DNA from: Marinilabiliales bacterium
Lineage (GTDB): Bacteria; Bacteroidota; Bacteroidia; Bacteroidales; PUMT01
Direction: 5' to 3'
Assembly (NCBI GenBank): GCA_007695015.1
Contig: REEN01000067.1
Span: forward strand, 1-64,000
DNA length: 64,000 bases
Positions within the stretch are counted from its first letter, which is position 1. Every line of letters begins with the position of its first letter. A model generated the notes under the pieces. That model did no database searches. It was not told where the DNA came from and saw only the letters and a program-made list of their open reading frames with translations. Below, one piece after another: positions 1 to 64,000 of this stretch. Position numbers and translations under genes: made by a program.

Positions 1-3000
1 GGACTTATCGGGTTCAACAACGAAAGTGTCTCTTACAGCCACTGGGATATGCAGTCCAGCGGACTGGAGTTCAGCCAGGGGGGTACTGGAAGGACCACAG
101 AAGAGATGACAATGCAGGGGACCTTTATTAACTGGGACTTCAACGAGATATGGAGTATCGAAGAGGCTCAGACCTACCCCTACCTGCAGTGGCAGTCTGA
201 ACCCGGGGAACATAACTATGCTGATGTTGAAATTGCAGATATTGTAAAAAATACCTTCAACCTTTACTGGAAGGGCCTCAAAACATACAATATAGGCCTG
301 ACTGCACAGGCAGCGGCTGACCAGACAACGGTAAGCTGGGGCAACTTCGGATGGCGGGATGTGTCTGATGAACCACGAATTGAGTGGAACAACGATCCGG
401 AGTATGAATATGCCGGTATGACCCTGGACACCTGGAACAGCATGTACAATGTGATAGGTAAGGTTAATAACCTGCTTTACATGATAATTGAAGATGGTGC
501 AGAGGTGGGTGCAGACGGTGAAGATAGAGAAATGGCGCTGGCTACGTTGTATCTGAAACGGGGACTGGCACTGGGACAGCTCGGGATGGTGTTCGACCAG
601 GCTTTCATAGCCATGCACGATGATGATCCGCATTCCCTTACGCTACGGCCATGGAACGAGGTTATTGAGGCCGGAATTGCCGACCTGGAGACTGCCATTC
701 AGATTGCGGGAGAAAACACTTTCGAATGGGATGAGGACGCACTTCCGGGTATCGTTGCCAACAACGTGTTTATTGGCGAACTGGCAAGCTCATATGCTGC
801 ACGTTTCCTGGCGTTGGGGGCGCGGACAAAAGCTCAGAATGAAGACCTGGGATGGACGAGTCTGTACGACTGGTCAGATGTGCTTGACTTCACATCCGGC
901 GGTTTGACGGTTGACTATGCTCCTCTTGGTGATGGACTGCCTTTTGATGGTGGAAAATGGTTTGACCTGAACATCAAGTACCTGCGCCAACCTGGCTGGG
1001 GAAGGGTTGATATGCGGGTGATAAACCTGCTCGATCCTGATGCACCGGTAAGGTATCCAACCGACGGGTTTGGGATGCCCCTTCCGCCACCCCAGATACA
1101 TGACGGACTCCAGCCGGGTGAATCGGTCTCTGAAGACACGAGGTTCCTGACCGATTTCGAGTTCCTGCCCCATAATAATTTCAATCCTGACAGGGGCGGC
1201 TGGCATTTCTCGCATTACCGGCACAGCCGGTATGACGATCCTCCTACAACAAACAGCGAGGGTTACCTGATGGGCGAATCACAGGGGCCGCTGTTTGAGC
1301 TGAGAGTCTATGACAACGAACTGATGAAGGCAGAGGCTCTTGCACGTACCGGCGATGTGCCGGGTGCCTCAGCTATCCTGAACGACCTTTCGAACCCTCG
1401 TAAATCGAGGGGCAACCTGCCCGATATTGATGCTGATGAGGAGGCAGTGCTCGATGCCATATTCTATGAAAGATACATCGAACTGTTCCACAACGGCTGG
1501 ATGATACACTTTCATGATATGAGGCGCACAGATATGCTGCAAAAGGGGACTCCCCTGCACTTCCCGGTACCCGGCCAGGTTCTGCAGGAAAGATCGATCG
1601 GGATGTACACATACGGGGGAAGGCAGAATGCCGACGGTGTCAACACCTCCGACGGCGGCGCATGGATCGGGCCATACTACCACTTCGGCACTCTTGACCT
1701 CCAGGTTCAGGGCGACGGCTACACCGACCCGGAAGAGGGCGTATACTTCCCCGGAAGGGGTGTTGAAATAGATATCTATGCTTTCTCAAACCCCGGCTCG
1801 GTATTTGATCACTGGATAGTCGGAGAAATTGAGTATTCCGAAAATCCGCTTTATCTGTACTTCGAAGAGGATGAAACTGTGGTGGCACATTTCGCCGAAA
1901 CGGTCGAGACACAGTACAGCCTTACACTCGCTGTCAACGGAGACGGTAGTATAAAACCGCAGCCGGCAACCTATTACCTGATCGAGGGAGAGACCCTAAA
2001 GGTTACCGCGAGTGGCGGACAGGCATGGGTGTTCGTGAACTGGACCGATGATGGCGGCAACGAGGTGTCAGACCAGGCAGAGTTCATCTTTACCATGCCC
2101 GGATCAGACTTCGAGCTCTTTGCCAATTTCGAGGTACCTTCATACGTGATCAGTGGTGACGGTGTTGACGATATTGACGGGAACCACTACCCCTCTGTGA
2201 TAATAGGCGATCAGGAGTGGATGGCTGAGAACCTCAGGGTAACCCGATATAATAACGGCACATCAATCCCCACGGGATTAGATGATCTCGATTGGGAAGC
2301 AGCCACTGAAGGAGCTTATGGCATTTTCAACCATGAGGAGATAGATGGTATCAACTCAGAAGAGGAGATGGTTGCTGCCTATGGAATTCTTTACAACTGG
2401 TATGCTGTTAACGACAGCAGGAACCTCTGCCCTGCCGGATGGCGTGTGCCGGGCGAAGAGGACTGGACCGAACTGACCGCGCATCTGCTCGATAACTATT
2501 CTGGTATCAATTCAGGGAATTTTGGCAATGCCCTCAAATCATGCCGGCAAATAGATTCTCCCCTTGGCGGGGAATGCGACACTGACCAGCACCCGCGCTG
2601 GTTCTCACTTGGCACCCATTTCGGAACCGACAACTTTGGTTTTTCGGGTCTGCCGGGTGGCTGGCGTCATGGTGACGGCTATTACAATATCGGTGCAGTC
2701 GGATACCGGGTCAATTGGTGGTCCAGGGATGAATACGGTCATGATGCAGCTTTTAAATATGTACTGCGTTCAGATATAGGGTACCTTGAACATCATTTTA
2801 TAGGCAAGAATTTCGGACAGTCAGTCCGCTGCGTCAAGGGTGAGATACAGTATTTTGAAGGCGGCGAGGGCACCGAAGCAGACCCATACATAGTTGCAAC
2901 AGCCGGCCAGTTTTACAATGTAAGGCTTTTCCCTGAAGCCCATTTCAGGCAACAGGGTGACATCTCCCTCGACGAATTTCCTTATGGCGACTGGTCCACA

Positions 3001-6000
3001 GGGGGCTGGAACCCGTTAGGCACCTACTCTGAACCCTTCACCGGGAATTATGACGGTCAGGGTTACAGTATCTTCAATATGATAATCGACCGTAGTGATG
3101 AAGATGAAGTTGGATTGTTTGGCTATACAGAGAACGCCGTAATTCATGATCTTGTCGTCGAAAATGTTTCCGTTAATGGCAGCGATCATGTGGGTGGCCT
3201 TGTAGGATTTGCCGAGAACACAACGATCAGTAATGTAAGGGTCTCAGGGGTCATATCAGGGAATAGCGGACTTGGAGGGGTAGCCGGACTTTCGCATGGC
3301 GACCAGGGCCTGGTAGCAGCTTCATCATTTTCAGGCGATGTTAACGGTACAGGTCAGTATGTCGGGGGACTTGTAGGGAACAGCGGGTTCAGCGCCGTGG
3401 TTGAAGAATCCTACTCAATCGGCACTGTCGAAGGCAACGTCCATGTAGGCGGACTCGTTGGATCGCATGGATTAGGTTCTTCAATACACAACTCCTATTC
3501 AATGGTCTCGGTATCGGGATTTGAGGCAGTCGGGGGACTTGTCGGACATAGTGACGGTGAGATAACAAATTCCTATTCAACGGGCCCGGTCTGGGGCGAA
3601 ATCAGCATCGGGGGATTTGCAGGCAGTAACACGACTGTTATATCAGGAAGCTATTGGGATACCCAGTCTTCCGGCATGGAAACGAGCGACGGCGGTGAAG
3701 GCAGGACAACTCAGCAAATGGTTCAGGAATCAACTTTCGTGGGATGGAACTTTGCTGAAACCTGGGGCATTATTGAAGGCAGCACATACCCGTTCCTCCT
3801 GTGGCAGGGAGAGCCGGCCGATCACAACTATGCAGATTATGAGCCTGACTACAAAATTTCCGGCGATGGTGTTGCCGATATCGACGGCAACTTTTACCCC
3901 ACAGTGATAATAGGCGACCAGGAGTGGATGGCAGAGAACCTGCGGGTTACACAGTACAGGACCGGTGAACCTATACCTGGCGGACTGAATAACACTGATT
4001 GGAGCAACACCGTGGAAGGGGCTTATGCTATTTATCCTTTCGGGGAAATTGACGGGCTTGAATCTGAAGAAGAGGTGGTAGATGCTTATGGAATACTATA
4101 TAACTGGTATACCGTTGAAAGCGGCAATCTCTGTCCGGACGGATGGCGGGTGCCAGCTGATGATGAATGGTCAGGGCTGATTGATTACCTGGTATCCGGT
4201 TATGAGGAAATAACCCCTGAAAATGTTGGAAATGCTCTTATGTCCTGTCGTCAGGAAAATTCTCCCTTTGGCGGAGAATGCACTACATCGGAACATCCAA
4301 GGTGGAGCTACAATGAAATGCATTTTGGAACCAACAATTTTGGATTTTCCGCCCTTCCTTCCGGATTCAGATACAGCGATGGTGAATTCGAACATTTAGG
4401 TAATTATGTCGGATGGTGGAGTTCTACGGATTATGTTGAAGGGGCTGCCTGGTACCACCACAAGGTAAACTCAATGGGTGGTTTGCAAAGGGATGGAGAA
4501 CTTAAACAAGATGGTTACTCCATACGCTGCATTAAAGGTGACATACCGGTAGTTACAACCAATGAAGTTACTGATATTACCACAAATACAGCAATTTCAG
4601 GTGGTGAGGTCGTGCATGATGGTTATTCTGAAATTATTACTGTTGGAGTTGTATGGAGCAACGAAGCTGATCCGAATCTGGATGATAATTTCGAGGGCTT
4701 CACCGAAGATGAATATATAGAAGAAACCACCGAGTTTATAAGCGAACTCACAGGCCTTGCACCAGGAACACAGTATTTTGTCAGGGCCTACGCCATCAAC
4801 TCCGTAGGAACGGCTTACGGCATTGAGCTTGAGTTCACCACCGATGCCGTCCTTGCTGATGTCACCACTGCTGAAATATCAGAGATCACCTCGTCAACTG
4901 CCACCTCCGGCGGCGAGGTAATTGATGACGGCGGAGCCGAAGTGTTCCAGTTCGGAGTGGTATGGAGCACCGAAACGGAGCCAAACATGGATGATAATTT
5001 CGAGGGTTACACCGAGGACGAGTATATCGAAGAAACCACCGAGTTTATAAGCGAACTCACAGGCCTTGCACCAGGAACACAGTATTTTGTCAGGGCCTAC
5101 GCCATCAACTCCGTAGGAACGGCCTATGGTGGACAGGTTGAATTTACAACAGAGGATGAGTTTGGAGGTGGGCTAGGCACTGAATCGGAACCTTATTTGG
5201 TGCAAAATGATTATCATCTTAATAATGTGAGAAATTACCTGGATGCCTGGTTCAGGCAGGTAGCTGATATTGACCTAAGTGGCTCTCCATACAATGACGG
5301 TGAAGAAGAAGGCTGGCTGCCGATAGGTTCCACAGAAAGTCCTTTTACAGGCTCTTATGATGGCGATGGATATACTATCAGCAACCTGTTTATTGACAGA
5401 AATGAAGAAGATATAGGCTTTTTCGGTATTATAGAGAATGGTGTAATCAATAATATGGCCATTGTTGATGCAGAAGTTATTAATGACGATAACAATACAG
5501 GCATAATAGCAGGATTTAGTTATAATTCATCAATATTAAATTCTTATGCTACCGGCAGATTAAGTGGCGGCAACTACATAGGAGGCCTGGTAGGCACAAA
5601 TGCAAGTGATGCAATCATAAGCTCTTCTTATGCAATTGTTGATATTTTAAGTGGTGGAAATAATATCGGGGGACTCGCAGGGCATAATCAGGCGGAAATT
5701 CAGTCTTCTTTTGCTTATGTATTTATTGACATAGAAGGTGATAATATCGGAGGTTTAGCAGGTTATAACTCAGGTGATATTTTTAACTCCTACTCTGCCG
5801 GAGAAGTTAATGGACTTTCTAATATTGGCGGATTGGTAGGACACAATGCCTGGTTAGTTGAAAACAGTTATTCAACTTGCATTATCGGTGCGTCTGGCTC
5901 TGATGTAGGAGGTTTGATAGGTTATAATAGTGGTGGAAGTATAAACTATAGCTACTGGGATATTGATGTTTCAGGAACAACTGAGAGTGACGGCGGTGAG

Positions 6001-8163
6001 GGCAAAACAACCGCACAAATGACACAAAAAGCTACTTTTGACCAAGAGTGGGATTTTGTGACTATCTGGGATATAATTGAGAGAGAAACATACCCGTTCC
6101 TCCTGTGGCAGGGAGAACCGGCCGATCACAACTATGCCGATTATGAGCCTGTTATGGCCGAGGTCACAACTGCTGAGATTACCGGAATAACTCATTCAAC
6201 AGCGACATCGGGTGGCGAGGTAATTGATGATGGTGGTGCCGAAGTAACCGAAAGGGGTGTGGTATGGAGCATAACGGAGAACCCGACAACTGATCCCCTT
6301 GAGCATGACGGCATGATATCAGATATCGAGGGCGGGACTGGTGTCTTTACTGTTGACCTCACCGGCCTTGATCCCGGAACACACTATTATGTCAGGGCCT
6401 ATGCTACTAACAGTGAAGGGACAGCATATGGTAACCAGGTCAGTTTTACCACTTATGACGGTACCGTTGGCGATGTTGACGGCAACCTCTACCCCACTGT
6501 CATAATAGGCGACCAGGTCTGGATGGCAAAGAACCTGAGGGTTACAAGCTACAGCGACAACAGCCAGATTACAACCGGACTTGATGATGCCGGCTGGTCC
6601 ACTGCCGTTGAGGGTGCATATACAGTCTTCCCTCATGAATCTGTTGACGGTATAGACAATGATGAAGAAATGCTTTCAGCATATGGCGCACTGTATAACT
6701 GGTACGCCATTGAAACCGGCAATCTGTGCCCTGATGGATGGCATGTGCCGTCAGAACAGGAATGGATGCAGATGATTGAATATATTGTAATTAATTATCC
6801 GGAATATGATTACAATAATGTGGGAAATGCCCTTAAATCGTGCCGCCAGATCGATTCACCCCTCGACGGTGAATGCAGCACTTACGAACATCCGAGGTGG
6901 GAATATGATGTAGACCAGTTTGGCACCAACGAGTTCAGGTTTAATGCACTTCCGGGAGGACAACGTGATAATCAGGGGTCTTTCTCTGATATAGGACTAT
7001 ACGGTTTCTGGTGGAGTTCAGAATTTGATTTGGATAACGCCAACTACAATATGATCAGCTATACCGAAGGGGAGGTATCACATGCATCCGGGTTCAAGAA
7101 CAGAGGACATTCGGTCAGGTGTGTTAGTAATTTTGCAGGAGGAAAGGGAACTGAAGAAGATCCATACCTGGTCGCAACAGACGTTAATCTTTACTATGTA
7201 AGATCAGAGCCCGATGCATATTTCAGGCAGATTGCCGACATCGATCTCAGCATGTCCCCATACACGCAGGGAGATGACGGCTGGGAGCCGATAGGTGACG
7301 ATATTGCACCTTTCACCGGTTCATATGACGGTGATGATTTTTCAATAAATTCTTTGAGTATCTACTGGGATGAGGTGTCAGAAACAGGCTACAGAGGCTT
7401 GTTCGGGGTGATTGAGGGTGCCTCTGTCAGCAATATGCAACTAATGGATGTTTATGTTAAAGGGATGGGGTTTGTCGGGGGACTGGTTGGCGAAGCAAGG
7501 AATTCCGAAATAAGCGGTATTAAGGTTACAGGGAACGTGTCGGGTGATTCTATTGTTGGGGGACTGGCAGGTGCAAATACCGGTCCCATGGCCTCCATTA
7601 CCCGGTCCTTCTCAGGCGCTGACGTATATGGAACTATCTATGAACACACTTATGGGGGACTGGTTGGACTGAACGATGAGGGTGCAACAATAACAGAATC
7701 CTTCTCTTTCGGATGGATAACCGGTAACCAGAGGGCAGGAGGACTGGTGGGTCATAATGGGGTGAATTCCAAAATTGAGAACTCCTATTCAGCAACCAAT
7801 AATGATTGTGTCTGGGAAGCAGGGGGACTGGCAGGTTATAATGAAGGAGAAATAATCAACTGTTACTCAGTGGGGACTGTTGATGACTCCGGAAACTTTA
7901 CCATGGGTCTGGTGGGTCATAATGACGGGGGCGTGATCGTGAACAGTTACTGGGATACCGAAGCTTCGGGGAATACCCTTGGCTTGGCAGGCGCTGAAGG
8001 TAAAACCACCGAAGAGATGCTGATGCAGGGGACTTTTATTGACTGGGACTTCAACTTTATCTGGTTCATCCAGGAAGGTGAGACCTATCCGTACCTGCAA
8101 TGGCAGGGTGATCCCGGACCCTTCAATTCTCCGGGAGAGGGAGAGTTACCGCCGGAAACCTGA
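1..8163 (+). CDS. Giant GLUG/FISUMP surface protein with embedded SusD-like domain (5' truncated by window)
   Basis: The reading frame is open from base 1, where it is already inside a GLUG-type repeat block, so the true start lies upstream. Domain order by base position: end of a GLUG block (1-230); SusD/RagB-like domain (about 240-1650); two InlB-B-like repeats (about 1690-2135); FISUMP domain 1 (about 2170-2840); GLUG block (2860-3810); FISUMP 2 (3880-4540); two FN3-like repeats (4550-5155); GLUG block (5160-6110); FN3-like repeat (6155-6450); FISUMP 3 (6470-7130); final GLUG block (7140-8100). Each GLUG block ends in the same cap, with YWD, TTxxM and YPFLLWQG-type motifs. FISUMP domains show DxDGNxYPxVIIGDQxWM and a paired-Cys LCPxGWRVP motif. 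The protein ends in a short Pro/Glu-rich tail and no type IX secretion C-terminal domain is visible. It is probably exported and surface-exposed; its ligand is unknown. A SusD domain inside such a protein is odd and could be a true fusion or a mis-join. Confidence 0.85.
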   Translation, partial: GLIGFNNESVSYSHWDMQSSGLEFSQGGTGRTTEEMTMQGTFINWDFNEIWSIEEAQTYPYLQWQSEPGEHNYADVEIADIVKNTFNLYWKGLKTYNIGLTAQAAADQTTVSWGNFGWRDVSDEPRIEWNNDPEYEYAGMTLDTWNSMYNVIGKVNNLLYMIIEDGAEVGADGEDREMALATLYLKRGLALGQLGMVFDQAFIAMHDDDPHSLTLRPWNEVIEAGIADLETAIQIAGENTFEWDEDALPGIVANNVFIGELASSYAARFLALGARTKAQNEDLGWTSLYDWSDVLDFTSGGLTVDYAPLGDGLPFDGGKWFDLNIKYLRQPGWGRVDMRVINLLDPDAPVRYPTDGFGMPLPPPQIHDGLQPGESVSEDTRFLTDFEFLPHNNFNPDRGGWHFSHYRHSRYDDPPTTNSEGYLMGESQGPLFELRVYDNELMKAEALARTGDVPGASAILNDLSNPRKSRGNLPDIDADEEAVLDAIFYERYIELFHNGWMIHFHDMRRTDMLQKGTPLHFPVPGQVLQERSIGMYTYGGRQNADGVNTSDGGAWIGPYYHFGTLDLQVQGDGYTDPEEGVYFPGRGVEIDIYAFSNPGSVFDHWIVGEIEYSENPLYLYFEEDETVVAHFAETVETQYSLTLAVNGDGSIKPQPATYYLIEGETLKVTASGGQAWVFVNWTDDGGNEVSDQAEFIFTMPGSDFELFANFEVPSYVISGDGVDDIDGNHYPSVIIGDQEWMAENLRVTRYNNGTSIPTGLDDLDWEAATEGAYGIFNHEEIDGINSEEEMVAAYGILYNWYAVNDSRNLCPAGWRVPGEEDWTELTAHLLDNYSGINSGNFGNALKSCRQIDSPLGGECDTDQHPRWFSLGTHFGTDNFGFSGLPGGWRHGDGYYNIGAVGYRVNWWSRDEYGHDAAFKYVLRSDIGYLEHHFIGKNFGQSVRCVKGEIQYFEGGEGTEADPYIVATAGQFYNVRLFPEAHFRQQGDISLDEFPYGDWSTGGWNPLGTYSEPFTGNYDGQGYSIFNMIIDRSDEDEVGLFGYTENAVIHDLVVENVSVNGSDHVGGLVGFAENTTISNVRVSGVISGNSGLGGVAGLSHGDQGLVAASSFSGDVNGTGQYVGGLVGNSGFSAVVEESYSIGTVEGNVHVGGLVGSHGLGSSIHNSYSMVSVSGFEAVGGLVGHSDGEITNSYSTGPVWGEISIGGFAGSNTTVISGSYWDTQSSGMETSDGGEGRTTQQMVQESTFVGWNFAETWGIIEGSTYPFLLWQGEPADHNYADYEPDYKISGDGVADIDGNFYPTVIIGDQEWMAENLRVTQYRTGEPIPGGLNNTDWSNTVEGAYAIYPFGEIDGLESEEEVVDAYGILYNWYTVESGNLCPDGWRVPADDEWSGLIDYLVSGYEEITPENVGNALMSCRQENSPFGGECTTSEHPRWSYNEMHFGTNNFGFSALPSGFRYSDGEFEHLGNYVGWWSSTDYVEGAAWYHHKVNSMGGLQRDGELKQDGYSIRCIKGDIPVVTTNEVTDITTNTAISGGEVVHDGYSEIITVGVVWSNEADPNLDDNFEGFTEDEYIEETTEFISELTGLAPGTQYFVRAYAINSVGTAYGIELEFTTDAVLADVTTAEISEITSSTATSGGEVIDDGGAEVFQFGVVWSTETEPNMDDNFEGYTEDEYIEETTEFISELTGLAPGTQYFVRAYAINSVGTAYGGQVEFTTEDEFGGGLGTESEPYLVQNDYHLNNVRNYLDAWFRQVADIDLSGSPYNDGEEEGWLPIGSTESPFTGSYDGDGYTISNLFIDRNEEDIGFFGIIENGVINNMAIVDAEVINDDNNTGIIAGFSYNSSILNSYATGRLSGGNYIGGLVGTNASDAIISSSYAIVDILSGGNNIGGLAGHNQAEIQSSFAYVFIDIEGDNIGGLAGYNSGDIFNSYSAGEVNGLSNIGGLVGHNAWLVENSYSTCIIGASGSDVGGLIGYNSGGSINYSYWDIDVSGTTESDGGEGKTTAQMTQKATFDQEWDFVTIWDIIERETYPFLLWQGEPADHNYADYEPVMAEVTTAEITGITHSTATSGGEVIDDGGAEVTERGVVWSITENPTTDPLEHDGMISDIEGGTGVFTVDLTGLDPGTHYYVRAYATNSEGTAYGNQVSFTTYDGTVGDVDGNLYPTVIIGDQVWMAKNLRVTSYSDNSQITTGLDDAGWSTAVEGAYTVFPHESVDGIDNDEEMLSAYGALYNWYAIETGNLCPDGWHVPSEQEWMQMIEYIVINYPEYDYNNVGNALKSCRQIDSPLDGECSTYEHPRWEYDVDQFGTNEFRFNALPGGQRDNQGSFSDIGLYGFWWSSEFDLDNANYNMISYTEGEVSHASGFKNRGHSVRCVSNFAGGKGTEEDPYLVATDVNLYYVRSEPDAYFRQIADIDLSMSPYTQGDDGWEPIGDDIAPFTGSYDGDDFSINSLSIYWDEVSETGYRGLFGVIEGASVSNMQLMDVYVKGMGFVGGLVGEARNSEISGIKVTGNVSGDSIVGGLAGANTGPMASITRSFSGADVYGTIYEHTYGGLVGLNDEGATITESFSFGWITGNQRAGGLVGHNGVNSKIENSYSATNNDCVWEAGGLAGYNEGEIINCYSVGTVDDSGNFTMGLVGHNDGGVIVNSYWDTEASGNTLGLAGAEGKTTEEMLMQGTFIDWDFNFIWFIQEGETYPYLQWQGDPGPFNSPGEGELPPET
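4720..5123 (+). repeat. Near-identical tandem FN3-like repeat inside the giant surface gene
   Basis: Bases 4720-4814 recur without change at 5029-5123, an offset of 309 bp. The flanks, including the DDNFEG-type motif, are similar but not identical. The perfect 95-bp core contrasts with the third FN3-like copy near 6340, which has many substitutions. This points to recent duplication or gene conversion between the first two copies. Confidence 0.85.
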
Positions 8164-8217
8164 TTATTCAGGGGTTATGTAGTGCCGTTCATTACTGAAC
8201 TGAGAATAGAGTTGGGT

Positions 8218-9573
8218 TTATCTTACAATGATATTATCGCCCTCGCGGCAGTACATCCTTAACATGGGTTCTGCTTCGGCAACCCCCATCTCCACCGCTG
8301 TGCGCAGATCCTCGCAGCCGCCCTGCATGTCGTTAAGGTTTATTTTCGACACCGCACGCTGATGGTAGGCGCCCGGGTTGTCAGGATCCAGCTCCAGTGA
8401 CCTGTTGTAATCTGACAGCGCCTCCTCGTGCAGGCCCATGATTCCCCTTGAAATGCCCCGGTTAAACCAGGCCATGGCATGATCGGCCTCCAGGGCTATA
8501 GTACGCGAAAAATCGGTAACCGACCCCGGGTAATCGCCTGTCATGGCCCTGGCGGTGCCACGGAGGTAGAAACTCTGGGGATTGTTGTCGTCCAAAGCTA
8601 TTGACTCGTTCAGGTCGCGCATGGCACTGGCTGCCTCTCCCCTCCTCAGCAATACAAGTCCCCTGTTCAGCCAGGCCCTTGCGTTCCCTGCATCCAGGTC
8701 CAGGGAGACGGAAAAGTCCTCCATGGCCCGGTCAAGATCGCCCATGTTTGCCAGGGAGCTGCCACGGTGAAAGTATATCTCAGCATCGTCAGGATCATAT
8801 TCCAGCGCCCGGTCAAGGTCCTGGACCGCCCCTGGAAAATCATTGATCCGGCGCCTGAATATCCCCCGTTGTTTATACAGGCCTTCATATCCGGCATCCA
8901 TGCCAATTAGCCGGTCGTAATCTTCAATGGCGGCAATGAAGTTTTCAAGGCTGGCCATTGAGGCTCCCCTCAGCCTGTATGCTTCAGGGTTATCGGGTTC
9001 ATACCTTATTGCCATATTATAATCATCCACGGCACCTTCAAAATCCTCCAGTGTGGCTTTCAATGCCCCGCGCTCAAACCATGCCGGACCGTAAGTGGGA
9101 TCGGCTCCGATCGCTTCAGAAAAATCATTCATTGCCCTGCCGGTCTCTCCCAGTTCCCTGAATGCCTTACCCCTGTTGGTATATGAAATTGCTGGTTCAT
9201 AATCAAGGTTCAGTGAACGGGTAAAATCCTCAGCCGCGAGGGCATAATCGCCTGTGGCCAGTTGAGAGACGCCCCGGTAGAACCAGGCAGGTGCATACAT
9301 GCTGTCTCTTTCAGTAATAATGGTGAAAAGATCAACTGCCCCAGGGTGGTTGCCCAGCGCTGCCTCGCTCAGGGCGTGCCCGAAACGGGCATCAGTCAGG
9401 GCACCCCTCACCCTTACTGCCCTGGCAAAATAGGTCCCTGCCTCTTCATACATCTCCTGGTCCTGGTACTCCAGACCCTTTTTGTAATAATGGTCAGCCA
9501 GGGGTATCCTGGCAAACCATAAAAGCAATATGAACACTGCAACTACAATCGGTATGATTATTCCTGATCTCAT
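8218..9573 (-). CDS. Membrane-anchored tetratricopeptide repeat protein
   Basis: 451 aa. Residues 4-20 form one hydrophobic segment (IIIPIVVAVFILLLWFA) that acts as a membrane anchor or uncleaved signal. The rest is about eleven consecutive 34-residue TPR units with the typical pattern AWFxRG...GDxxGAxxDFxxAIxLDPxxA, forming a protein-binding superhelix, probably periplasmic. No catalytic domain is seen. It converges on the giant surface gene with a 54-bp gap and no clear terminator. The start was chosen at the ATG that opens the hydrophobic segment. The role is unknown beyond scaffolding. Confidence 0.85.
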   Translation of the reverse strand: MRSGIIIPIVVAVFILLLWFARIPLADHYYKKGLEYQDQEMYEEAGTYFARAVRVRGALTDARFGHALSEAALGNHPGAVDLFTIITERDSMYAPAWFYRGVSQLATGDYALAAEDFTRSLNLDYEPAISYTNRGKAFRELGETGRAMNDFSEAIGADPTYGPAWFERGALKATLEDFEGAVDDYNMAIRYEPDNPEAYRLRGASMASLENFIAAIEDYDRLIGMDAGYEGLYKQRGIFRRRINDFPGAVQDLDRALEYDPDDAEIYFHRGSSLANMGDLDRAMEDFSVSLDLDAGNARAWLNRGLVLLRRGEAASAMRDLNESIALDDNNPQSFYLRGTARAMTGDYPGSVTDFSRTIALEADHAMAWFNRGISRGIMGLHEEALSDYNRSLELDPDNPGAYHQRAVSKINLNDMQGGCEDLRTAVEMGVAEAEPMLRMYCREGDNIIVR

Positions 9574-9615
9574 AAAATGATTATTCTAAGGTAAATTTGT
9601 CTTTCTACTGTCAAT

Positions 9616-9623
9616 CAAATTTA
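9616..9623 (-). promoter_or_regulatory. Possible -7 box for the TPR gene
   Basis: Read on the minus strand this is TAAATTTG, matching the Bacteroidota -7 consensus TAnnTTTG, 43 bp upstream of the TPR gene ATG in an AT-rich 218-bp divergent region. No convincing -33 TTG is seen at the right distance. The rest of the region (9574-9791) shows no other feature. Confidence 0.3.
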
Positions 9624-9791
9624 GGAAAAATCTAGTTTTATATACTGACATTAAAAAAAATTGAGCTGCAAACATAAAATTCATACGGTTATTGCATGCA
9701 ATATGTTATATAATATCCGCGGCTTCTGAGGTTTTACTTATATTTATACTGTAAAAGCTGGTTCATTTGGGAACTGTTAAACTATTGTATT

Positions 9792-10454
9792 ATGCAGAAA
9801 AAAACCGCCATCCTGTTTGGCGCTACCGGACTGACAGGGTCACTCCTTCTCACTAAACTTATACAGGATGAAAGGTATGAAAAAGTAAAGGTGTTCACAA
9901 GATCGGTCCCTGATGCAAAAAGCGACAAACTGCAGATTATAAACACAGACCTGGATAACCTTGAAAATTATTCTGACGATATCAGCGGGCACGACCTGTT
10001 CTGCTGTCTTGGAACCACAATAAAAAAGGCAGGGACAAAAGAAAACTTCAGGAAAGTGGACCTTGAATGGCCTGCGCTTATAGCCAAAACAGCAAGCAAG
10101 AACGGAATCCCAAATTTTCTGATGATATCATCAATAGGAGCCAACCCGGAAAGTTCAAATTTTTATCTGCGCACCAAGGGAGAAGCAGAAAATGCAGTCC
10201 GTCATCATAAATTCAACAAGATCGTGATCCTGAGGCCTTCAATGTTGTTGGGCAAACGCAATGAGTTCCGGTTTTTCGAAGAGATGGGAAAGCTTGTAAT
10301 GGCGCCTCTTAAATTCGTTTTCAGGGGGAAGTTAAAAAAATACCGTCCTATTGATGCCGAAAGGGTTGCCCGCGCAATGGTGAAATTTGCCAATATTACA
10401 ACCAGTAAAACCGTTTTCGAATCACACGAGATTGAATTGTTCACCAAAAACTGA
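9792..10454 (+). CDS. NAD(P)-binding SDR-like oxidoreductase (HTATIP2/TIP30-like)
   Basis: 220 aa with a Rossmann fold. The nucleotide-binding GATGLTG motif lies at residues 10-16, and a conserved SSIGA strand is followed by a YxxxK motif (YLRTK) in the active-site position of atypical short-chain dehydrogenases. This is the length and motif set of the NmrA/TIP30-like group of NAD(P)H-binding proteins. The substrate cannot be told from sequence. The nitroreductase that follows starts 31 bp downstream, so the two may be co-transcribed as a small redox pair. Confidence 0.8.
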   Translation: MQKKTAILFGATGLTGSLLLTKLIQDERYEKVKVFTRSVPDAKSDKLQIINTDLDNLENYSDDISGHDLFCCLGTTIKKAGTKENFRKVDLEWPALIAKTASKNGIPNFLMISSIGANPESSNFYLRTKGEAENAVRHHKFNKIVILRPSMLLGKRNEFRFFEEMGKLVMAPLKFVFRGKLKKYRPIDAERVARAMVKFANITTSKTVFESHEIELFTKN

Positions 10455-10485
10455 AAATATGGCTTTGTTTACGAAGCCATTAATT

Positions 10486-11049
10486 ATGAAAACTTTTAAT
10501 TTTCTAAGCCTGGTAAAAGAGAGGCAAAGCGACAGGAAATATTCAGACAAGCCGGTTGAAAAGGAGAAGCTGATGCGCTGCCTGGAAGCCGGGCGCCTTG
10601 CTCCATCTGCCTGTAACGCACAACCGTGGACCTTTATAGTTGTTGATGATCCTGAACTAAAAAATAAAGTTGCCAAAGAGACCAGCGGAGGGGTATTGCC
10701 GCTGAACCATTTCACATCACAGGCTCCGGTGCTGATTGCTATAGTTCTTGAAAAACCGAATATCACCTGCAGGTTTGGAGAGGTGGTAAAAGATAAGAAA
10801 TTTACAATTATGGATCTCGGTATTGCTGCTTCCCATATTTGTCTCCAGGCCGCCGCCGAGGGACTTGGATCATGCATGCTGGGATGGTTCAATGAGAAAA
10901 AGGTCAGCGATCTGCTCGGAATTCCCGGAAACAAAAGGCCTATGCTCATAATTACCCTGGGATACCCCGCAGGAAAAAAGCGGAAAAAGATCAGGAAAAA
11001 GCCTGAAGATGTGATCCGGTTCAACAGCTACAAGAAACAGGATCATTGA
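10486..11049 (+). CDS. Nitroreductase family FMN-dependent oxidoreductase
   Basis: 187 aa. The N-terminus carries ERQSDRKY and APSACNAQPW, the FMN-phosphate-binding signature of the nitroreductase fold, and LQAAAEGLGSCMLGW is the second conserved block. These are small soluble FMN enzymes that reduce quinones or nitroaromatics with NAD(P)H; the natural substrate is unknown. The ATG at 10486 was chosen because it begins the conserved FxxLVKxRxSxRxY segment. In-frame ATGs at 10387 and 10459 would add residues overlapping or abutting the previous gene. The C-terminus is a basic KKRKKIRKKP tail. Confidence 0.85.
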   Translation: MKTFNFLSLVKERQSDRKYSDKPVEKEKLMRCLEAGRLAPSACNAQPWTFIVVDDPELKNKVAKETSGGVLPLNHFTSQAPVLIAIVLEKPNITCRFGEVVKDKKFTIMDLGIAASHICLQAAAEGLGSCMLGWFNEKKVSDLLGIPGNKRPMLIITLGYPAGKKRKKIRKKPEDVIRFNSYKKQDH

Positions 11050-11186
11050 TCTAAAAGGGCAGTTGGCAATGTTAATCAGAAACCACGGTCGTATAAACAA
11101 CTGGAAAACGGTGCTGTATGATCACGAATGATTTGATAACTAAATGTTTTGACCGTCTGAAGGGGGACAAAATGTTTTTTTAATGC

Positions 11187-11194
11187 TAAATTTG
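11187..11194 (+). promoter_or_regulatory. Possible -7 box for the M3 peptidase gene
   Basis: TAAATTTG matches TAnnTTTG, 75 bp upstream of the chosen ATG at 11269. A TTTTG lies at 11147-11151, too far for a standard -33 element, so support rests on the -7 box alone. Confidence 0.3.
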
Positions 11195-11268
11195 TCAATT
11201 ATAGTTGCATGATCAGATACAATAATATTAACCGGAAAACTACCAATATTTCACAAAAACAATTTAAG

Positions 11269-13380
11269 ATGAAGAAACTATGGCTTTTACCGGTCTTACT
11301 GACCATTATTTTTGTAACTGGTTGCCAGGCTCCGGCACCAGACGTTAATCCTCTGCTATCTGAATTTGACACCCCTTTTGGGGCGCCGCCATTCGACAGG
11401 ATAGACGATGAGCATTACCTGCCGGCCATAAAGGAGGGCATCAGGCAGCACAAGCTTGAGATTGAAGAATTAATAAGCAACCCCGAGCCTCCTACCTTTG
11501 AAAACACCATTGTCGCTTATGACAATGCCGGTGGGTTGCTCAGAAGAGTCAACCCTGTTTTTGGCGGGTTGCGCGGTGCAGAGACAAATCCCCGTCTCCA
11601 GGAGATAGCAAGGGAGACCACTCCGCTACTCTCGGCCCATAGCAACGAGATAAGCATGAACCAGGATCTCTTTGCCAGGATACAAACCGTCTATGAAAAC
11701 AGGTTTGACAAGAACCTCGACGCTGAGCAGCTCAGGGTGGTCGAAATGTATTACCGTGATTTCGAGCGTAACGGGGCGGCACTGCCTGAAGATAAACGCG
11801 AAGAGCTGGCCCGCCTGAGGGAAAGGATGTCGATGGTATCACTGGAGCTCAGTGAAAACATGCTTGCAGAGACCAATGCATTCGAGCTTGTACTGGAAGA
11901 TGAAAATGATCTGGCAGGGCTCCCACCGGGAGTTATTTCAGCCGCTGCAGAGGCAGCCGAACGTGCCGGGCATGAAGGCAAATGGGTAATTACCCTGCAC
12001 AATCCCAGCAGGCTTCCCTTCCTGCAGTATTCTGAGAGAAGGGATCTTCGTGAAAAGGTTCTGACAGCTTATGGAGAGCGTGGCAACAATGACAACGAAA
12101 ACGACAACAAGGAGCTGTTTGCAGAGCTGATGCAGCTCAGGCTGCAGATGGCCCGCCTGCTCGGTTTCGACAATTATGCCGAATACTTCCTTGATATCCA
12201 GATGGCGGAGAACCCTGATAATGTTTACGATTTCCTGCACCAGGTCTGGGAGCCGGCTGTGGCAAGGGCCGACAGGGAGCGGGCACAGATGCAGGCTATA
12301 GCCGACAGGGAAGGCGCCGGTTACAGTATTGAGGCATGGGACTGGTGGTACTACGCCGAAAAACTGCGCCAGGAGATGTACGAGCTTGATGATGACGAAG
12401 TCAACCCATACTTCACAATTGAGAATGTGAGGGAAGGCAATTTCGCCCTTGCCAACAAACTTTTTGGTCTGACCTTCGAACCAAGGCCTGAGGTGCCTGT
12501 ATATCACGAAGAGGTCGAAGCCTTCGAAGTTTTCGACAGGGACGGCTCACACCTGGGAATTCTTTATATCGATCCCCATCCCCGTCCGGGTAAAAGGCAG
12601 GGTGCCTGGTGCGGTACATACCGGTCAGGAGCATGGGAGAACGGTGAGAGGATCGCACCCATAGTTACCATAGTGATGAACTTCAGCCGGCCTTCCGGTG
12701 GAAGCCCGGCCATGTTGAGCTGGGATGAGACCACCACCTATTTTCATGAATTCGGGCATGCACTCCATAACTTCTTCGCCGAAGGCAGGTACAGGAGAAC
12801 TGCCCGGAGTGTGCCGAGGGACTTCGTGGAGCTTCCGTCGCAGATACTAGAAAACTGGGCCGGGGAGCCGGAACTGCTGAAGACATACGCAATACATTAC
12901 GAAACAGGCGAACCTATTCCCGATGAGCTTATAAGCCGCCTTCGCAGGGCAGAGCATTTCAACCAGGGTTTTATGAATGTTGAATACCTGGCTTCGGCAT
13001 TTCTGGACATGGACTGGCACACCACCGACCATGGCGATGAGATAGATGTAATCGGATTTGAGAAGGAATCGATGAACAAAATTGGATTGCCTGATGAGAT
13101 CATACCCAGGTGGAGGACAACCTATTTCGGGCATATCTTCGGAACCGGATACGCAGCAGGATACTACGTGTACCGGTGGGCCGGTGTTCTCGATGCCGAT
13201 GCGTTCATGGCCTTCAAGGAATCGGGCGACCTGTTTAACCAGGAGCTGGCCGAAAGGTTCAGGAAATACATTCTCGCCGAGAACAACCTCTGGGAAGGTA
13301 TGGAAGCCTATGTCAAATTCAGGGGTCATGAACCATCGATTGAACCTTTCCTCATCCAAAAGGGTTTAATGGAACGATAA
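11269..13380 (+). CDS. dcp: M3 family zinc metallopeptidase lipoprotein (peptidyl-dipeptidase Dcp-like)
   Basis: 703 aa. The N-terminus is a lipoprotein signal (MKKLWLLPVLLTIIFVTGC) with Cys at residue 19 as the lipidation site, so the enzyme is probably anchored in the cell envelope. The zinc motif HEFGH is at residues 493-497, followed by the conserved distal Glu region (FVELPSQILENW). Length and motifs match M3A peptidases of the Dcp/oligopeptidase A group, which remove dipeptides from, or cleave, short peptides. The ATG at 11269 was preferred over 11209 because it starts directly at the signal peptide. No operon partner is evident; hydE starts 65 bp downstream. Confidence 0.92.
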   Translation: MKKLWLLPVLLTIIFVTGCQAPAPDVNPLLSEFDTPFGAPPFDRIDDEHYLPAIKEGIRQHKLEIEELISNPEPPTFENTIVAYDNAGGLLRRVNPVFGGLRGAETNPRLQEIARETTPLLSAHSNEISMNQDLFARIQTVYENRFDKNLDAEQLRVVEMYYRDFERNGAALPEDKREELARLRERMSMVSLELSENMLAETNAFELVLEDENDLAGLPPGVISAAAEAAERAGHEGKWVITLHNPSRLPFLQYSERRDLREKVLTAYGERGNNDNENDNKELFAELMQLRLQMARLLGFDNYAEYFLDIQMAENPDNVYDFLHQVWEPAVARADRERAQMQAIADREGAGYSIEAWDWWYYAEKLRQEMYELDDDEVNPYFTIENVREGNFALANKLFGLTFEPRPEVPVYHEEVEAFEVFDRDGSHLGILYIDPHPRPGKRQGAWCGTYRSGAWENGERIAPIVTIVMNFSRPSGGSPAMLSWDETTTYFHEFGHALHNFFAEGRYRRTARSVPRDFVELPSQILENWAGEPELLKTYAIHYETGEPIPDELISRLRRAEHFNQGFMNVEYLASAFLDMDWHTTDHGDEIDVIGFEKESMNKIGLPDEIIPRWRTTYFGHIFGTGYAAGYYVYRWAGVLDADAFMAFKESGDLFNQELAERFRKYILAENNLWEGMEAYVKFRGHEPSIEPFLIQKGLMER

Positions 13381-13445
13381 ACCGGTGAACAAAATCGCCG
13401 CTGAAGGGTTATTGGTACTGTTCCCGTAAACAGGAAAAGAGAGAG

Positions 13446-14540
13446 ATGACCGGAATTGAAAAATTACTGGAAAAGGATAATTACAACCTCCAGGAGCTTG
13501 CAGCTCTTCTCAAAACAGAAGGTGAAGAGCGCAGGCTCCTTTATGCCAGGGCGGCTGAGGTGAAAGCAGAACATGTAGGGAAAAAGGTATATTACAGGGG
13601 ACTCGTTGAGTTTTCCAATATATGCGGCAAGAACTGCCACTACTGCGGAATTCGCAGGGATAACAGGAACCTGAAAAGGTACAACCTGGGTGACGCTGAT
13701 ATCCTCGATGCAGTGAAGTTTGCATACGATAACAGGTATGCATCGGTGGTGCTGCAATCGGGCGAAATTGAAAGTCCCGGCTTCACCGACCGGATTGAAA
13801 AGCTGCTCAGGGAAATAAAGAGAATAAGCAATAACGAACTCGGAATAACCATTTCACTCGGAGAGCAAACGGAAGATGTGTACCGGCGCTGGTTCAGTGC
13901 CGGTGCACACCGTTACCTGCTCAGGATAGAAACATCCAATAAAGAGCTTTACAGGAAAATCCATCCTGATGACGGCAGGCACGATTATGACAGGCGCATT
14001 GAATGCCTGAGATCGCTCAAGGAGATAGGGTACCAGACCGGAACGGGGATCATGGTCGGACTGCCTTTTCAGACCATCGAAGATATAGCAGCCGACATCA
14101 TCTTCATGAAGGACTTTGATATAGATATGGTTGGGCTCGGACCATACATAGAGCACCGGGACACCCCTCTCTTCAGTTACCGGAAGAGCCTTCTGCCTCC
14201 CGAAGAGCGTTTCCACCTGGCAATGAAGGTTATTGCGCTGCTGCGGATCATGATGAAAGATATCAACATAGCCGCAGCTACCGCAATGCAGGCTATAGAT
14301 CCGATGGGGAGGGAGAAGGCCCTGATGGTTGGCGCCAATGTGATAATGCCCAATATAACACCCGGCAAATACAGGGATAGCTATAAACTTTACGAAAACA
14401 AGCCATGTACCGACGAGGAGGCTGAAGATTGCACCAAATGCCTTGAAGCAAGGATACATATGGCGGGCGACGAGATCGGTTACGGCGAGTGGGGCGACTC
14501 AAAACACTATGCCCGCAGGCGGGGCGGGCAGACCGGATAA
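13446..14540 (+). CDS. hydE: [FeFe] hydrogenase H-cluster maturase HydE (radical SAM)
   Basis: 364 aa. The radical-SAM cluster motif CX3CX2C is at C60, C64 and C67 (CGKNCHYC), followed by the GIR segment seen in HydE. Further marks are GTGIMVGLPFQT and a C-terminal CTKCLEARIHMAGDE region. HydE acts with HydG and HydF to build the diiron subcluster of [FeFe] hydrogenase. HydG is 3.5 kb away on the other strand and the hydrogenase operon is about 12 kb away, so the maturation genes are dispersed but local. HydF is not in the window. The length is normal and the start is a clear ATG after GAGAG. Confidence 0.93.
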   Translation: MTGIEKLLEKDNYNLQELAALLKTEGEERRLLYARAAEVKAEHVGKKVYYRGLVEFSNICGKNCHYCGIRRDNRNLKRYNLGDADILDAVKFAYDNRYASVVLQSGEIESPGFTDRIEKLLREIKRISNNELGITISLGEQTEDVYRRWFSAGAHRYLLRIETSNKELYRKIHPDDGRHDYDRRIECLRSLKEIGYQTGTGIMVGLPFQTIEDIAADIIFMKDFDIDMVGLGPYIEHRDTPLFSYRKSLLPPEERFHLAMKVIALLRIMMKDINIAAATAMQAIDPMGREKALMVGANVIMPNITPGKYRDSYKLYENKPCTDEEAEDCTKCLEARIHMAGDEIGYGEWGDSKHYARRRGGQTG

Positions 14541-14594
14541 AAAAATTTTTACTACATTGGCATGTTCAAATTTTAACCATAACATTTGCATGCC

Positions 14595-17165
14595 ATGACC
14601 AGAATATCTCTTCTTCTCCTTCTTTTTCTGATTACCATTTCAAGAGTTGATGCACAGTTTGACCTGGGCTACTATCTTCCCGAGACAGACTATGACCCGG
14701 GCATTCCCTCCCCTGAAGAGTTCCTCGGATACCAGGTTGGTGAATGGCACATTAACCATGCTTTGCTGGCACAGTATATGAACATCATAGCTGAAAAGTC
14801 CGGCAGGGCCATGATATATGAGTATGCCAGGTCGTACCAGCAACGTCCGCTATATCACCTTGTAATCACCTCTGAGGAAAACCAGCGTAACCTCGAAGAG
14901 ATACGAAAAAACCACCTGGCGCTGACAGATCCGGATATTTCGGCCGGAATTGAGATAAGCGGAATGCCGGCGGTAATAAGGCTTGGCTACGGTGTTCACG
15001 GAAATGAGCCGAGCGCACACAACGCAGCGCCGCTGGTTGCATATTATCTTGCTGCAGGACAGGGAGAAAAAGTGAGGGAAATTCTTGATAATCTCGTCAT
15101 AATTATCGACCCGTCGCTTAACCCGGATGGACAGGACCGGTTCGCGAGCTGGGTTAACCGCTACAGGAGCCACACACTCAACCCCGATCCCAACAACATC
15201 GAATTCAATGATGTATGGCCCGGGTCACGCACCAACCACTACTGGTTCGACCTGAACAGGGACTGGCTCCCGGTGCAGCATCCCGAAAGCTACGGAAGAA
15301 TAAAGGCATACCATAACTGGATGCCCAATATCAATACCGACCACCATGAGTTCGGCTCCAACTCAACATTTTTCTTTCAACCCGGCGTCCCCGAAAGGGT
15401 AAATCCCCGCACCCCGCAACGAACGGATGATCTTACCCTTGAGGTTGCAATGTACCACGCCAGGGCATTTGACGAGATAGGGCAGGTCTACTACACACAG
15501 CAGGGCTTCGATGACTTCTACTATGGTAAGGGATCCACCTACCCTGACGTCCATGGCAGCATAGGCATACTTTTCGAGCAGGCATCATCACGCGGACACC
15601 GCAGGGAGACCATCCATGGCATAATGGACTTTGCCGAGACAATCAAAAACCAGGTGGTAGTATCGTTGTCATCAATTGAAGCGGGACTGAATATGAGGGA
15701 GACACTGCTTGATCACCTGCGTTGGTTCTATACCTCGGCTGTGGAGGAAGCCGCTGCAGAACCTTTCCATGCATGGATCTTTGGCGACCGCTATGATCAT
15801 GGCAAAAACTATCACCTGCTTGACATTTTATCCACCCATGAAATTGAAGTGTATGAAATAAACGAGCCGGCCGGTATTGAAGGCAAAACATATTCACCCG
15901 GTTCGGCCTGGGTCGTACCGGTAAGGCAACCCCAGTACAGGCTTATCATGTCTGTGTTCGAGAAGGTGCTGGAGTTCGAAGACAGCCTTTTCTATGATGT
16001 GTCGACGTGGACCAAGCCGCTGGCATTCAACATGGATTACGGCAGGGTAACTTCAGCCCGCGATCTTGGCCGCCTGCAGGGCTCAAGAGTTGAAAACCCC
16101 GCCAGGCCCGAAGGAGGTCTGATTGGAGGAATGACAAACAATGCCTACCTGTTTGGATGGGACGACTACTACGCTCCCAAAGCACTCTATTATCTGCAGA
16201 ACAACGGGTTGCGCACCAAAGTTGCCACAGCGCCCTTTTCGATTGAGACATCTGCTGCAGGAGAGGTCGGTTTCGGTTACGGAAGCATCATGGTGCAGGT
16301 TATGGCACAGGATTGTACTCCTGAAGAGGTTTACCGGCTGGTCGGTGAAGCAGCCCGGCTTGCAGGTATAGAGATATATTCTGTTGAAACAAGTTTTTCG
16401 CAAGAGGGTATCCATCTTGGAAGCGGAAGTTTTGCCAACCTCCGAAAACCTGAAATACTGATGCTTATCGGATCGGGAACCAACAGCCGTGAGGCCGGCG
16501 AGGTGTGGCATTTGCTCGACCAGCGGTACAATATGCCTGTAACGAAGGTTGAGATAGAGAGGCTCAACTCAATGGATCTTAGCAGGTACAACACGATAGT
16601 GATGGTATCGGGCAGCTATAATGCAATAAACGATTCCGGTAAGGCATCACTCAACCGCTGGCTAAGGGCCGGAGGCAACATAGTAGCCTTCGGCACGGCC
16701 AACAGGTGGCTGGAAAGGAACGAATTTGCATCGATTGAGTTCATTTCCCCGGAACAGCCAGAAGAACCTGAATTCCTGCCCTACAGCACAAGGTCTGAAT
16801 ACAGGGGGGCCAGAAGGATATCGGGCACCATCTTCGAAACCAGCCTGGATATAACACACCCCGTAGGATATGGCTACCGTAACGGGTACCTGCCCTACTA
16901 TGTTACCGGAACACTCGCTGCAAAGCCGGATAAGGACAGCCCATTTGCAAACCCGCTGCTATACACCGGCAACTCGCTTATAAGCGGCTACGTATGGGAA
17001 CCCTACAGCAACCATTTGGATAACACGGCAGGTATACTGATCAACTCCAGGGGCAGGGGAAACATCGTCTCATTCATGCACAACCCCAACTTCAGGGCGT
17101 TCTGGTTCGGCACAAACAAGCTGTTTGCCAACTCCCTCTTTTTCGGACAGATTATGGGTAGGTAG
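14595..17165 (+). CDS. Secreted M14 family zinc carboxypeptidase
   Basis: 856 aa. A signal peptide (LLLLLFLITISRVDA) leads into a peptidase M14 domain. The HxxE zinc motif is HGNE (H135, E138), followed by NPDGQDRF and an HHEFGSN segment that supplies the third zinc-ligand region. The C-terminal half carries a glutamine-amidotransferase-like Rossmann segment (IVMVSGSYNAIND), a layout common in large Bacteroidota M14 peptidases. It would trim peptides outside the cytoplasm. The ATG at 14595 was chosen; a TTG nine bases earlier would only add three residues. A second copy of its last 15 codons lies just downstream, the remnant of a paralogue. Confidence 0.88.
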   Translation: MTRISLLLLLFLITISRVDAQFDLGYYLPETDYDPGIPSPEEFLGYQVGEWHINHALLAQYMNIIAEKSGRAMIYEYARSYQQRPLYHLVITSEENQRNLEEIRKNHLALTDPDISAGIEISGMPAVIRLGYGVHGNEPSAHNAAPLVAYYLAAGQGEKVREILDNLVIIIDPSLNPDGQDRFASWVNRYRSHTLNPDPNNIEFNDVWPGSRTNHYWFDLNRDWLPVQHPESYGRIKAYHNWMPNINTDHHEFGSNSTFFFQPGVPERVNPRTPQRTDDLTLEVAMYHARAFDEIGQVYYTQQGFDDFYYGKGSTYPDVHGSIGILFEQASSRGHRRETIHGIMDFAETIKNQVVVSLSSIEAGLNMRETLLDHLRWFYTSAVEEAAAEPFHAWIFGDRYDHGKNYHLLDILSTHEIEVYEINEPAGIEGKTYSPGSAWVVPVRQPQYRLIMSVFEKVLEFEDSLFYDVSTWTKPLAFNMDYGRVTSARDLGRLQGSRVENPARPEGGLIGGMTNNAYLFGWDDYYAPKALYYLQNNGLRTKVATAPFSIETSAAGEVGFGYGSIMVQVMAQDCTPEEVYRLVGEAARLAGIEIYSVETSFSQEGIHLGSGSFANLRKPEILMLIGSGTNSREAGEVWHLLDQRYNMPVTKVEIERLNSMDLSRYNTIVMVSGSYNAINDSGKASLNRWLRAGGNIVAFGTANRWLERNEFASIEFISPEQPEEPEFLPYSTRSEYRGARRISGTIFETSLDITHPVGYGYRNGYLPYYVTGTLAAKPDKDSPFANPLLYTGNSLISGYVWEPYSNHLDNTAGILINSRGRGNIVSFMHNPNFRAFWFGTNKLFANSLFFGQIMGR

Positions 17166-17185
17166 GGTTATTGATTTCAAACAAA

Positions 17186-17236
17186 CACAAGCTGTTTGCA
17201 AATTCACTGTTTTTCGGGCAGATTATGGGGAGATAG
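17186..17236 (+). pseudogene. 3'-end remnant of a second M14 peptidase gene
   Basis: The stretch encodes HKLFANSLFFGQIMGR and then TAG, identical to the last 15 residues of the upstream M14 peptidase (KLFANSLFFGQIMGR). Seven of the 15 codons differ, all by synonymous third-base changes: GCC/GCA, AAC/AAT, TCC/TCA, CTC/CTG, GGA/GGG, GGT/GGG and AGG/AGA. Only this tail remains and similarity fades just 5' of it. The simplest reading is a diverged tandem paralogue whose body was deleted. Confidence 0.75.
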
Positions 17237-17310
17237 GATAAACTAATTCCTTTACCCATGTTGCGGTTCCATCTGCCGGAAGGATTATAAAAAGGTAGGG
17301 TAAAACAGAA

Positions 17311-17571
17311 TCAGTGCCGGAACACCATCTTTTTGAGCTGTACACCACTTAACTGGCCAAGCTCTTTCTCCAGCTTGTCCATTTCGGCGGTATCGCCCAG
17401 AAGTTCGAGGAGTATGAGTCCGCAAGGCGAACACAGGTCCGTGGCAATCTCATGAAGTCCCAGGCGGGTCTTGATGGAGCAGCCGAACTTGGTCAGCAAC
17501 CGCTGAACATTGCCGGCCTCCTTTTCACGGTTGGTGATCAGTACACCAAGAATGCGGATTTCCTTTTCCAT
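17311..17571 (-). CDS. TM1266-type putative iron-only hydrogenase system regulator (copy 2)
   Basis: 86 aa, an ACT-like small protein with the layout of the TM1266 family: an N-terminal RILGVLITNR strand, KFGCSIKTRLGLHE, then LCSPCGLILLELLGD and a C-terminal KELGQLSGVQLKKM. The family is repeatedly found next to hydE/hydG and is annotated as a putative regulator of [FeFe] hydrogenase; the mechanism is not established. The ATG at 17571 was chosen over the TTG two codons earlier. It follows an 86-bp gap after a paralogue (copy 1), with hydG upstream of both on the same strand. Unlike copy 1 it has two cysteines in CSPC. Confidence 0.8.
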   Translation of the reverse strand: MEKEIRILGVLITNREKEAGNVQRLLTKFGCSIKTRLGLHEIATDLCSPCGLILLELLGDTAEMDKLEKELGQLSGVQLKKMVFRH

Positions 17572-17657
17572 AACCAAATGTCTTTCTTAATATTCAATTT
17601 ATACTTTTAAGTCACCAATATTGCTATTTCTCCTCCATGGACAACCACTCAGGCAGA

Positions 17658-17924
17658 TCAGCCGCCTTCCAGTTCAAATGACATGACCTGCAGGTTAAGC
17701 CCGCCGATCTCTCCCAGCTCCTTCTGTAACTTATCCCATTCGCCGCTGTCTCCTGCAAGCTCGAGGATGATGAACCCGTCACGGCTGCAAACCTCGCTGG
17801 TAAGCTCATGAAAACCAAGCCTGGTACGGATGCAGTGGGCATACTTTGACAGAACCGACTGTGTGCGACCCGCTTCCTTGATCCGGTCAAACACCTGAAG
17901 TCCCAAAACACGAAGTTCGCTCAT
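17658..17924 (-). CDS. TM1266-type putative iron-only hydrogenase system regulator (copy 1)
   Basis: 88 aa, paralogous to the next gene downstream. Shared signatures are RVLGLQVFDRIKEAGR, CIRTRLGFHE, VCSRDGFIILELAGD and LQKELGEIGGLNLQ. The ATG at 17924 (MSELRVLGL) fits the family start; a start further upstream would add an unconserved 18-residue leader. It sits 120 bp downstream of hydG on the same strand, the neighbourhood in which this family is normally seen. The CSPC of copy 2 is CSRD here, so the copies may have diverged in function. Regulatory role is inferred from family context only. Confidence 0.8.
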   Translation of the reverse strand: MSELRVLGLQVFDRIKEAGRTQSVLSKYAHCIRTRLGFHELTSEVCSRDGFIILELAGDSGEWDKLQKELGEIGGLNLQVMSFELEGG

Positions 17925-18044
17925 CGTTGTGTTATAAACAGTTAGTAAATTATTTATCTGCAAGTTACGGTTCCACAACAGTATTACACCGTTTCCCGGT
18001 ACACCTGCCCCTTATCACAACCGGAGCGGACCGGAGCCATTGCA

Positions 18045-19472
18045 TCAAAAATAGAGGTCGCGCTTACCCTCCCTTATCAACGCAAGCCTTTCCCTTATCT
18101 GGCCGGTGAGCTTTTCGCCGTCCAGCTGCCTGATGTTATCCTCGATCACCTTCCACCCCTTTTCGGCGGTAGCGGGCGGAGCATAATCCTCAAGGTATTC
18201 AGCCAAAGTGAGTATGGCGTTGGGCGAACAGAACCTTTTGATGAAGCCGGGCACCGAAAACTCCATAAAATGCTCACCTGTCCTCCCCTTCCTGTAGCAT
18301 GCCGTGCAAAATGAGGGGAGATAACCATCTTCCAGAAGTTCATCTATTATCTCGTTTAGCGACCTGGAATCATTAATCTTGAACTGCTCCTTGTTCAGGT
18401 CCTGCTCCTCATTAATGCTTTCCGAATAACTTCCCATTTCGAGTTTGGTGCCGCCATCGATCTGTGAAACGCCGAACTTCATAACCTCCCTCCTGACCAT
18501 CGCGTTTTCCCTTGCAGTCAGTATCATCCCGGTATACGGCACCGCAAGCCTGAGTATGGCGACGAGCCTGATGAACTCCTCATGGCTTACCATGTATTTT
18601 GGATCAACATTTACCGATGAGGCATCCTGAATCCTGGGGAAAGAAATAGTATGCGGCCCTACCCTGTAACATGCCTCAAAGTGGTTTGTATGCCGTACCA
18701 GTCCCAGTACCTCAAACCTCCAGTCGTACAACCCGAACAGTGCGCCAATGCCAACATCGTCTATGCCTGCCTCCTGCGCCCTGTCGAGTGCAGTGAGACG
18801 GTAATCGTAGTCCATCTTTTTCCCACCAAGATGGTATTTCTGATAAGTTTCCTTATGATATGTCTCCTGGAAGATCTGGTAGGTGCCAATGCCTGCATCC
18901 TTCACAATACGGAACCCGTCAATATCGAGGGGTGCGGCATTTATATTCACCCTCCTGATCTCGCCGTTGCCCTTTTTAACCGAATAAACCGTTCGTACAG
19001 TATGGGCAATATATTCGGCATTATAAGCAGGATGCTCGCCGTAAACCAGGATAAGCCGCTTCTGCCCGTTGTCCTCGAGTGCCTCGACCTCTTTTACCAG
19101 CTGGCTGTCGGATAGTGTCTGCCTGACGGCAAATTTGTTGGAGGTCCTGAATCCACAATAGGTGCAGTTGTTGGTACACTTGTTACCCACGTACAGCGGT
19201 GCAAACAACACGATACGGTTGCCGTACACCCTCTTTTTGAGCTCCCTGGCGCCCTCCTTTATCTCTTCTATCAGTTCGGGAGAATCAGCGTTTATAAGCA
19301 CCGCGGTCTCTTCAAGGGTGAGCCGCTGTTTACCGAGAGATTTAGCAATTACTTCTCTAACCCTTTCGGGGGATGACCGGGTATTGTTTATCAGGTTCCA
19401 AATCTCATCGGGGTCGATGAAAGGTTCCATCCGCCGGTCCTTTATGCTGCATTTTTCAGGATAAAACTTCAT
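18045..19472 (-). CDS. hydG: [FeFe] hydrogenase H-cluster maturase HydG (radical SAM tyrosine lyase)
   Basis: 475 aa, full length. The radical-SAM motif is C99, C103 and C106 (CTNNCTYCGF). The C-terminal auxiliary-cluster motif CTACYRKGRTG...RFC, which binds the dangler-iron cluster in HydG, is intact. HydG cleaves tyrosine to make the CO and CN ligands of the H-cluster. The gene is followed on the same strand by two TM1266-type genes. It is preceded by a 221-bp spacer after ung, so it probably has its own promoter. Confidence 0.95.
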   Translation of the reverse strand: MKFYPEKCSIKDRRMEPFIDPDEIWNLINNTRSSPERVREVIAKSLGKQRLTLEETAVLINADSPELIEEIKEGARELKKRVYGNRIVLFAPLYVGNKCTNNCTYCGFRTSNKFAVRQTLSDSQLVKEVEALEDNGQKRLILVYGEHPAYNAEYIAHTVRTVYSVKKGNGEIRRVNINAAPLDIDGFRIVKDAGIGTYQIFQETYHKETYQKYHLGGKKMDYDYRLTALDRAQEAGIDDVGIGALFGLYDWRFEVLGLVRHTNHFEACYRVGPHTISFPRIQDASSVNVDPKYMVSHEEFIRLVAILRLAVPYTGMILTARENAMVRREVMKFGVSQIDGGTKLEMGSYSESINEEQDLNKEQFKINDSRSLNEIIDELLEDGYLPSFCTACYRKGRTGEHFMEFSVPGFIKRFCSPNAILTLAEYLEDYAPPATAEKGWKVIEDNIRQLDGEKLTGQIRERLALIREGKRDLYF

Positions 19473-19593
19473 TATTTTCAGAAAGAAAAAACAGGTAATG
19501 GATTGCTCAAATACTTTCCGCTAAGTTAGCCCAAAATGGCATAAATACGAAGCCTTTTACCGGTTTTTTGATATCCGGTTTTGGCTCGGGTTA

Positions 19594-19624
19594 CCCGTGG
19601 TCTTTTCGCTCAGGTTACCACGGG
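19594..19624. repeat. Inverted repeat between ung and hydG
   Basis: Arms CCCGTGGT (19594-19601) and ACCACGGG (19617-19624) are perfect complements around a 15-nt loop. The same stretch holds a direct repeat of the form GCTCnGGTTACC. There is no T-tract, so it is not a typical intrinsic terminator. It lies about 120 bp upstream of hydG and could be a regulator site or a structured trailer of ung. Confidence 0.4.
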
Positions 19625-19693
19625 GTGTTAAGGCTCAGGCTGCTCCTGATCTTTTGACCCGGACTGTCCTGGCATCAGGTAAGCAGGGGTGGA

Positions 19694-20371
19694 TCAAAGC
19701 GACCAGTCCACCGGCTCCCTGCCTGATTCTTCGAGGAGCCTGTTGGCACGGGAGAAGTGACGGCAGCCAAAAAAGCCGCTGGCCGCAGAAAACGGGGAGG
19801 GATGTGCAGCCTTCAGAACACGGTGCCGGGATGTGTCGATAAGGCCCTCTTTTGCCTGGGCATAGCGCCCCCAAAGCATGAATACAATTCCGGTACTGTT
19901 CCGCGAAAGCGAAGTTATAACTGCATCGGTAAAGGTCTCCCACCCCCGGTTCTGGTGTGAACCGGCCTGCCCGGCCCGTACGGTAAGGGTGGCATTGAGA
20001 AGAAGCACTCCCTGCCGCGCCCATTTTTCAAGATTTCCGTGTGAGGGAACCGGTATGCCTAGGTCAGAGTTCAGCTCCTTGTAGATATTGGCCAGCGAAG
20101 GAGGCGGCTTTATACCGTCGGGGACCGAGAAACAGAGGCCATGTGCCTGACCCGCACCATGATACGGATCCTGGCCGAGTATAACAACCTTAACCTTGTC
20201 AGCCGGGGTCAGGTTAAAGGCGCTAAAAATGAGACTTCCCGGGGGATAAACACTAAACCGGGATTTTTCATCTACCAGAAAGCCCTTCAGTTCGGTAAAA
20301 TAGGGCGCTGCAAACTGATCTGTCAGCAGCTCTTTCCAGCTATCCTCAATTTCCGGTTTAACACTGGTCAT
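19694..20371 (-). CDS. ung: Uracil-DNA glycosylase (family 1)
   Basis: 225 aa. The catalytic water-activating motif GQDPYH is present, followed by the AHGLCFSV uracil-pocket segment, LLLNATLTVR, and the DNA-intercalation loop in HPSPFSAASGFFGCRHFSRAN. It removes uracil from DNA in base-excision repair. The length and all family-1 motifs are normal. It lies 139 bp downstream of ribF on the same strand; the link to redox genes is probably only positional. Confidence 0.96.
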   Translation of the reverse strand: MTSVKPEIEDSWKELLTDQFAAPYFTELKGFLVDEKSRFSVYPPGSLIFSAFNLTPADKVKVVILGQDPYHGAGQAHGLCFSVPDGIKPPPSLANIYKELNSDLGIPVPSHGNLEKWARQGVLLLNATLTVRAGQAGSHQNRGWETFTDAVITSLSRNSTGIVFMLWGRYAQAKEGLIDTSRHRVLKAAHPSPFSAASGFFGCRHFSRANRLLEESGREPVDWSL

Positions 20372-20480
20372 TTAACTGTTCTTTACATTTGCCTGGTCCG
20401 GTTTCTGTCCTGCCGGTGTCGGCTGGAATACTGCGGGTTCTGCCGGAATACAGCGGTTTTAACGGTGTCAAGACATGCGA

Positions 20481-20496
20481 TTCCCCGAAAGGGGAA
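20481..20496. other. Small perfect hairpin between ribF and ung
   Basis: TTCCCC and GGGGAA flank a GAAA loop, giving a stable 6-bp stem in the 139-bp ribF-ung gap. No T-run follows on the minus strand, so it could be a weak transcript-end structure for ribF but not a clear terminator. Confidence 0.35.
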
Positions 20497-20510
20497 ACCG
20501 GCTTTACACG

Positions 20511-21452
20511 TTAGTAAATAAGCTCTTCAGTCTCCTCCCTTGCCTCCTGCAATTCGTCCTGCAGATTGTACCCGTTGGTAAATATCGCTTCATTGCGCAT
20601 CTGCTTGTGAAAAAAGATTGTTGCTGTCTTCCCTGCAATATCGTTATCGTATTCAAACAGGTGCAGTTGAATGCTTATGTTGGTCGCCTGCACTGCTGTA
20701 TCGCCTCCGGGCCTTCTGATCTTAATAATACCCCGGTAATAAAGGTTACCTGAGATGAGGTGAACAGCATAAAGTCCGTCAGGCGGAATCAGTTTCGATT
20801 CTTCCTCTACAGGCAACCTCAGTGTGGGAAAACCGAGGGCTTTCATACGGGGGTCACCCTTTTCAAGCACACCCCTGATAATATAGTGATGATCCAGGTA
20901 AGCATTTGCCCGCTGAATATTTCCCTCACGCAAAGCCTTTCTGATCTTGGTAGAGCTTACCGTTTCATTATCTATATCCTGCTGGGGAATCTCCTCAACA
21001 TCAAACTTGAAATATTTGCCCAGTTCATAGAGGTGCTCGTAATCACCTTCCCGGTTGTGTCCGAAATGGTGATTAAAGCCCACAACAACCTTTCTGGCAT
21101 GGAGTTTTCCGGCAATAACCTTCCTTATAAAATCGGCCGAAGTCATCCTCGAGAACTCGAGGGTAAACTCAACTATTATCAGGTGATCAAGTTTGGTCGT
21201 CCTGAGCAGCTTGATCTTTTCGCTTTGTGAGTTTATAAGCCGGAGTTCCCTGCCGGCAGTATCAGGATATAGAATCTTGCGCGGATGAGGATGAAAAGTT
21301 ATAAGAACCGATTCGCCGTCAACCTCCTTTGCCAGCTTGCGAAGCCGGTTAAGGATCGTTTTATGTCCCACATGCACCCCGTCAAATGAACCGGTGGTGA
21401 TAACCGGGTTTTTTATGTTGAACTCCTTGTCCAGTCCGTAATGTACCTCCAT
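20511..21452 (-). CDS. ribF: Bifunctional riboflavin kinase / FAD synthetase
   Basis: 313 aa. The N-terminal FAD-synthetase (adenylyltransferase) domain shows TTGSFDGVHVGH and FHPHPRKIL, and SSTKIRKALREG marks its end. The C-terminal riboflavin-kinase domain shows G-x-PTLRL and PPDGLYAV. It converts riboflavin to FMN and FAD. It sits 25 bp downstream of rex in the long leftward string that encodes the flavoprotein HydB, so co-expression could help supply FMN; that link is inference. Confidence 0.95.
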   Translation of the reverse strand: MEVHYGLDKEFNIKNPVITTGSFDGVHVGHKTILNRLRKLAKEVDGESVLITFHPHPRKILYPDTAGRELRLINSQSEKIKLLRTTKLDHLIIVEFTLEFSRMTSADFIRKVIAGKLHARKVVVGFNHHFGHNREGDYEHLYELGKYFKFDVEEIPQQDIDNETVSSTKIRKALREGNIQRANAYLDHHYIIRGVLEKGDPRMKALGFPTLRLPVEEESKLIPPDGLYAVHLISGNLYYRGIIKIRRPGGDTAVQATNISIQLHLFEYDNDIAGKTATIFFHKQMRNEAIFTNGYNLQDELQEAREETEELIY

Positions 21453-21477
21453 CTTCCCATTTTTTCAAAACGCGAAT

Positions 21478-22107
21478 TTACGAAACCAGGCTGTTCTTTT
21501 TAGTAAAATATGCGACTTTTTCAAGCGAGGTTATCATATCGTAATCCTCCAGGTATACATGCGGAGAGATATTCACCGGAACCGAGGTGAAATTCAGTAT
21601 CCCCCTGATCCCGGCAATAACAAGCTCTTCCGCCACAGAAGCGGCATGATCAGGGGGTACTGTAAGGACCGCTATGGTAATGTTGAGCTCCCTGATCCTG
21701 TCAGCAAGCTCCTTTACAGGATAACAGTTCACACCTGAAATAACCCTGTTCACCTTGGCCGGATCATTGTCAAATGTTGCAACAATATTCAGTTTTGAAC
21801 GCTTGCCCATGAAATACCCTGTAATTGCCCTGCCAAGGTTTCCGACACCGACAACGGCAACATTCTGCCCCTTGCGGGTATCCAGGATGGACCCGATCAC
21901 CTTTATCAGCTCATTTATATCATAACCCTTTTTCTGGCTGGTTGAATATCCCATCAGCATGATGTCCCTTCTGACCTGTACAGCCGTCAGGTTAAGCATG
22001 TCGGCAAGTTCGTGGGAATAAATATGGGTCTTGCCTGTTGCGAGGCAGTTAAGGAGAATTCTCCTGTACTGGCTTAGTCTTTCGATCGTTTTACCCGGTA
22101 GTTTCAT
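21478..22107 (-). CDS. rex: Redox-sensing transcriptional repressor Rex
   Basis: 209 aa. The N-terminal winged helix spans residues 1-75 (RLSQYRRILL, ELADMLNLTAVQVRRDIMLMG). The Rossmann domain opens with VGVGNLG at residues 86-92 and contains the FDNDPAKV segment. Rex binds DNA when NADH is low and releases it as the NADH/NAD+ ratio rises. The first 17 bases overlap the 3' end of the receiver-kinase gene, implying translational coupling within the hydrogenase operon. A near-consensus Rex operator lies in the promoter region of that operon (29941-29958), so the repressor probably controls its own operon. Confidence 0.95.
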   Translation of the reverse strand: MKLPGKTIERLSQYRRILLNCLATGKTHIYSHELADMLNLTAVQVRRDIMLMGYSTSQKKGYDINELIKVIGSILDTRKGQNVAVVGVGNLGRAITGYFMGKRSKLNIVATFDNDPAKVNRVISGVNCYPVKELADRIRELNITIAVLTVPPDHAASVAEELVIAGIRGILNFTSVPVNISPHVYLEDYDMITSLEKVAYFTKKNSLVS

Positions 22108-23257
22108 CTTTTTCCTGAATATTATTGTTGGCAGGGGTTTTAAGCGGAAATATTACCGTAAAAGTACTCCCTTCGCCCGGCTTGCTACTGACTTTTATTT
22201 CACCCTTATAGAGCCTGATCAGTTTTTTTACTATTGACAAGCCAAGTCCGCTTCCTGCAATTTGCCTTGTCTTTTCATTCCTGATTCTTACAAATTCCTG
22301 GAAAAGCCTGGGTATTTCCTCCTCGGTTATACCAATGCCGGTATCAGAAACTGTTATCAATATGCTTTGGTCCTGCTGCTCGATCTTGCAGTCAACAGTT
22401 CCGCCCTCTATGTTATACTTGATAGCATTGGATAATAGATTATTGAATATAATTTCCATCTCCTCCCTGTCAGCTTCCATGAACACCTCACCGGGAGCAT
22501 CTAGGTCTATTTTTACATCTTTTTGTATGGATATGGGACCCATGGTATCGATCGATAACCTGGCCACCTCTGTCATGTTGACGGGAACCACCTCCCTCTT
22601 CTTCTTGCCCGATTCTATCCGGGTAAGATCAAGAAGATCCATTATAAGGCTCCTCATGCCCTTGACGCGGACCAGAGAGCGTTCTATGATCTTGTTGTAG
22701 GCATCGAGGTCATTCCCGGCCTGCCTGTCCTCCATAATTCGCAGGTATCCCTCAATGGCATTAAGAGGTGCCTTCAGCTCATGCGACAGCACCGACAGGA
22801 ACTGGAACCTGATCTGCCTGCCCTCCTTATTGAGTTTCCGGGTCATCCGTTTAAGAAAAATATGCTTTGTAACACTCTCAATTGCAGACTTAAGCTCCTG
22901 TGGGGTAAAGGGCTTCGGTATAAAATCATGTGCGCCCTGGTTGGTAGCCTTCACCGCCAGCTCAAGCGATGCATAAGAGGTGATCATCAGCACAATCGTA
23001 TCGAGGTTTTTCTTGTTTATGTGCTCCAGCACCTCAATACCCTGTATTCCAGGGAGTTTATTGTCAAGCAGTATTATATCGGGTACCTTCTTTTCAATTA
23101 TACCGATAGCCTCCTCCCCGGTATGAGTCTCCAATACCTCAAAAGCAATATCCTCATCCATAAAAGGAAAGCCTACAGAATACCTTGACAATATCCTGGT
23201 TATGCCCGAGCAGATACCCGGTTCATCATCCACAACAAGAACCTGCAGTTTTTCCAT
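22091..23257 (-). CDS. Receiver-histidine kinase hybrid (receiver at N-terminus)
   Basis: 388 aa. The receiver domain covers about residues 1-125, with acidic pocket D10/D11, phospho-acceptor D65 (ILLDNKLPG) and the conserved Lys in FIPKPF. A linker leads to a HisKA domain with H159 in FLSVLSHELKAPLN, then HATPase motifs N (NNLLSNAIKYN), G1 (DTGIG) and G2 (SGLGLSIV). There are no membrane segments, so it is cytosolic. It starts 1 bp after the upstream single-receiver gene and overlaps rex. It would take phosphate or be tuned by upstream signalling and pass it on; the output partner is unknown. Confidence 0.92.
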   Translation of the reverse strand: MEKLQVLVVDDEPGICSGITRILSRYSVGFPFMDEDIAFEVLETHTGEEAIGIIEKKVPDIILLDNKLPGIQGIEVLEHINKKNLDTIVLMITSYASLELAVKATNQGAHDFIPKPFTPQELKSAIESVTKHIFLKRMTRKLNKEGRQIRFQFLSVLSHELKAPLNAIEGYLRIMEDRQAGNDLDAYNKIIERSLVRVKGMRSLIMDLLDLTRIESGKKKREVVPVNMTEVARLSIDTMGPISIQKDVKIDLDAPGEVFMEADREEMEIIFNNLLSNAIKYNIEGGTVDCKIEQQDQSILITVSDTGIGITEEEIPRLFQEFVRIRNEKTRQIAGSGLGLSIVKKLIRLYKGEIKVSSKPGEGSTFTVIFPLKTPANNNIQEKDETTG

Positions 23258-23258
23258 T

Positions 23259-23654
23259 CTACATCTTTAGCAGTTTGAGTATTTCCCTGTGAAGCTGATC
23301 AGCCCTGACCCCCTTCTCAATATAGAGGTCTGCCCTGATCCATTTTCTTTCATCTTCCGAACTCACCCCGAACGACATTCCTGTTTCGGCCGAAACTGCC
23401 GTTGCTATAATGACAGGAACATCCGGATATCTTCTCTTCAGCTTGTATGCCAGGATGAACCCGCTGTCATCCTTCTCCATCATCAGGTCAAGCACAGCCA
23501 GGTCAGGCTTGAGTGTTTCCAGAAGTTTCTCGGCCTCGGCCTGACTTTCGGCCGTCACGACCCTGAACCCGAACTGTTCGATATTGAGCCTGGTCTGAAA
23601 GAGATAATCCTCATCATCGTCAACCAGCAGGATCGTCTTTTTATTCTTGTCCAT
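23259..23654 (-). CDS. Single-domain response regulator
   Basis: 131 aa, a CheY-like receiver and nothing else. The acidic pocket is VDDDED (residues 11-16) and the phospho-acceptor is D56 in AVLDLMME. No DNA-binding or enzymatic output domain is present, so it probably relays phosphate. It lies 19 bp after the H-cluster-like histidine kinase and abuts the receiver-kinase gene, making it the likely cognate receiver of the former. Confidence 0.9.
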   Translation of the reverse strand: MDKNKKTILLVDDDEDYLFQTRLNIEQFGFRVVTAESQAEAEKLLETLKPDLAVLDLMMEKDDSGFILAYKLKRRYPDVPVIIATAVSAETGMSFGVSSEDERKWIRADLYIEKGVRADQLHREILKLLKM

Positions 23655-23673
23655 AATACCATTTATTAAAATA

Positions 23674-25665
23674 TCAAATATTGTTTGCCGGCAATGTTAC
23701 AGTGAATTTGGTTCCGGTATCGCCATTTGCAGGGTCGGCATTGGATATAACATTGATCTGGCCCATGTGCATTTTTACTATCCCGTAAGTCGTTGCAAGT
23801 CCGAGTCCCGTCCCCTTCCCTATCCCCTTTGTTGTATAGAAGGGCTCGAATATCTTTTCCATGTCCTCTTCACGGATGCCTGTACCGGTGTCGCTGATGT
23901 GAAACTCCACTTTATCATTCTCACTGACAATATCAATCCGCAGCACTCCTCCTTCCGGCATTGCCTCAACCGAATTCTTCAGCAGGTTAGTCAATGCCTG
24001 GATCATCTGTTCTGCATCCAGTTGAGCGCTGTGATGGCCAGAAGGATCAACATTCAGCTCAACCCTGATGTTATCGGGAATTATAAGGGCATCGAGAGAC
24101 TGCCTTACTATACTCTCAGGTTTTACCTCAGTTGGCCTTACCTGGTTCTTGCGTGCAAAGTTAAGCAGTCCCCCCACTATCTTCTTGCACCTGTTTGCCT
24201 GCTCGACTATAAGCCTGAGGTCTGAGTATTCGGGCGAATTCTTCGGCACCTCCTCAAGGAGAATATTGCTGTACATTATTACCACCCCCAGCGGGTTATT
24301 CAGCTCATGTGCAATACCTGCCGAAAGCTGGCCCATGCTTGCCATTTTCTCAGACTGTTTGAGAGCCTGCTGCACCGACACCAGCTTTTCGTTGGTCACT
24401 GCAAGATCATTTATCGAATTATGAAGCTTATCTATTGTCATAGGCAGGCACATCTCAATCTCAGCCAGTCCCTCGATAATGGCGATTGCATGATCCTCGC
24501 AGGTTTCATAGCCGCATGCACCGCAATTTAGGAAATCACGTGCATCAAACTTACCCATCTTCTCCAGCTCACTCCTGATCTCCTTTACCGAAGGAGTTGG
24601 CAGTCGCTGATCATCTGGGTTAAACCCGGAAGTAAGATCTACTGAGCCGTAATCGGCCATATTTTTCTTCCATTCCTCCGGATCGGAACGCTTTATCTTG
24701 TCACGCACGTAACTGCTCACCAGGGACCTTCTTGCATAGTGCTTACCACCTTCAGACATGCCCGGTCCCATTATGCATCCTTCACAGCAGAGCAGCTCAA
24801 GATGATGATTGCTGATAAGTCCGGCTTCAAACTCCTTAATTGCCTCCTGGAAGTCTGCTCTTCCCTCAGCGACTATTATATTTCCGTCGAAAGCGCTGTC
24901 TTTGATATCAACCGTCTGAAGCAGTCCCCTGCTGATAGGGAAGACAGCGCCCTTACCTGCTTCGGGAGGATCAAAACATGAGGGTTCTGTAACAGACGCC
25001 TCTATATTCTTCTCTTTGAACATTTCCCTCAGTTCGGCAAATGTAAGCACTGTATCAACATCCTGTGATTCATCTTTTTTCGCCACACACGGGCCGGTAA
25101 ACACTATGCTGACGTCATTGCCAAGTTTTTTCCTGACAACCCGGCTCATCGCAACCATTGGCGAAACCACGCTTGCAAGGTTTGGCACCAGGTCAGGGTG
25201 GTACTTTCTGATATAATTGACTATAGCAGGGCAGTCAGATGATATATACCTCTTTTCACCTTTTCCCTCAAGAAGCTTTTTATACTCATTGGCCACCAGG
25301 TCGGCCCCGAACCCAACTTCAAAAACATGGTCAAACCCCAGTCTTCTCATCATACCCACAAAGATCCGGTAATCGCCGGTTTCGGTAAACTCAGCCGGAA
25401 AACTCGGGGCAACCAGGGCAGCAACCCTGACCGGGGATTCCAGCAGGTCATTCACCCTGTCGGCCGAACGTCTGTAAACCTTGGCACCCTGGCTGCATAC
25501 GCGGGTACAGTTACCGCAACCTATGCAACGTTCAATAAGCACCTCTGCCTGTCCGTTTATGATCTTTATGGCTTTTGCCGGACACTCCCTGACACAGGTA
25601 TAACAGACACGGCAACGGTCCTTCAGCGTAATGAGCAGCTTTTTATGTTCTTCTTTTTCTTCCAT
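23674..25665 (-). CDS. H-cluster-like sensor histidine kinase ([FeFe] hydrogenase-like domain fused to kinase)
   Basis: 663 aa, cytosolic. Order: two [4Fe-4S] motifs (C18/C21/C24/C28; CIGCGNCTRVC at 47-57); an [FeFe]-hydrogenase-like domain (about 75-330); a CGxCGYxxC Fe-S domain (381-406); a coiled-coil linker; HisKA with H453 in AGIAHELNNPLG; and HATPase (NLLKNSVEAM, DTGTGI, GTGLGL). The hydrogenase-like domain keeps Cys at all four expected H-cluster ligand positions (C145, C193, C293, C297). The proton-relay Cys next to C145 is Asp (SSDCP), and the canonical Met before PC is Gly (GPCVAKK). This fits a hydrogenase-derived sensor rather than an enzyme, akin to sensory (HydS-type) groups, where PAS or kinase outputs are known. 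It follows hydA by 17 bp. The ATG at 25665 was preferred over the TTG at 25671. Signal identity (H2, CO or redox) is inference. Confidence 0.88.
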   Translation of the reverse strand: MEEKEEHKKLLITLKDRCRVCYTCVRECPAKAIKIINGQAEVLIERCIGCGNCTRVCSQGAKVYRRSADRVNDLLESPVRVAALVAPSFPAEFTETGDYRIFVGMMRRLGFDHVFEVGFGADLVANEYKKLLEGKGEKRYISSDCPAIVNYIRKYHPDLVPNLASVVSPMVAMSRVVRKKLGNDVSIVFTGPCVAKKDESQDVDTVLTFAELREMFKEKNIEASVTEPSCFDPPEAGKGAVFPISRGLLQTVDIKDSAFDGNIIVAEGRADFQEAIKEFEAGLISNHHLELLCCEGCIMGPGMSEGGKHYARRSLVSSYVRDKIKRSDPEEWKKNMADYGSVDLTSGFNPDDQRLPTPSVKEIRSELEKMGKFDARDFLNCGACGYETCEDHAIAIIEGLAEIEMCLPMTIDKLHNSINDLAVTNEKLVSVQQALKQSEKMASMGQLSAGIAHELNNPLGVVIMYSNILLEEVPKNSPEYSDLRLIVEQANRCKKIVGGLLNFARKNQVRPTEVKPESIVRQSLDALIIPDNIRVELNVDPSGHHSAQLDAEQMIQALTNLLKNSVEAMPEGGVLRIDIVSENDKVEFHISDTGTGIREEDMEKIFEPFYTTKGIGKGTGLGLATTYGIVKMHMGQINVISNADPANGDTGTKFTVTLPANNI

Positions 25666-25682
25666 CGTCAATGATGATTATC

Positions 25683-27407
25683 TCAGAGAAGCACCTTCCG
25701 TTCCGAATATTTCGTGTAAAAAAGTGATTTGCATCTGTCGCTACCCGGTTCGCCAAGGTAGTCGTTATAGAGGGACCTGACAGCCGGGTTTTTATATGGG
25801 ACCCTTATGGTCTCCTTTTCGTCTATACTGTAAAGGGCCTTCATCCTGGCTCTTATGGCAGCATCACCGGCGCCAATCGGCTGTCCTCCGCCATTGATAC
25901 AACCACCTGCACATGCCATTATCTCTACAAAATCGTACCCGGAGTCCCCTGAACGTATCCCCTCAACCAGGGGCAGGGCATTTGATAGCCCGCTTACCAC
26001 GGCGAACCTGTATACACTCTTGCCGATCTTAATTCTGGCCTCTTTTCTTCCTTTAATGCCGCGTAACTCCTGGAACTTCAGCCCGGCAAGTTCCTTTGAT
26101 CCGTTAATATGAGGAAGAGAGCGGATGACCGCCTCACTCATCCCGCCTGCAGCACCGAAAAGTTTTCCGGCTGAACTGGGCATTCCGTAAGGCTCATCGG
26201 CCACCTCAGCTTCAACCTGGTCAATGTCTACTCCGTAAAGCCTGATTAGCTTTGCAAGCTCACGTGTTGTTAATACACAATCAATGTCTGATATTCCCTT
26301 CCTCGTCATCTCCGCCCGCTGTGTCTCAAATTTCCTGGCAGTGCAGGAGGTAATAGCAACTGAGAATATTTTACCGGGGTCGATATCCTTCTTTTCAGGA
26401 TAATGGGTCTTGATTATGGTGCCCAAAATCTGCTGGGGGGACTTGCACGATGACATGTGATCAAGAAGGTCAGGATACCACTGTTCTGCAAATTTAACCC
26501 ATGCCGGGCAGCTGCCCGTAACTACCGGAACATTTTCACTTCTTTTTTTTCTCTCCGTTAACTCCGCTGCCATCTCAAGCGCGGCAATATCGGAAGCACC
26601 GGAGGTGTCGAATATCCCGTCAAAACCTATCTTCCTGAGAACTGCATTGATAATGCCTCCCATATCCTTTCCCGGCCTTATCCCGAATTCTTCGGCCAGA
26701 GAAACACTTACCGAAGATTCATACTGGGCAACAACTGTTTTTTCAGGGTTATGCAATGCATCCTCGAGCTCCTGTAACCCGTCCTTTTCATAAAGAGCCC
26801 CGGTCGGGCAGACCATTATACATTGACCGCAATTAATACAACTTGAGAAATTCAGATCCTTGTCATAAGCAGTACCTATAACGGTCCTGTTTCCCCTGTT
26901 TACAAAATCTATAGCAAATACAGCCATTTTATCCTCACAAACCCTGACACACCTTCCGCAAAGAATGCATTTGGCTGGGTCACGGACTATCGAGGGGCTC
27001 GAATGATCAAGTTTATACCTGTTCTTCTTACCCATAATGCGTCGCTCCCTGACGTTCAACTCCTCAGCGAGAGTCTGCAGCTCGCAGTTTCCGTTACGTT
27101 CACAGTAAAGACAGTCGTCGGGATGGTTGGAAAGAAGCAGTTCCACTATGGTTTTCCTGGACCTGACCACCCTTGGGGAGTGTGTTTTTATCTTCATCCA
27201 CTCGTTGACAGGCTGCGAACACGAAGGAACAAGTCCACCATGCCCTTCAACCTCTACTACACACATCCTGCATGCTCCCGTTGGGGTAAAATCCTTCATT
27301 GAGCATATCGACGGTATCTTTATTCCGGCCGATTGCAGTGCCGACATAATCGTTTCACCCTTCCGTGCCCTGACAATCTTGTTGTTGACCTCTATTTTGA
27401 CTATCAT
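25683..27407 (-). CDS. hydA: [FeFe] hydrogenase catalytic subunit HydA with variant active-site motifs
   Basis: 574 aa. N-terminal [2Fe-2S] ferredoxin domain (C35, C46, C49, C63), His-Cys [4Fe-4S] motif (H95, C99, C102, C108), two [4Fe-4S] motifs (from C147 and C190), then the H-cluster domain. The four H-cluster ligands are C300, C355, C499 and C503. The L1 motif reads TGSCPAW rather than TSCCPGW, so the proton-relay Cys is Ser299. L2 reads TSCTARKFE rather than MPCTAKKFE. L3 (ACAGGCINGGGQ) is canonical. With HydB and HydC it would form an NAD(P)H-linked, possibly electron-bifurcating, cytosolic hydrogenase that evolves H2. It lies 27 bp after hydB. Confidence 0.93.
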   Translation of the reverse strand: MIVKIEVNNKIVRARKGETIMSALQSAGIKIPSICSMKDFTPTGACRMCVVEVEGHGGLVPSCSQPVNEWMKIKTHSPRVVRSRKTIVELLLSNHPDDCLYCERNGNCELQTLAEELNVRERRIMGKKNRYKLDHSSPSIVRDPAKCILCGRCVRVCEDKMAVFAIDFVNRGNRTVIGTAYDKDLNFSSCINCGQCIMVCPTGALYEKDGLQELEDALHNPEKTVVAQYESSVSVSLAEEFGIRPGKDMGGIINAVLRKIGFDGIFDTSGASDIAALEMAAELTERKKRSENVPVVTGSCPAWVKFAEQWYPDLLDHMSSCKSPQQILGTIIKTHYPEKKDIDPGKIFSVAITSCTARKFETQRAEMTRKGISDIDCVLTTRELAKLIRLYGVDIDQVEAEVADEPYGMPSSAGKLFGAAGGMSEAVIRSLPHINGSKELAGLKFQELRGIKGRKEARIKIGKSVYRFAVVSGLSNALPLVEGIRSGDSGYDFVEIMACAGGCINGGGQPIGAGDAAIRARMKALYSIDEKETIRVPYKNPAVRSLYNDYLGEPGSDRCKSLFYTKYSERKVLL

Positions 27408-27434
27408 CTCGTTTCTGTTATTTATTAGCGGTCA

Positions 27435-29387
27435 CTATTTCACATAAATGGCGCTGAATTTGCAAACGTCATAACAGATACCGCATCCTGTACATTTTTC
27501 TTCAACTATGAAGAAAGGATGGTGCCGGGTGCCTATAATGGCTGACTCCGGGCATTTAGGCGCACATACGGTACAGCCGGTACACTTGTTCACATCTATC
27601 TGAAATAGCCTGAGCTCCTTACATACACCGGCACTACACTCCCGGTCGAATATATGCTCCTCATAATCACTCCTGAAATGCCTCAGGGAACTTGTAACTG
27701 TATTGGGTGCCTTCTGCCCCAGTCCGCAAAGCGAAGTATCACTGATCACACCGGCAAGGCTCTCAAGCTGCATTACGCCTTTGAAACGCTCAAGTGTAGT
27801 GTGGCCGTTTGCATCAACAGGCCGCCTGGTGATATTCTCATAAACCTCCAGCATTCGACTGGTTCCTTCCCTGCAGGGAATACATTTGCCACAGCTCTCT
27901 TTCTGTATGAAATCCATGAAATACTTTACCGTATCGATAATACAGCAGCTTTCATCCAGCACAACCATTCCGCCCGATCCCATATATACACCTTCACTGG
28001 CCAGAGAGGAGAAGTCATAGGGAGTATCAATGTTTTCTGACGTAAGAAAACCGCCTGAAGGACCGCCAATCTGGACAGCCTTGAAAGTCTTGTTATCCGG
28101 AATGCCCTCACCTGTCCCATAAATAATATCCTTTACAGGCGTTCCCAGCGGAACTTCAATAATCCCCTGGTTGACAATTATGCCCGAAAGCACCAGAATC
28201 TTTGTTCCCCTTGCAGATTCATTCCCTATCGACATGAACCAGTCCGGTCCGTTCTCAAAAATTGCAGGTATATTTGAAAGTGTCTCAACATTGTTCACAA
28301 CAGTTGGCTTGCCAAAAAGGCCAGAGACCGCAGGATAGGGCGGCTTGGGTCTGGGCATTCCCCTCTTGCCTTCAAGGCTGCTTATCATGGCGGTCTCCTC
28401 TCCGCAGACAAAGGCACCCGGTCCTTTCCTCACAGTGATCTCAATATTGAATCCGCTGCCATAAACGTTATGCCCAATCAACCCGAATTCACGTGCCTGA
28501 CTGATAGCATGCTCCAGCCTTTCGATAGCTATCCTGTAGTCATTGCGGATATATATCAAAGCCCTGGAGGTACCAATGGCATAGGCAGCTATCAAAACTC
28601 CTTCCAATAGCCGGTGCGGATCACTCTCGATCATAGCCCTGTTGGCATATCCACCCGGATCACTCTCATCGGCGTTGCATAACAGGTATCGCTGATCGGC
28701 AAAAACTGAATGGGCAACCTTCCACTTCTTCCCCGTAAGGAAACCTCCCCCGCCCCTGCCCTGAAGTCCGCTCTTTTCAACAATATCACACACCTCTTCA
28801 TGTGTATAGCTGCGCACTGTCTTGACGTATGACCTGTAACCGCCTGTTGCAATGTACTCTTCGATGGAGAGTGGACTGATACGGCCCCAGTTCCGGAGCA
28901 GGTTCCTTTTCTGAAGCGAAAAAAAGGGCAATTCATCTATAAAAGGAACATCCTTCCATATTTCAAGTGCCCTATCACGGTGCTGGCCAAGCACATGCTC
29001 CTCAGGAATTATGCTGTTGAATATCCCGTCAAGCACGGAAGAGAGCTTGCCCGCAGTTACGTTTCTGAATGCCACCCTTGTCTTTCCGGGCATCTGCACT
29101 TCAACTACCGGTTCCATTGATGAATACCCGGCCGAACCTGTCTCGACAACATCAGCCCTGATATTGCGCTCATCCAGATATTTTCTTATCTCGTCAAGTG
29201 TATCCCCTGCTCCCGATATCACTCCGCTGCTGGCTGTTCCGACAAATACAGCCGGATGGCGCACCTTTGCCCTGCGAAGCAGCCTCATCATCTTCTCAAC
29301 ATCAGCGGGCAGGTCGACCGATTCATTCATCAGTACATTATCAACAAGGTATTCTTTCTTTATGGGAATATGGGTTCTGTTTTCCAT
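27435..29387 (-). CDS. hydB: NAD(P)H-dependent hydrogenase diaphorase subunit HydB (NuoF-like)
   Basis: 650 aa. The NuoF-like core has the FMN/NADH motif GRGGGGFLTGKKW and the GAFVCGEETA segment. A [4Fe-4S] site follows (SCGKCIPCREG, with SLCGLGQ). The C-terminus has two [4Fe-4S] motifs (CTGCTVCAPKC, CTGCGICYDVC). It oxidises NAD(P)H and passes electrons to HydA, possibly with bifurcation to ferredoxin. The N-terminal thioredoxin-like domain is present in shape, but all four [2Fe-2S] cysteines are gone: the aligned positions are G50, G55, S85 and S89, and there is no Cys before about residue 175. The ATG at 29387 follows the hydC stop closely; a TTG two codons earlier is possible. Confidence 0.93.
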   Translation of the reverse strand: MENRTHIPIKKEYLVDNVLMNESVDLPADVEKMMRLLRRAKVRHPAVFVGTASSGVISGAGDTLDEIRKYLDERNIRADVVETGSAGYSSMEPVVEVQMPGKTRVAFRNVTAGKLSSVLDGIFNSIIPEEHVLGQHRDRALEIWKDVPFIDELPFFSLQKRNLLRNWGRISPLSIEEYIATGGYRSYVKTVRSYTHEEVCDIVEKSGLQGRGGGGFLTGKKWKVAHSVFADQRYLLCNADESDPGGYANRAMIESDPHRLLEGVLIAAYAIGTSRALIYIRNDYRIAIERLEHAISQAREFGLIGHNVYGSGFNIEITVRKGPGAFVCGEETAMISSLEGKRGMPRPKPPYPAVSGLFGKPTVVNNVETLSNIPAIFENGPDWFMSIGNESARGTKILVLSGIIVNQGIIEVPLGTPVKDIIYGTGEGIPDNKTFKAVQIGGPSGGFLTSENIDTPYDFSSLASEGVYMGSGGMVVLDESCCIIDTVKYFMDFIQKESCGKCIPCREGTSRMLEVYENITRRPVDANGHTTLERFKGVMQLESLAGVISDTSLCGLGQKAPNTVTSSLRHFRSDYEEHIFDRECSAGVCKELRLFQIDVNKCTGCTVCAPKCPESAIIGTRHHPFFIVEEKCTGCGICYDVCKFSAIYVK

Positions 29388-29389
29388 GT

Positions 29390-29857
29390 TCAATCCTCCC
29401 TTTCTTCTATGCAGGAATCGATAATATCACCTACTTCATCAGGCTTAACACGGGTATGATAATTACCGTTTATCCTTATCACCGGTGAAAGATGGCAGGC
29501 TCCCATGCATGCTGTTAGCTCAAGGCTGAATTTACCGTCCCTGGTGGTTTCTCCCGGACTTATACGGAGCTTCTTCTCAAGCTTCTTGCGAACTTCTTCG
29601 GCACCGGTCACATGACAGGATGTCCCGTGACAGAAGCATATGTGATACTGGCCCAAGGGCTTAAACCTGAACTGGTTGTAGAACGTGGCAAGTCCGTAAA
29701 TCTTTCCCGAGGGCAGGTCCAGGTATCGCCCTACCTCTACGACCGCCTGCTCTGAAAGGTAACCGTACGCTTCCTGGATATCCTGGAGCATCGGGATCAG
29801 GCTTTCACGGCTCCCTTTCGGATATTTTTCCAGAATTTCATTATTCTTCTCATCCAT
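29390..29857 (-). CDS. hydC: Hydrogenase subunit HydC, NuoE-like [2Fe-2S] protein
   Basis: 155 aa. An N-terminal helical bundle (IPMLQDIQEAYGYLS, LPSGKIYGLATFY) precedes a thioredoxin-like [2Fe-2S] domain with the ligand pattern CX4C...CX3C at C76, C81, C117 and C121. This is the NuoE-type electron-transfer subunit of HydABC. It is the first gene of the leftward hydrogenase operon and borders the regulatory region at 29.9 kb. The ATG at 29857 was chosen over the TTG one codon upstream. Confidence 0.95.
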   Translation of the reverse strand: MDEKNNEILEKYPKGSRESLIPMLQDIQEAYGYLSEQAVVEVGRYLDLPSGKIYGLATFYNQFRFKPLGQYHICFCHGTSCHVTGAEEVRKKLEKKLRISPGETTRDGKFSLELTACMGACHLSPVIRINGNYHTRVKPDEVGDIIDSCIEERED

Positions 29858-29892
29858 CAAAATATACTTTACTCAAGTTCCTGATAAAAACC

Positions 29893-29919
29893 TTTTTGTA
29901 AAACACAAGTTTACAAAAA
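29893..29919. promoter_or_regulatory. Perfect 10-bp palindrome in the hydC leader
   Basis: Arms TTTTTGTAAA (29893-29902) and TTTACAAAAA (29910-29919) are exact complements with a 7-nt spacer, 36 bp upstream of hydC. The core TTGTAAA-N7-TTTACAA resembles a Rex site but with half-sites 3 bp further apart than the consensus, so it may bind another regulator or be a weaker Rex site. Confidence 0.55.
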
Positions 29920-29923
29920 AATA

Positions 29924-29937
29924 TTGTTACAAAACAA
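29924..29937. promoter_or_regulatory. Minor Rex-like dyad
   Basis: TTGTT and AACAA flank four bases (ACAA), a shortened dyad that touches the main Rex operator at its right edge. It shares the ATTGTTACA element with that operator (direct repeat at 29923 and 29940). Support is weak on its own. Confidence 0.35.
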
Positions 29938-29963
29938 ACATTGTTACATAATTAACAATGTTT
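29936..29963. promoter_or_regulatory. Near-consensus Rex operator between hydC and the ferredoxin gene
   Basis: Two 11-bp arms (AAACATTGTTA and TAACAATGTTT) are perfect complements around six bases. The 18-bp core TTGTTACATAATTAACAA (29941-29958) matches the Rex consensus TTGTTAAnnnnTTAACAA at 13 of the 14 fixed positions. rex lies in the leftward operon that starts here. The site is positioned to control both divergent operons, coupling hydrogenase and sensor expression to NADH/NAD+. Confidence 0.8.
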
Positions 29964-29992
29964 GTCAGCATGTTTTTGTGTGAAAAAATTGT

Positions 29993-30000
29993 TATTTTTG
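29993..30000 (+). promoter_or_regulatory. Possible -7 box for the ferredoxin-sensor-phosphatase operon
   Basis: TATTTTTG matches TAnnTTTG, 30 bp downstream of the Rex operator and 103 bp before the ferredoxin ATG. The nearest TTG elements upstream are 14 or 28 bp away instead of about 20, so the -33 element is uncertain. Confidence 0.35.
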
Positions 30001-30103
30001 CTTATTAATCAGGTTATTGTTGCCTGTGCAACAGTGCCGTTGCACTAAGACAAGGATGTGTACCTGAAGTAAATGTGCATAATATAAAGGTTCCTGACCT
30101 GGT

Positions 30104-30355
30104 ATGGATAACAACAAAACAGAGATAGTGATCTGCCTCGGCAGTTCATGCTTTTCAAGGGGCAACAGGAAAAGCCTGCCGCTGATAGATAAGTTTCTCA
30201 AAGAGAATAACCTGGAAGACAAGTACTTTTTTCGCGGGAGCCGTTGCTTCAATATTTGCGAAAAAGGACCGGTGCTTAAAATTGGCGACACACTATATGA
30301 AGGAGTCAACCCGGAAGATGTAGAAGGAATACTGAAAAGATCCCTCAGGAGGTAA
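30104..30355 (+). CDS. Stand-alone thioredoxin-like [2Fe-2S] ferredoxin
   Basis: 83 aa, a single thioredoxin-like ferredoxin domain with the ligand pattern CX4C...CX3C at C11, C16, C48 and C52, and the EKGPVLKIGD signature after the last Cys. It is the same fold as the N-terminal domain of HydB and the C-terminal half of HydC. It opens the rightward operon, divergent from hydC, and is followed 82 bp later by an H-cluster-like sensor. It could pass electrons to that sensor, or replace the cluster missing from the HydB N-terminal domain. Both are inferences from context. Confidence 0.9.
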   Translation: MDNNKTEIVICLGSSCFSRGNRKSLPLIDKFLKENNLEDKYFFRGSRCFNICEKGPVLKIGDTLYEGVNPEDVEGILKRSLRR

Positions 30356-30437
30356 GAGGCCAAGTAATTTAACCTCCTGCAGCGCCTGAAGGTTTTTGCA
30401 CGGATGCCAGGCCTGACAAACGCTAACCAAAAAGATT

Positions 30438-32309
30438 ATGGCCCTGATAAATATTGACAACGAAAAATGCAACCTCTCCTACTCCTGTGTCAGGATCTGC
30501 CCCGTCAATGCCATCAAGGTAGAGGCTCACCAGGATTATCCCGAGGTTATGCACAATGCCTGCATTGGTTGCGGGCACTGCCTGAAGGTTTGCTCACCGG
30601 GTGCCATAAGTTACAGGGATTCGAAAGAAGACGCAAAGACGCTCCTTGGATCGGACGACAAGGTGGCTGCAATATGCGGGCCAAGTATCTCGGGAGAATT
30701 TCATGATATTACCGACTACCGGAAATTTGTCGACATGATCAGGGCCCTTGGCTTTGAATATGTATTTGAAGCCTCCTTCGGGGTTGACCTTGTTGCCCGC
30801 AAATACAATGAGCTTTTCAACAGCTTTAAGGGTAAATATTACATTACCGCCAACTGTCCGGCAGTAGTTTCATACATTGAAAAGTTCCATCCCGATCTTA
30901 CAGACAACCTTGCACCTTTGGTATCGCCCATGATAGCCACCGCAAAAGTGGCCCGCAAGAAATATGGCAACAAGCTCAGGGTGGTTTACATAGGCCCCTG
31001 TATTGAGACAAAGAAAGAGGGCAAAAGATACCGTGATGACGGACGTATAGATGCTGTGCTGACCTTTGCCGAGTTAAGGGAGCTGTTTACTGAGTATGAC
31101 ATTAGCGAGAAAAAAGTGGAATTCTCCGATTTTGATCCGCCCATAGGATACAAGGGCTCCCTATACCCCATAAGCACGGGAATACTCGAAGCAGCTGACA
31201 TTGACCAGAGCCTGCTTGACGGTAATGTGATAACCGCGGAGGGACGGAACGGCATGCTTGAGGCTGTTAACCAGTTTGAAAAGCAAATTGACAACATAAA
31301 AAAGCATTTCAATCTGTTCTATAACGAAGGGTGTATAATGGGACCGGGGACTTCAAGGGGAGGTGAAAAGTTCAGGCGCCATGCCCTGGTGGTTGACTAC
31401 GCAAAAAGGAGGCTGAAAAATTTCGACGTAAAAAAATGGGAAAAGGATATGGAGGAGTTCGGTAAGCTCGACCTGTCGCGAAAATTCAAAAAAGATGACC
31501 AGAGGCTGCCCTTTCCTGACGAAGACAAGATACAAGAGATACTCCAGGTCATCGGAAAAGAGAACAATGTCGATGAGATCGGCTGTGCATCATGCGGCTA
31601 CACATCCTGCAGGGATTTTGCGGTGGCTGTGGCACGGGGACTGGCAAAAACGGAAATGTGCCTGACATTTACCCTGAAGAACAGGCACGACTATATCAGA
31701 ACCCTGAGGGAAACAAACCAGAAACTGGCTGAAACCCAGGAGGCCCTCAGAAAGTCTGAAAAGAATGCCCGGCGTGAGCAGCAACTGGCAAGGGAGTCCT
31801 TTGAGACCACCCATACAATGCTTGAAAAGCTCCCCTCAAGCGTGGTTCTTGTAGACAATGAGCTGAAGGTGATTCAGGCAAACAAAAGCTTCATCAATAT
31901 GCTCGATGAGGAGGCCAGGATGATAGAGGATGTGATTCCCGGACTTGAGGGAGCCGATCTTAAAACATTGCTCCCCTATAACTTCTATAATCTCTTCTCT
32001 TACGTGCTTAACCAGGATGACAATATTGTTAACCGCGACGTTCTCTTTAATGATATCCTTTATAACATATCGATATTTACCATAAGGAAAAATAAGATAG
32101 TGGGTGCGGTGATAAGAGACCTTTACGTGCCTGAGGTACGGAAAGAGGAGGTGATCAAAAGGGTTACCGATGTGATCGATAAGAACCTTGAACTGGTGCA
32201 GAAGATCGGGTTCCTTCTCGGGGAAGGCGCATCTGAAACTGAAGCTATGCTCAACAGCATAATCGAGTCGTACAAAATGCCCGAAAAACCGGAAGAAGAT
32301 GGAGAATAG
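30438..32309 (+). CDS. H-cluster-like sensor protein with PAS-like C-terminus (HydS-type)
   Basis: 623 aa, cytosolic. Order: two ferredoxin-type cluster motifs; a [FeFe]-hydrogenase-like domain (about 70-330); a CASCGYTSC Fe-S domain (around 385); a coiled coil; and a PAS-like region (about 450-560). It is a paralogue of the leftward sensor kinase but has no kinase. Ligands are eroded: the first ferredoxin motif has Ser14 where a Cys is expected (C11, S14, C17, C21), the relay position is Asn139 (TANCP), and the third H-cluster ligand is Tyr295 (YNEGC), leaving C140, C188 and C299. A catalytic H-cluster is therefore unlikely. Its stop overlaps the start of a SpoIIE-type phosphatase, so the two are translationally coupled and probably work as a sensor-effector pair. 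Confidence 0.88.
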   Translation: MALINIDNEKCNLSYSCVRICPVNAIKVEAHQDYPEVMHNACIGCGHCLKVCSPGAISYRDSKEDAKTLLGSDDKVAAICGPSISGEFHDITDYRKFVDMIRALGFEYVFEASFGVDLVARKYNELFNSFKGKYYITANCPAVVSYIEKFHPDLTDNLAPLVSPMIATAKVARKKYGNKLRVVYIGPCIETKKEGKRYRDDGRIDAVLTFAELRELFTEYDISEKKVEFSDFDPPIGYKGSLYPISTGILEAADIDQSLLDGNVITAEGRNGMLEAVNQFEKQIDNIKKHFNLFYNEGCIMGPGTSRGGEKFRRHALVVDYAKRRLKNFDVKKWEKDMEEFGKLDLSRKFKKDDQRLPFPDEDKIQEILQVIGKENNVDEIGCASCGYTSCRDFAVAVARGLAKTEMCLTFTLKNRHDYIRTLRETNQKLAETQEALRKSEKNARREQQLARESFETTHTMLEKLPSSVVLVDNELKVIQANKSFINMLDEEARMIEDVIPGLEGADLKTLLPYNFYNLFSYVLNQDDNIVNRDVLFNDILYNISIFTIRKNKIVGAVIRDLYVPEVRKEEVIKRVTDVIDKNLELVQKIGFLLGEGASETEAMLNSIIESYKMPEKPEEDGE

Positions 32310-33483
32310 CTTCTATGTTGAAGTTGGATACCAGCAGAAGAATCACGGCAAGGAGAGAATCTGCGGAGATGTTTTCCTCTCACAAAGGGTAAAGGAAGAG
32401 AACAGGATTGTAGCAGTTTTGTCTGACGGCATGGGGCATGGTGTAAAGGCAAACATACTGGCAACGCTTACCGCATCGATGGCCCTTAACTTCACCCGTG
32501 AACACAAGGATGTAACCCGTATTGCCGAGATAATCATGAACACCCTGCCGGTATGCAGTCAGCGAAAAATAAGTTATTCAACCTTCACGGCAGTTGACAT
32601 TGAGATGAATGCCCAAACCAGTATCCTTGAATATGACAACCCAGGCAGTTTCATAATGAGGGAAAGCAAACCTCTTGATTCTGAATGGAAATGCCTGATC
32701 CTAAGCTCAGAAAAAAACAAGGGAAAAGAGATCAAGAGCTGCCATTTTAATCCCCGTAAGGAAGACCGGATCATAATATGCTCAGATGGCATCACGCAGT
32801 CGGGTATGGGCTCAAAAAAGTATCCCTTCGGCTGGGGCCGGGAAAACGTGCAGCAGTTCATTACAGGAATTATTGAACAGCAGCCCGACATTTCGGCCCA
32901 GAAACTGGCATCCCGCATAATCAACACAGCATACAAGAACGACAACTATAATGCCCAGGACGACACCTCCTGTGCCGTGATATACTTCCGTGAACCCAGG
33001 AAGCTCCTGCTCTGCAGCGGCCCCCCCTTTGAAAACGAAAACGACACAAAACTTGCAGACATAGTAAAGGAGTATCCCGGCAAAAAGATCCTGTCGGGAG
33101 GAACTACCGGCGATATAGTGGCAAGGGAACTCGGACTGGAGATAAAAGACACCTTTGAATTTACCGATCCTGACCTGCCCCCCGTCTCACATATGGATGG
33201 CATAGACCTTGTAACCGAAGGGATCCTGACGCTCAGCAAGGTATCCAAGATCCTTAACGAGCACAATCAGAGCTGGGTTCCCGGTAAGGGCCCGGCCGAC
33301 CAGATTGCAAGCCTGCTGCTTGAAAGCGACGAAATAAGGATAATCATAGGTACCCGCATCAACATAGCCCACCAGGATCCCAACCTTCCCGTAGAACTGG
33401 AGATCAGGCGCACCGTTCTCAAGCGTGTTGCGCGCAAGCTCGAGGAGAAGTTCCTGAAAGAGGTAACCGTCGAATATATATAA
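32299..33483 (+). CDS. SpoIIE-type PP2C serine/threonine phosphatase with C-terminal extension
   Basis: 394 aa. The PP2C/SpoIIE domain fills residues 1-230, with metal-binding acidic residues D24 (ICGD), D43 (LSDGMGHG), D163 (CSDGI) and D221/D222 (QDDTS). A further 165-residue C-terminal region (LSGGTTGDIVAREL, GPADQIASLLLESDEI) is not recognised as a known domain. The start overlaps the end of the H-cluster-like sensor by 11 bp. Pairing of a hydrogenase-like sensor with a PP2C phosphatase is known from gene neighbourhoods of sensory-type [FeFe] hydrogenases. The phosphoprotein target is unknown; a SiaC-like protein 9 kb away is a candidate. Confidence 0.9.
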   Translation: MENSFYVEVGYQQKNHGKERICGDVFLSQRVKEENRIVAVLSDGMGHGVKANILATLTASMALNFTREHKDVTRIAEIIMNTLPVCSQRKISYSTFTAVDIEMNAQTSILEYDNPGSFIMRESKPLDSEWKCLILSSEKNKGKEIKSCHFNPRKEDRIIICSDGITQSGMGSKKYPFGWGRENVQQFITGIIEQQPDISAQKLASRIINTAYKNDNYNAQDDTSCAVIYFREPRKLLLCSGPPFENENDTKLADIVKEYPGKKILSGGTTGDIVARELGLEIKDTFEFTDPDLPPVSHMDGIDLVTEGILTLSKVSKILNEHNQSWVPGKGPADQIASLLLESDEIRIIIGTRINIAHQDPNLPVELEIRRTVLKRVARKLEEKFLKEVTVEYI

Positions 33484-33510
33484 TCTTCAACTGGTAAAAC
33501 TGCTTAACAT

Positions 33511-35382
33511 ATGAAGAAATTGAAAAACACAGGTACTATATTGTTTGCAATTGCTGTCGCGATGTTTTTCAGCACACCAGATCACTCCTTTTCACAGCAG
33601 GAGGATTTTGTAGCGGGACTCGATACTCTTGAGATAGACGAGATCGTTGTTTCAGGCACCAGGATCGAAGTGGCCAGGAGGAATGTCCCCGTCACACTTT
33701 CCCTGGTTTCGAGAGAGCAGATCGAACTGAGCAATGAATCAGCGGTGCTCCCGGTACTGAGTCACCGCATCCCCGGTATGTTCGTGTCAGAAAGAGGTGT
33801 AACCGGATTTGGTGTTGCCTCAGGATCGGCAGGGCAGATAAGCATGAGGGGCGTTGGGGGAACAGCTCCAAACACCGAAGTGCTTGTCCTTATAGACGGC
33901 CACCCCCAGTACCAGGGTCTCTTTGCACACCCTTTTCCTGATGCCTATGTCTCCTCCGATGTAGAGCGGGTTGAGGTGATCAGGGGGCCCGCATCAATTC
34001 TATACGGATCAAATGCAATGGCCGGCGCTATCAACATCATTACCCGGCAGCAAACAACAGACGGTTTTTCGGGTAACGCCAGGGTATCCTACGGCTCGCA
34101 CAATACCCAGAAATACATGGCCAGCGGAGGTTTCAAAGAGGGCAGTTTCAGCATCTTTGCTTCGGTAAACCATGACCGGACCGACGGGCATCGCGACACC
34201 TCCGAATTCAGGATAGTGAACGGCTTTATCAAGGCCGGTTATGAGATCAATGATAACATCAACATTACCGGCGATTTCAGCGTGGCCGACTTCAACTCCC
34301 AGGATCCGGGAACCATTTACAATCCTGCATATTTCGGCATCGACATTATGCGGGCAAAGGCATCGCTGTCAGTTCAGAACCGTTACGACAGGGTTGAGGG
34401 GGGACTGATAGCATTCTATAACTTCGGAGACCATGATTTTACCGATGGATGGATTTCGCGCGATTACCACGCCGGGGTGAGCCTCTACCAGGGAGTCAGT
34501 CTCTTTCCCGGGAACAGGCTGACAGTGGGGGCCGACTACAAGAACGTGGGCGGCATCGCAAACAGCGGTGTTCCGGGTGCGGCCGACAGATGGCACGACG
34601 TGACCGACATTGCAGGTTACACATATATGCAGCAGACGCTTTTTGAACGGCTGGTGCTGAGTGCGGGACTGCGGCTTGAGAACAACTCGCTGTTCGGACT
34701 TGAAACGGTGCCCCAGGCAGGCTTCTCATACCGAATTACCGGCAAGTCCACTCTCAAGGGCTCGGCATCGAAGGGCTTCAGGAGTCCGACCCTGATGGAG
34801 CTCTACCTTTTTGCTCCGAATCCCGGACTCAGGCCTGAAAGGCTTTTCAATTACGAGCTGGGCATAGGGCGTGCATGCAGCTACTCGAGGACCAGGGCCG
34901 AACTGACCGTTTTCCTGATCGAAGGAGAAAATGTTATCGAAGTGAGGCCTAACGACAACCCTCCTCCACCCATGATTCGTCAGAACGTGGGAACCTTTTC
35001 AAACAAAGGGTTTGAGGTTGAAGTAAGCTGGATTGCCAGCCGCTGGCTCAGGTTCTCTTCAAACTACAGTTTTATAGACACCGACAAACCAAGGCTGGCA
35101 TCCCCAAGGCACCAGTTCTTTGCCGATGCCACCTTCAGCCGTGGCAACACACGGCTGAACACATCGGTACAGCAGATATCCGGACTCTGGACCCTGGTTT
35201 CAGGACCAGATCTCCAAAAAGAGAGTTACACACTGGTAAACCTCATGTTTTCCTATCGGTTTACAAAAAATATAGAGGCTTTCCTGTCGGGCAGGAACCT
35301 ACTCGACCAGGGATACACCATCAATTACGGTTACCCGATGCCGGGTATAACATTCTTCTCGGGCATAAACCTGAGGTTATGA
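33511..35382 (+). CDS. TonB-dependent outer-membrane receptor
   Basis: 623 aa. A signal peptide (LFAIAVAMFFSTPDHSFS) is followed by a TonB-box-like DTLEIDEIVVSG, a plug domain (RGVGGTAPNTEVLVLIDG, VERVEVIRGPASILYGSNAMAGAINI) and a beta-barrel. The barrel includes GFRSPTLMELYLF and ends in an aromatic-rich strand. It lacks the N-terminal carboxypeptidase-like domain and SusD partner of SusC-type importers, so it resembles small-ligand (vitamin, metal-chelate) receptors. It starts 27 bp after the phosphatase gene, so it may be in the same transcript. The substrate is unknown. Confidence 0.93.
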   Translation: MKKLKNTGTILFAIAVAMFFSTPDHSFSQQEDFVAGLDTLEIDEIVVSGTRIEVARRNVPVTLSLVSREQIELSNESAVLPVLSHRIPGMFVSERGVTGFGVASGSAGQISMRGVGGTAPNTEVLVLIDGHPQYQGLFAHPFPDAYVSSDVERVEVIRGPASILYGSNAMAGAINIITRQQTTDGFSGNARVSYGSHNTQKYMASGGFKEGSFSIFASVNHDRTDGHRDTSEFRIVNGFIKAGYEINDNINITGDFSVADFNSQDPGTIYNPAYFGIDIMRAKASLSVQNRYDRVEGGLIAFYNFGDHDFTDGWISRDYHAGVSLYQGVSLFPGNRLTVGADYKNVGGIANSGVPGAADRWHDVTDIAGYTYMQQTLFERLVLSAGLRLENNSLFGLETVPQAGFSYRITGKSTLKGSASKGFRSPTLMELYLFAPNPGLRPERLFNYELGIGRACSYSRTRAELTVFLIEGENVIEVRPNDNPPPPMIRQNVGTFSNKGFEVEVSWIASRWLRFSSNYSFIDTDKPRLASPRHQFFADATFSRGNTRLNTSVQQISGLWTLVSGPDLQKESYTLVNLMFSYRFTKNIEAFLSGRNLLDQGYTINYGYPMPGITFFSGINLRL

Positions 35383-35395
35383 GTTGACTGCCCGG

Positions 35396-36241
35396 TCATA
35401 TACCGGTATATTCCCTGCTGAGATCCCATAACATGCGGGCAGCTTCATCATCAAGGGCTGCCCTCGAGGGTCTCTTTTTCCTCTTTTTGACCCAGTATCC
35501 ACCCGTCTCTCCATCAGGTTCGCTGCCTGCAGCAAGAAATATACTGGTTTCGGCACCTTTTCGGGGACTTGCCATAAAGATGCCTGCAACAGGCCTGATA
35601 AACGAACCGAGCTTATCAAAAAGATTCGTCGCCACCACCCCGGGATGAAGGCAGTTGACCGTTATTCCATCCTTTGCAACCATCGGGGCAAGGTGACGGG
35701 TAAAGAGTATATTGGCCAGCTTTGACTGGCTGTAGGATTTTAAACTGCTATATTTAACGGTTAACTCAGGATCATCAAAGTTGAAACCGGTATAGCGGTG
35801 AGCCTCTGAAGAGACGTTCACTATCCGCGAAGGGGCCCCTGCCTTAAGCCGCCCGAGCAACACATTTGTAAGCAGGAACGGGGCCAGATGGTTAACCCCG
35901 AAGTTCATCTCAATACCATCTTTAGTCGTGTTGAACTTCTTTTCCCAAATACCTGCATTATTGACAAGGATATGGAGACGGTCAAACCTTTTATTGAAAT
36001 TCTCTGCAAAAGACCTGATAGAATCAAAAGATGCAAGATCACACTCAATCAGATCAATACCGGGATTCCCGGTTCTGCCTGTTATCTCCCTCTTAATATC
36101 TTCTCCTTTTTGAAGGTTTCTTACCGGAAGAACAACCGTTGCTCCTTCGGCTGCCAGCGCCAATGCTGTCTCCTTTCCAATTCCCGAGGTAGCCCCGGTA
36201 ATTACAGCTATTTTGCCGGCAAGTCTGTTATCAGGTCCCAT
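35396..36241 (-). CDS. Short-chain dehydrogenase/reductase (retinol dehydrogenase-like)
   Basis: 281 aa. The cofactor motif TGATSGIG is at residues 15-22, NNAG marks the structural strand, and the catalytic set is Ser in NVSSEAHR plus YSQSK (YxxxK). The overall sequence resembles the RDH/WWOX-like branch of SDRs. Substrate is unknown. It converges on the TonB receptor with a 13-bp gap. The C-terminus has a basic KKRKKRPSRA stretch. Confidence 0.9.
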   Translation of the reverse strand: MGPDNRLAGKIAVITGATSGIGKETALALAAEGATVVLPVRNLQKGEDIKREITGRTGNPGIDLIECDLASFDSIRSFAENFNKRFDRLHILVNNAGIWEKKFNTTKDGIEMNFGVNHLAPFLLTNVLLGRLKAGAPSRIVNVSSEAHRYTGFNFDDPELTVKYSSLKSYSQSKLANILFTRHLAPMVAKDGITVNCLHPGVVATNLFDKLGSFIRPVAGIFMASPRKGAETSIFLAAGSEPDGETGGYWVKKRKKRPSRAALDDEAARMLWDLSREYTGI

Positions 36242-36381
36242 ATTATGTTTCAGTTTTAATTTGTGCGCCGTGAATATACATCTATTATCTTCAACTCGTT
36301 AAACCGTCACACAGTTTAAATGTTCAGTCAAACTCCAATTTTATTCAACATTAAGAATTGCATAGGATATTAAACCTGGAG

Positions 36382-36406
36382 AAAAAAAGCGGCGTACAGC
36401 CGCTTT
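36382..36406 (-). terminator. Intrinsic terminator downstream of the amidohydrolase gene
   Basis: AAAGCGGC and GCCGCTTT form an 8-bp stem with a 5-nt loop (36386-36406). Read on the minus strand it is followed by a run of seven T (36388-36382). It lies about 50 bp past the stop of the 433-aa amidohydrolase. The rest of 36242-36456 holds no other feature. Confidence 0.85.
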
Positions 36407-36456
36407 AATGACAAATTGATATTAAACATATACACAAGTGATGCAGGATTGTTGAC

Positions 36457-37758
36457 CTACTCCATTGCTTCCCGGTCCTGCATCCGGTTGTAACGTTCCC
36501 TGTATCTTTCGTACTGGCGGCGGTGCCTGTCATCCATTTCAACACTTCGGCCCATGATATAAACCTGCTCAATTACAGTTGACAACTCGAGAATATTACC
36601 GTCGGCAATGATCAGGGAGGCATCCTTCCCCACCTCCACCGAGCCCATACGGTCGTCAAGTCCAAGCACTTCTGCCGGGTAGAGAGTAACTGTTTTAACG
36701 GCTTCATCCAAAGGCAGTCCGTAAGCAACAGCAGATGAGGGATGATGAGCCAGCCTCATTGAATATGCAGGAGCAAAGTCACCTGCAATACAATACCTGA
36801 TACCGGCCTCGTAGAGCATCTGCGGCAAAGTGTAGCTCCTGTCATACTCTTCCCACTGCCGCGACGGACCGCTTATTACCGGTGACACTATTACTGGAAT
36901 GTCTTTCTCTTTCAGTTGGGGTAAAACGTAACCGGCATCCCTTCCGCCAACAAGCACCATTCTTACATTTTCCTTCTCAGCCCAGGTGATGGCGGACTGT
37001 ATCTGCCGGATCTCGTTGGCATTTATATGAACAGGTATCTCCCCGTTCAGAACGGGGAGCATAGCTTCCCACCGCACATCCCTGGCGTGGTGAGGCACGC
37101 CCTGCTCACCGGACGCCTCTATGGCCTTTTTGTAACGTCTGGCGGCACTGAAAGCTTCAGCCAGCTCCTCCAGAGCGTTGTCCCTTGCCCTTGCATTTGC
37201 CATATTGGGCCAGTTAATCACCATTGCAACCGGAGCCCTGTACAGCATCTCTTCCCAGTTCCACCCGTCAGTAAGCATAGCAGCTGAAAGCCCGGAAATG
37301 ATACCGCCCGTTGGTGTAGCCACGGCAACGGCAATACCGTGAGTGCGTGCAATGGGAATATGATCGCTCTCGGCATGAAAGGCAACCTGTGCCCGCACAT
37401 TGGGATTGATGTTCCCATGCTCAGAAAGATCTACGGTTTCAGCCAGCCGGCTGATCTCAGACAGACCAAGCGATGTCCGTGCATGTATCATGGCAGGGAA
37501 AACATATTTTCCTGTTATATCTACTATTTCAGATCCGGCGGGGATTTCGGCATTAACACCCACAGACGTTATAACCCCGTTTTCAAAAACCACGGTACCA
37601 CCTGGTATTGTTTCACCCGAAACAGTAACTATGGTACCTCCCTTCAAAGCTACGGGGGCAGCCTGGTGCCTTGCCGGCATCTGGGCATGCAATCCGGTCA
37701 AACCTGCAAAAACCCCAAGAAATATTATTTTGATTAAAATAACCATTTTCATGTCCAT
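36457..37758 (-). CDS. Exported amidohydrolase-family protein with degenerate metal site
   Basis: 433 aa with an N-terminal signal (VILIKIIFLGVFAGLTGLHA). It has the imidazolonepropionase-like layout: a beta-sandwich start (LKGGTIVTVSGETIPGG), a TIM-barrel and a C-terminal VEVGKDASLIIADG return. The usual metal-binding DAHTH after FPG is replaced by IHARTS, so the HxH pair is lost; the distal motif region is AGDFAPAYS. It is probably not a normal metallohydrolase and may be structural or regulatory. The gene lies 29 bp after a two-domain amidohydrolase on the same strand, and the two are probably co-expressed and may act together. Confidence 0.85.
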   Translation of the reverse strand: MDMKMVILIKIIFLGVFAGLTGLHAQMPARHQAAPVALKGGTIVTVSGETIPGGTVVFENGVITSVGVNAEIPAGSEIVDITGKYVFPAMIHARTSLGLSEISRLAETVDLSEHGNINPNVRAQVAFHAESDHIPIARTHGIAVAVATPTGGIISGLSAAMLTDGWNWEEMLYRAPVAMVINWPNMANARARDNALEELAEAFSAARRYKKAIEASGEQGVPHHARDVRWEAMLPVLNGEIPVHINANEIRQIQSAITWAEKENVRMVLVGGRDAGYVLPQLKEKDIPVIVSPVISGPSRQWEEYDRSYTLPQMLYEAGIRYCIAGDFAPAYSMRLAHHPSSAVAYGLPLDEAVKTVTLYPAEVLGLDDRMGSVEVGKDASLIIADGNILELSTVIEQVYIMGRSVEMDDRHRRQYERYRERYNRMQDREAME

Positions 37759-37787
37759 TTGTCAGTTATTTAATAAATGCAACCTTT

Positions 37788-40700
37788 TTAATTGTGACCT
37801 GATGTACGTCTGGCAGCCTGATCGCCCGAACCCTGGTTGTCAGAAGCTGCTGCAGCTTTCTGTATAAGTGCCGCCCTCTCAACGCGCACCTCTTCACGAA
37901 GCAGCATATCCTGCTCCCTGTCAAAATACTTGCGGCCGTCAACCCAGGTCTGTTCAGCATGGGTGAAACCTGAAAGAGGATGTCCGTTCCATATAACAAA
38001 ATCGGCATGCTTGCCAGGCTCAAGAGACCCGACCATCTCATCGATGCCGATCATTTTAGCCGGGTTTATTGTAATCAGATCCATTGCGGCAATTTCATCT
38101 ATTCCTGTAGCAAGCATCTTTCCTGCTTCCCAGTTCATACGTGTTGACAATTGAGTATTGTCTGAATGCAAAGCAGTATGCACCCCCTGGTCAAGCAAAA
38201 TTCTCGCATTGTAAAGGATCCCGTCAGCAGCCTCAACCTTGAATGAGCTCCAGTCTGTCCAGATGATCGCACCCGCTCCATGCTCACGAAGTATATCCGC
38301 AATCTTGTATCCCTCAACAGTATGTTCAAATGTCGCGATCCGGAAGCCCATATCCTCGGCAAGGCGCATCAGCATCTGCATCTCGTCCTGCCGGTAAGCA
38401 TGGGCATGAATGATCCTTTCTCCCCTGAGCACCTCGGCCATAGCTTCAAGCTGAAGATCCTTCCTGGGAGGGATACCGGACTTTTCCCGCTCCCAATTTT
38501 CCCATCTCGCCATATAATCCTTGGTAGCCTGAAAGGCATCCCTGATTATCTGCTCGGCACCCATCCTCGTGTTGGGATACTGGTTGGAATTACGCACCAC
38601 ATTTTCACCAAGGGCAAGCTTGAGGCCGGGCTTTGCACCCTCCAGCAACATTTCGTCAGGAAGGGCTCCCCACCTCATTTTGACCACTGCATCCTGTCCG
38701 CCTACCGGGTTGGCCGAACCGTGCAGCAGATTGGCAGTGGTCATGCCTCCGGCAAGAAGCCTGTAAACCCAGATATTGTCAGGCTCAATAACATCAGTAA
38801 TTCTTGTTTCAGGTGTCATGTTGTTACCAACCTCATTTACGCCTCCCCTGATACTGCTGTGCAGATGAGGGTCAACCAGTCCGGGAGTAACATGCTTCCC
38901 TGTCCCATCAATTACTACAGCTCCACGCGGCACATCCAGTCCCCGGCCAACCTCAACTATCCTGCCTCGTCTTACATACAAATCGGCATTCTCCAGTTTT
39001 CCGGCCGGACCCTGCGTCCATATTGTCGCATTTCTTACCACGACATTATCATGCATATCAGGACGCTTTTCAAATCCGTATTCCATGGAAGGATAGAGCA
39101 TTGTGAGTTCCGACATGCCAGCAGGCCTGCGGGTATCATCATTACGGGCTTCCTCATGATCTGATAGCCTGGCTGCCTTCCAGTTAATGAATTTTCCATC
39201 GGGCATTTCGCCGATACCGTAAAGCTCTTTTTCCGTAACTGAGGCCGAAAGGCGCACAATACCCTCAACACCTATAGAATCGCCGCGAAACCCTATGGTT
39301 ACCCTGTGGTTATCAGTACTTACCCGAAGCAGGTCAACACTTTTATCATCTAAATTCAGTTTTCCCCTGAGCCTCCTATCCGTTCCGCTTATATCAATCT
39401 CCACTTCACCTATCCCGTCAATTTCCGCCTTCCATTTTCCCCTCAGGTCGGTCTTTCCGGTTTCAGTGATCTCGTATGGCTTACCGTCAATCCAAACCTC
39501 CTCCACTTTTACTGATCTTTCAAAGATATTGCCATCGGCTACGATAAAGCTGGCTGTTTTACCTCGCTCAAGCGACCCGTAATGCCGTTCAACTCCCAGC
39601 ATGATTGCAGGTGTTAGAGTCAGCGCTTCAAGGGCTGCATCCTGATCCAACCCCCTTTCCACAGCAACCCTCAGATTATCAAGGAAGGATGTGTTGCTGC
39701 CAAGCCCTGAACCGGTAAGAGCTATTTTTATGCCCGCATTACTCAGCCTGCCGGGATTTTCCGGTGCAAGATCCCAGTGCCTCAAATCTTCAAGAGATAC
39801 ATTCATTGCAGACTCAGGGCTTTCCACATCAGGAGTATCAGGAAAGTTAAGCGGCAGTATTACAGGAACCCCTGCATCCCTTATCACGTCAAGGCGGCGA
39901 TACTCATAACCGCTGCCTCTTGCCCACAGGTTAAGCCCGAATTCATGTGAAATCGAAAGGGCCCTCATAAAACCTATTTCATCACCTGTATCGAAGATTA
40001 CCGGTTGCAGTCCATTTCCGGCAGGAACCAGCGAACCAAGAGCAAGATTCGTTTCCGGCCGTTCCAGTCCCCCACCGGCTGCATTATAAGCAGCATGAGC
40101 ATTTTGGTACCACTGAGCGTCATAGAATGTCTGCCTGATAAGCGAAATGACACCCATCAGTGATGTAGGATACCTTCCCCCCAGTCCCCGCGACCTTTGA
40201 AAACTCATTGCCTGTGCCACATCCGGTTTTACAACCAGCATTGTATTGTCGCCTTCGCCGAGTGATACAAGGACGCTCTTACCCCTGAATATCCCTGCCG
40301 GGGGAACGGCATTTGCAAGGACAAATCCGCTGGAACGGTATCTTTTTAGCCTGTCCTCATCGTAGGTATACGCTGATGAAGCATCAAACCAGGAACGTAC
40401 CTGCGGATTCCAGTGTATTGCGCCGGGAACCTCAGGTTGATCGGTAGATTGGCCCAATAATTGCGCAGCAAGTTCTGCATATTCGGCCGGTATATTCATT
40501 ACCCTGGCCTGCCTTCTTCCGGCTTCATCAGGGTCGGGAAAACCGGTTTCAGACCACAGGTCGATAAAACCGGGATAAATCGTTTTTCCTTCAAGATCCC
40601 TTACCCATGCATCAGCCGGTGGTCTCACCGAGGATCCGACCGCCTCTATTATACCGTTGCGAACCACCATGGTTCCGTTCTCGATAACTTTCCCCGGTGA

Positions 40701-40838
40701 TACCACGATAGTGGCATTGGTAATTACGTAAACAGAGGGAGTATTATCCCTAAGTCCCACAGCCGGCTGAACCTGTCCGCCGACAGGCACAGCGATAAGC
40801 ATGGTAAGTGCTGTAAAAAAGTAAAATAACCGCTGCAT
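37788..40838 (-). CDS. Exported double amidohydrolase (degenerate N-half, intact C-half)
   Basis: 1016 aa with a signal peptide (LFYFFTALTMLIAVPVGGQ). There are two amidohydrolase domains in tandem, about residues 30-450 and 605-985, joined by a beta-rich linker (GKWKAEIDGIGEVEIDISG). The N-half has IDLWSE where the HxH metal motif should be and is probably inactive. The C-half keeps VDPHLH, IHAHAYR, FEHTVEG and LHSDN, a plausible metal-binding set. It would hydrolyse a cyclic amide or peptide-like substrate outside the cytoplasm; identity unknown. The ATG at 40838 was chosen over the TTG two codons upstream. It leads a two-gene unit with the next amidohydrolase, which ends at the terminator near 36.4 kb. 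Confidence 0.9.
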   Translation of the reverse strand: MQRLFYFFTALTMLIAVPVGGQVQPAVGLRDNTPSVYVITNATIVVSPGKVIENGTMVVRNGIIEAVGSSVRPPADAWVRDLEGKTIYPGFIDLWSETGFPDPDEAGRRQARVMNIPAEYAELAAQLLGQSTDQPEVPGAIHWNPQVRSWFDASSAYTYDEDRLKRYRSSGFVLANAVPPAGIFRGKSVLVSLGEGDNTMLVVKPDVAQAMSFQRSRGLGGRYPTSLMGVISLIRQTFYDAQWYQNAHAAYNAAGGGLERPETNLALGSLVPAGNGLQPVIFDTGDEIGFMRALSISHEFGLNLWARGSGYEYRRLDVIRDAGVPVILPLNFPDTPDVESPESAMNVSLEDLRHWDLAPENPGRLSNAGIKIALTGSGLGSNTSFLDNLRVAVERGLDQDAALEALTLTPAIMLGVERHYGSLERGKTASFIVADGNIFERSVKVEEVWIDGKPYEITETGKTDLRGKWKAEIDGIGEVEIDISGTDRRLRGKLNLDDKSVDLLRVSTDNHRVTIGFRGDSIGVEGIVRLSASVTEKELYGIGEMPDGKFINWKAARLSDHEEARNDDTRRPAGMSELTMLYPSMEYGFEKRPDMHDNVVVRNATIWTQGPAGKLENADLYVRRGRIVEVGRGLDVPRGAVVIDGTGKHVTPGLVDPHLHSSIRGGVNEVGNNMTPETRITDVIEPDNIWVYRLLAGGMTTANLLHGSANPVGGQDAVVKMRWGALPDEMLLEGAKPGLKLALGENVVRNSNQYPNTRMGAEQIIRDAFQATKDYMARWENWEREKSGIPPRKDLQLEAMAEVLRGERIIHAHAYRQDEMQMLMRLAEDMGFRIATFEHTVEGYKIADILREHGAGAIIWTDWSSFKVEAADGILYNARILLDQGVHTALHSDNTQLSTRMNWEAGKMLATGIDEIAAMDLITINPAKMIGIDEMVGSLEPGKHADFVIWNGHPLSGFTHAEQTWVDGRKYFDREQDMLLREEVRVERAALIQKAAAASDNQGSGDQAARRTSGHN

Positions 40839-41107
40839 TAGCAAAATATTTAATTAATACACATCAGTAAGTCAAATTTTTCAGAGGGGAAAAATACAAA
40901 AATTCACACTTTATATTATAAGCAATTCCAGCATACTGCTGCCGTTAACATTCTTTAACTATTGATTATTGCCGGGAAACTCGCAGTTTAAGTGAAAAAA
41001 TCGAAGCAAGCAGTCGGAGTGAATATTTTTTTATCCACAATAATCATAATCAGTTTTTAGATTTTTTAAAAAAAAGATTATCTTTATATCCGTAAAATTT
41101 ACCTGAA

Positions 41108-41233
41108 ATGAAGAGAGCCGCCTACATTATCGCCCTGGTTTTTATTACAGCTGTAGTATTCAGCTCATGCTCCGTGCAGAAGTGTCCGGCCTACGGACAG
41201 CAGGAAACAGAACAGCAGGATTTGCAGGGCTGA
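41108..41233 (+). CDS. Very small lipoprotein (41 aa)
   Basis: A 41-codon frame starting MKRAAYIIALVFITAVVFSSC. This is a textbook lipoprotein signal with Cys21 as the lipidation site, and leaves a mature peptide of only 21 residues (CSVQKCPAYGQ...). It sits alone in the 659-bp gap between the amidohydrolase pair and gapA. Upstream AT-rich DNA (about 41040-41100) is promoter-like. A signal of this quality in so short a frame argues for a real gene. Function unknown. Confidence 0.7.
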   Translation: MKRAAYIIALVFITAVVFSSCSVQKCPAYGQQETEQQDLQG

Positions 41234-41434
41234 ACCGGTAGATAATATCACCTGACGGATCAGCCTGCCTTAACACCTCCGGCTGCTTATCCATGTAAAT
41301 ACAGGTTTAGATATCCGGTCTAAAACACATCCGGCATATCACCTGGACTGCCCCGATAGTAAGGTAATCTAAACTCCAACATACATGCAGGCATCCCAGC
41401 TCAGCAAATAATATGACTTTGTTAAAATTTTGTG

Positions 41435-42502
<1,068 letters not shown>

Positions 42503-42525
42503 AGAGTAACCGGTAGTTTTATCTG

Positions 42526-42563
42526 AGAGGCTGTCTTATATTAAAGACAGCCTCTGCTTTTTT
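42526..42563 (+). terminator. Intrinsic terminator after gapA
   Basis: A 12-bp perfect stem (42526-42537 with 42544-42555, AGAGGCTGTCTT and its complement) with a 6-nt loop is followed by GC and six T (42558-42563). It separates gapA from the convergent SiaC-like gene. Confidence 0.92.
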
Positions 42564-42626
42564 GGTGAATATTCTCCTGAGAACAGGACTGAAATAAGAC
42601 TGCTCACATAAGGGGGGGCTGCTATG

Positions 42627-43013
42627 CTATCCGTATATCTCAACAAACTTAAAAGGAAGCTTGAAGGTGTTTTCGTAGTGTTTGCCGAGATCAAGGATGT
42701 TTTCATCATCCTCTTCATAATACCAGTTTACAATGCAGTCATGCCCCTTGTCATACTGGTTCTTAATAAGGTTGAAAAACCTGAGGATGAATTTTGATGA
42801 ACCTGAATTAATATACTCAAACTGGAAGTGGAATGTAGTCAGCTTCTGCGGAGAATTATAGTAATCAAGCATCGACGAATAGACTACATTGTAGAAACTC
42901 TCGGGGTCTTCGGGGATCGACCGGCCTTCCATTGTCAGTATACCCTTACCAGGGTCAAGCTCAATGAAAGGAGTTTTTGATTCTTTTTCTATTCTGAGAA
43001 TTTTCTTGTTCAT
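42627..43013 (-). CDS. SiaC-like (DUF1987) regulatory phosphoprotein
   Basis: 128 aa. It matches the SiaC/DUF1987 family in length and pattern: TPFIELDPGKGILTMEGRSIPEDPESFY near the N-terminus, FEYINSGSSK in the middle (the likely phosphorylatable Thr/Ser region) and VNWYYEEDDENILDLG. In Pseudomonas, SiaC is phosphorylated by SiaB and dephosphorylated by the PP2C phosphatase SiaA. No SiaB or SiaA is adjacent here; the nearest PP2C phosphatase is at 32.3-33.5 kb. It lies 23 bp downstream of an ABC permease on the same strand. Confidence 0.8.
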   Translation of the reverse strand: MNKKILRIEKESKTPFIELDPGKGILTMEGRSIPEDPESFYNVVYSSMLDYYNSPQKLTTFHFQFEYINSGSSKFILRFFNLIKNQYDKGHDCIVNWYYEEDDENILDLGKHYENTFKLPFKFVEIYG

Positions 43014-43036
43014 GACTACTGGCTTTATTTTGTGAT

Positions 43037-44293
43037 CTATTCATACCTCAGGGCTACGATCGGATCCAGCCGGGAAGCCTTGACAGCCGGGAAATATCCT
43101 GATGAGAGGCCCACAACAAGGCACAGCAAGACACCCGAAATTATCCACAGCCAGGGTACTACGAATGGAGATCCTGTTACTACCGACACAAGATTACCTA
43201 TCAGAATACCAAGGGTTATTCCGACAAGCCCTCCAAGCTGTCCAATAATTACCGCCTCAAAAAGAAACTGGTGTTTTATATAGGTGCTCCTGGCCCCCAT
43301 GGCTTTCCTTATACCTATCTCCCTTGTTCGCTCAGTGACAGAAACAAGCATTATGTTCATTAGCCCGACTGCAGCACCAAACAATGTGATGATCCCAATA
43401 AGAGTGGCTGCAATTGTAACAAACCTCAGGTTCTCTATCACCATATTGGCAAGGTTATCGCTTTTGGTTATCCTGAAGTCAGATTCTTCGCCGGGTTTTA
43501 GCCCCCTCACCTGCCTGAAGACTCCTTCGGCTTCACTTACTGCGATATCAAGCAGATGCGGACTTGAAGGCATCACATTAACCCTGTAATTCATCCTGGG
43601 ACGTGAAAAATACTGTCTCACATTGGTCACCGGAAGTATAACCACATTGTCTCCACCACCTCCGAATGCAGTGCCTTTCTCCTGGAGCACCCCTATTATC
43701 CGGTATTTACCGCTTCCCACCGTTATCACCCTGTCAATAGGGTCAAGGCCAGCATCAAAAATATTCCTTACCACTTCCCTTCCCACTATTGCAAGGTGCC
43801 TGTTCATCTCAATATCATTAGCAGTGAAATTCCTGCCCCTATCAATCTCATAACCGGCAGTGACAAGGTATTCCTCATCCGCTCCGACTACAGAAACGTT
43901 CGGGTTACTGGTACGGGAACCGTAGCTAACGGCAGCACTGCCCGAGGCATTGATGAAAACGGAAACGTTTGCCGGGAATTCAAAAATATCCTTGAAAGAA
44001 TTAGCCTCCCTGTGATTAATAAAAGCGTAATTTCTTATCCTTTGCCTGTCGGACGATACCCTGGTAATGTTTCTTCCCTCAATCATAAAGGTATTTGCCC
44101 CCATGCTCATGAAAGAGTCACTTATCGATGCCTTAACTGCATCAATGGCAGTCAATATCCCAACAAGGGCCATTATCCCGAAGGCTATAATAAAAACTGT
44201 AAGAATTGTCCTCAGCTTACTGGCAACAATGGCCTGAAAGGATATGCGAACATTTTCCCAGAATAATAACCCAAGTTTCAAAATTTTCTCCAT
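43037..44293 (-). CDS. MacB-like ABC transporter permease
   Basis: 418 aa. An N-terminal membrane segment ([20 protein letters not shown]), a large periplasmic MacB-type domain (about 55-285) and three C-terminal membrane segments ([67 protein letters not shown]). The conserved [14 protein letters not shown] loop contacts the ATPase. It is a half-transporter of the FtsX/MacB type for export or mechanotransmission. The ATPase partner is not adjacent. The substrate is unknown. Confidence 0.92.
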
Positions 44294-44500
44294 GAATCAT
44301 TGAATAATGAAAACATACAATCTGACATTCCGATAACAAAAATACTCCAATTATCCCTTAATTAACAAAAAAATTACTACAATGTGACAAATACCATTCC
44401 TGTCAGCCTTTTGCAATATGTTCTAATAACACACCGAACCGCAGGCTTCAAGTATTCATAAAAACTGATAAGTACCTGAAACAATAAAAAAAACTATTAA

Positions 44501-44518
44501 ATTAGTTCAATGACTAAT
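44501..44518 (+). promoter_or_regulatory. Palindromic operator for the BlaI-type repressor
   Basis: ATTAGT and ACTAAT flank six bases (TCAATG), a perfect dyad 11 bp upstream of a -7 box, so it overlaps the expected -33 region. Placement upstream of a BlaI-family gene suggests autoregulation. Other parts of 44294-44565 are AT-rich without clear features. Confidence 0.6.
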
Positions 44519-44528
44519 AAAGTTGTCA

Positions 44529-44536
44529 TATATTTG
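44529..44536 (+). promoter_or_regulatory. -7 box of the blaI-like operon
   Basis: TATATTTG matches TAnnTTTG, 29 bp before the ATG at 44566. The operator dyad sits immediately upstream, so repressor binding would block this promoter. Confidence 0.5.
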
Positions 44537-44565
44537 TATCAAAACAACAAATAACAGATTCCAAC

Positions 44566-44952
44566 ATGAAGCAATTAACAAAGGCAGAAGAGCAGATAAT
44601 GCAGATCCTCTGGAAACTGGAAAAAGCTTTTGTCAAGGATATCATTGTACACCTTCCTGATCCAAAGCCTGCTTATAATACAGTTTCCACAATAGTAAGG
44701 ATCCTTGAGAAAAAAGGGTTTGTCGGGCATAAGGCTTATGGTAAAACACACGAGTATTTTCCTTTGATAGACAAACCCGAATACACACAGAAGTATCTCA
44801 GGAATTTTGTGAAGAACTATTTCAGCAATTCATATAAGCAAATGGTCTCGTTTTTTGCCAAAGAAGAAAAGATAAGTATCTCTGAAATGGAAGAAATGAT
44901 GCAAATGATTGAACAGGAGATTGAAAATCAGAAAAAGATCAGCGGCAAATAA
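44566..44952 (+). CDS. BlaI/MecI/CopY-family transcriptional repressor
   Basis: 128 aa. The N-terminal winged helix (LTKAEEQIMQILWKLEKAFVKDIIVHL, YNTVSTIVRILEKKGFVGHKAYGKTHEYFPL) is typical of BlaI, and the C-terminal helical dimerisation region follows (YKQMVSFFAKEEKISISEMEEMM). It is a dimeric repressor, inactivated when a BlaR1-type sensor protease is activated. The M56 peptidase partner gene starts 42 bp downstream. A dyad lies in its own promoter. Confidence 0.92.
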   Translation: MKQLTKAEEQIMQILWKLEKAFVKDIIVHLPDPKPAYNTVSTIVRILEKKGFVGHKAYGKTHEYFPLIDKPEYTQKYLRNFVKNYFSNSYKQMVSFFAKEEKISISEMEEMMQMIEQEIENQKKISGK

Positions 44953-44994
44953 CAAGGTTAAAACAATGCAGTATCAATAACCGACTACTGAGCT

Positions 44995-46575
44995 ATGCTG
45001 ACAATAATAACTGAAACAGCGATCAGCCTGGGGCTGTTTTACCTGGCATATATCATCTTCCTCAGGAAGCTGGCCTTCTTTGGTGCAAACAGGTATTACC
45101 TGCTGACAGCAATTATCTTCTCAATGGCCTTGCCGCATATCAATCTCACCCCACCGGTTTCAGTAGCCACCTACTCCCTTATTATACCCGAGGTTACAAT
45201 TACAGGCCAGGCCCCTGCAGAAACCCCTACCCGCTCGCCGACACCTGTTACAGCCGCAATGGTTCTTCTGTTAATCTATATTGCCGGTACAATTCTTCTT
45301 TCCCTGCGACTTGCAGTAAGACTGACACAACTGATGCTGTTAGTGAACCGGAACATTACCAGGAAACACAGGAATGCAGTCATAGTAAGCCTCAATGCGG
45401 AACAGGCTCCCTTCTCTTTCCTCAATTACATATTCATCAACGAAAGTCTGTATGATGAGGAGGAAAAGCAAAAGATATTAGAGCATGAGCTGGTGCATAT
45501 CAGTCAGGCACATACATTTGATCTGGTATTGCTTGAACTGCTTACCATTGCACAATGGTTTAACCCGGTAGCATGGCTGTACAGAAGGTCTATGCTGGAA
45601 ATCCATGAATACCTGGCAGACGAGGAGGTGATTAAGAAGGGTACCAGCATATCATACTACCAGAGACTCCTGCTCAACCTTCAACTGGGAAGGGAATATT
45701 TCTCCCCGGCCAGCAACTTCAATAAGTCCTTGACAATAAACCGGATCAGGATGATGACAACCATCAAGCCCGCGGCATGGAAGCGGGCAGGGTTCATTGT
45801 ACTTCTGCCATCGCTTGTAATTCTGGTTATCATGTGCACCAAGACTGAAGATGAGATAACCGTGAACACCGCTGATGCTTTGGCCGGAATGACTGAGCAG
45901 CCACCTGCATTAACCGATACAACAACAGCGGCACCCGGTTTACAAGTATCTGAGGAACTGAGGGAACCATCAGCCTTTGCCGCCGGATCGTCAGCAGAAG
46001 CAGGAGGCGAAGGAAGAATTGACCTTAATGAAGAACAGGCTTCACTTCCACGAAGTCCCAATTCCGGGATCATAACTAATACGGAGGCTGAATTTGAAGC
46101 ATTTATTGAAGACCAGGCAGGAGCAACACCATCTGTCTCCCCGGGAGAAGAACCTGCGGTTAAATCTGAAACAGGAGACATTTTTGAGGGTACAGAAGAA
46201 AGTGAGCTGCCGTTTTCCAGGTTCCCCGAACCGCCGGAAACATCCCCCGAAGACAACGAGGTGTTCTTTATGGTAGAAGAAATGCCCGATTTTCAGGGCG
46301 GAGGGCAGGATGCATTCAGGCGGTATATTGCAGAAAATCTCAGGTATCCCCAATCTGCTGCTGAAAGCGGCATTGAAGGCATGGTATTTGTCCAGTTCGT
46401 TATAGGGTCAGACGGCACAGTGCAGTCCGCCGAAGTTGTGAGGGGAGTCCATCCCTCACTGGACAGGGAGGCGCTGAGAGTGGTTATGTCATCTCCACCA
46501 TGGACCTCTGGCAGGCAAAGGGGCGAACCGGTAAATGTCGTATTCACCTTCCCTATAAACTTTGTACTTCAATAA
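44995..46575 (+). CDS. BlaR1-type M56 membrane peptidase with TonB C-terminal domain
   Basis: 526 aa. Membrane segments occur around residues 5-20, 35-50, 85-105 and 260-280. The zinc motif HELVH is at residues 164-168, facing the cytoplasm in BlaR1-type enzymes. The periplasmic C-terminus is a long acidic, Pro/Ser-rich linker (about 290-420) ending in a TonB-C domain (MPDFQGGGQDAFRRYIAENLRYPQSAAESG, VFTFPINFVLQ). There is no penicillin-binding sensor domain, so this is the Bacteroidota M56-TonB variant and the signal is unlikely to be a beta-lactam. It is co-transcribed with the BlaI-type repressor. Confidence 0.9.
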   Translation: MLTIITETAISLGLFYLAYIIFLRKLAFFGANRYYLLTAIIFSMALPHINLTPPVSVATYSLIIPEVTITGQAPAETPTRSPTPVTAAMVLLLIYIAGTILLSLRLAVRLTQLMLLVNRNITRKHRNAVIVSLNAEQAPFSFLNYIFINESLYDEEEKQKILEHELVHISQAHTFDLVLLELLTIAQWFNPVAWLYRRSMLEIHEYLADEEVIKKGTSISYYQRLLLNLQLGREYFSPASNFNKSLTINRIRMMTTIKPAAWKRAGFIVLLPSLVILVIMCTKTEDEITVNTADALAGMTEQPPALTDTTTAAPGLQVSEELREPSAFAAGSSAEAGGEGRIDLNEEQASLPRSPNSGIITNTEAEFEAFIEDQAGATPSVSPGEEPAVKSETGDIFEGTEESELPFSRFPEPPETSPEDNEVFFMVEEMPDFQGGGQDAFRRYIAENLRYPQSAAESGIEGMVFVQFVIGSDGTVQSAEVVRGVHPSLDREALRVVMSSPPWTSGRQRGEPVNVVFTFPINFVLQ

Positions 46576-46648
46576 GAGTCATCGAATTATTTTGCAACAA
46601 TTTTTGTTTGCATAATAATTACACTATTTTTAGGAGAAAAACCGGACG

Positions 46649-46951
46649 TTGTACGAAAGACTGATAAACTGGCTTGAATCTGGTTCGCAGCAATGCATGT
46701 ATGTCAGGTTCCTGGGTGCTGAGTGTCCGGGATGCGGCACTCAAAGGGCTATTATTGAACTACTCAAAGGAAACTTCCTTGAATCTGTAACCATCTATCC
46801 TCCAATCATACCAAACCTTCTTCTTATACTGCTACTTTTTATTCATCTTGTTTTTAAGCTCCGGCAGGGGGCAATGTACATAAAAATATTGTTCATATTG
46901 AATGTTATTGTAATGGTTTTGAATTATATTTATAACTTATTAACCCACTAA
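46649..46951 (+). CDS. DUF2752 small membrane protein, TTG start
   Basis: 100 aa. The family signature ECPGCGTQRAI lies near residue 30, followed by two membrane segments (VTIYPPIIPNLLLILLLFIHLVF and IKILFILNVIVMVLNYIYNLL). No ATG precedes the CPGC motif at a suitable distance; the TTG at 46649, 12 bases after AGGAG, is the best start. Function of DUF2752 is unknown. It is followed 13 bp later by a CCC-motif-type membrane protein, so the two probably share a transcript. Confidence 0.82.
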   Translation: MYERLINWLESGSQQCMYVRFLGAECPGCGTQRAIIELLKGNFLESVTIYPPIIPNLLLILLLFIHLVFKLRQGAMYIKILFILNVIVMVLNYIYNLLTH

Positions 46952-46964
46952 AATCATTGGCATC

Positions 46965-47327
46965 ATGAGTGAAACTAACCAACCCTCCGAAGAAAAAAAG
47001 GAAATTTTAGTCAAGGAACAGGTACCCAATGCTACTGTTGTACTGGTTCTTGGTATTTTGTCAATTTTATTCTGGTGTTGCTGGGGACTGGGACTTATCC
47101 TGGGAATTATCGGGCTGATCCTGGGTTCCAAATCCAAAAAACTCTACAGGGAAGATCCCGAACGATATTCGGTCTCCTCCTACAAGAACCTGAATGCGGG
47201 CTGGATTTGTGCAATGATAGGAACAATACTGGCAGGAATAGGAATTCTGATAGGAATAATCGGGCTTGTAATAGGGACCGGCTTCATGCATTTCTTCCCC
47301 TGGGAGGATCTGATGAACGGCTTTTAA
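46965..47327 (+). CDS. CCC-motif-type small membrane protein (DUF4190-like)
   Basis: 120 aa with two glycine-rich membrane hairpin segments (VVLVLGILSILFWCCWGLGLILGIIGLILG and ICAMIGTILAGIGILIGIIGLVIG) separated by a polar loop (SKKLYREDPERYSVSSYKNLNAG). The layout is that of Bacteroidota CCC-motif membrane proteins, here with CC preceded by FW. Function unknown. It lies directly after a DUF2752 gene and 42 bp before an acyl-CoA reductase gene. Confidence 0.82.
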   Translation: MSETNQPSEEKKEILVKEQVPNATVVLVLGILSILFWCCWGLGLILGIIGLILGSKSKKLYREDPERYSVSSYKNLNAGWICAMIGTILAGIGILIGIIGLVIGTGFMHFFPWEDLMNGF

Positions 47328-47369
47328 CAATCCTGAAAACCTAAATCACCTCCGGTATTGCTGTAGATC

Positions 47370-48449
47370 ATGAGGAAGAAGGAAATTATCGGAACATTTG
47401 AGAAACTTGGAGTATTCCTCGGGCAATTTAGCAATCTTCCCGGCAGAAACTTAACTGTAATGCCATGGCTGGAAGAACTCAACAAGGAGTTCTTCCAGCC
47501 AATGGATGTACTTGTTCAAAATGTATATATACATAACCCCTGGTTCACCGGGGAAAATGTCCGCTACGCTCTGAAAGTGGCTGCCACATGGCTGAGAGCA
47601 GAATCCCTGGTAAACTGGCTCAGTTGCTATGATAACCGGCCGGAGAGAGTAAAAGAGAAGACCATTGCCGTAGTAATGGCGGGGAATATCCCCATGGTAG
47701 GATTTCACGACATGCTCTGCGTCCTGGTAAGCGGTCACAGGCTGCTGGCAAAACTTTCGGCCAAAGACGACCAGCTTCTTAAACTGATATCAGAGATAAT
47801 CTCAGCAATAAACGGCGAACTTGGGGGAAAAATAGTATTTGAAGAGGGAAGGCTGAAAGATTTCGATGCAGTGATAGCAACAGGCAGCGATAATACTGCC
47901 AGATATTTCGAATACTACTTCAGTAAATATCCCAATATCATAAGAAAAAACAGGAGCTCGGCAGCTATCATTGACGGACTGGAGACAAAGGAAGATCTTG
48001 AGAGACTTGCCGATGATGTATTCAGGTATTTTGGTCTTGGATGCAGAAGCGTCTCCAAGCTTTATGTACCTGCAGACTACGATTTTTCATTTCTGATAGA
48101 GGCATTCAGCAAATACAGCCACATTGCAAACCATAACCAGTGGGCCAACAACTATGAATACCAGCGGGCAGTTCATCTTATTGACAGGATACCTCACCTC
48201 GATACTGGTTTCCTCCTTATTAAGGAATCCAGCAACCTGTCATCGCCTATTTCAGTCCTGCACTATGAAAATTATGATCGCCCGGAAAGTGTCATTGATC
48301 CGGATTTAACCGAAAGCGATAGAATACAGTGCATTACAGCAAGGCGACCAGTTGACGGCAAAATAATTGAATTTGGAAAGGCACAGGAACCGGGACTGGG
48401 AGATTATGCCGATAACATTGACACTTTTGAATTTCTGTTGAACCTGTAA
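47370..48449 (+). CDS. Acyl-CoA reductase (LuxC-like aldehyde dehydrogenase fold)
   Basis: 359 aa. It has the ALDH-like nucleotide-binding GNIPMVGFHDMLCVLVSGH segment, an ATGSDNTARYFEYYF block and the candidate catalytic Cys in FGLGCRSVSK. It matches the Bacteroidota acyl-CoA reductase group related to LuxC. The reaction would be NADPH reduction of an acyl-CoA to the aldehyde; the physiological acyl group is unknown. The next gene follows after 12 bp and miaA after that, so the three form a tight operon. Confidence 0.83.
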   Translation: MRKKEIIGTFEKLGVFLGQFSNLPGRNLTVMPWLEELNKEFFQPMDVLVQNVYIHNPWFTGENVRYALKVAATWLRAESLVNWLSCYDNRPERVKEKTIAVVMAGNIPMVGFHDMLCVLVSGHRLLAKLSAKDDQLLKLISEIISAINGELGGKIVFEEGRLKDFDAVIATGSDNTARYFEYYFSKYPNIIRKNRSSAAIIDGLETKEDLERLADDVFRYFGLGCRSVSKLYVPADYDFSFLIEAFSKYSHIANHNQWANNYEYQRAVHLIDRIPHLDTGFLLIKESSNLSSPISVLHYENYDRPESVIDPDLTESDRIQCITARRPVDGKIIEFGKAQEPGLGDYADNIDTFEFLLNL

Positions 48450-48461
48450 TAAAAATGCCCA

Positions 48462-48899
48462 ATGGTTTTTACCTTCAGGCTTGTAGGAACGGGAAAGGAT
48501 CCTTTTTTCAGGGATTTTGAAATATCCGGGAACCAGACATTCTTCGATTTTCATCTTGCAATACAGGACGAGCTCAGATACGATAAAAAGCAGATGGCAT
48601 CATTCTACCTGGCTGACAATAAATGGGAAAAAGGTCTTGAGATCAACCTTTTCGATATGTCAGATGAAAGTCACACCCCTGTTATTATTATGGAAGAAAC
48701 CAGGTTGTGCGAGCTGATATCTGAGACCAGGCAGCGCTTGCTGTATCTGTTTGATTTTTTTTCCAACCGTGCATTCTACATTGAACTGGTAGAGATAAAC
48801 CATAAGGACCCCGGCAAAACCTACCCTGACTGTACGGCACGGGGTGGTGTTCCGCCCGCGCAGATAATAATTGAAGATCCGGATATTACCGATATCTGA
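48462..48899 (+). CDS. pRiA4b ORF-3-like / IS1096 TnpR-like domain protein
   Basis: 145 aa. The pattern VFTFRLVGTGKDPFFRDFEISGNQTFFDFHLAIQDELRY with a later FDMSDE-type acidic block matches the plasmid pRiA4b ORF-3-like family, whose name comes from mobile elements but whose chromosomal members are widespread and of unknown role. No transposase or inverted repeats are nearby, so it is not evidence for an IS here. Its TGA overlaps the miaA ATG by one base, implying translational coupling. Confidence 0.82.
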   Translation: MVFTFRLVGTGKDPFFRDFEISGNQTFFDFHLAIQDELRYDKKQMASFYLADNKWEKGLEINLFDMSDESHTPVIIMEETRLCELISETRQRLLYLFDFFSNRAFYIELVEINHKDPGKTYPDCTARGGVPPAQIIIEDPDITDI

Positions 48900-49846
48900 T
48901 GGCAGGTCACATCAGCAAATACCTGGTTATTGTTTCAGGCCCGACCGGGGTCGGCAAAACCGGCCTGTGCATTGAGCTGGCCGAAAAATTTGACAGTCAA
49001 ATCATTTCGGCCGATTCCCGGCAAATGTACAGGGAGATGAACATCGGTACCGCCGCGCCTTCCCCAAACCAGCTTGCCAGGGTTAAACACTGGTTTACAG
49101 GCAATCTTTCAATACATGACTATTACAATGCCAGCATGTTTGAATCAGAAGTTCTGTCATTGCTTGAAGAGCTCTTCAGGAATCACCGGCTGGTATTCAT
49201 GGCAGGTGGATCCGGACTGTACATTGATGCTGTCTGTAATGGTATAGACGACCTTCCGGCAGTGAACCCTGAATTACGTGAAGACCTTGCTGCCGGTTTC
49301 AGGAGTAATGGGATCGAGTGGCTGAGGTCAAAACTGAAAAGGCTGGACCCGGATTATTACGGAAGGGTTGACCTGAGAAACCCCAACAGGATGCTGAAAG
49401 CGGTCGAGATCAGCCTGATGACCGGTAAGCCCTATTCATCCTTTCTGACCGGCAGGAAAAAGAAGAGGGATTTCGGAATTATAAAGACAGGATTAAGACT
49501 TGAAAGGGAGGAGCTATACGGTATAATCAACCGGCGGGTTGACAGGATGATAGAGCAGGGCCTTCCGGAGGAAGCAAGGCGGCTGTACCCTTACCGTAAT
49601 CTGAACGCCTTAAAAACAGTCGGATACAGGGAGCTATTCGATAACCTTGATGGTAAAATATCCTTAGAGACAGCTGTTGAACAGATTAAGAGGAACACCC
49701 GGCGGTATGCAAGGAGACAGCTGACCTGGCTTTCAAAATATGATGATATTTACTGGTTCCATCCAGGTGATGCAGACGGGATAATTAAGCTTATAAAAGA
49801 CCTTACCGGCATTTCCCCGGGTACTGCCGCAGGAAGAAAAATATAA
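48899..49846 (+). CDS. miaA: tRNA dimethylallyltransferase
   Basis: 315 aa. P-loop GPTGVGKT at residues 14-21, SADSRQMYREMNIGTAAPS and AGGSGLYIDAVCNGI are all canonical, as is the tRNA-contacting RNTRRYARRQLTWL near the C-terminus. It adds the isopentenyl group to A37 of tRNAs reading UNN codons. It sits last in an operon with an acyl-CoA reductase and a pRiA4b-like protein, and a Nudix gene follows 8 bp later. Confidence 0.96.
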   Translation: MAGHISKYLVIVSGPTGVGKTGLCIELAEKFDSQIISADSRQMYREMNIGTAAPSPNQLARVKHWFTGNLSIHDYYNASMFESEVLSLLEELFRNHRLVFMAGGSGLYIDAVCNGIDDLPAVNPELREDLAAGFRSNGIEWLRSKLKRLDPDYYGRVDLRNPNRMLKAVEISLMTGKPYSSFLTGRKKKRDFGIIKTGLRLEREELYGIINRRVDRMIEQGLPEEARRLYPYRNLNALKTVGYRELFDNLDGKISLETAVEQIKRNTRRYARRQLTWLSKYDDIYWFHPGDADGIIKLIKDLTGISPGTAAGRKI

Positions 49847-49854
49847 AAATCAGC

Positions 49855-50334
49855 ATGCATACTGACAAACAAGAAACGGGAAAGTTTGTGATAAGAGTTT
49901 ATGGCATCCTTACAAACAGCAATAAGGAAGTTCTCCTTAGCGATGAATACAGGTTCGGGATGATGATGACAAAATTCCCGGGAGGAGGACTAAAGTTCGG
50001 GGAGGGTCCGGAGGACTGCCTGCGTCGCGAAGCCATGGAGGAACTGGGACAGAGCGTGAAAATCATTGAACATTTCTACACCACGGGGTTCTACCAGAAA
50101 GCCATGTTTTTTGAAGACCACCAGCTCCTGAGCATATATTACAGGATTGAACCGGAAGATAAGGTACAATTCAGGATTTCAGAAAGGCCATTTGATTTTC
50201 CGGAAAAAACCGGGGGAAGTATCTCTTTCAGGTGGAAGAATATCAATAAGCTTAACCCTGACGAACTCACATTCCCGGTTGACAGGCATGTTGCCGGATT
50301 ACTGAAAAAAGAGTATCTGCGGAACAATTTTTGA
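49855..50334 (+). CDS. Nudix hydrolase
   Basis: 159 aa. The Nudix box GGGLKFGEGPEDCLRREAMEELGQ fits GX5EX7REUXEEXGU, with GG preceding the helix. It hydrolyses a nucleoside diphosphate linked to some moiety; which one cannot be told. It starts 8 bp after miaA and converges on the glycosyltransferase pair with a 17-bp gap. Confidence 0.92.
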   Translation: MHTDKQETGKFVIRVYGILTNSNKEVLLSDEYRFGMMMTKFPGGGLKFGEGPEDCLRREAMEELGQSVKIIEHFYTTGFYQKAMFFEDHQLLSIYYRIEPEDKVQFRISERPFDFPEKTGGSISFRWKNINKLNPDELTFPVDRHVAGLLKKEYLRNNF

Positions 50335-50351
50335 TTTATACATGTTGACCA

Positions 50352-51503
50352 TCATGGATTGCCCCCATGCACGGCCTTTATATTTTCAAAAAGCTCCCCG
50401 ATACCTTTTACCAAAGCTTCCCATGAAAACTTTTTCTTCTCACTCCTTATATTGGCTGTGAACTCAGCCGCGCGATCGTTATCAAAAAAATCGGCTATTG
50501 CAGCGGCGATCTCTTCAGGGTCTTTTTCACAAACATATCCGACGTGCCCGTGTCTTACAACCTCCTTTAGTCCTCCTACATTGGTAACAAGCATGGGCCT
50601 CTCAAAATTGTAGGCGATCTGGGTTACGCCACTCTGTGTTGCAGAGAGGTATGGAAGAACTACAAGGTCGGCAGCTGCAAAATACCATGCTACCTCCTCC
50701 TTGGGCACAAAACTGTTTGTAAACATGATCTTCTTTTCAAGACCCAGTTCCTCAACCATATCCAGGTACCTGGTTTCATTTTCATAGAATTCGCCTGCAA
50801 CCAGAAGCCGGAGATTCAGATGGTCAATCCGGCGGTTAGCAAAAGTTTTCAGTAAGAGGCAGAGACCTTTATAGTTCCTTATAATACCAAAAAACAGCAG
50901 GTAATTAAGATCGGTATCAAGTCCCAGACAGTGACAGGCAAATTCCCTGGATACCGGCTCACCGAAAATATCGTATATGGGGTGAAATACCTGCTTCACA
51001 GGCTTTCTGACACCCAGTTTATCAAGGTCACCCGATACTGTTGATGACATGGTAATGAAACCATCACATGCTTCAAGAAAATACCTGTTTAATATCCTGG
51101 CTGCAGGCATACCTTCATGAGGCTCCACATTGTGCAGTAACCCGATAACCGGCACTCCGGTCTTCCTTTTTATTCGTCTTATTATCCTACCCAGGGCAGG
51201 CGCAAAAAATGGCATCCAGTAATGTACGATTACAAGGTCGGGTGACATACCTGCTATCTGACCGGATGAATATCTCCAGCTGAACGGATTAACTGAGTTT
51301 ATTAAATTCCTGGAACGGGCACCGGTAAACGGGGCTCCCTTTTCATACTGTGACCTGCCCGGAAACAATACACCAGGGTACTGCAGCGAATAATTGATTA
51401 TATGTGGCTCATGGTCCCTGTCCAGAGCCGCATATAACGAATCGTTGAAATTGGCAATCCCGCCGCGGTAGGGAGAAGCAGGTCCGATAAGAAGTATCTT
51501 CAA
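50352..51503 (-). CDS. Glycosyltransferase family 4-like, TTG start
   Basis: 383 aa, GT-B fold. The N-terminal KILLIGPASPYRGGIANFND and C-terminal LPYLSATQSGVTQIAYNFERPMLVTNVGGLKEVV blocks, with an EEIAAAIADFF tail, match GT4 enzymes. It probably adds a sugar to a lipid-linked or cell-surface glycan. The start codon is TTG: the previous gene's TAG lies in frame just two codons upstream (TAG ATC TTG) and no suitable ATG follows. It is tightly coupled to a GT2 gene. Confidence 0.9.
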   Translation of the reverse strand: MKILLIGPASPYRGGIANFNDSLYAALDRDHEPHIINYSLQYPGVLFPGRSQYEKGAPFTGARSRNLINSVNPFSWRYSSGQIAGMSPDLVIVHYWMPFFAPALGRIIRRIKRKTGVPVIGLLHNVEPHEGMPAARILNRYFLEACDGFITMSSTVSGDLDKLGVRKPVKQVFHPIYDIFGEPVSREFACHCLGLDTDLNYLLFFGIIRNYKGLCLLLKTFANRRIDHLNLRLLVAGEFYENETRYLDMVEELGLEKKIMFTNSFVPKEEVAWYFAAADLVVLPYLSATQSGVTQIAYNFERPMLVTNVGGLKEVVRHGHVGYVCEKDPEEIAAAIADFFDNDRAAEFTANIRSEKKKFSWEALVKGIGELFENIKAVHGGNP

Positions 51504-51506
51504 GAT

Positions 51507-52460
51507 CTATAAATTTATCCTGTTTTCAATTTCATATGAATTCCTTAAAGGTGAATTCCTGGTGATCATCTCACCTATAAAGCCGGCAAGAAAGAGCTGT
51601 GTGCCAAGTATCATGGCAGTAAGGGAAAGGTAAAAATAGGGGCTGTCTGTCAGAAGAGCCATCCGGATACCCCTGCTCAGCTGGAAAAGCTTCATACTGC
51701 CAAGGTAGACAGCTGCAATAAGGCCAACCAGGAACATCAATGTGCCAAGTGCACCGAAGAGATGCATAGGCCTTTTTCCAAACCTTGAAACAAACGACAG
51801 TGACATAAGGTCAAGGAATCCCTTAATGAACCTTCCCATACCAAATTTTGTGCTCCCGTATTTCCTGCTGTGATGCCTTACTACCTTTTCACCTATATTG
51901 GCAAATCCGGCATCTCTGACAAGCATGGGAATATAACGGTGCATTTCACCGTATACTTCGATATTCTTAATAACCTCCCTGCGATATGCCTTTAGTCCGC
52001 AATTAAAGTCGTGCAGCTTAATGCCGGTAACAAGCCTTGCGGTATAGTTGAAAAACCTGCTGGGTATCCTTTTGCCGGGAGGATCGTATCTTTTCTTTTT
52101 CCATCCTGAAACCATATCATACCCATCATCCATTATCATACGGTACAGCTCAGGTATCTCGTCAGGATCATCCTGCATATCGGCATCCATGGACACAACA
52201 ACATTACCGCCTGAGATATCGAAGCCAGTGTATAATGCAGCAGATTTTCCATAATTGCGCCTGAAACGCACAGCCTTTATCTCCTGGCTCTTAACTGAAA
52301 GATCGTCGATTACACTCCAGGAACCGTCATCACTCCCGTCATCCACCAGGATGATCTCAAATGAGAGCGAATTATCCCTCATCACCCTCTTTATCCATTC
52401 CACCAGTTCAGGAAGCGACTCCTCCTCATTATACAGAGGTATTACAACAGAAACATCCAT
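51507..52460 (-). CDS. Glycosyltransferase family 2 with C-terminal membrane hairpin (DPM1/GtrB-like)
   Basis: 317 aa. The GT-A domain opens with VVIPLYNEEESLPEL, has DDGSDDGSW and the metal-binding DADMQDDP, and GLKAYRREV. Two C-terminal membrane segments (LFGALGTLMFLVGLIAAVYLG and SLTAMILGTQLFLAGFIGEMI) anchor it. These enzymes transfer a sugar from a nucleotide sugar to a polyprenyl phosphate at the inner membrane. It is followed 3 bp later by a GT4 gene, so the two may serve one glycan. Confidence 0.93.
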   Translation of the reverse strand: MDVSVVIPLYNEEESLPELVEWIKRVMRDNSLSFEIILVDDGSDDGSWSVIDDLSVKSQEIKAVRFRRNYGKSAALYTGFDISGGNVVVSMDADMQDDPDEIPELYRMIMDDGYDMVSGWKKKRYDPPGKRIPSRFFNYTARLVTGIKLHDFNCGLKAYRREVIKNIEVYGEMHRYIPMLVRDAGFANIGEKVVRHHSRKYGSTKFGMGRFIKGFLDLMSLSFVSRFGKRPMHLFGALGTLMFLVGLIAAVYLGSMKLFQLSRGIRMALLTDSPYFYLSLTAMILGTQLFLAGFIGEMITRNSPLRNSYEIENRINL

Positions 52461-52479
52461 ACAAGTATATTAGTATATG

Positions 52480-53016
52480 CTAGACAGCATCAGATTCAAA
52501 GGGATCTCCTTCCTTCTTGAGGAATATCGATGTTATGAGTGAAAACAGAAATCCAAAAAAAGCACTGCCAAAAATACCAAATACAGCCATCATTACAGGA
52601 TTGGTAAACCTCTTTGCCATATCCATGGTCATCTCTATCTGGCTGTCTGACATTCCGGCTTCATAATAAGCTTCTTCCATCATCAGGTACATCTTATCCA
52701 TCAGCCCGGGATCAATGACCTTATAAAGCAGGTAGGTAAAAAATGCTGATATTACTCCTGCAAAGACCGTAGTAAGCGTACCGACACCCAGGGCGCGCCC
52801 GTAAGATATGAAACCACCCAGCTCCTGATCCCTGTAAGTTTTTGTGGCCAGCACAATACCCGTGATCATTATGACATAGCTGACAAGTCCGAGTGCGGTA
52901 TTATCTGTCAGATCAAGCATCCATAAAAGCAGACTGTAAATGATAAGTGCCAGTCCGAGCATGGCTCCATAGTTCATGGTGCTTTTCAGCAGTGATTTCT
53001 CTTTAGTCTCTTCCAT
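52480..53016 (-). CDS. DUF4199 membrane protein
   Basis: 178 aa with four hydrophobic segments: AMLGLALIIYSLLLWML, LGLVSYVIMITGIVLA, TLTTVFAGVISAFFTYLLY and MAVFGIFGSAFFGFLFSLITSIF. Between the third and fourth lies a soluble helix with the family motif (MEEAYYEAGMSDSQIEM). It belongs to DUF4199, common in Bacteroidota and of unknown role. It lies 19 bp upstream of the GT2 gene on the same strand. Confidence 0.88.
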   Translation of the reverse strand: MEETKEKSLLKSTMNYGAMLGLALIIYSLLLWMLDLTDNTALGLVSYVIMITGIVLATKTYRDQELGGFISYGRALGVGTLTTVFAGVISAFFTYLLYKVIDPGLMDKMYLMMEEAYYEAGMSDSQIEMTMDMAKRFTNPVMMAVFGIFGSAFFGFLFSLITSIFLKKEGDPFESDAV

Positions 53017-53166
53017 AATTAATAGTTTGATTAATATTCCGGATTGCCAATTGAGAAAAGATACGATAATCTATGGACACCGGGCTTTATATGCTTACCT
53101 GAATTTCAAATTTCCAATGGATTCACAGCAAATATATCAGTTTTTCATTTATTGATGTGAGTAAAA

Positions 53167-53197
53167 TTGTAAAAAAACTGTTGTTTTAGTATCTTTG
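53167..53197 (+). promoter_or_regulatory. Bacteroidota-type promoter of the SRP RNA
   Basis: TTG at 53167-53169 and TATCTTTG at 53190-53197 (TAnnTTTG), separated by 20 bp, sit immediately before the predicted RNA 5' end near 53202. This is the best -33/-7 pair in the window. Confidence 0.8.
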
Positions 53198-53201
53198 TAC
53201 C

Positions 53202-53299
53202 GGGTAAGTCTTATACGGCCAGCTCCCGTTGAACTCCCCCAGGTCCGGAAGGAAGCAAGGGTAGACGGTTGTAGCGGTGCGATATAAGTAGCTTACCCA
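53202..53299 (+). ncRNA. ffs: Signal recognition particle RNA (small bacterial type)
   Basis: About 98 nt. The universally conserved Ffh-binding domain is visible as CAGGTCCGGAAGGAAGCA followed by AGGGTAGAC. The ends pair (GGGTAAG at 53202 with CTTACCC at 53292-53298), closing the long hairpin. It is the 4.5S-type RNA without the Alu domain. It targets nascent membrane proteins with Ffh. A T-run (53301-53305) follows the 3' end and a consensus promoter precedes it. Confidence 0.95.
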
Positions 53300-53366
53300 C
53301 TTTTTATAGTACAACTTTAAACTATAATTGTGTAAGTTTACACCCAAACCAATAAAGCATAGAGCT

Positions 53367-54023
53367 ATGAAGTTTTTTCTCGATACAGCCAATCTTGAGC
53401 AGATCAAAACAGCCCAGGAAATGGGCATAATTGACGGAGTGACAACAAACCCCTCTTTAATGGCAAAAGAGGGTATAACAGGTCAGAAGAACATACTCGA
53501 TCACTATATCAGCATCTGCGAAATAGTTGACGGAGATGTTAGCGCCGAAGTCATATCAACCGAATTTGAAGGCATGATAGCCGAAGGAGATAAACTTGCC
53601 TCCCTGCATGAACAGATCGTGGTTAAGATACCTGTAATTCCTGACGGAATAAAAGCGATCAAACACCTTACCAAACAAAAGATCAGGACCAACTGCACTC
53701 TCATTTTCAATGCCGGGCAGGCACTGCTGGCAGCCAAGGCAGGAGCATCATATGTCTCTCCTTTCATAGGAAGGCTTGATGATATAGGACAGGACGGAAT
53801 GGATCTGATCTATCAGATCGTTCATATATTTGATATTTACGGTATCGAAACAGAGATAATAGCTGCCTCGATCAGGAACACAAATCATATACTCAGGTGC
53901 ATGGAAGCCGGCGCCGATGTTGCCACATGCCCCCTGAGTGCCATAACCGGGCTGCTGAACCACCCGCTGACGGATGCCGGACTGGAAAAATTCCTTGCCG
54001 ACCACAGGAAGCTTAACAAATAG
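53367..54023 (+). CDS. Transaldolase / fructose-6-phosphate aldolase family
   Basis: 218 aa, the short transaldolase type. FFLDTANLEQI at the N-terminus, DGVTTNPSLMAKEG and the Schiff-base Lys in VVKIPV are all present, along with SPFIGRLDDIG and the C-terminal TCPLSAI. It would transfer dihydroxyacetone units in the non-oxidative pentose phosphate pathway, although the FSA subgroup can act as an aldolase. The ATG at 53367 starts the conserved MKFFLD; an earlier start at 53328 would run into the SRP RNA trailer. Confidence 0.92.
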   Translation: MKFFLDTANLEQIKTAQEMGIIDGVTTNPSLMAKEGITGQKNILDHYISICEIVDGDVSAEVISTEFEGMIAEGDKLASLHEQIVVKIPVIPDGIKAIKHLTKQKIRTNCTLIFNAGQALLAAKAGASYVSPFIGRLDDIGQDGMDLIYQIVHIFDIYGIETEIIAASIRNTNHILRCMEAGADVATCPLSAITGLLNHPLTDAGLEKFLADHRKLNK

Positions 54024-54034
54024 AAACCTGCATC

Positions 54035-54655
54035 ATGAGCATGCTGCTGAAGATCCATCCTGCAAATCCAAGTGCCAGATCGGTAGAAAAGGTTGTTCGC
54101 ATACTTGAGGAGGGGGGACTTATAATTTATCCCACCGATACGGTTTACGGACTGGGTTGTGACATCTACAACACGAAGGCTGTGGAAAAGGTGGCAAGAA
54201 TAAAGGAGCTGAAACTGAAGCACGCCGACTTCTCTTTTATATGCCATGATTTTTCACACCTGTCTGAATACACAAAACCGATAGCCGGTTCTTACTTCAA
54301 GATGCTCCGCAAAAACCTGCCGGGTCCGTTTACATTCATCCTTCCTGCCAGCAGCAACGTGCCAAAGCTGTTTAAGAACAAAAAAAAGACCGTCGGAATA
54401 AGAATCCCTGACAACAACATCATACTTGAGATTGTCAGGCAGTTCGGAAGGCCGATACTGACCACCTCTATTCACGATGACGACGAGGTCCTTGAATACA
54501 CCACCGACCCCGAGCTGATCCATGAAAAGTTCAAGCTGCTCGTTGATGTTGTGATTGATGGTGGATTCGGCAATAACATTCCTTCGACAGTGGTCGACTG
54601 CACAGGCGATGACCCCCTGATAGTACGCCAGGGACGCGGTGAACTGAAACTTTAA
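54035..54655 (+). CDS. YrdC/Sua5-domain protein, YciO-like
   Basis: 206 aa. YPTDTVYGLGCDI, LPGPFTFIL, KTVGIRIPDN and PSTVVDCT are the YrdC-fold motifs. The overall sequence resembles YciO more than the canonical TsaC/Sua5 proteins (for example the KHADFSFICHD segment and no Sua5 C-terminal domain). It may make threonylcarbamoyl-AMP for tRNA t6A or have another YciO role. It starts 11 bp after the transaldolase gene and converges on comEC. Confidence 0.88.
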   Translation: MSMLLKIHPANPSARSVEKVVRILEEGGLIIYPTDTVYGLGCDIYNTKAVEKVARIKELKLKHADFSFICHDFSHLSEYTKPIAGSYFKMLRKNLPGPFTFILPASSNVPKLFKNKKKTVGIRIPDNNIILEIVRQFGRPILTTSIHDDDEVLEYTTDPELIHEKFKLLVDVVIDGGFGNNIPSTVVDCTGDDPLIVRQGRGELKL

Positions 54656-54669
54656 TACTTTCAGAGTGA

Positions 54670-56802
54670 TCAGATACCCTCGGAAGGATAAACCATGAAA
54701 GCTCCTGCAACTGTTACATCGTGGATCGAAACACCATTCCTGATACACTGACCTTCTAACTCTTTCAGGCGGAAATAACCATTGGAAGAATCTGTCACCA
54801 CAACAGATGGATCAAATAGCTCAAGCAGATCTGACATGTTTCCCCGAAAGTCTGCTGTGATTATCAGGATATCAATAGGGACAGGCTCCGCCGGTATTAT
54901 TGCCGGCACATACCTGTCATCGGCAAAAAATATCCGTAACCCTGAAAATGATACAAAACCACCCTCAACCCTGATATTATTCAGCAGGATACCGTCTGCC
55001 ATACCAAAAAGGTCATCATTACCGGCAACATGGTATGTCCTGATGCCCATACCGCTCAAGGCGGATGATGCAGCAGCAGGAACCTCTAAGGCTGAAAGCT
55101 GTGAACCGTCACCTGTTACCAAAAGTTTTTCCCTGCCCGAAACAAACCCATAAAGAGAATTCCGGTTGTCATTGTAAACAATGAACACCTGTTGTTCCGA
55201 CCTTGATATTAGCGTTGCTGCCCTCAAAGTGAGCCCGGCAGTTGCAATTGCCATTGCAAAAATTATGAACACCCATCTCCGTGATGAAAAGAAGCAATAG
55301 AGCATCACCAACAGTGCGTACAGGAGAATAATACCAGGCATACCTGAAGCAATATCCCTTGTCTGGGAGAAAGGAATTGCACTGACTGCAGAGGTCATGA
55401 AATTCAGGATCATCAATGACAGGTTGAGTATAATGGCGAAAGCAGATGCCAGATATGGAAAAAAGGATACGGCAATCATTGCCAGTCCGCTATACAGAAT
55501 TAAAATCGCCAGCGGCACCGCGAAGAGATTGGTTACAAGAAACAGGTTCGGAAAATGGTTGAAATGATATATGATCAGGGGGAATATTGCAACCTGTGCC
55601 GATAATGACACTGCTGTCAGCGCCCATAACCGGTCGGCCACCCGGTTTTTAAACTTTGCCAGGGAATAGACAGCAGGCTGGCACAGCACAATTCCCGTAA
55701 CGGCCATATAGGAGAGCTGAAATCCGGCCAGGAACAGCTCCAGAGGATTCATCAGCAGCTGCACCAGTGCCGAACAGGCCAGGGTGTTAATTATCACCGA
55801 TTTTCTTCCAAGGTATACCGCAAAGGTAACAAAGGAAAACATGTTAGCCGCACGTGTAACAGAAGGGGAAAGGCCTGTAATCAACGCATATGACCATATG
55901 ACTCCCAAAATGATCAATGGCCTGGCTATACGCAACAGACTTGTTTTCTTCATAAAACCAAGAAGCCATTGGACAACCATATAGATGATGCCGACATGAA
56001 GGCCTGACACAGCAAGCACATGCATAGCCCCTGATGCCGCATAGCTGTCCCTCAGCCTCCTGTCCAGGTCCTGCCTGTGGCCAAGGATCAACGCACCGGC
56101 AACTGCATACTCGTTAACGCCGGTAACATATTCACGCAAAACCCCCAGAAGCCGCTCACGGACCTTTCCTGCATATATACGGGCCCCGCCTCTCCCGCCA
56201 GCGGAGGTGAAAAACCAGGTGCCGGAAGGAACATATGTCTCACCGTATATGCCCTGGTTTTGCAGAAAACCTCTGTAATCAAATTCAAAAGGGTTTCCAT
56301 AGTTTCTTACGGGGTTGAACTTGTTTGCCATAACGACCCTGTCACCTGTGCGAAGCAACCCTGTAAGGCTGTCCCTTTCGAACCATGCCAGGGCCCGTCC
56401 CCTGACAGACAATACCTCCCCGTTGCCTATATACAGAACAGGTTCAACAATTACCCGGGTTGTCCGCTCACGCTCCCCGGGAGGAGCAGTAACCCGTACA
56501 ACAAAATAACCCTCACCATAGGGAATATCGATGAACGAAAATGCCTGCGTTCTTTTCCCCGTAAGGGAAATAGAAAATAAAAACATGAACAATACCAATG
56601 CAAGACCTCCCAGGAAGTCTTTCCCGAAACGTCTTGAAATACCGGTTATCCTGAGTACAATTACCAGGATAAAACTCAGGCCGCATGCCGGAATGGTAAT
56701 CGCTAATGGCAGGTTAGTATGATGCTGCACAGCTATGCCCAGGCAGAAAGGCACCAGCAGCCGGAATACCGGCAAACCATTCAACGGCGATGGCAAGCCC
56801 AT
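54670..56802 (-). CDS. comEC: ComEC/Rec2-type DNA uptake protein with degenerate C-terminal domain
   Basis: 710 aa. An N-terminal DUF4131-like membrane/OB region (residues 1-200) is followed by the competence domain with many membrane helices (HVLAVSGLHVGIIYMVVQWLLG, TGLSPSVTRAANMFSFV, FLAGFQLSYMAVTGIVL). The C-terminal metallo-hydrolase-like region has no visible HxHxDH motif and looks degenerate. ComEC forms the inner-membrane channel for single-stranded DNA in natural transformation. No other competence genes are nearby. Confidence 0.9.
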   Translation of the reverse strand: MGLPSPLNGLPVFRLLVPFCLGIAVQHHTNLPLAITIPACGLSFILVIVLRITGISRRFGKDFLGGLALVLFMFLFSISLTGKRTQAFSFIDIPYGEGYFVVRVTAPPGERERTTRVIVEPVLYIGNGEVLSVRGRALAWFERDSLTGLLRTGDRVVMANKFNPVRNYGNPFEFDYRGFLQNQGIYGETYVPSGTWFFTSAGGRGGARIYAGKVRERLLGVLREYVTGVNEYAVAGALILGHRQDLDRRLRDSYAASGAMHVLAVSGLHVGIIYMVVQWLLGFMKKTSLLRIARPLIILGVIWSYALITGLSPSVTRAANMFSFVTFAVYLGRKSVIINTLACSALVQLLMNPLELFLAGFQLSYMAVTGIVLCQPAVYSLAKFKNRVADRLWALTAVSLSAQVAIFPLIIYHFNHFPNLFLVTNLFAVPLAILILYSGLAMIAVSFFPYLASAFAIILNLSLMILNFMTSAVSAIPFSQTRDIASGMPGIILLYALLVMLYCFFSSRRWVFIIFAMAIATAGLTLRAATLISRSEQQVFIVYNDNRNSLYGFVSGREKLLVTGDGSQLSALEVPAAASSALSGMGIRTYHVAGNDDLFGMADGILLNNIRVEGGFVSFSGLRIFFADDRYVPAIIPAEPVPIDILIITADFRGNMSDLLELFDPSVVVTDSSNGYFRLKELEGQCIRNGVSIHDVTVAGAFMVYPSEGI

Positions 56803-56885
56803 AACAGACGTTTATATTCACTTCTTTAATAAAGTTAGCGAAAACCGCCGTTAAAATCAATATGACTTAATAAAAAACTGTCAGG

Positions 56886-57437
56886 TCAGAGATGCTTTAC
56901 GCGGTATTTGACATCCACCCGTCCTTTGCTTATTGAGGTGAGTTTTCTTTTCAGGAGCCGCTTTCTGATCGGCGAAATCATATCGGTAAAAAGCCTTCCT
57001 TCAAGGTGATCATATTCATGCTGAATTATCCTCGCGGCAATACCATCGTAATACTCTTCTTTGTATTTGAACCCGGTATCACAGTAACGGATGCGTATGG
57101 CTGTTTCCCTGTCAACATCCTCCCTTATCTCGGGTATGCTGAGGCATCCCTCATTATATGTCGACAACTCACCTTCATATGAAGTAATTACAGGGTTAAT
57201 GAATACCTTTTTAAAATCCTTCAGGGAGGGGTCATCCTCTTCAAGAGGCGATGCATCAACAACAAATATACGCAATGATTTACCCACCTGGGGGGCCGCC
57301 AGTCCGACTCCCTCACTGCTGTACATGGTCTCAAAAAGAGATTCAACAAGTTCATCAAGACCCTCATAGTCTTCAGGTATATCTGCGGCCACCTTCCGGA
57401 GGACCGGAGATCCGTACAAAAAAACCGGCAATATCAT
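56886..57437 (-). CDS. def: Peptide deformylase
   Basis: 183 aa. The three motifs are intact: GVGLAAPQ (43-50), EGCLS (96-100) and the metal-binding HEYDH (140-144). It removes the formyl group from the N-terminal Met of new proteins. Its ATG overlaps the ruvX TGA (ATGA), so the two are translationally coupled. Confidence 0.97.
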   Translation of the reverse strand: MILPVFLYGSPVLRKVAADIPEDYEGLDELVESLFETMYSSEGVGLAAPQVGKSLRIFVVDASPLEEDDPSLKDFKKVFINPVITSYEGELSTYNEGCLSIPEIREDVDRETAIRIRYCDTGFKYKEEYYDGIAARIIQHEYDHLEGRLFTDMISPIRKRLLKRKLTSISKGRVDVKYRVKHL

Positions 57438-57859
57438 CTGGTCAGATTATTTTCACTGTCAATAAAGGACTGAAGCATTATTACGGCACTTATTCTGTCG
57501 ATTGTAGCCTTGTCCCTCCTCGCCTTCTTACCGGTACCAGCCTCAATCATTGTCTGCATAGCAATTTTCGAGGTAAACCTCTCATCAATAAACCTTACAG
57601 GTATTGCCGGGAATTTCTTTTTCAGCTTACGCACGAAAGGTTCAATAAACTGTACGGCACCTGACGGGCTGTTGTTCATCTGAACGGGCATGCCTACAAC
57701 AAAAAGATCAACTTCTTCTTCATTCGTGTACTGCTCAAGGTACTCAAATACCTCTGCAATATTAACAGTAGCCAGTCCGGTTGCAATTATCCCAAGTGGA
57801 TCGGTAACAGCAAGCCCAATTCTTTTCTGCCCCACATCCAGTGCCATTATCCTTCCCAT
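57434..57859 (-). CDS. ruvX: RuvX/YqgF-family Holliday junction resolvase-like nuclease
   Basis: 141 aa, RNase-H fold. MALDVGQKRIGLAVTDPLG opens with the catalytic Asp, and VGMPVQMN and FIDERFTSKIA supply the other conserved acidic regions. The family functions in pre-16S rRNA end maturation and was first annotated as a resolvase. It overlaps def by 4 bp. Confidence 0.95.
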   Translation of the reverse strand: MGRIMALDVGQKRIGLAVTDPLGIIATGLATVNIAEVFEYLEQYTNEEEVDLFVVGMPVQMNNSPSGAVQFIEPFVRKLKKKFPAIPVRFIDERFTSKIAMQTMIEAGTGKKARRDKATIDRISAVIMLQSFIDSENNLTR

Positions 57860-57908
57860 AGGTCTGATATTTATGCTTCAGACTGCAAAAATACAAATTC
57901 AGAAGTTT

Positions 57909-58922
57909 TTATACCACCGGGTATTTCTTCATAATCTCTTCGGGTTTCATAAGTATGTCGACATACTGTGCCCGGGAATAGGCAAAGGGATCACCGACCT
58001 CTGACTTGGAGAGCTTCCCCCTGAAGTCGCTTATTGAGCCGTAGGATTTTGAATCCATCCAGGCCTCAAGGTCTTTCAGCATTTTGCTGATATGAGCAGG
58101 CTTGTTCCTGTAAATAGCGCTGACAACCTGCACACAATCAGCCCCGGCCAGAATCATTTTGGCAACATCCTCACCGGCATAAATACCTGTATTACCGCAA
58201 ATATTGCCCTTGACATGCTTATAAAGCAGACCGGCAAATCTGAGCGGAAGCCGGTAGTCTCCCTCTCTGCTGAGGAAAAACGGATAAGTGTGGTTCTGTT
58301 CATTAGTGCTGATATCGGGCTGAAACAGCCTGTTGAAAAGCACGAACCCGTTTACGCCGACCTTATCCATCTCCGACACAACATGCAGAGGATTGGAATA
58401 GAAGGGGCCGATCTTGACTGCAACAGGTATATTCACCACTTTTTTAACTGCCCTGAGAATATCAATCTGCTTGTTCTCAATAGCGACAGCATCAGTTTCG
58501 GCGTCTTTCGGAACGGAGTAGAAATTGAGCTCAATTCCGTCGACGCCGGTTTCCTGAATTAATTGTGCATATTCGACCCAGGTCTCCTTGTAAACAGCAT
58601 TCAGACTGGCTATTAACGGTATTGATACACTTTCCTTAGCTTTTTTCAACTCCAGGAGGTACTCTTTCGGCCCTCCGTGTTCGAGATTTGGATGAATGCT
58701 GGTCATCTCTGCATGCCTGTCATCAAACTCATGCATAGATTCATTCATTTGGATTCTCTCATACTGTATCTGCTCTTCGAAAAGCGATTTGTAAACAACT
58801 GCGGCTGCACCGGCTTTTTCAAGCTGGATAAGTGTTTCAGGGTTTTGGGATAAATTACAGGCACCAACTACTATTGGATTTTTAACATCTATTCCCATAA
58901 AACTGGTCTTCAGATCGGCCAT
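57909..58922 (-). CDS. Dihydroorotate dehydrogenase-like FMN protein
   Basis: 337 aa TIM-barrel with DHOD-like blocks: MGIDVKNPIVVGACNLSQN, SLNAVYKETWVEYAQLIQETGVDGIELNFYS, VAVKIGPFYSNP and GNTGIYAGEDVAKMILAGADCVQVVSAIYRN. It lies in the branch usually annotated only as DHOD-like, since the orotate-site residues differ; pyrimidine synthesis is not certain. No electron-transfer partner is adjacent. A terminator separates it from PFOR upstream. Confidence 0.88.
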   Translation of the reverse strand: MADLKTSFMGIDVKNPIVVGACNLSQNPETLIQLEKAGAAAVVYKSLFEEQIQYERIQMNESMHEFDDRHAEMTSIHPNLEHGGPKEYLLELKKAKESVSIPLIASLNAVYKETWVEYAQLIQETGVDGIELNFYSVPKDAETDAVAIENKQIDILRAVKKVVNIPVAVKIGPFYSNPLHVVSEMDKVGVNGFVLFNRLFQPDISTNEQNHTYPFFLSREGDYRLPLRFAGLLYKHVKGNICGNTGIYAGEDVAKMILAGADCVQVVSAIYRNKPAHISKMLKDLEAWMDSKSYGSISDFRGKLSKSEVGDPFAYSRAQYVDILMKPEEIMKKYPVV

Positions 58923-58981
58923 AATATCAATTTTTAGTTTAACAATCCTAAAATAAAAACAATTTACAACAAACTTGGTTC

Positions 58982-59016
58982 AAAAAAAAAGCGGCTTTAA
59001 AGAAGCCGCCCTTTTT
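58982..59016 (-). terminator. Strong intrinsic terminator after PFOR
   Basis: GCGGCTT (58991-58997) and AAGCCGC (59003-59009) form a 7-bp stem with a 5-nt loop. Nine A on one side (58982-58990) and five T on the other (59012-59016) make it work in both directions; on the minus strand it ends the PFOR transcript about 25 bp past the stop. Confidence 0.9.
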
Positions 59017-59032
59017 ATCTGTATAATCATCA

Positions 59033-62000
59033 TTAAACTGTTGAGAAATCCATTGATGCCATTCTTACATAACTCTTGTGCCTCCATTTTGCATTTTCTT
59101 CAGCTGCCTTGAACAACTCACCAGCGACATCCGGGAAAGCCTTCTGAAGTGATGTATACCGCACCTCTGATTTAAGGAAGTCCTGGAATTTACTGAAATC
59201 AGGCTCTTTAGAATCTATTACAAAAGGATTCTTCCCTTCCTGCTCAAGTAATGGATTGTACCTCCAGTTGGTCCAGTAGCCTGCCTCAACTGCAAGCTTA
59301 CTCTCCTCCATGGTCTTGCCCATGCCGCCTCTTAAACCGTGATTAATACAGGGAGAATAAGCAATTATCACTGAGGGCCCCGGATAAGCCTCAGCCTCTT
59401 TAACAGCCTTGAAGAACTGGGACTGGCTTGCTCCCATCGCCACCTGGGCAACATAAACGTATCCGTAGCTCATAGCCATGATCCCGAGATCCTTCTTACG
59501 GATTCTTTTTCCTGCTGCGGCAAATTTGGCAACCGCACCGACCGGTGTTGATTTGGATGCCTGGCCTCCGGTGTTACTGTATACCTCGGTATCCATAACC
59601 AGCATATTAATATCATCACCTGATGCTATAACATGGTCAAGTCCGCCATATCCAATATCATATGCCCAGCCGTCACCACCGAATACCCATATGGATTTTT
59701 TCACCAGGTACTGCTTCAGTTTCATGATCTCGACTGAGATCTCATCTTTTTTATCCTTGAGGACCTCTTTAACTTTTTCAGAGGCCACCTTTGATTTCTC
59801 ACCGTCATCCTTAGATTCCAGCCACTCTGTAAATGCCTCCTTAACCTTCGGTGGCAACTCACCTTCAAGTGCTCTTTTCATAAGCCCTTCAATCCGTGTC
59901 CGCATCTGTTTTACCCCAAGAAACATACCATAGCCATATTCAGCATTGTCTTCGAAAAGTGAATTGGCCCATGCTGGCCCGTGACCGTTTTTGTTAACGG
60001 TATAAGGTGTGGAAGGTGCTGAACCTCCGTATATTGAAGAGCATCCGGTTGCATTGGCTATCATCATCCGGTCGCCGTAAAGCTGGGTAATCAGCTTGAT
60101 GTAAGGAGTTTCACCACAACCTGCACAGGCACCTGAAAACTCAAACAACGGCTGAGCAAACTGGCTGTTCTTAACGGACTTTTCTTTTTCAAGCACAGTA
60201 TCCTTATATCCCACCTTGTTATGCATGTATTCCCAACGCGTATCCTCGACCATCTGTGAATCAAGGGACTCCATGACCAGCGCTTTTTTCTTGGAGGGAC
60301 AAACATCAACGCAGTTACCGCAGCCTGTACAATCGAGGGGACTGATCTGCATACGGTACTGGTAATCCTTGGTTCCCCCAATCCCCTTAATAGTTTCTGT
60401 ACCTTCAGGAGCATTCTTCACCTCCTTTTCTGTAAGAAGGAAGGGGCGGATCACTGAGTGAGGGCATACATAGGAACACTGGTTGCACTGAATGCAGTTC
60501 TCGGGTATCCATTTCGGTACATGAACCGCAATACCACGCTTCTCATAAGCAGTTGTACCAGCTGGGAATGTACCATCCTCACGGTCAACAAATGAACTGA
60601 CCGGCAGGCTGTCGCCATTCTGTGCATTGATGGGCTCCATAATATTCTTTATGAAGTCAGGAATATCCCTTTTATCTTCAGGTTTGCTGTCATCAAGATC
60701 TTTCCATTCTGCAGGTATATCAACCTTGATTACGTCACCTCCACGATCGACTGCAGCATTGTTCATTGCAACGATCTCCTCCCCTTTCATGCCAAATGAC
60801 TTGATAATAGCCTTTTTCATCTCTTCAACCGCCTTCTCGTAAGGAATTACTTCAGATATTTTGAAGAATGCGGATTGCATTATGGTATTGGTTCTGCCGC
60901 CGAGGCCTATTTCTTCTGCTATGTTTGTTGCATTGATCATGTAGAAACCGATGTCATTCTCAGCCATATACTTCTTCATACGGACAGGCAGTTTCTTTTT
61001 TGTCTCCTCAATATCCCAAATGCTGTTCAGCAGGAAGGTTCCTCCCTTCTTCAGTCCCTTCAGGAGATCATATTTATCAAGATATGCCGGAACGTGGCAC
61101 GCAACAAAATCGGCTGTATTAACAAGGTATGGTGAACGGATGGGCTTGTCGCCAAACCTGAGATGCGAAACAGTTATCCCCCCCGATTTCTTTGAGTCAT
61201 ATGCAAAATAAGCCTGTGCAAACTTATCTGTTGTATCGCCAATGATAATGATTGAGTTCTTGTTTGCACCAACAGTACCGTCTGCTCCTATGCCGAAGAA
61301 TTTTGCAGCATAATTACCCTCTGGCGAAACATCTATTTCTTTCATAAGGGGCAGGGAATGGAAAGTTACATCATCTATTATCCCGACAGTAAAGCGATTT
61401 TTAGGTTCAGGGAGCTTCAGGTTCTCGAAAACTGAAAGGATCATGGCAGGAGTGGTATCCTTTGAACTCAGTCCGTAACGGCCGCCTACGATCACAGGAG
61501 CGCCGGTTTGTCCGTAAAACAGGTCCTTAACATCAAGATAAAGAGGTTCACCATTTGCTCCCGGTTCCTTGGTCCTGTCAAGCACGGCAATTCTTTTAAC
61601 CGACTTGGGCAATACCTTCATAAAGTATTTTGATGAGAACGGTCGGTATAGATGTACTGTGATAAGGCCTGTTTTTCCGCCATTTTTATTGATATGGTCA
61701 ATTGTCTCCTTGATCGTATCTGTGATCGATCCCATTGCAACAACTATATCAGTTGCATCGGGTGCACCATAATATGTGAATGGATGGTATTCCCTTCCAG
61801 TGATTTTCGTGATCTCCTGCATATATTCCTCTACAACATCAGGTACAACATCGTAGAATTTGTTTGCTGCTTCGCGTGACTGGAAATAGATATCTGGGTT
61901 CTGTGCGGTACCCCTGGTAACAGGGTGCTCGGGATTAAGAGCCCTTTCACGGAAAGCCTGGACTGCATCCATATCAAGAAGCCTGGCCATCTCATCCTGG

Positions 62001-62566
62001 TCACAGGGCTCAACCTTCTGGATCTCATGTGAGGTACGGAACCCATCGAAAAAATGCAGGAAAGGTATCCTGGTCTTTATTGAGGCAAGATGAGCTACAG
62101 CTCCTATATCCATGATCTCCTGAACGCTGCCTGTAGCAAGAAGTGCAAACCCGGTTTGCCGGGTACTCATAACATCACTGTGATCACCGAAAATTGACAG
62201 GGCCTGTGCTGCGAGACTGCGGGCACTGACATGAAAGACGCCCGGAAGCAGCTCACCAGATATTTTGAACATGTTCGGGATCATAAGCAAAAGACCCTGG
62301 GAAGCGGTAAATGTGGTAGTAAGGGCGCCGGACTGCAATGATCCGTGAACAGCTCCTGCTGCACCACCTTCTGACTGCATCTCAACAACCTTTAAAACTT
62401 CTCCGAATATATTCTTTCTTTCATTAGCAGCCCATTCATCAACGTTCTCAGCCATGTTTGATGAAGGTGTAATAGGGTATATCGCAGCAACCTCACTAAA
62501 CATATAGGCAACATGAGCAGCTGCATAGTTCCCGTCGCAAGTAATGAATTTCTTCTTTTTAGTCAT
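59033..62566 (-). CDS. nifJ: Pyruvate:ferredoxin (flavodoxin) oxidoreductase
   Basis: 1177 aa, the normal length for one-chain PFOR. YPITPSS near the N-terminus and the pyrimidine-binding domain come first. Two [4Fe-4S] motifs (CIQCNQCSYVCPH, CTGCGNCVDVCPS) and the TPP motif (GDGWAYDIGYGGLDH, with NTGGQASKSTP) follow, and a third cluster uses CAGCGET. It converts pyruvate and CoA to acetyl-CoA, CO2 and reduced ferredoxin, a likely electron source for HydABC. The ATG at 62566 (MTKKKKFITCDGN) fits the family start; an earlier in-frame start at 62674 would add an unconserved 36 residues. Confidence 0.97.
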   Translation of the reverse strand: MTKKKKFITCDGNYAAAHVAYMFSEVAAIYPITPSSNMAENVDEWAANERKNIFGEVLKVVEMQSEGGAAGAVHGSLQSGALTTTFTASQGLLLMIPNMFKISGELLPGVFHVSARSLAAQALSIFGDHSDVMSTRQTGFALLATGSVQEIMDIGAVAHLASIKTRIPFLHFFDGFRTSHEIQKVEPCDQDEMARLLDMDAVQAFRERALNPEHPVTRGTAQNPDIYFQSREAANKFYDVVPDVVEEYMQEITKITGREYHPFTYYGAPDATDIVVAMGSITDTIKETIDHINKNGGKTGLITVHLYRPFSSKYFMKVLPKSVKRIAVLDRTKEPGANGEPLYLDVKDLFYGQTGAPVIVGGRYGLSSKDTTPAMILSVFENLKLPEPKNRFTVGIIDDVTFHSLPLMKEIDVSPEGNYAAKFFGIGADGTVGANKNSIIIIGDTTDKFAQAYFAYDSKKSGGITVSHLRFGDKPIRSPYLVNTADFVACHVPAYLDKYDLLKGLKKGGTFLLNSIWDIEETKKKLPVRMKKYMAENDIGFYMINATNIAEEIGLGGRTNTIMQSAFFKISEVIPYEKAVEEMKKAIIKSFGMKGEEIVAMNNAAVDRGGDVIKVDIPAEWKDLDDSKPEDKRDIPDFIKNIMEPINAQNGDSLPVSSFVDREDGTFPAGTTAYEKRGIAVHVPKWIPENCIQCNQCSYVCPHSVIRPFLLTEKEVKNAPEGTETIKGIGGTKDYQYRMQISPLDCTGCGNCVDVCPSKKKALVMESLDSQMVEDTRWEYMHNKVGYKDTVLEKEKSVKNSQFAQPLFEFSGACAGCGETPYIKLITQLYGDRMMIANATGCSSIYGGSAPSTPYTVNKNGHGPAWANSLFEDNAEYGYGMFLGVKQMRTRIEGLMKRALEGELPPKVKEAFTEWLESKDDGEKSKVASEKVKEVLKDKKDEISVEIMKLKQYLVKKSIWVFGGDGWAYDIGYGGLDHVIASGDDINMLVMDTEVYSNTGGQASKSTPVGAVAKFAAAGKRIRKKDLGIMAMSYGYVYVAQVAMGASQSQFFKAVKEAEAYPGPSVIIAYSPCINHGLRGGMGKTMEESKLAVEAGYWTNWRYNPLLEQEGKNPFVIDSKEPDFSKFQDFLKSEVRYTSLQKAFPDVAGELFKAAEENAKWRHKSYVRMASMDFSTV

Positions 62567-62787
62567 ATTCAATAATTCAATTAGTTGGTTAGTATTATCG
62601 GTAATAAGTTTGGCTTCAGCATCTTTGATTTTTCCGGAAATCCGGCGATCAGCAAAATTATAAAATAGAGACAAAAATTAACATGACATTACTCATAATG
62701 TCTCCGCCCACAATGGACTGTCATCATGCGGTATTTATGTTAAATATCAATACTGACTGCCGTCTGCGGTATAGTTCCGGAAAAAGG

Positions 62788-64000
62788 CTATTCGCTGTTC
62801 ATCGAGATAAGGAACTCTTCATTGGAGTTGGTCTTTGCTATGCGATCACGCAGGAACTCCATTGATTCAACCGGGTTCATATCTGAAAGATAGTTACGGA
62901 GTATCCATATCTTGTTCATCATCTCCTTATCAAGCAGCAGGTCCTCTCTCCTTGTACTTGAAAGATTTACATCTACAGAAGGATAAACCCGCTTGTTGGA
63001 GAGCTTCCTGTCAAGCTGCAGCTCCATGTTACCTGTCCCCTTGAACTCCTCAAATATCACATCATCCATTTTCGATCCTGTTTCGGTAAGTGCAGTTGCA
63101 AGGATCGTAAGAGACCCGCCATTCTCAATATTCCTGGCCGCCCCAAAAAACCTCTTTGGTTTTTGCAGGGCATTGGCATCCACACCACCTGAAAGCACCT
63201 TGCCTGAAGCAGGTGAGACGGTATTGAAGGCCCTGGCGAGACGGGTTATCGAGTCAAGCAGAATGACCACATCATGTCCGCATTCCACCATCCTTTTTGC
63301 TTTCTCTATGACCATATTGGCAACCCTCACATGCCTGTCAGCAGGTTCGTCAAATGTGGATGACACAACCTCACCCCTAACGCTTCTGGCCATGTCGGTG
63401 ACCTCTTCGGGCCGCTCATCTATAAGCAGTATCATCATATACACATCGGGATGATTTGCAGCGATGGCATTTGCAATTTCCTTCAGCAGTACTGTCTTTC
63501 CTGTTTTGGGCTGTGCCACTATAAGTCCCCTCTGGCCTTTCCCTATCGGAGCAAACAGATCTACTATGCGGGCAGATAAACTATTACTCTTTTCACTAAC
63601 AAGAGTGAATTTCGAATCAGGAAACAGCGGAGTGAGGTAATCAAAAGGAACACGGTCTCTTATAAAGTCGGGTGTACGTCCGTTGATCATTTCAACTTTG
63701 ATGAGGGGAAAATACTTTTCACCGTCTTTCGGCGGACGGATTGTTCCCTGAACGGTATCGCCCGTTTTTAGTCCGAAAAGCTTAATCTGCGACTGGGAAA
63801 CATAAACATCATCGGGGCTGTTCAGATAATTATAATCTGATGAACGCAGGAAACCATAACCATCAGGCATTATCTCCAGCAATCCTGAAGCAGTAATTAT
63901 CCCGTCAAAATCATATTCACGTGGACTGCTCTTCCTTTCAAACTGCTGTTTTTTGTGAAAACCCTCCTTACCCTGCCGCTCAGGCTGTTGAGATTTGTCC
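62788..64000 (-). CDS. rho: Transcription termination factor Rho (5' end outside window)
   Basis: The frame is open to the window edge; 404 residues are visible, the C-terminal part. The RNA-binding cold-shock-like domain appears in [15 protein letters not shown] and [19 protein letters not shown]. The ATPase domain has the P-loop [11 protein letters not shown], the Walker-B region [14 protein letters not shown] and [33 protein letters not shown]. Upstream residues ([12 protein letters not shown]) are basic and low-complexity, as in the long N-terminal region of Bacteroidota Rho. The hexamer ends Rho-dependent transcripts. The 221-bp gap to PFOR (62567-62787) shows no clear feature. Confidence 0.97.

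Follow-up and report, generated by a model that had tools for sequence, protein, structure and literature searches.

Described sensory hydrogenases

In Ruminococcus albus, sensory [FeFe]-hydrogenases have been connected with H2-dependent regulation (PMC6776011), and in T. saccharolyticum with the control of hydrogenase genes (PMC8924675). H2 sensing by the group C enzymes is still termed putative (PMC8924675), and no group C or D enzyme directly shown to signal upon H2 was found in the literature covered. The protein analysed here, HydS-HK, is a sensor histidine kinase with an [FeFe]-hydrogenase domain, encoded in a 64,000-nucleotide stretch of Marinilabiliales DNA (the window). Kinase-fused sensory (group C) [FeFe]-hydrogenases of this type have been published before and form a widespread family, of which HydS-HK is a member. 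One such protein is BfuT, from the sub-type V BfuABC clusters of Hydrogenedentota. In the part of PMC11406978 that describes it, BfuT likewise unites a hydrogenase-type sensor and a histidine kinase in one protein and likewise lies beside a trimeric bifurcating-type hydrogenase; HydDB places it in group C3, with the histidine kinase fused (also HydDB entry WP_006928132.1). That part of the paper gives the domain only, with no Asp, loop-3 deletion, linker or receivers, and the comparison is one of descriptions.

HydDB also defines a group C1, ‘histidine kinase-linked (putative)’ (PMC5037454), which shares with HydS-HK the kinase link and the putative H2-sensing role. In the cases from Vallitalea (PMC6163223) and Cloacimonadota (PMC8542988) the kinase is a separate adjoining gene, whereas HydS-HK is one polypeptide; judged by domains and not by the classifier, its kinase link is the fused HisKA/HATPase pair. 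Placement in HydDB group C3 (phosphatase-linked) through the SpoIIE gene of the locus was rejected, as SpoIIE pairs with a second, PAS-type sensor.

TmHydS from Thermotoga maritima (group C, M2f; PMC10055695) shares with HydS-HK the 2x[4Fe-4S] domain, the H-domain and the C-terminal Fe–S domain, and both proteins have Gly at the position of CpI M353 and a residue other than Cys at that of C299. TmHydS has Ala131, Ser267 and a PAS domain but no kinase, whereas HydS-HK has Asp, Leu, a kinase and no PAS domain: Pfam detects none after the C-terminal Fe–S domain, where group C (M2f) proteins carry it, and none between that domain and HisKA. TamHydS from Thermoanaerobacter mathranii (group D, M2e) has the same Fe–S plan including the Cx2Cx4Cx16C motif (PMC8163306, PMC10407848, PMC13104023); like HydS-HK, it lacks a PAS domain and adjoins a trimeric hydrogenase. 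It differs in having no fused kinase, and in its Ser at M353, Ala137 at C299 and E252/E289 proton path, where HydS-HK has Gly, Asp and Leu248. Group D was rejected for HydS-HK since it needs Ser or Thr at M353 and Glu at E252, and Gly191 and Leu248 were found; E252 was taken as the equivalent of CpI V423, as deduced from the Val that group A has at this position (PMC10407848).

Relative to the open-access literature, the new elements are a loop 3 that departs from group A, a clade-fixed Asp and an invariant linker with two length classes; a one-residue-shorter loop 3, a fixed Asp or a register-locked linker was not found described there, which is weak evidence. We consider it fairly probable that HydS-HK is a cytoplasmic sensor histidine kinase with a repurposed group C-like [FeFe]-hydrogenase as its input, controlling or tuning the adjoining trimeric hydrogenase.

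Gene and domain organisation

The hydS-HK gene (23674..25665, minus strand) encodes 663 residues from an ATG at 25665. The reading frame is open throughout 23674-25671 (minus strand), and a TTG at 25671, two codons upstream of the ATG, would give 665 residues. The TTG is the less likely start; the ATG matches the coordinates and numbering of an earlier, sequence-only reading of this DNA. No clear Shine-Dalgarno sequence was seen before either start. Residues are numbered here with the ATG as 1, and numbering from the TTG adds 2.

Pfam matches comprise PF02906 (E 3e-49), HisKA (1e-12), HATPase_c (1e-23), two 4Fe-4S motifs and PF04060. Together with the open frame, they bear out the earlier proposal of a hydrogenase-like domain joined straight to a histidine kinase. 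By Pfam and alignment, the N-terminal 2x[4Fe-4S] ferredoxin-like domain (25471..25629, minus strand) carries Cys 18, 21, 24, 28, 47, 50, 53 and 57, all invariant. The sequence-only reading had recognised this set and overlooked a third Fe–S domain, PF04060 (24442..24531, minus strand), whose C381, C384, C389 and C406 are in exact Cx2Cx4Cx16C spacing, the signature of putative sensory [FeFe]-hydrogenases of groups C and D (PMC8163306). A Foldseek search with the AlphaFold model of HydS-HK returned [FeFe]-hydrogenases from rank 1 on, including CpI C299D (6GLZ).

The homologue set comprises 52 full-length or long kinase-fused sensors, that of the window included, and residue counts were made over 45. 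Because 52 kinase-fused homologues could be collected, the fusion is not due to chance. The closest relatives, at 85% identity, come from Bacteroidales MAGs with CSSed isolate names, which we take to be soda-lake sediment genomes.

The H-cluster site

The H-cluster domain (PF02906; 24763..25428, minus strand) provides Cys145, Cys193, Cys294 and Cys297 as ligands, all four invariant in the 45 kinase-fused homologues. C145, C193 and C297 had been named earlier together with C293, which is ruled out since position 293 varies across the family (C/G/S in 34/3/8 of the 45); the third ligand is the invariant C294. For the same reason loop 3, beginning HLELLCCEGCIMGPG (24757..24804, minus strand), is read as a CxxC motif, C-E-G-C, one residue shorter than the CxxxC of group A. 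HMMER alignments with CpI and with the T. kivui HydA1 structure 8a6t both have a one-residue gap in this loop, and every catalytic enzyme aligned has a loop 3 one residue longer than that of HydS-HK. A characterised precedent for the shortened loop was not found in the open-access literature. The shortening might alter or prevent diiron binding, which counts against the interpretation favoured here.

The pocket was compared with that of CpI. Equivalents of P231, P324, C355, K358 and E361 are kept in 45/45 homologues and that of S232 in 44/45; in HydS-HK, Pro87 corresponds to P231, Ser88 to S232, Lys196 to K358 and Glu199 to E361. The M353 position is Gly (Gly191 in HydS-HK) and the M497 position Leu in all 45, Gly being also the commonest residue at M353 in sensory enzymes, at about 51% (PMC10055695). 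The sequences SSDCP and GPCVAKK are both present as reported before, but to call them replaced catalytic motifs was an overstatement: Cys193, Lys196 and Glu199 are unchanged in all 45 homologues, and the one substitution is Gly for Met353.

An H-cluster is probably loaded in HydS-HK. We regard as rather unlikely the alternative that the Cys4 site lacks the diiron subcluster and holds just a [4Fe-4S] cluster, so that the kinase would read ferredoxin or redox state and not H2. The loop that is shorter than in every aligned catalytic enzyme would suit such a site, as would the PAS-type paralogue at the same locus, which has Asn for one ligand Cys and suggests that a degraded H-site is tolerated in the lineage, and some Hydrogenedentota group C1 proteins that lack recognisable H-cluster motifs (PMC11406978). 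A plain [4Fe-4S] cluster, however, would not need the constellation that is invariant or nearly so in the 45 homologues, namely the four Cys with the P231, S232, P324 and K358 equivalents, and the maturases HydE, HydF and HydG are present.

The proton-relay position

Asp144 (codon GAC, 25234..25236, minus strand) aligns with CpI C299, confirming that Asp stands in place of the proton-relay Cys. Asp occupies this position in 38/38 Bacteroidales-labelled orthologues (window included) and in 0/14 orthologues of other lineages, where Ala, Thr, Ser, Pro or Asn is found instead. In genomes of the same phylum, remoter kinase-fused sensors carry Ala, Pro or Ser there. One gain suffices on the tree. 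In published sensory sequences the position is Ala in about 43%, Cys in 17%, Pro in 10% and Ser in 10% (PMC10055695), so that Asp is a minority state among sensory enzymes.

Engineered enzymes show what this residue can do. Among 19 substitutions of the relay Cys in CaHydA, only Asp keeps high activity (kcat 242 versus 456 s-1; PMC3485046). CpI C299D and HydA1 C169D retain 30-80% of H2 release, and the carboxylate of CpI C299D is hydrogen-bonded to the bridging amine (PMC6226526). In Cys-to-Asp relay variants H2 oxidation is strongly reduced, with a bias toward evolution (PMC9563086). The earlier view that the Asp itself bars normal turnover is therefore not supported, Asp being the one highly active substitution in CaHydA (PMC3485046) and an active one in CpI and HydA1 (PMC6226526), and since these variants stay active, Asp144 argues for a kept proton-exchange group and against a dead site. 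CaHydA C298D and CpI C299D (PDB 6GLZ) resemble HydS-HK in their relay Asp, but they are engineered and the rest of their proton path is intact, whereas the Asp of HydS-HK is natural and the path is gone (PMC3485046, PMC6226526).

The group A path C299-E279-S319-E282-R286 is not found in HydS-HK, where V124, A164, E127 and L131 stand at E279, S319, E282 and R286. Over the 45 homologues, the E279 equivalent is Val in 43, that of S319 Ala in 36 and that of R286 Leu or Ile in 42; the E282 position is variable across the family. With the E279, S319 and R286 equivalents gone, slow turnover of HydS-HK is plausible to likely. A co-variation search identified Ser143, Lys180, Glu267, Gln273, Glu280, His288, Tyr310 and Lys323 as tracking the Asp clade. 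An alternative proton path formed from them was dropped, because Asp-free PAS paralogues often have His288 and Glu267 too.

HydS-HK may also be a slow but active hydrogenase in which Asp144 acts as relay and the state of the kinase follows from turnover, with H2 oxidised into the F-clusters; it would then sense turnover rather than occupancy. We hold this reading, which is a sub-case of the favoured interpretation and overlaps with it, to be possible but doubtful. It can draw on the unique activity of Asp in CaHydA (PMC3485046), on the hydrogen bond in C299D CpI (PMC6226526) and on the single origin and fixation of Asp in the Bacteroidales-labelled sensors, as well as on the PAS paralogues, most of which have at the C299 position Asn, a residue inactive in CaHydA. 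It is weakened by the substitutions at E279, S319, R286 and TamHydS E252 (Leu248), which leave no complete path visible, and by the other kinase-fused members, which manage with Ala, Pro, Thr, Ser or Asn.

Connecting helix and kinase module

The signalling helix (24331..24441, minus strand) carries invariant L414, L421, L428, L435 and A442 at heptad spacing. The distance from Cys406, the last Fe–S Cys, to His453 is exactly 47 residues in 45/45 kinase-fused homologues, and in 16 distant kinase-fused sensors the last Fe–S Cys is exactly 40 residues from the phospho-His, so that one length class is precisely one heptad shorter than the other. Such lengths and heptad Leu residues are what a fixed-register coiled-coil signalling helix would give. 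AlphaFold pLDDT falls below 50 at residues 426-459 of the linker (TTG as 1), which counts against the favoured interpretation.

The kinase module is complete, as claimed before, with H, N, G1, F and G2 boxes all present. HisKA (24145..24336, minus strand) contains the phospho-acceptor His453 (HELNNP), and the boxes of HATPase_c (23683..24018, minus strand) are invariant or nearly so: H453, N560/N564, D592-G594-G596 and G616-G622 do not vary, and F606 and F609 are kept in at least 90%. That the fusion is accidental or decaying, with no signalling role, has practically no credibility for us: no evidence favouring it was found, and across phyla, at about 50% identity, the fusion, the linker length, the phospho-His and the kinase boxes do not vary.

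Family tree and other fusions

The tree was built with the loop-3 columns excluded and does not contain TmHydS or TamHydS. The CxxC sequences (kinase-fused sensors, PAS paralogues and sigma54-fused sensors) form one clade, with bootstrap 94, SH-aLRT 87 and presence in 92% of bootstrap trees. The shortened loop 3 common to kinase-fused and sigma54-fused sensors probably has a single origin, for which the support is good, not decisive. The tree places the window's PAS sensor within the kinase-fused clade (100/94), as a duplicate that arose there and lost the kinase. In its loop 3, Asn replaces the Cys equivalent to C294, and since six near relatives share this Asn, it is not a sequencing error.

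In Clostridia (L127-L133, L144), the same input module is fused to a PAS domain, a sigma54 activator and an HTH domain (sigma54 domain E 4e-67 and 8e-69, Pfam on L127 and L130), apparently forming a sensor and transcription activator in one protein. These fusions argue that the hydrogenase-type module drives signalling outputs. Our search, which did not extend to subscription papers, found no relevant literature on sigma54-fused [FeFe]-hydrogenases.

A broader proposal, which we put forward only tentatively and with low confidence, is that the CxxC sensors form a separate and possibly undescribed branch of [FeFe]-hydrogenase relatives with a differently ligated H-site cofactor. One module would have been joined to histidine kinases, to sigma54 activators and, after duplication, to the PAS/SpoIIE line, and in Bacteroidales the Asp would have been recruited so that H2 turnover drives the kinase through the heptad-registered helix.

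Genomic context

On one side of hydS-HK lie the minus-strand genes of the trimeric hydrogenase: HydA, a group A6-like catalytic subunit with TGSCPAW and TSCTARK motifs (25683..27407), the NuoF-like HydB (27435..29393) and the NuoE-like HydC (29390..29860). On the other side, also on the minus strand, are a stand-alone receiver (REC; 23259..23654), likely the first phosphate acceptor, a REC-HisKA-HATPase hybrid (22091..23257), likely the second relay component, and the redox (NADH/NAD+) repressor Rex (21478..22107); the receiver and the hybrid were identified by Pfam and as conserved next genes. The order HydC(NuoE)-HydB(NuoF)-HydA-sensor-REC-REC/HK recurs in dozens of loci, nearly every locus long enough, from Bacteroidota, KSB1, Fidelibacterota (Neomarinimicrobiota), Calditrichota, Acidobacteriota, Fermentibacterota and others as well as in a record labelled Deltaproteobacteria, at least six phyla in total. 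Most of these loci have a Rex gene nearby. The two receivers have no partner gene with an obvious DNA-binding output, which counts against the favoured interpretation.

A divergent plus-strand operon opens with a short thioredoxin-like [2Fe-2S] protein (30104..30355), followed by the PAS-type second sensor, a paralogue of HydS-HK (30438..32309; loop 3 FYNEGC), and a SpoIIE-type phosphatase (32299..33483). In Bacteroidales this operon carries the short [2Fe-2S] protein, the PAS-type sensor and then SpoIIE where the contig extends that far. The window also encodes the maturases HydG (18045..19472, minus strand) and HydE (13446..14540, plus strand), and HydF is on another contig (C64), so that all three are in the genome.

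The H-cluster is known to bind CO and to react with O2. Together with the altered pocket, this chemistry would allow a sensor of CO or of O2/NO to which H2 is incidental. We judge such a role very unlikely, as an H2-metabolising trimeric hydrogenase adjoins in nearly every locus and the sensory enzymes characterised so far tolerate CO comparatively well (PMC8163306).

A candidate Rex box, TTGTTACATAATTAACAA (29941..29958; no strand assigned), lies in the divergent promoter region with 1 mismatch to TTGTTAANNNNTTAACAA, within a perfect 13-bp inverted repeat (29934-29965) between the two operons. At the same place, 25/30 Bacteroidales loci have the motif with at most 2 mismatches, and 30/30 have it when 3 are allowed; shuffled sequence of the 30 loci gives 3.7-5.1 mismatches on average. 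Because 0.32 matches are expected by chance in the whole window, the support comes from conservation and not from the single site. In T. saccharolyticum the same motif is listed for the upstream regions of hfsABCD and hydG (PMC5886521).

Proposed signalling mechanism

HydS-HK is likely the sensor histidine kinase of the hydrogenase operon. That it regulates the trimeric hydrogenase is argued from its domains and invariant residues, the gene order, the maturases, the linker and the Clostridia fusions. H2 is a plausible ligand, and the ‘gas sensor’ role is putative. The cofactor-holding sensor of the sequence-only reading thus finds backing in the invariant ligands and pocket, HydE/F/G, the kinase boxes and the receivers downstream; what is not supported is the block of turnover by Asp.

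First, HydE, HydF and HydG would load the H-cluster on Cys145, Cys193, Cys294 and Cys297. Then H2, or the ferredoxin/H2 redox balance, would alter the H-cluster and the two N-terminal clusters, Asp144 serving in the Asp clade as the proton-exchange group at the bridging amine. A conformational change may next pass through the C-terminal Cys4 Fe–S domain and, with no PAS domain, along the heptad-registered coiled coil to the DHp helix with His453; the constraint on length and register is observed in this step, and the motion is presumed. The C-terminal cluster of TamHydS is not reduced by H2 (PMC13104023), so that by analogy a redox wire through this cluster is unlikely in HydS-HK, and a conformational route fits better. 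From phospho-His453, the phosphate would be transferred to the stand-alone receiver and the REC-kinase hybrid, whose genes follow in a conserved order. Finally, Rex binding at the site in the shared promoter would supply a separate NADH-responsive input.

HydS-HK offers a soluble H-domain and an intact kinase in one chain with no PAS domain between them, which makes autophosphorylation a direct readout for the question whether such enzymes sense H2. For the study of proton transfer it also provides a naturally occurring equivalent of the engineered Cys-to-Asp variants, and with its reworked metal-binding loop, relay Asp and length-locked helix it is well suited for testing how bacteria might sense H2.

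Further observations

The HydA of the window (25683-27407) also lacks the relay Cys, having Ser (TGSCPAW), and has TSCTARK for MPCxxKK. In relatives (L007, L010, L030, L032, L033, L036, L052, L053) the relay position is Asp (SSDCPAW), His, Ala or Cys. All catalytic [FeFe]-hydrogenases are stated to have Cys there (PMC9563086), with which a HydA without it is at odds. The HydA of L040, L045, L047-L051, L054 and L057 has a loop 1 reading TSCSPGW, with Ser in the C300 ligand column and the relay Cys kept. Contig C65 of genome G000 (L001, L002, L006) encodes three further PF02906 proteins, one of them very divergent (463 residues), and the window itself opens with a 2704-residue open reading frame at 49-8163 (plus strand).
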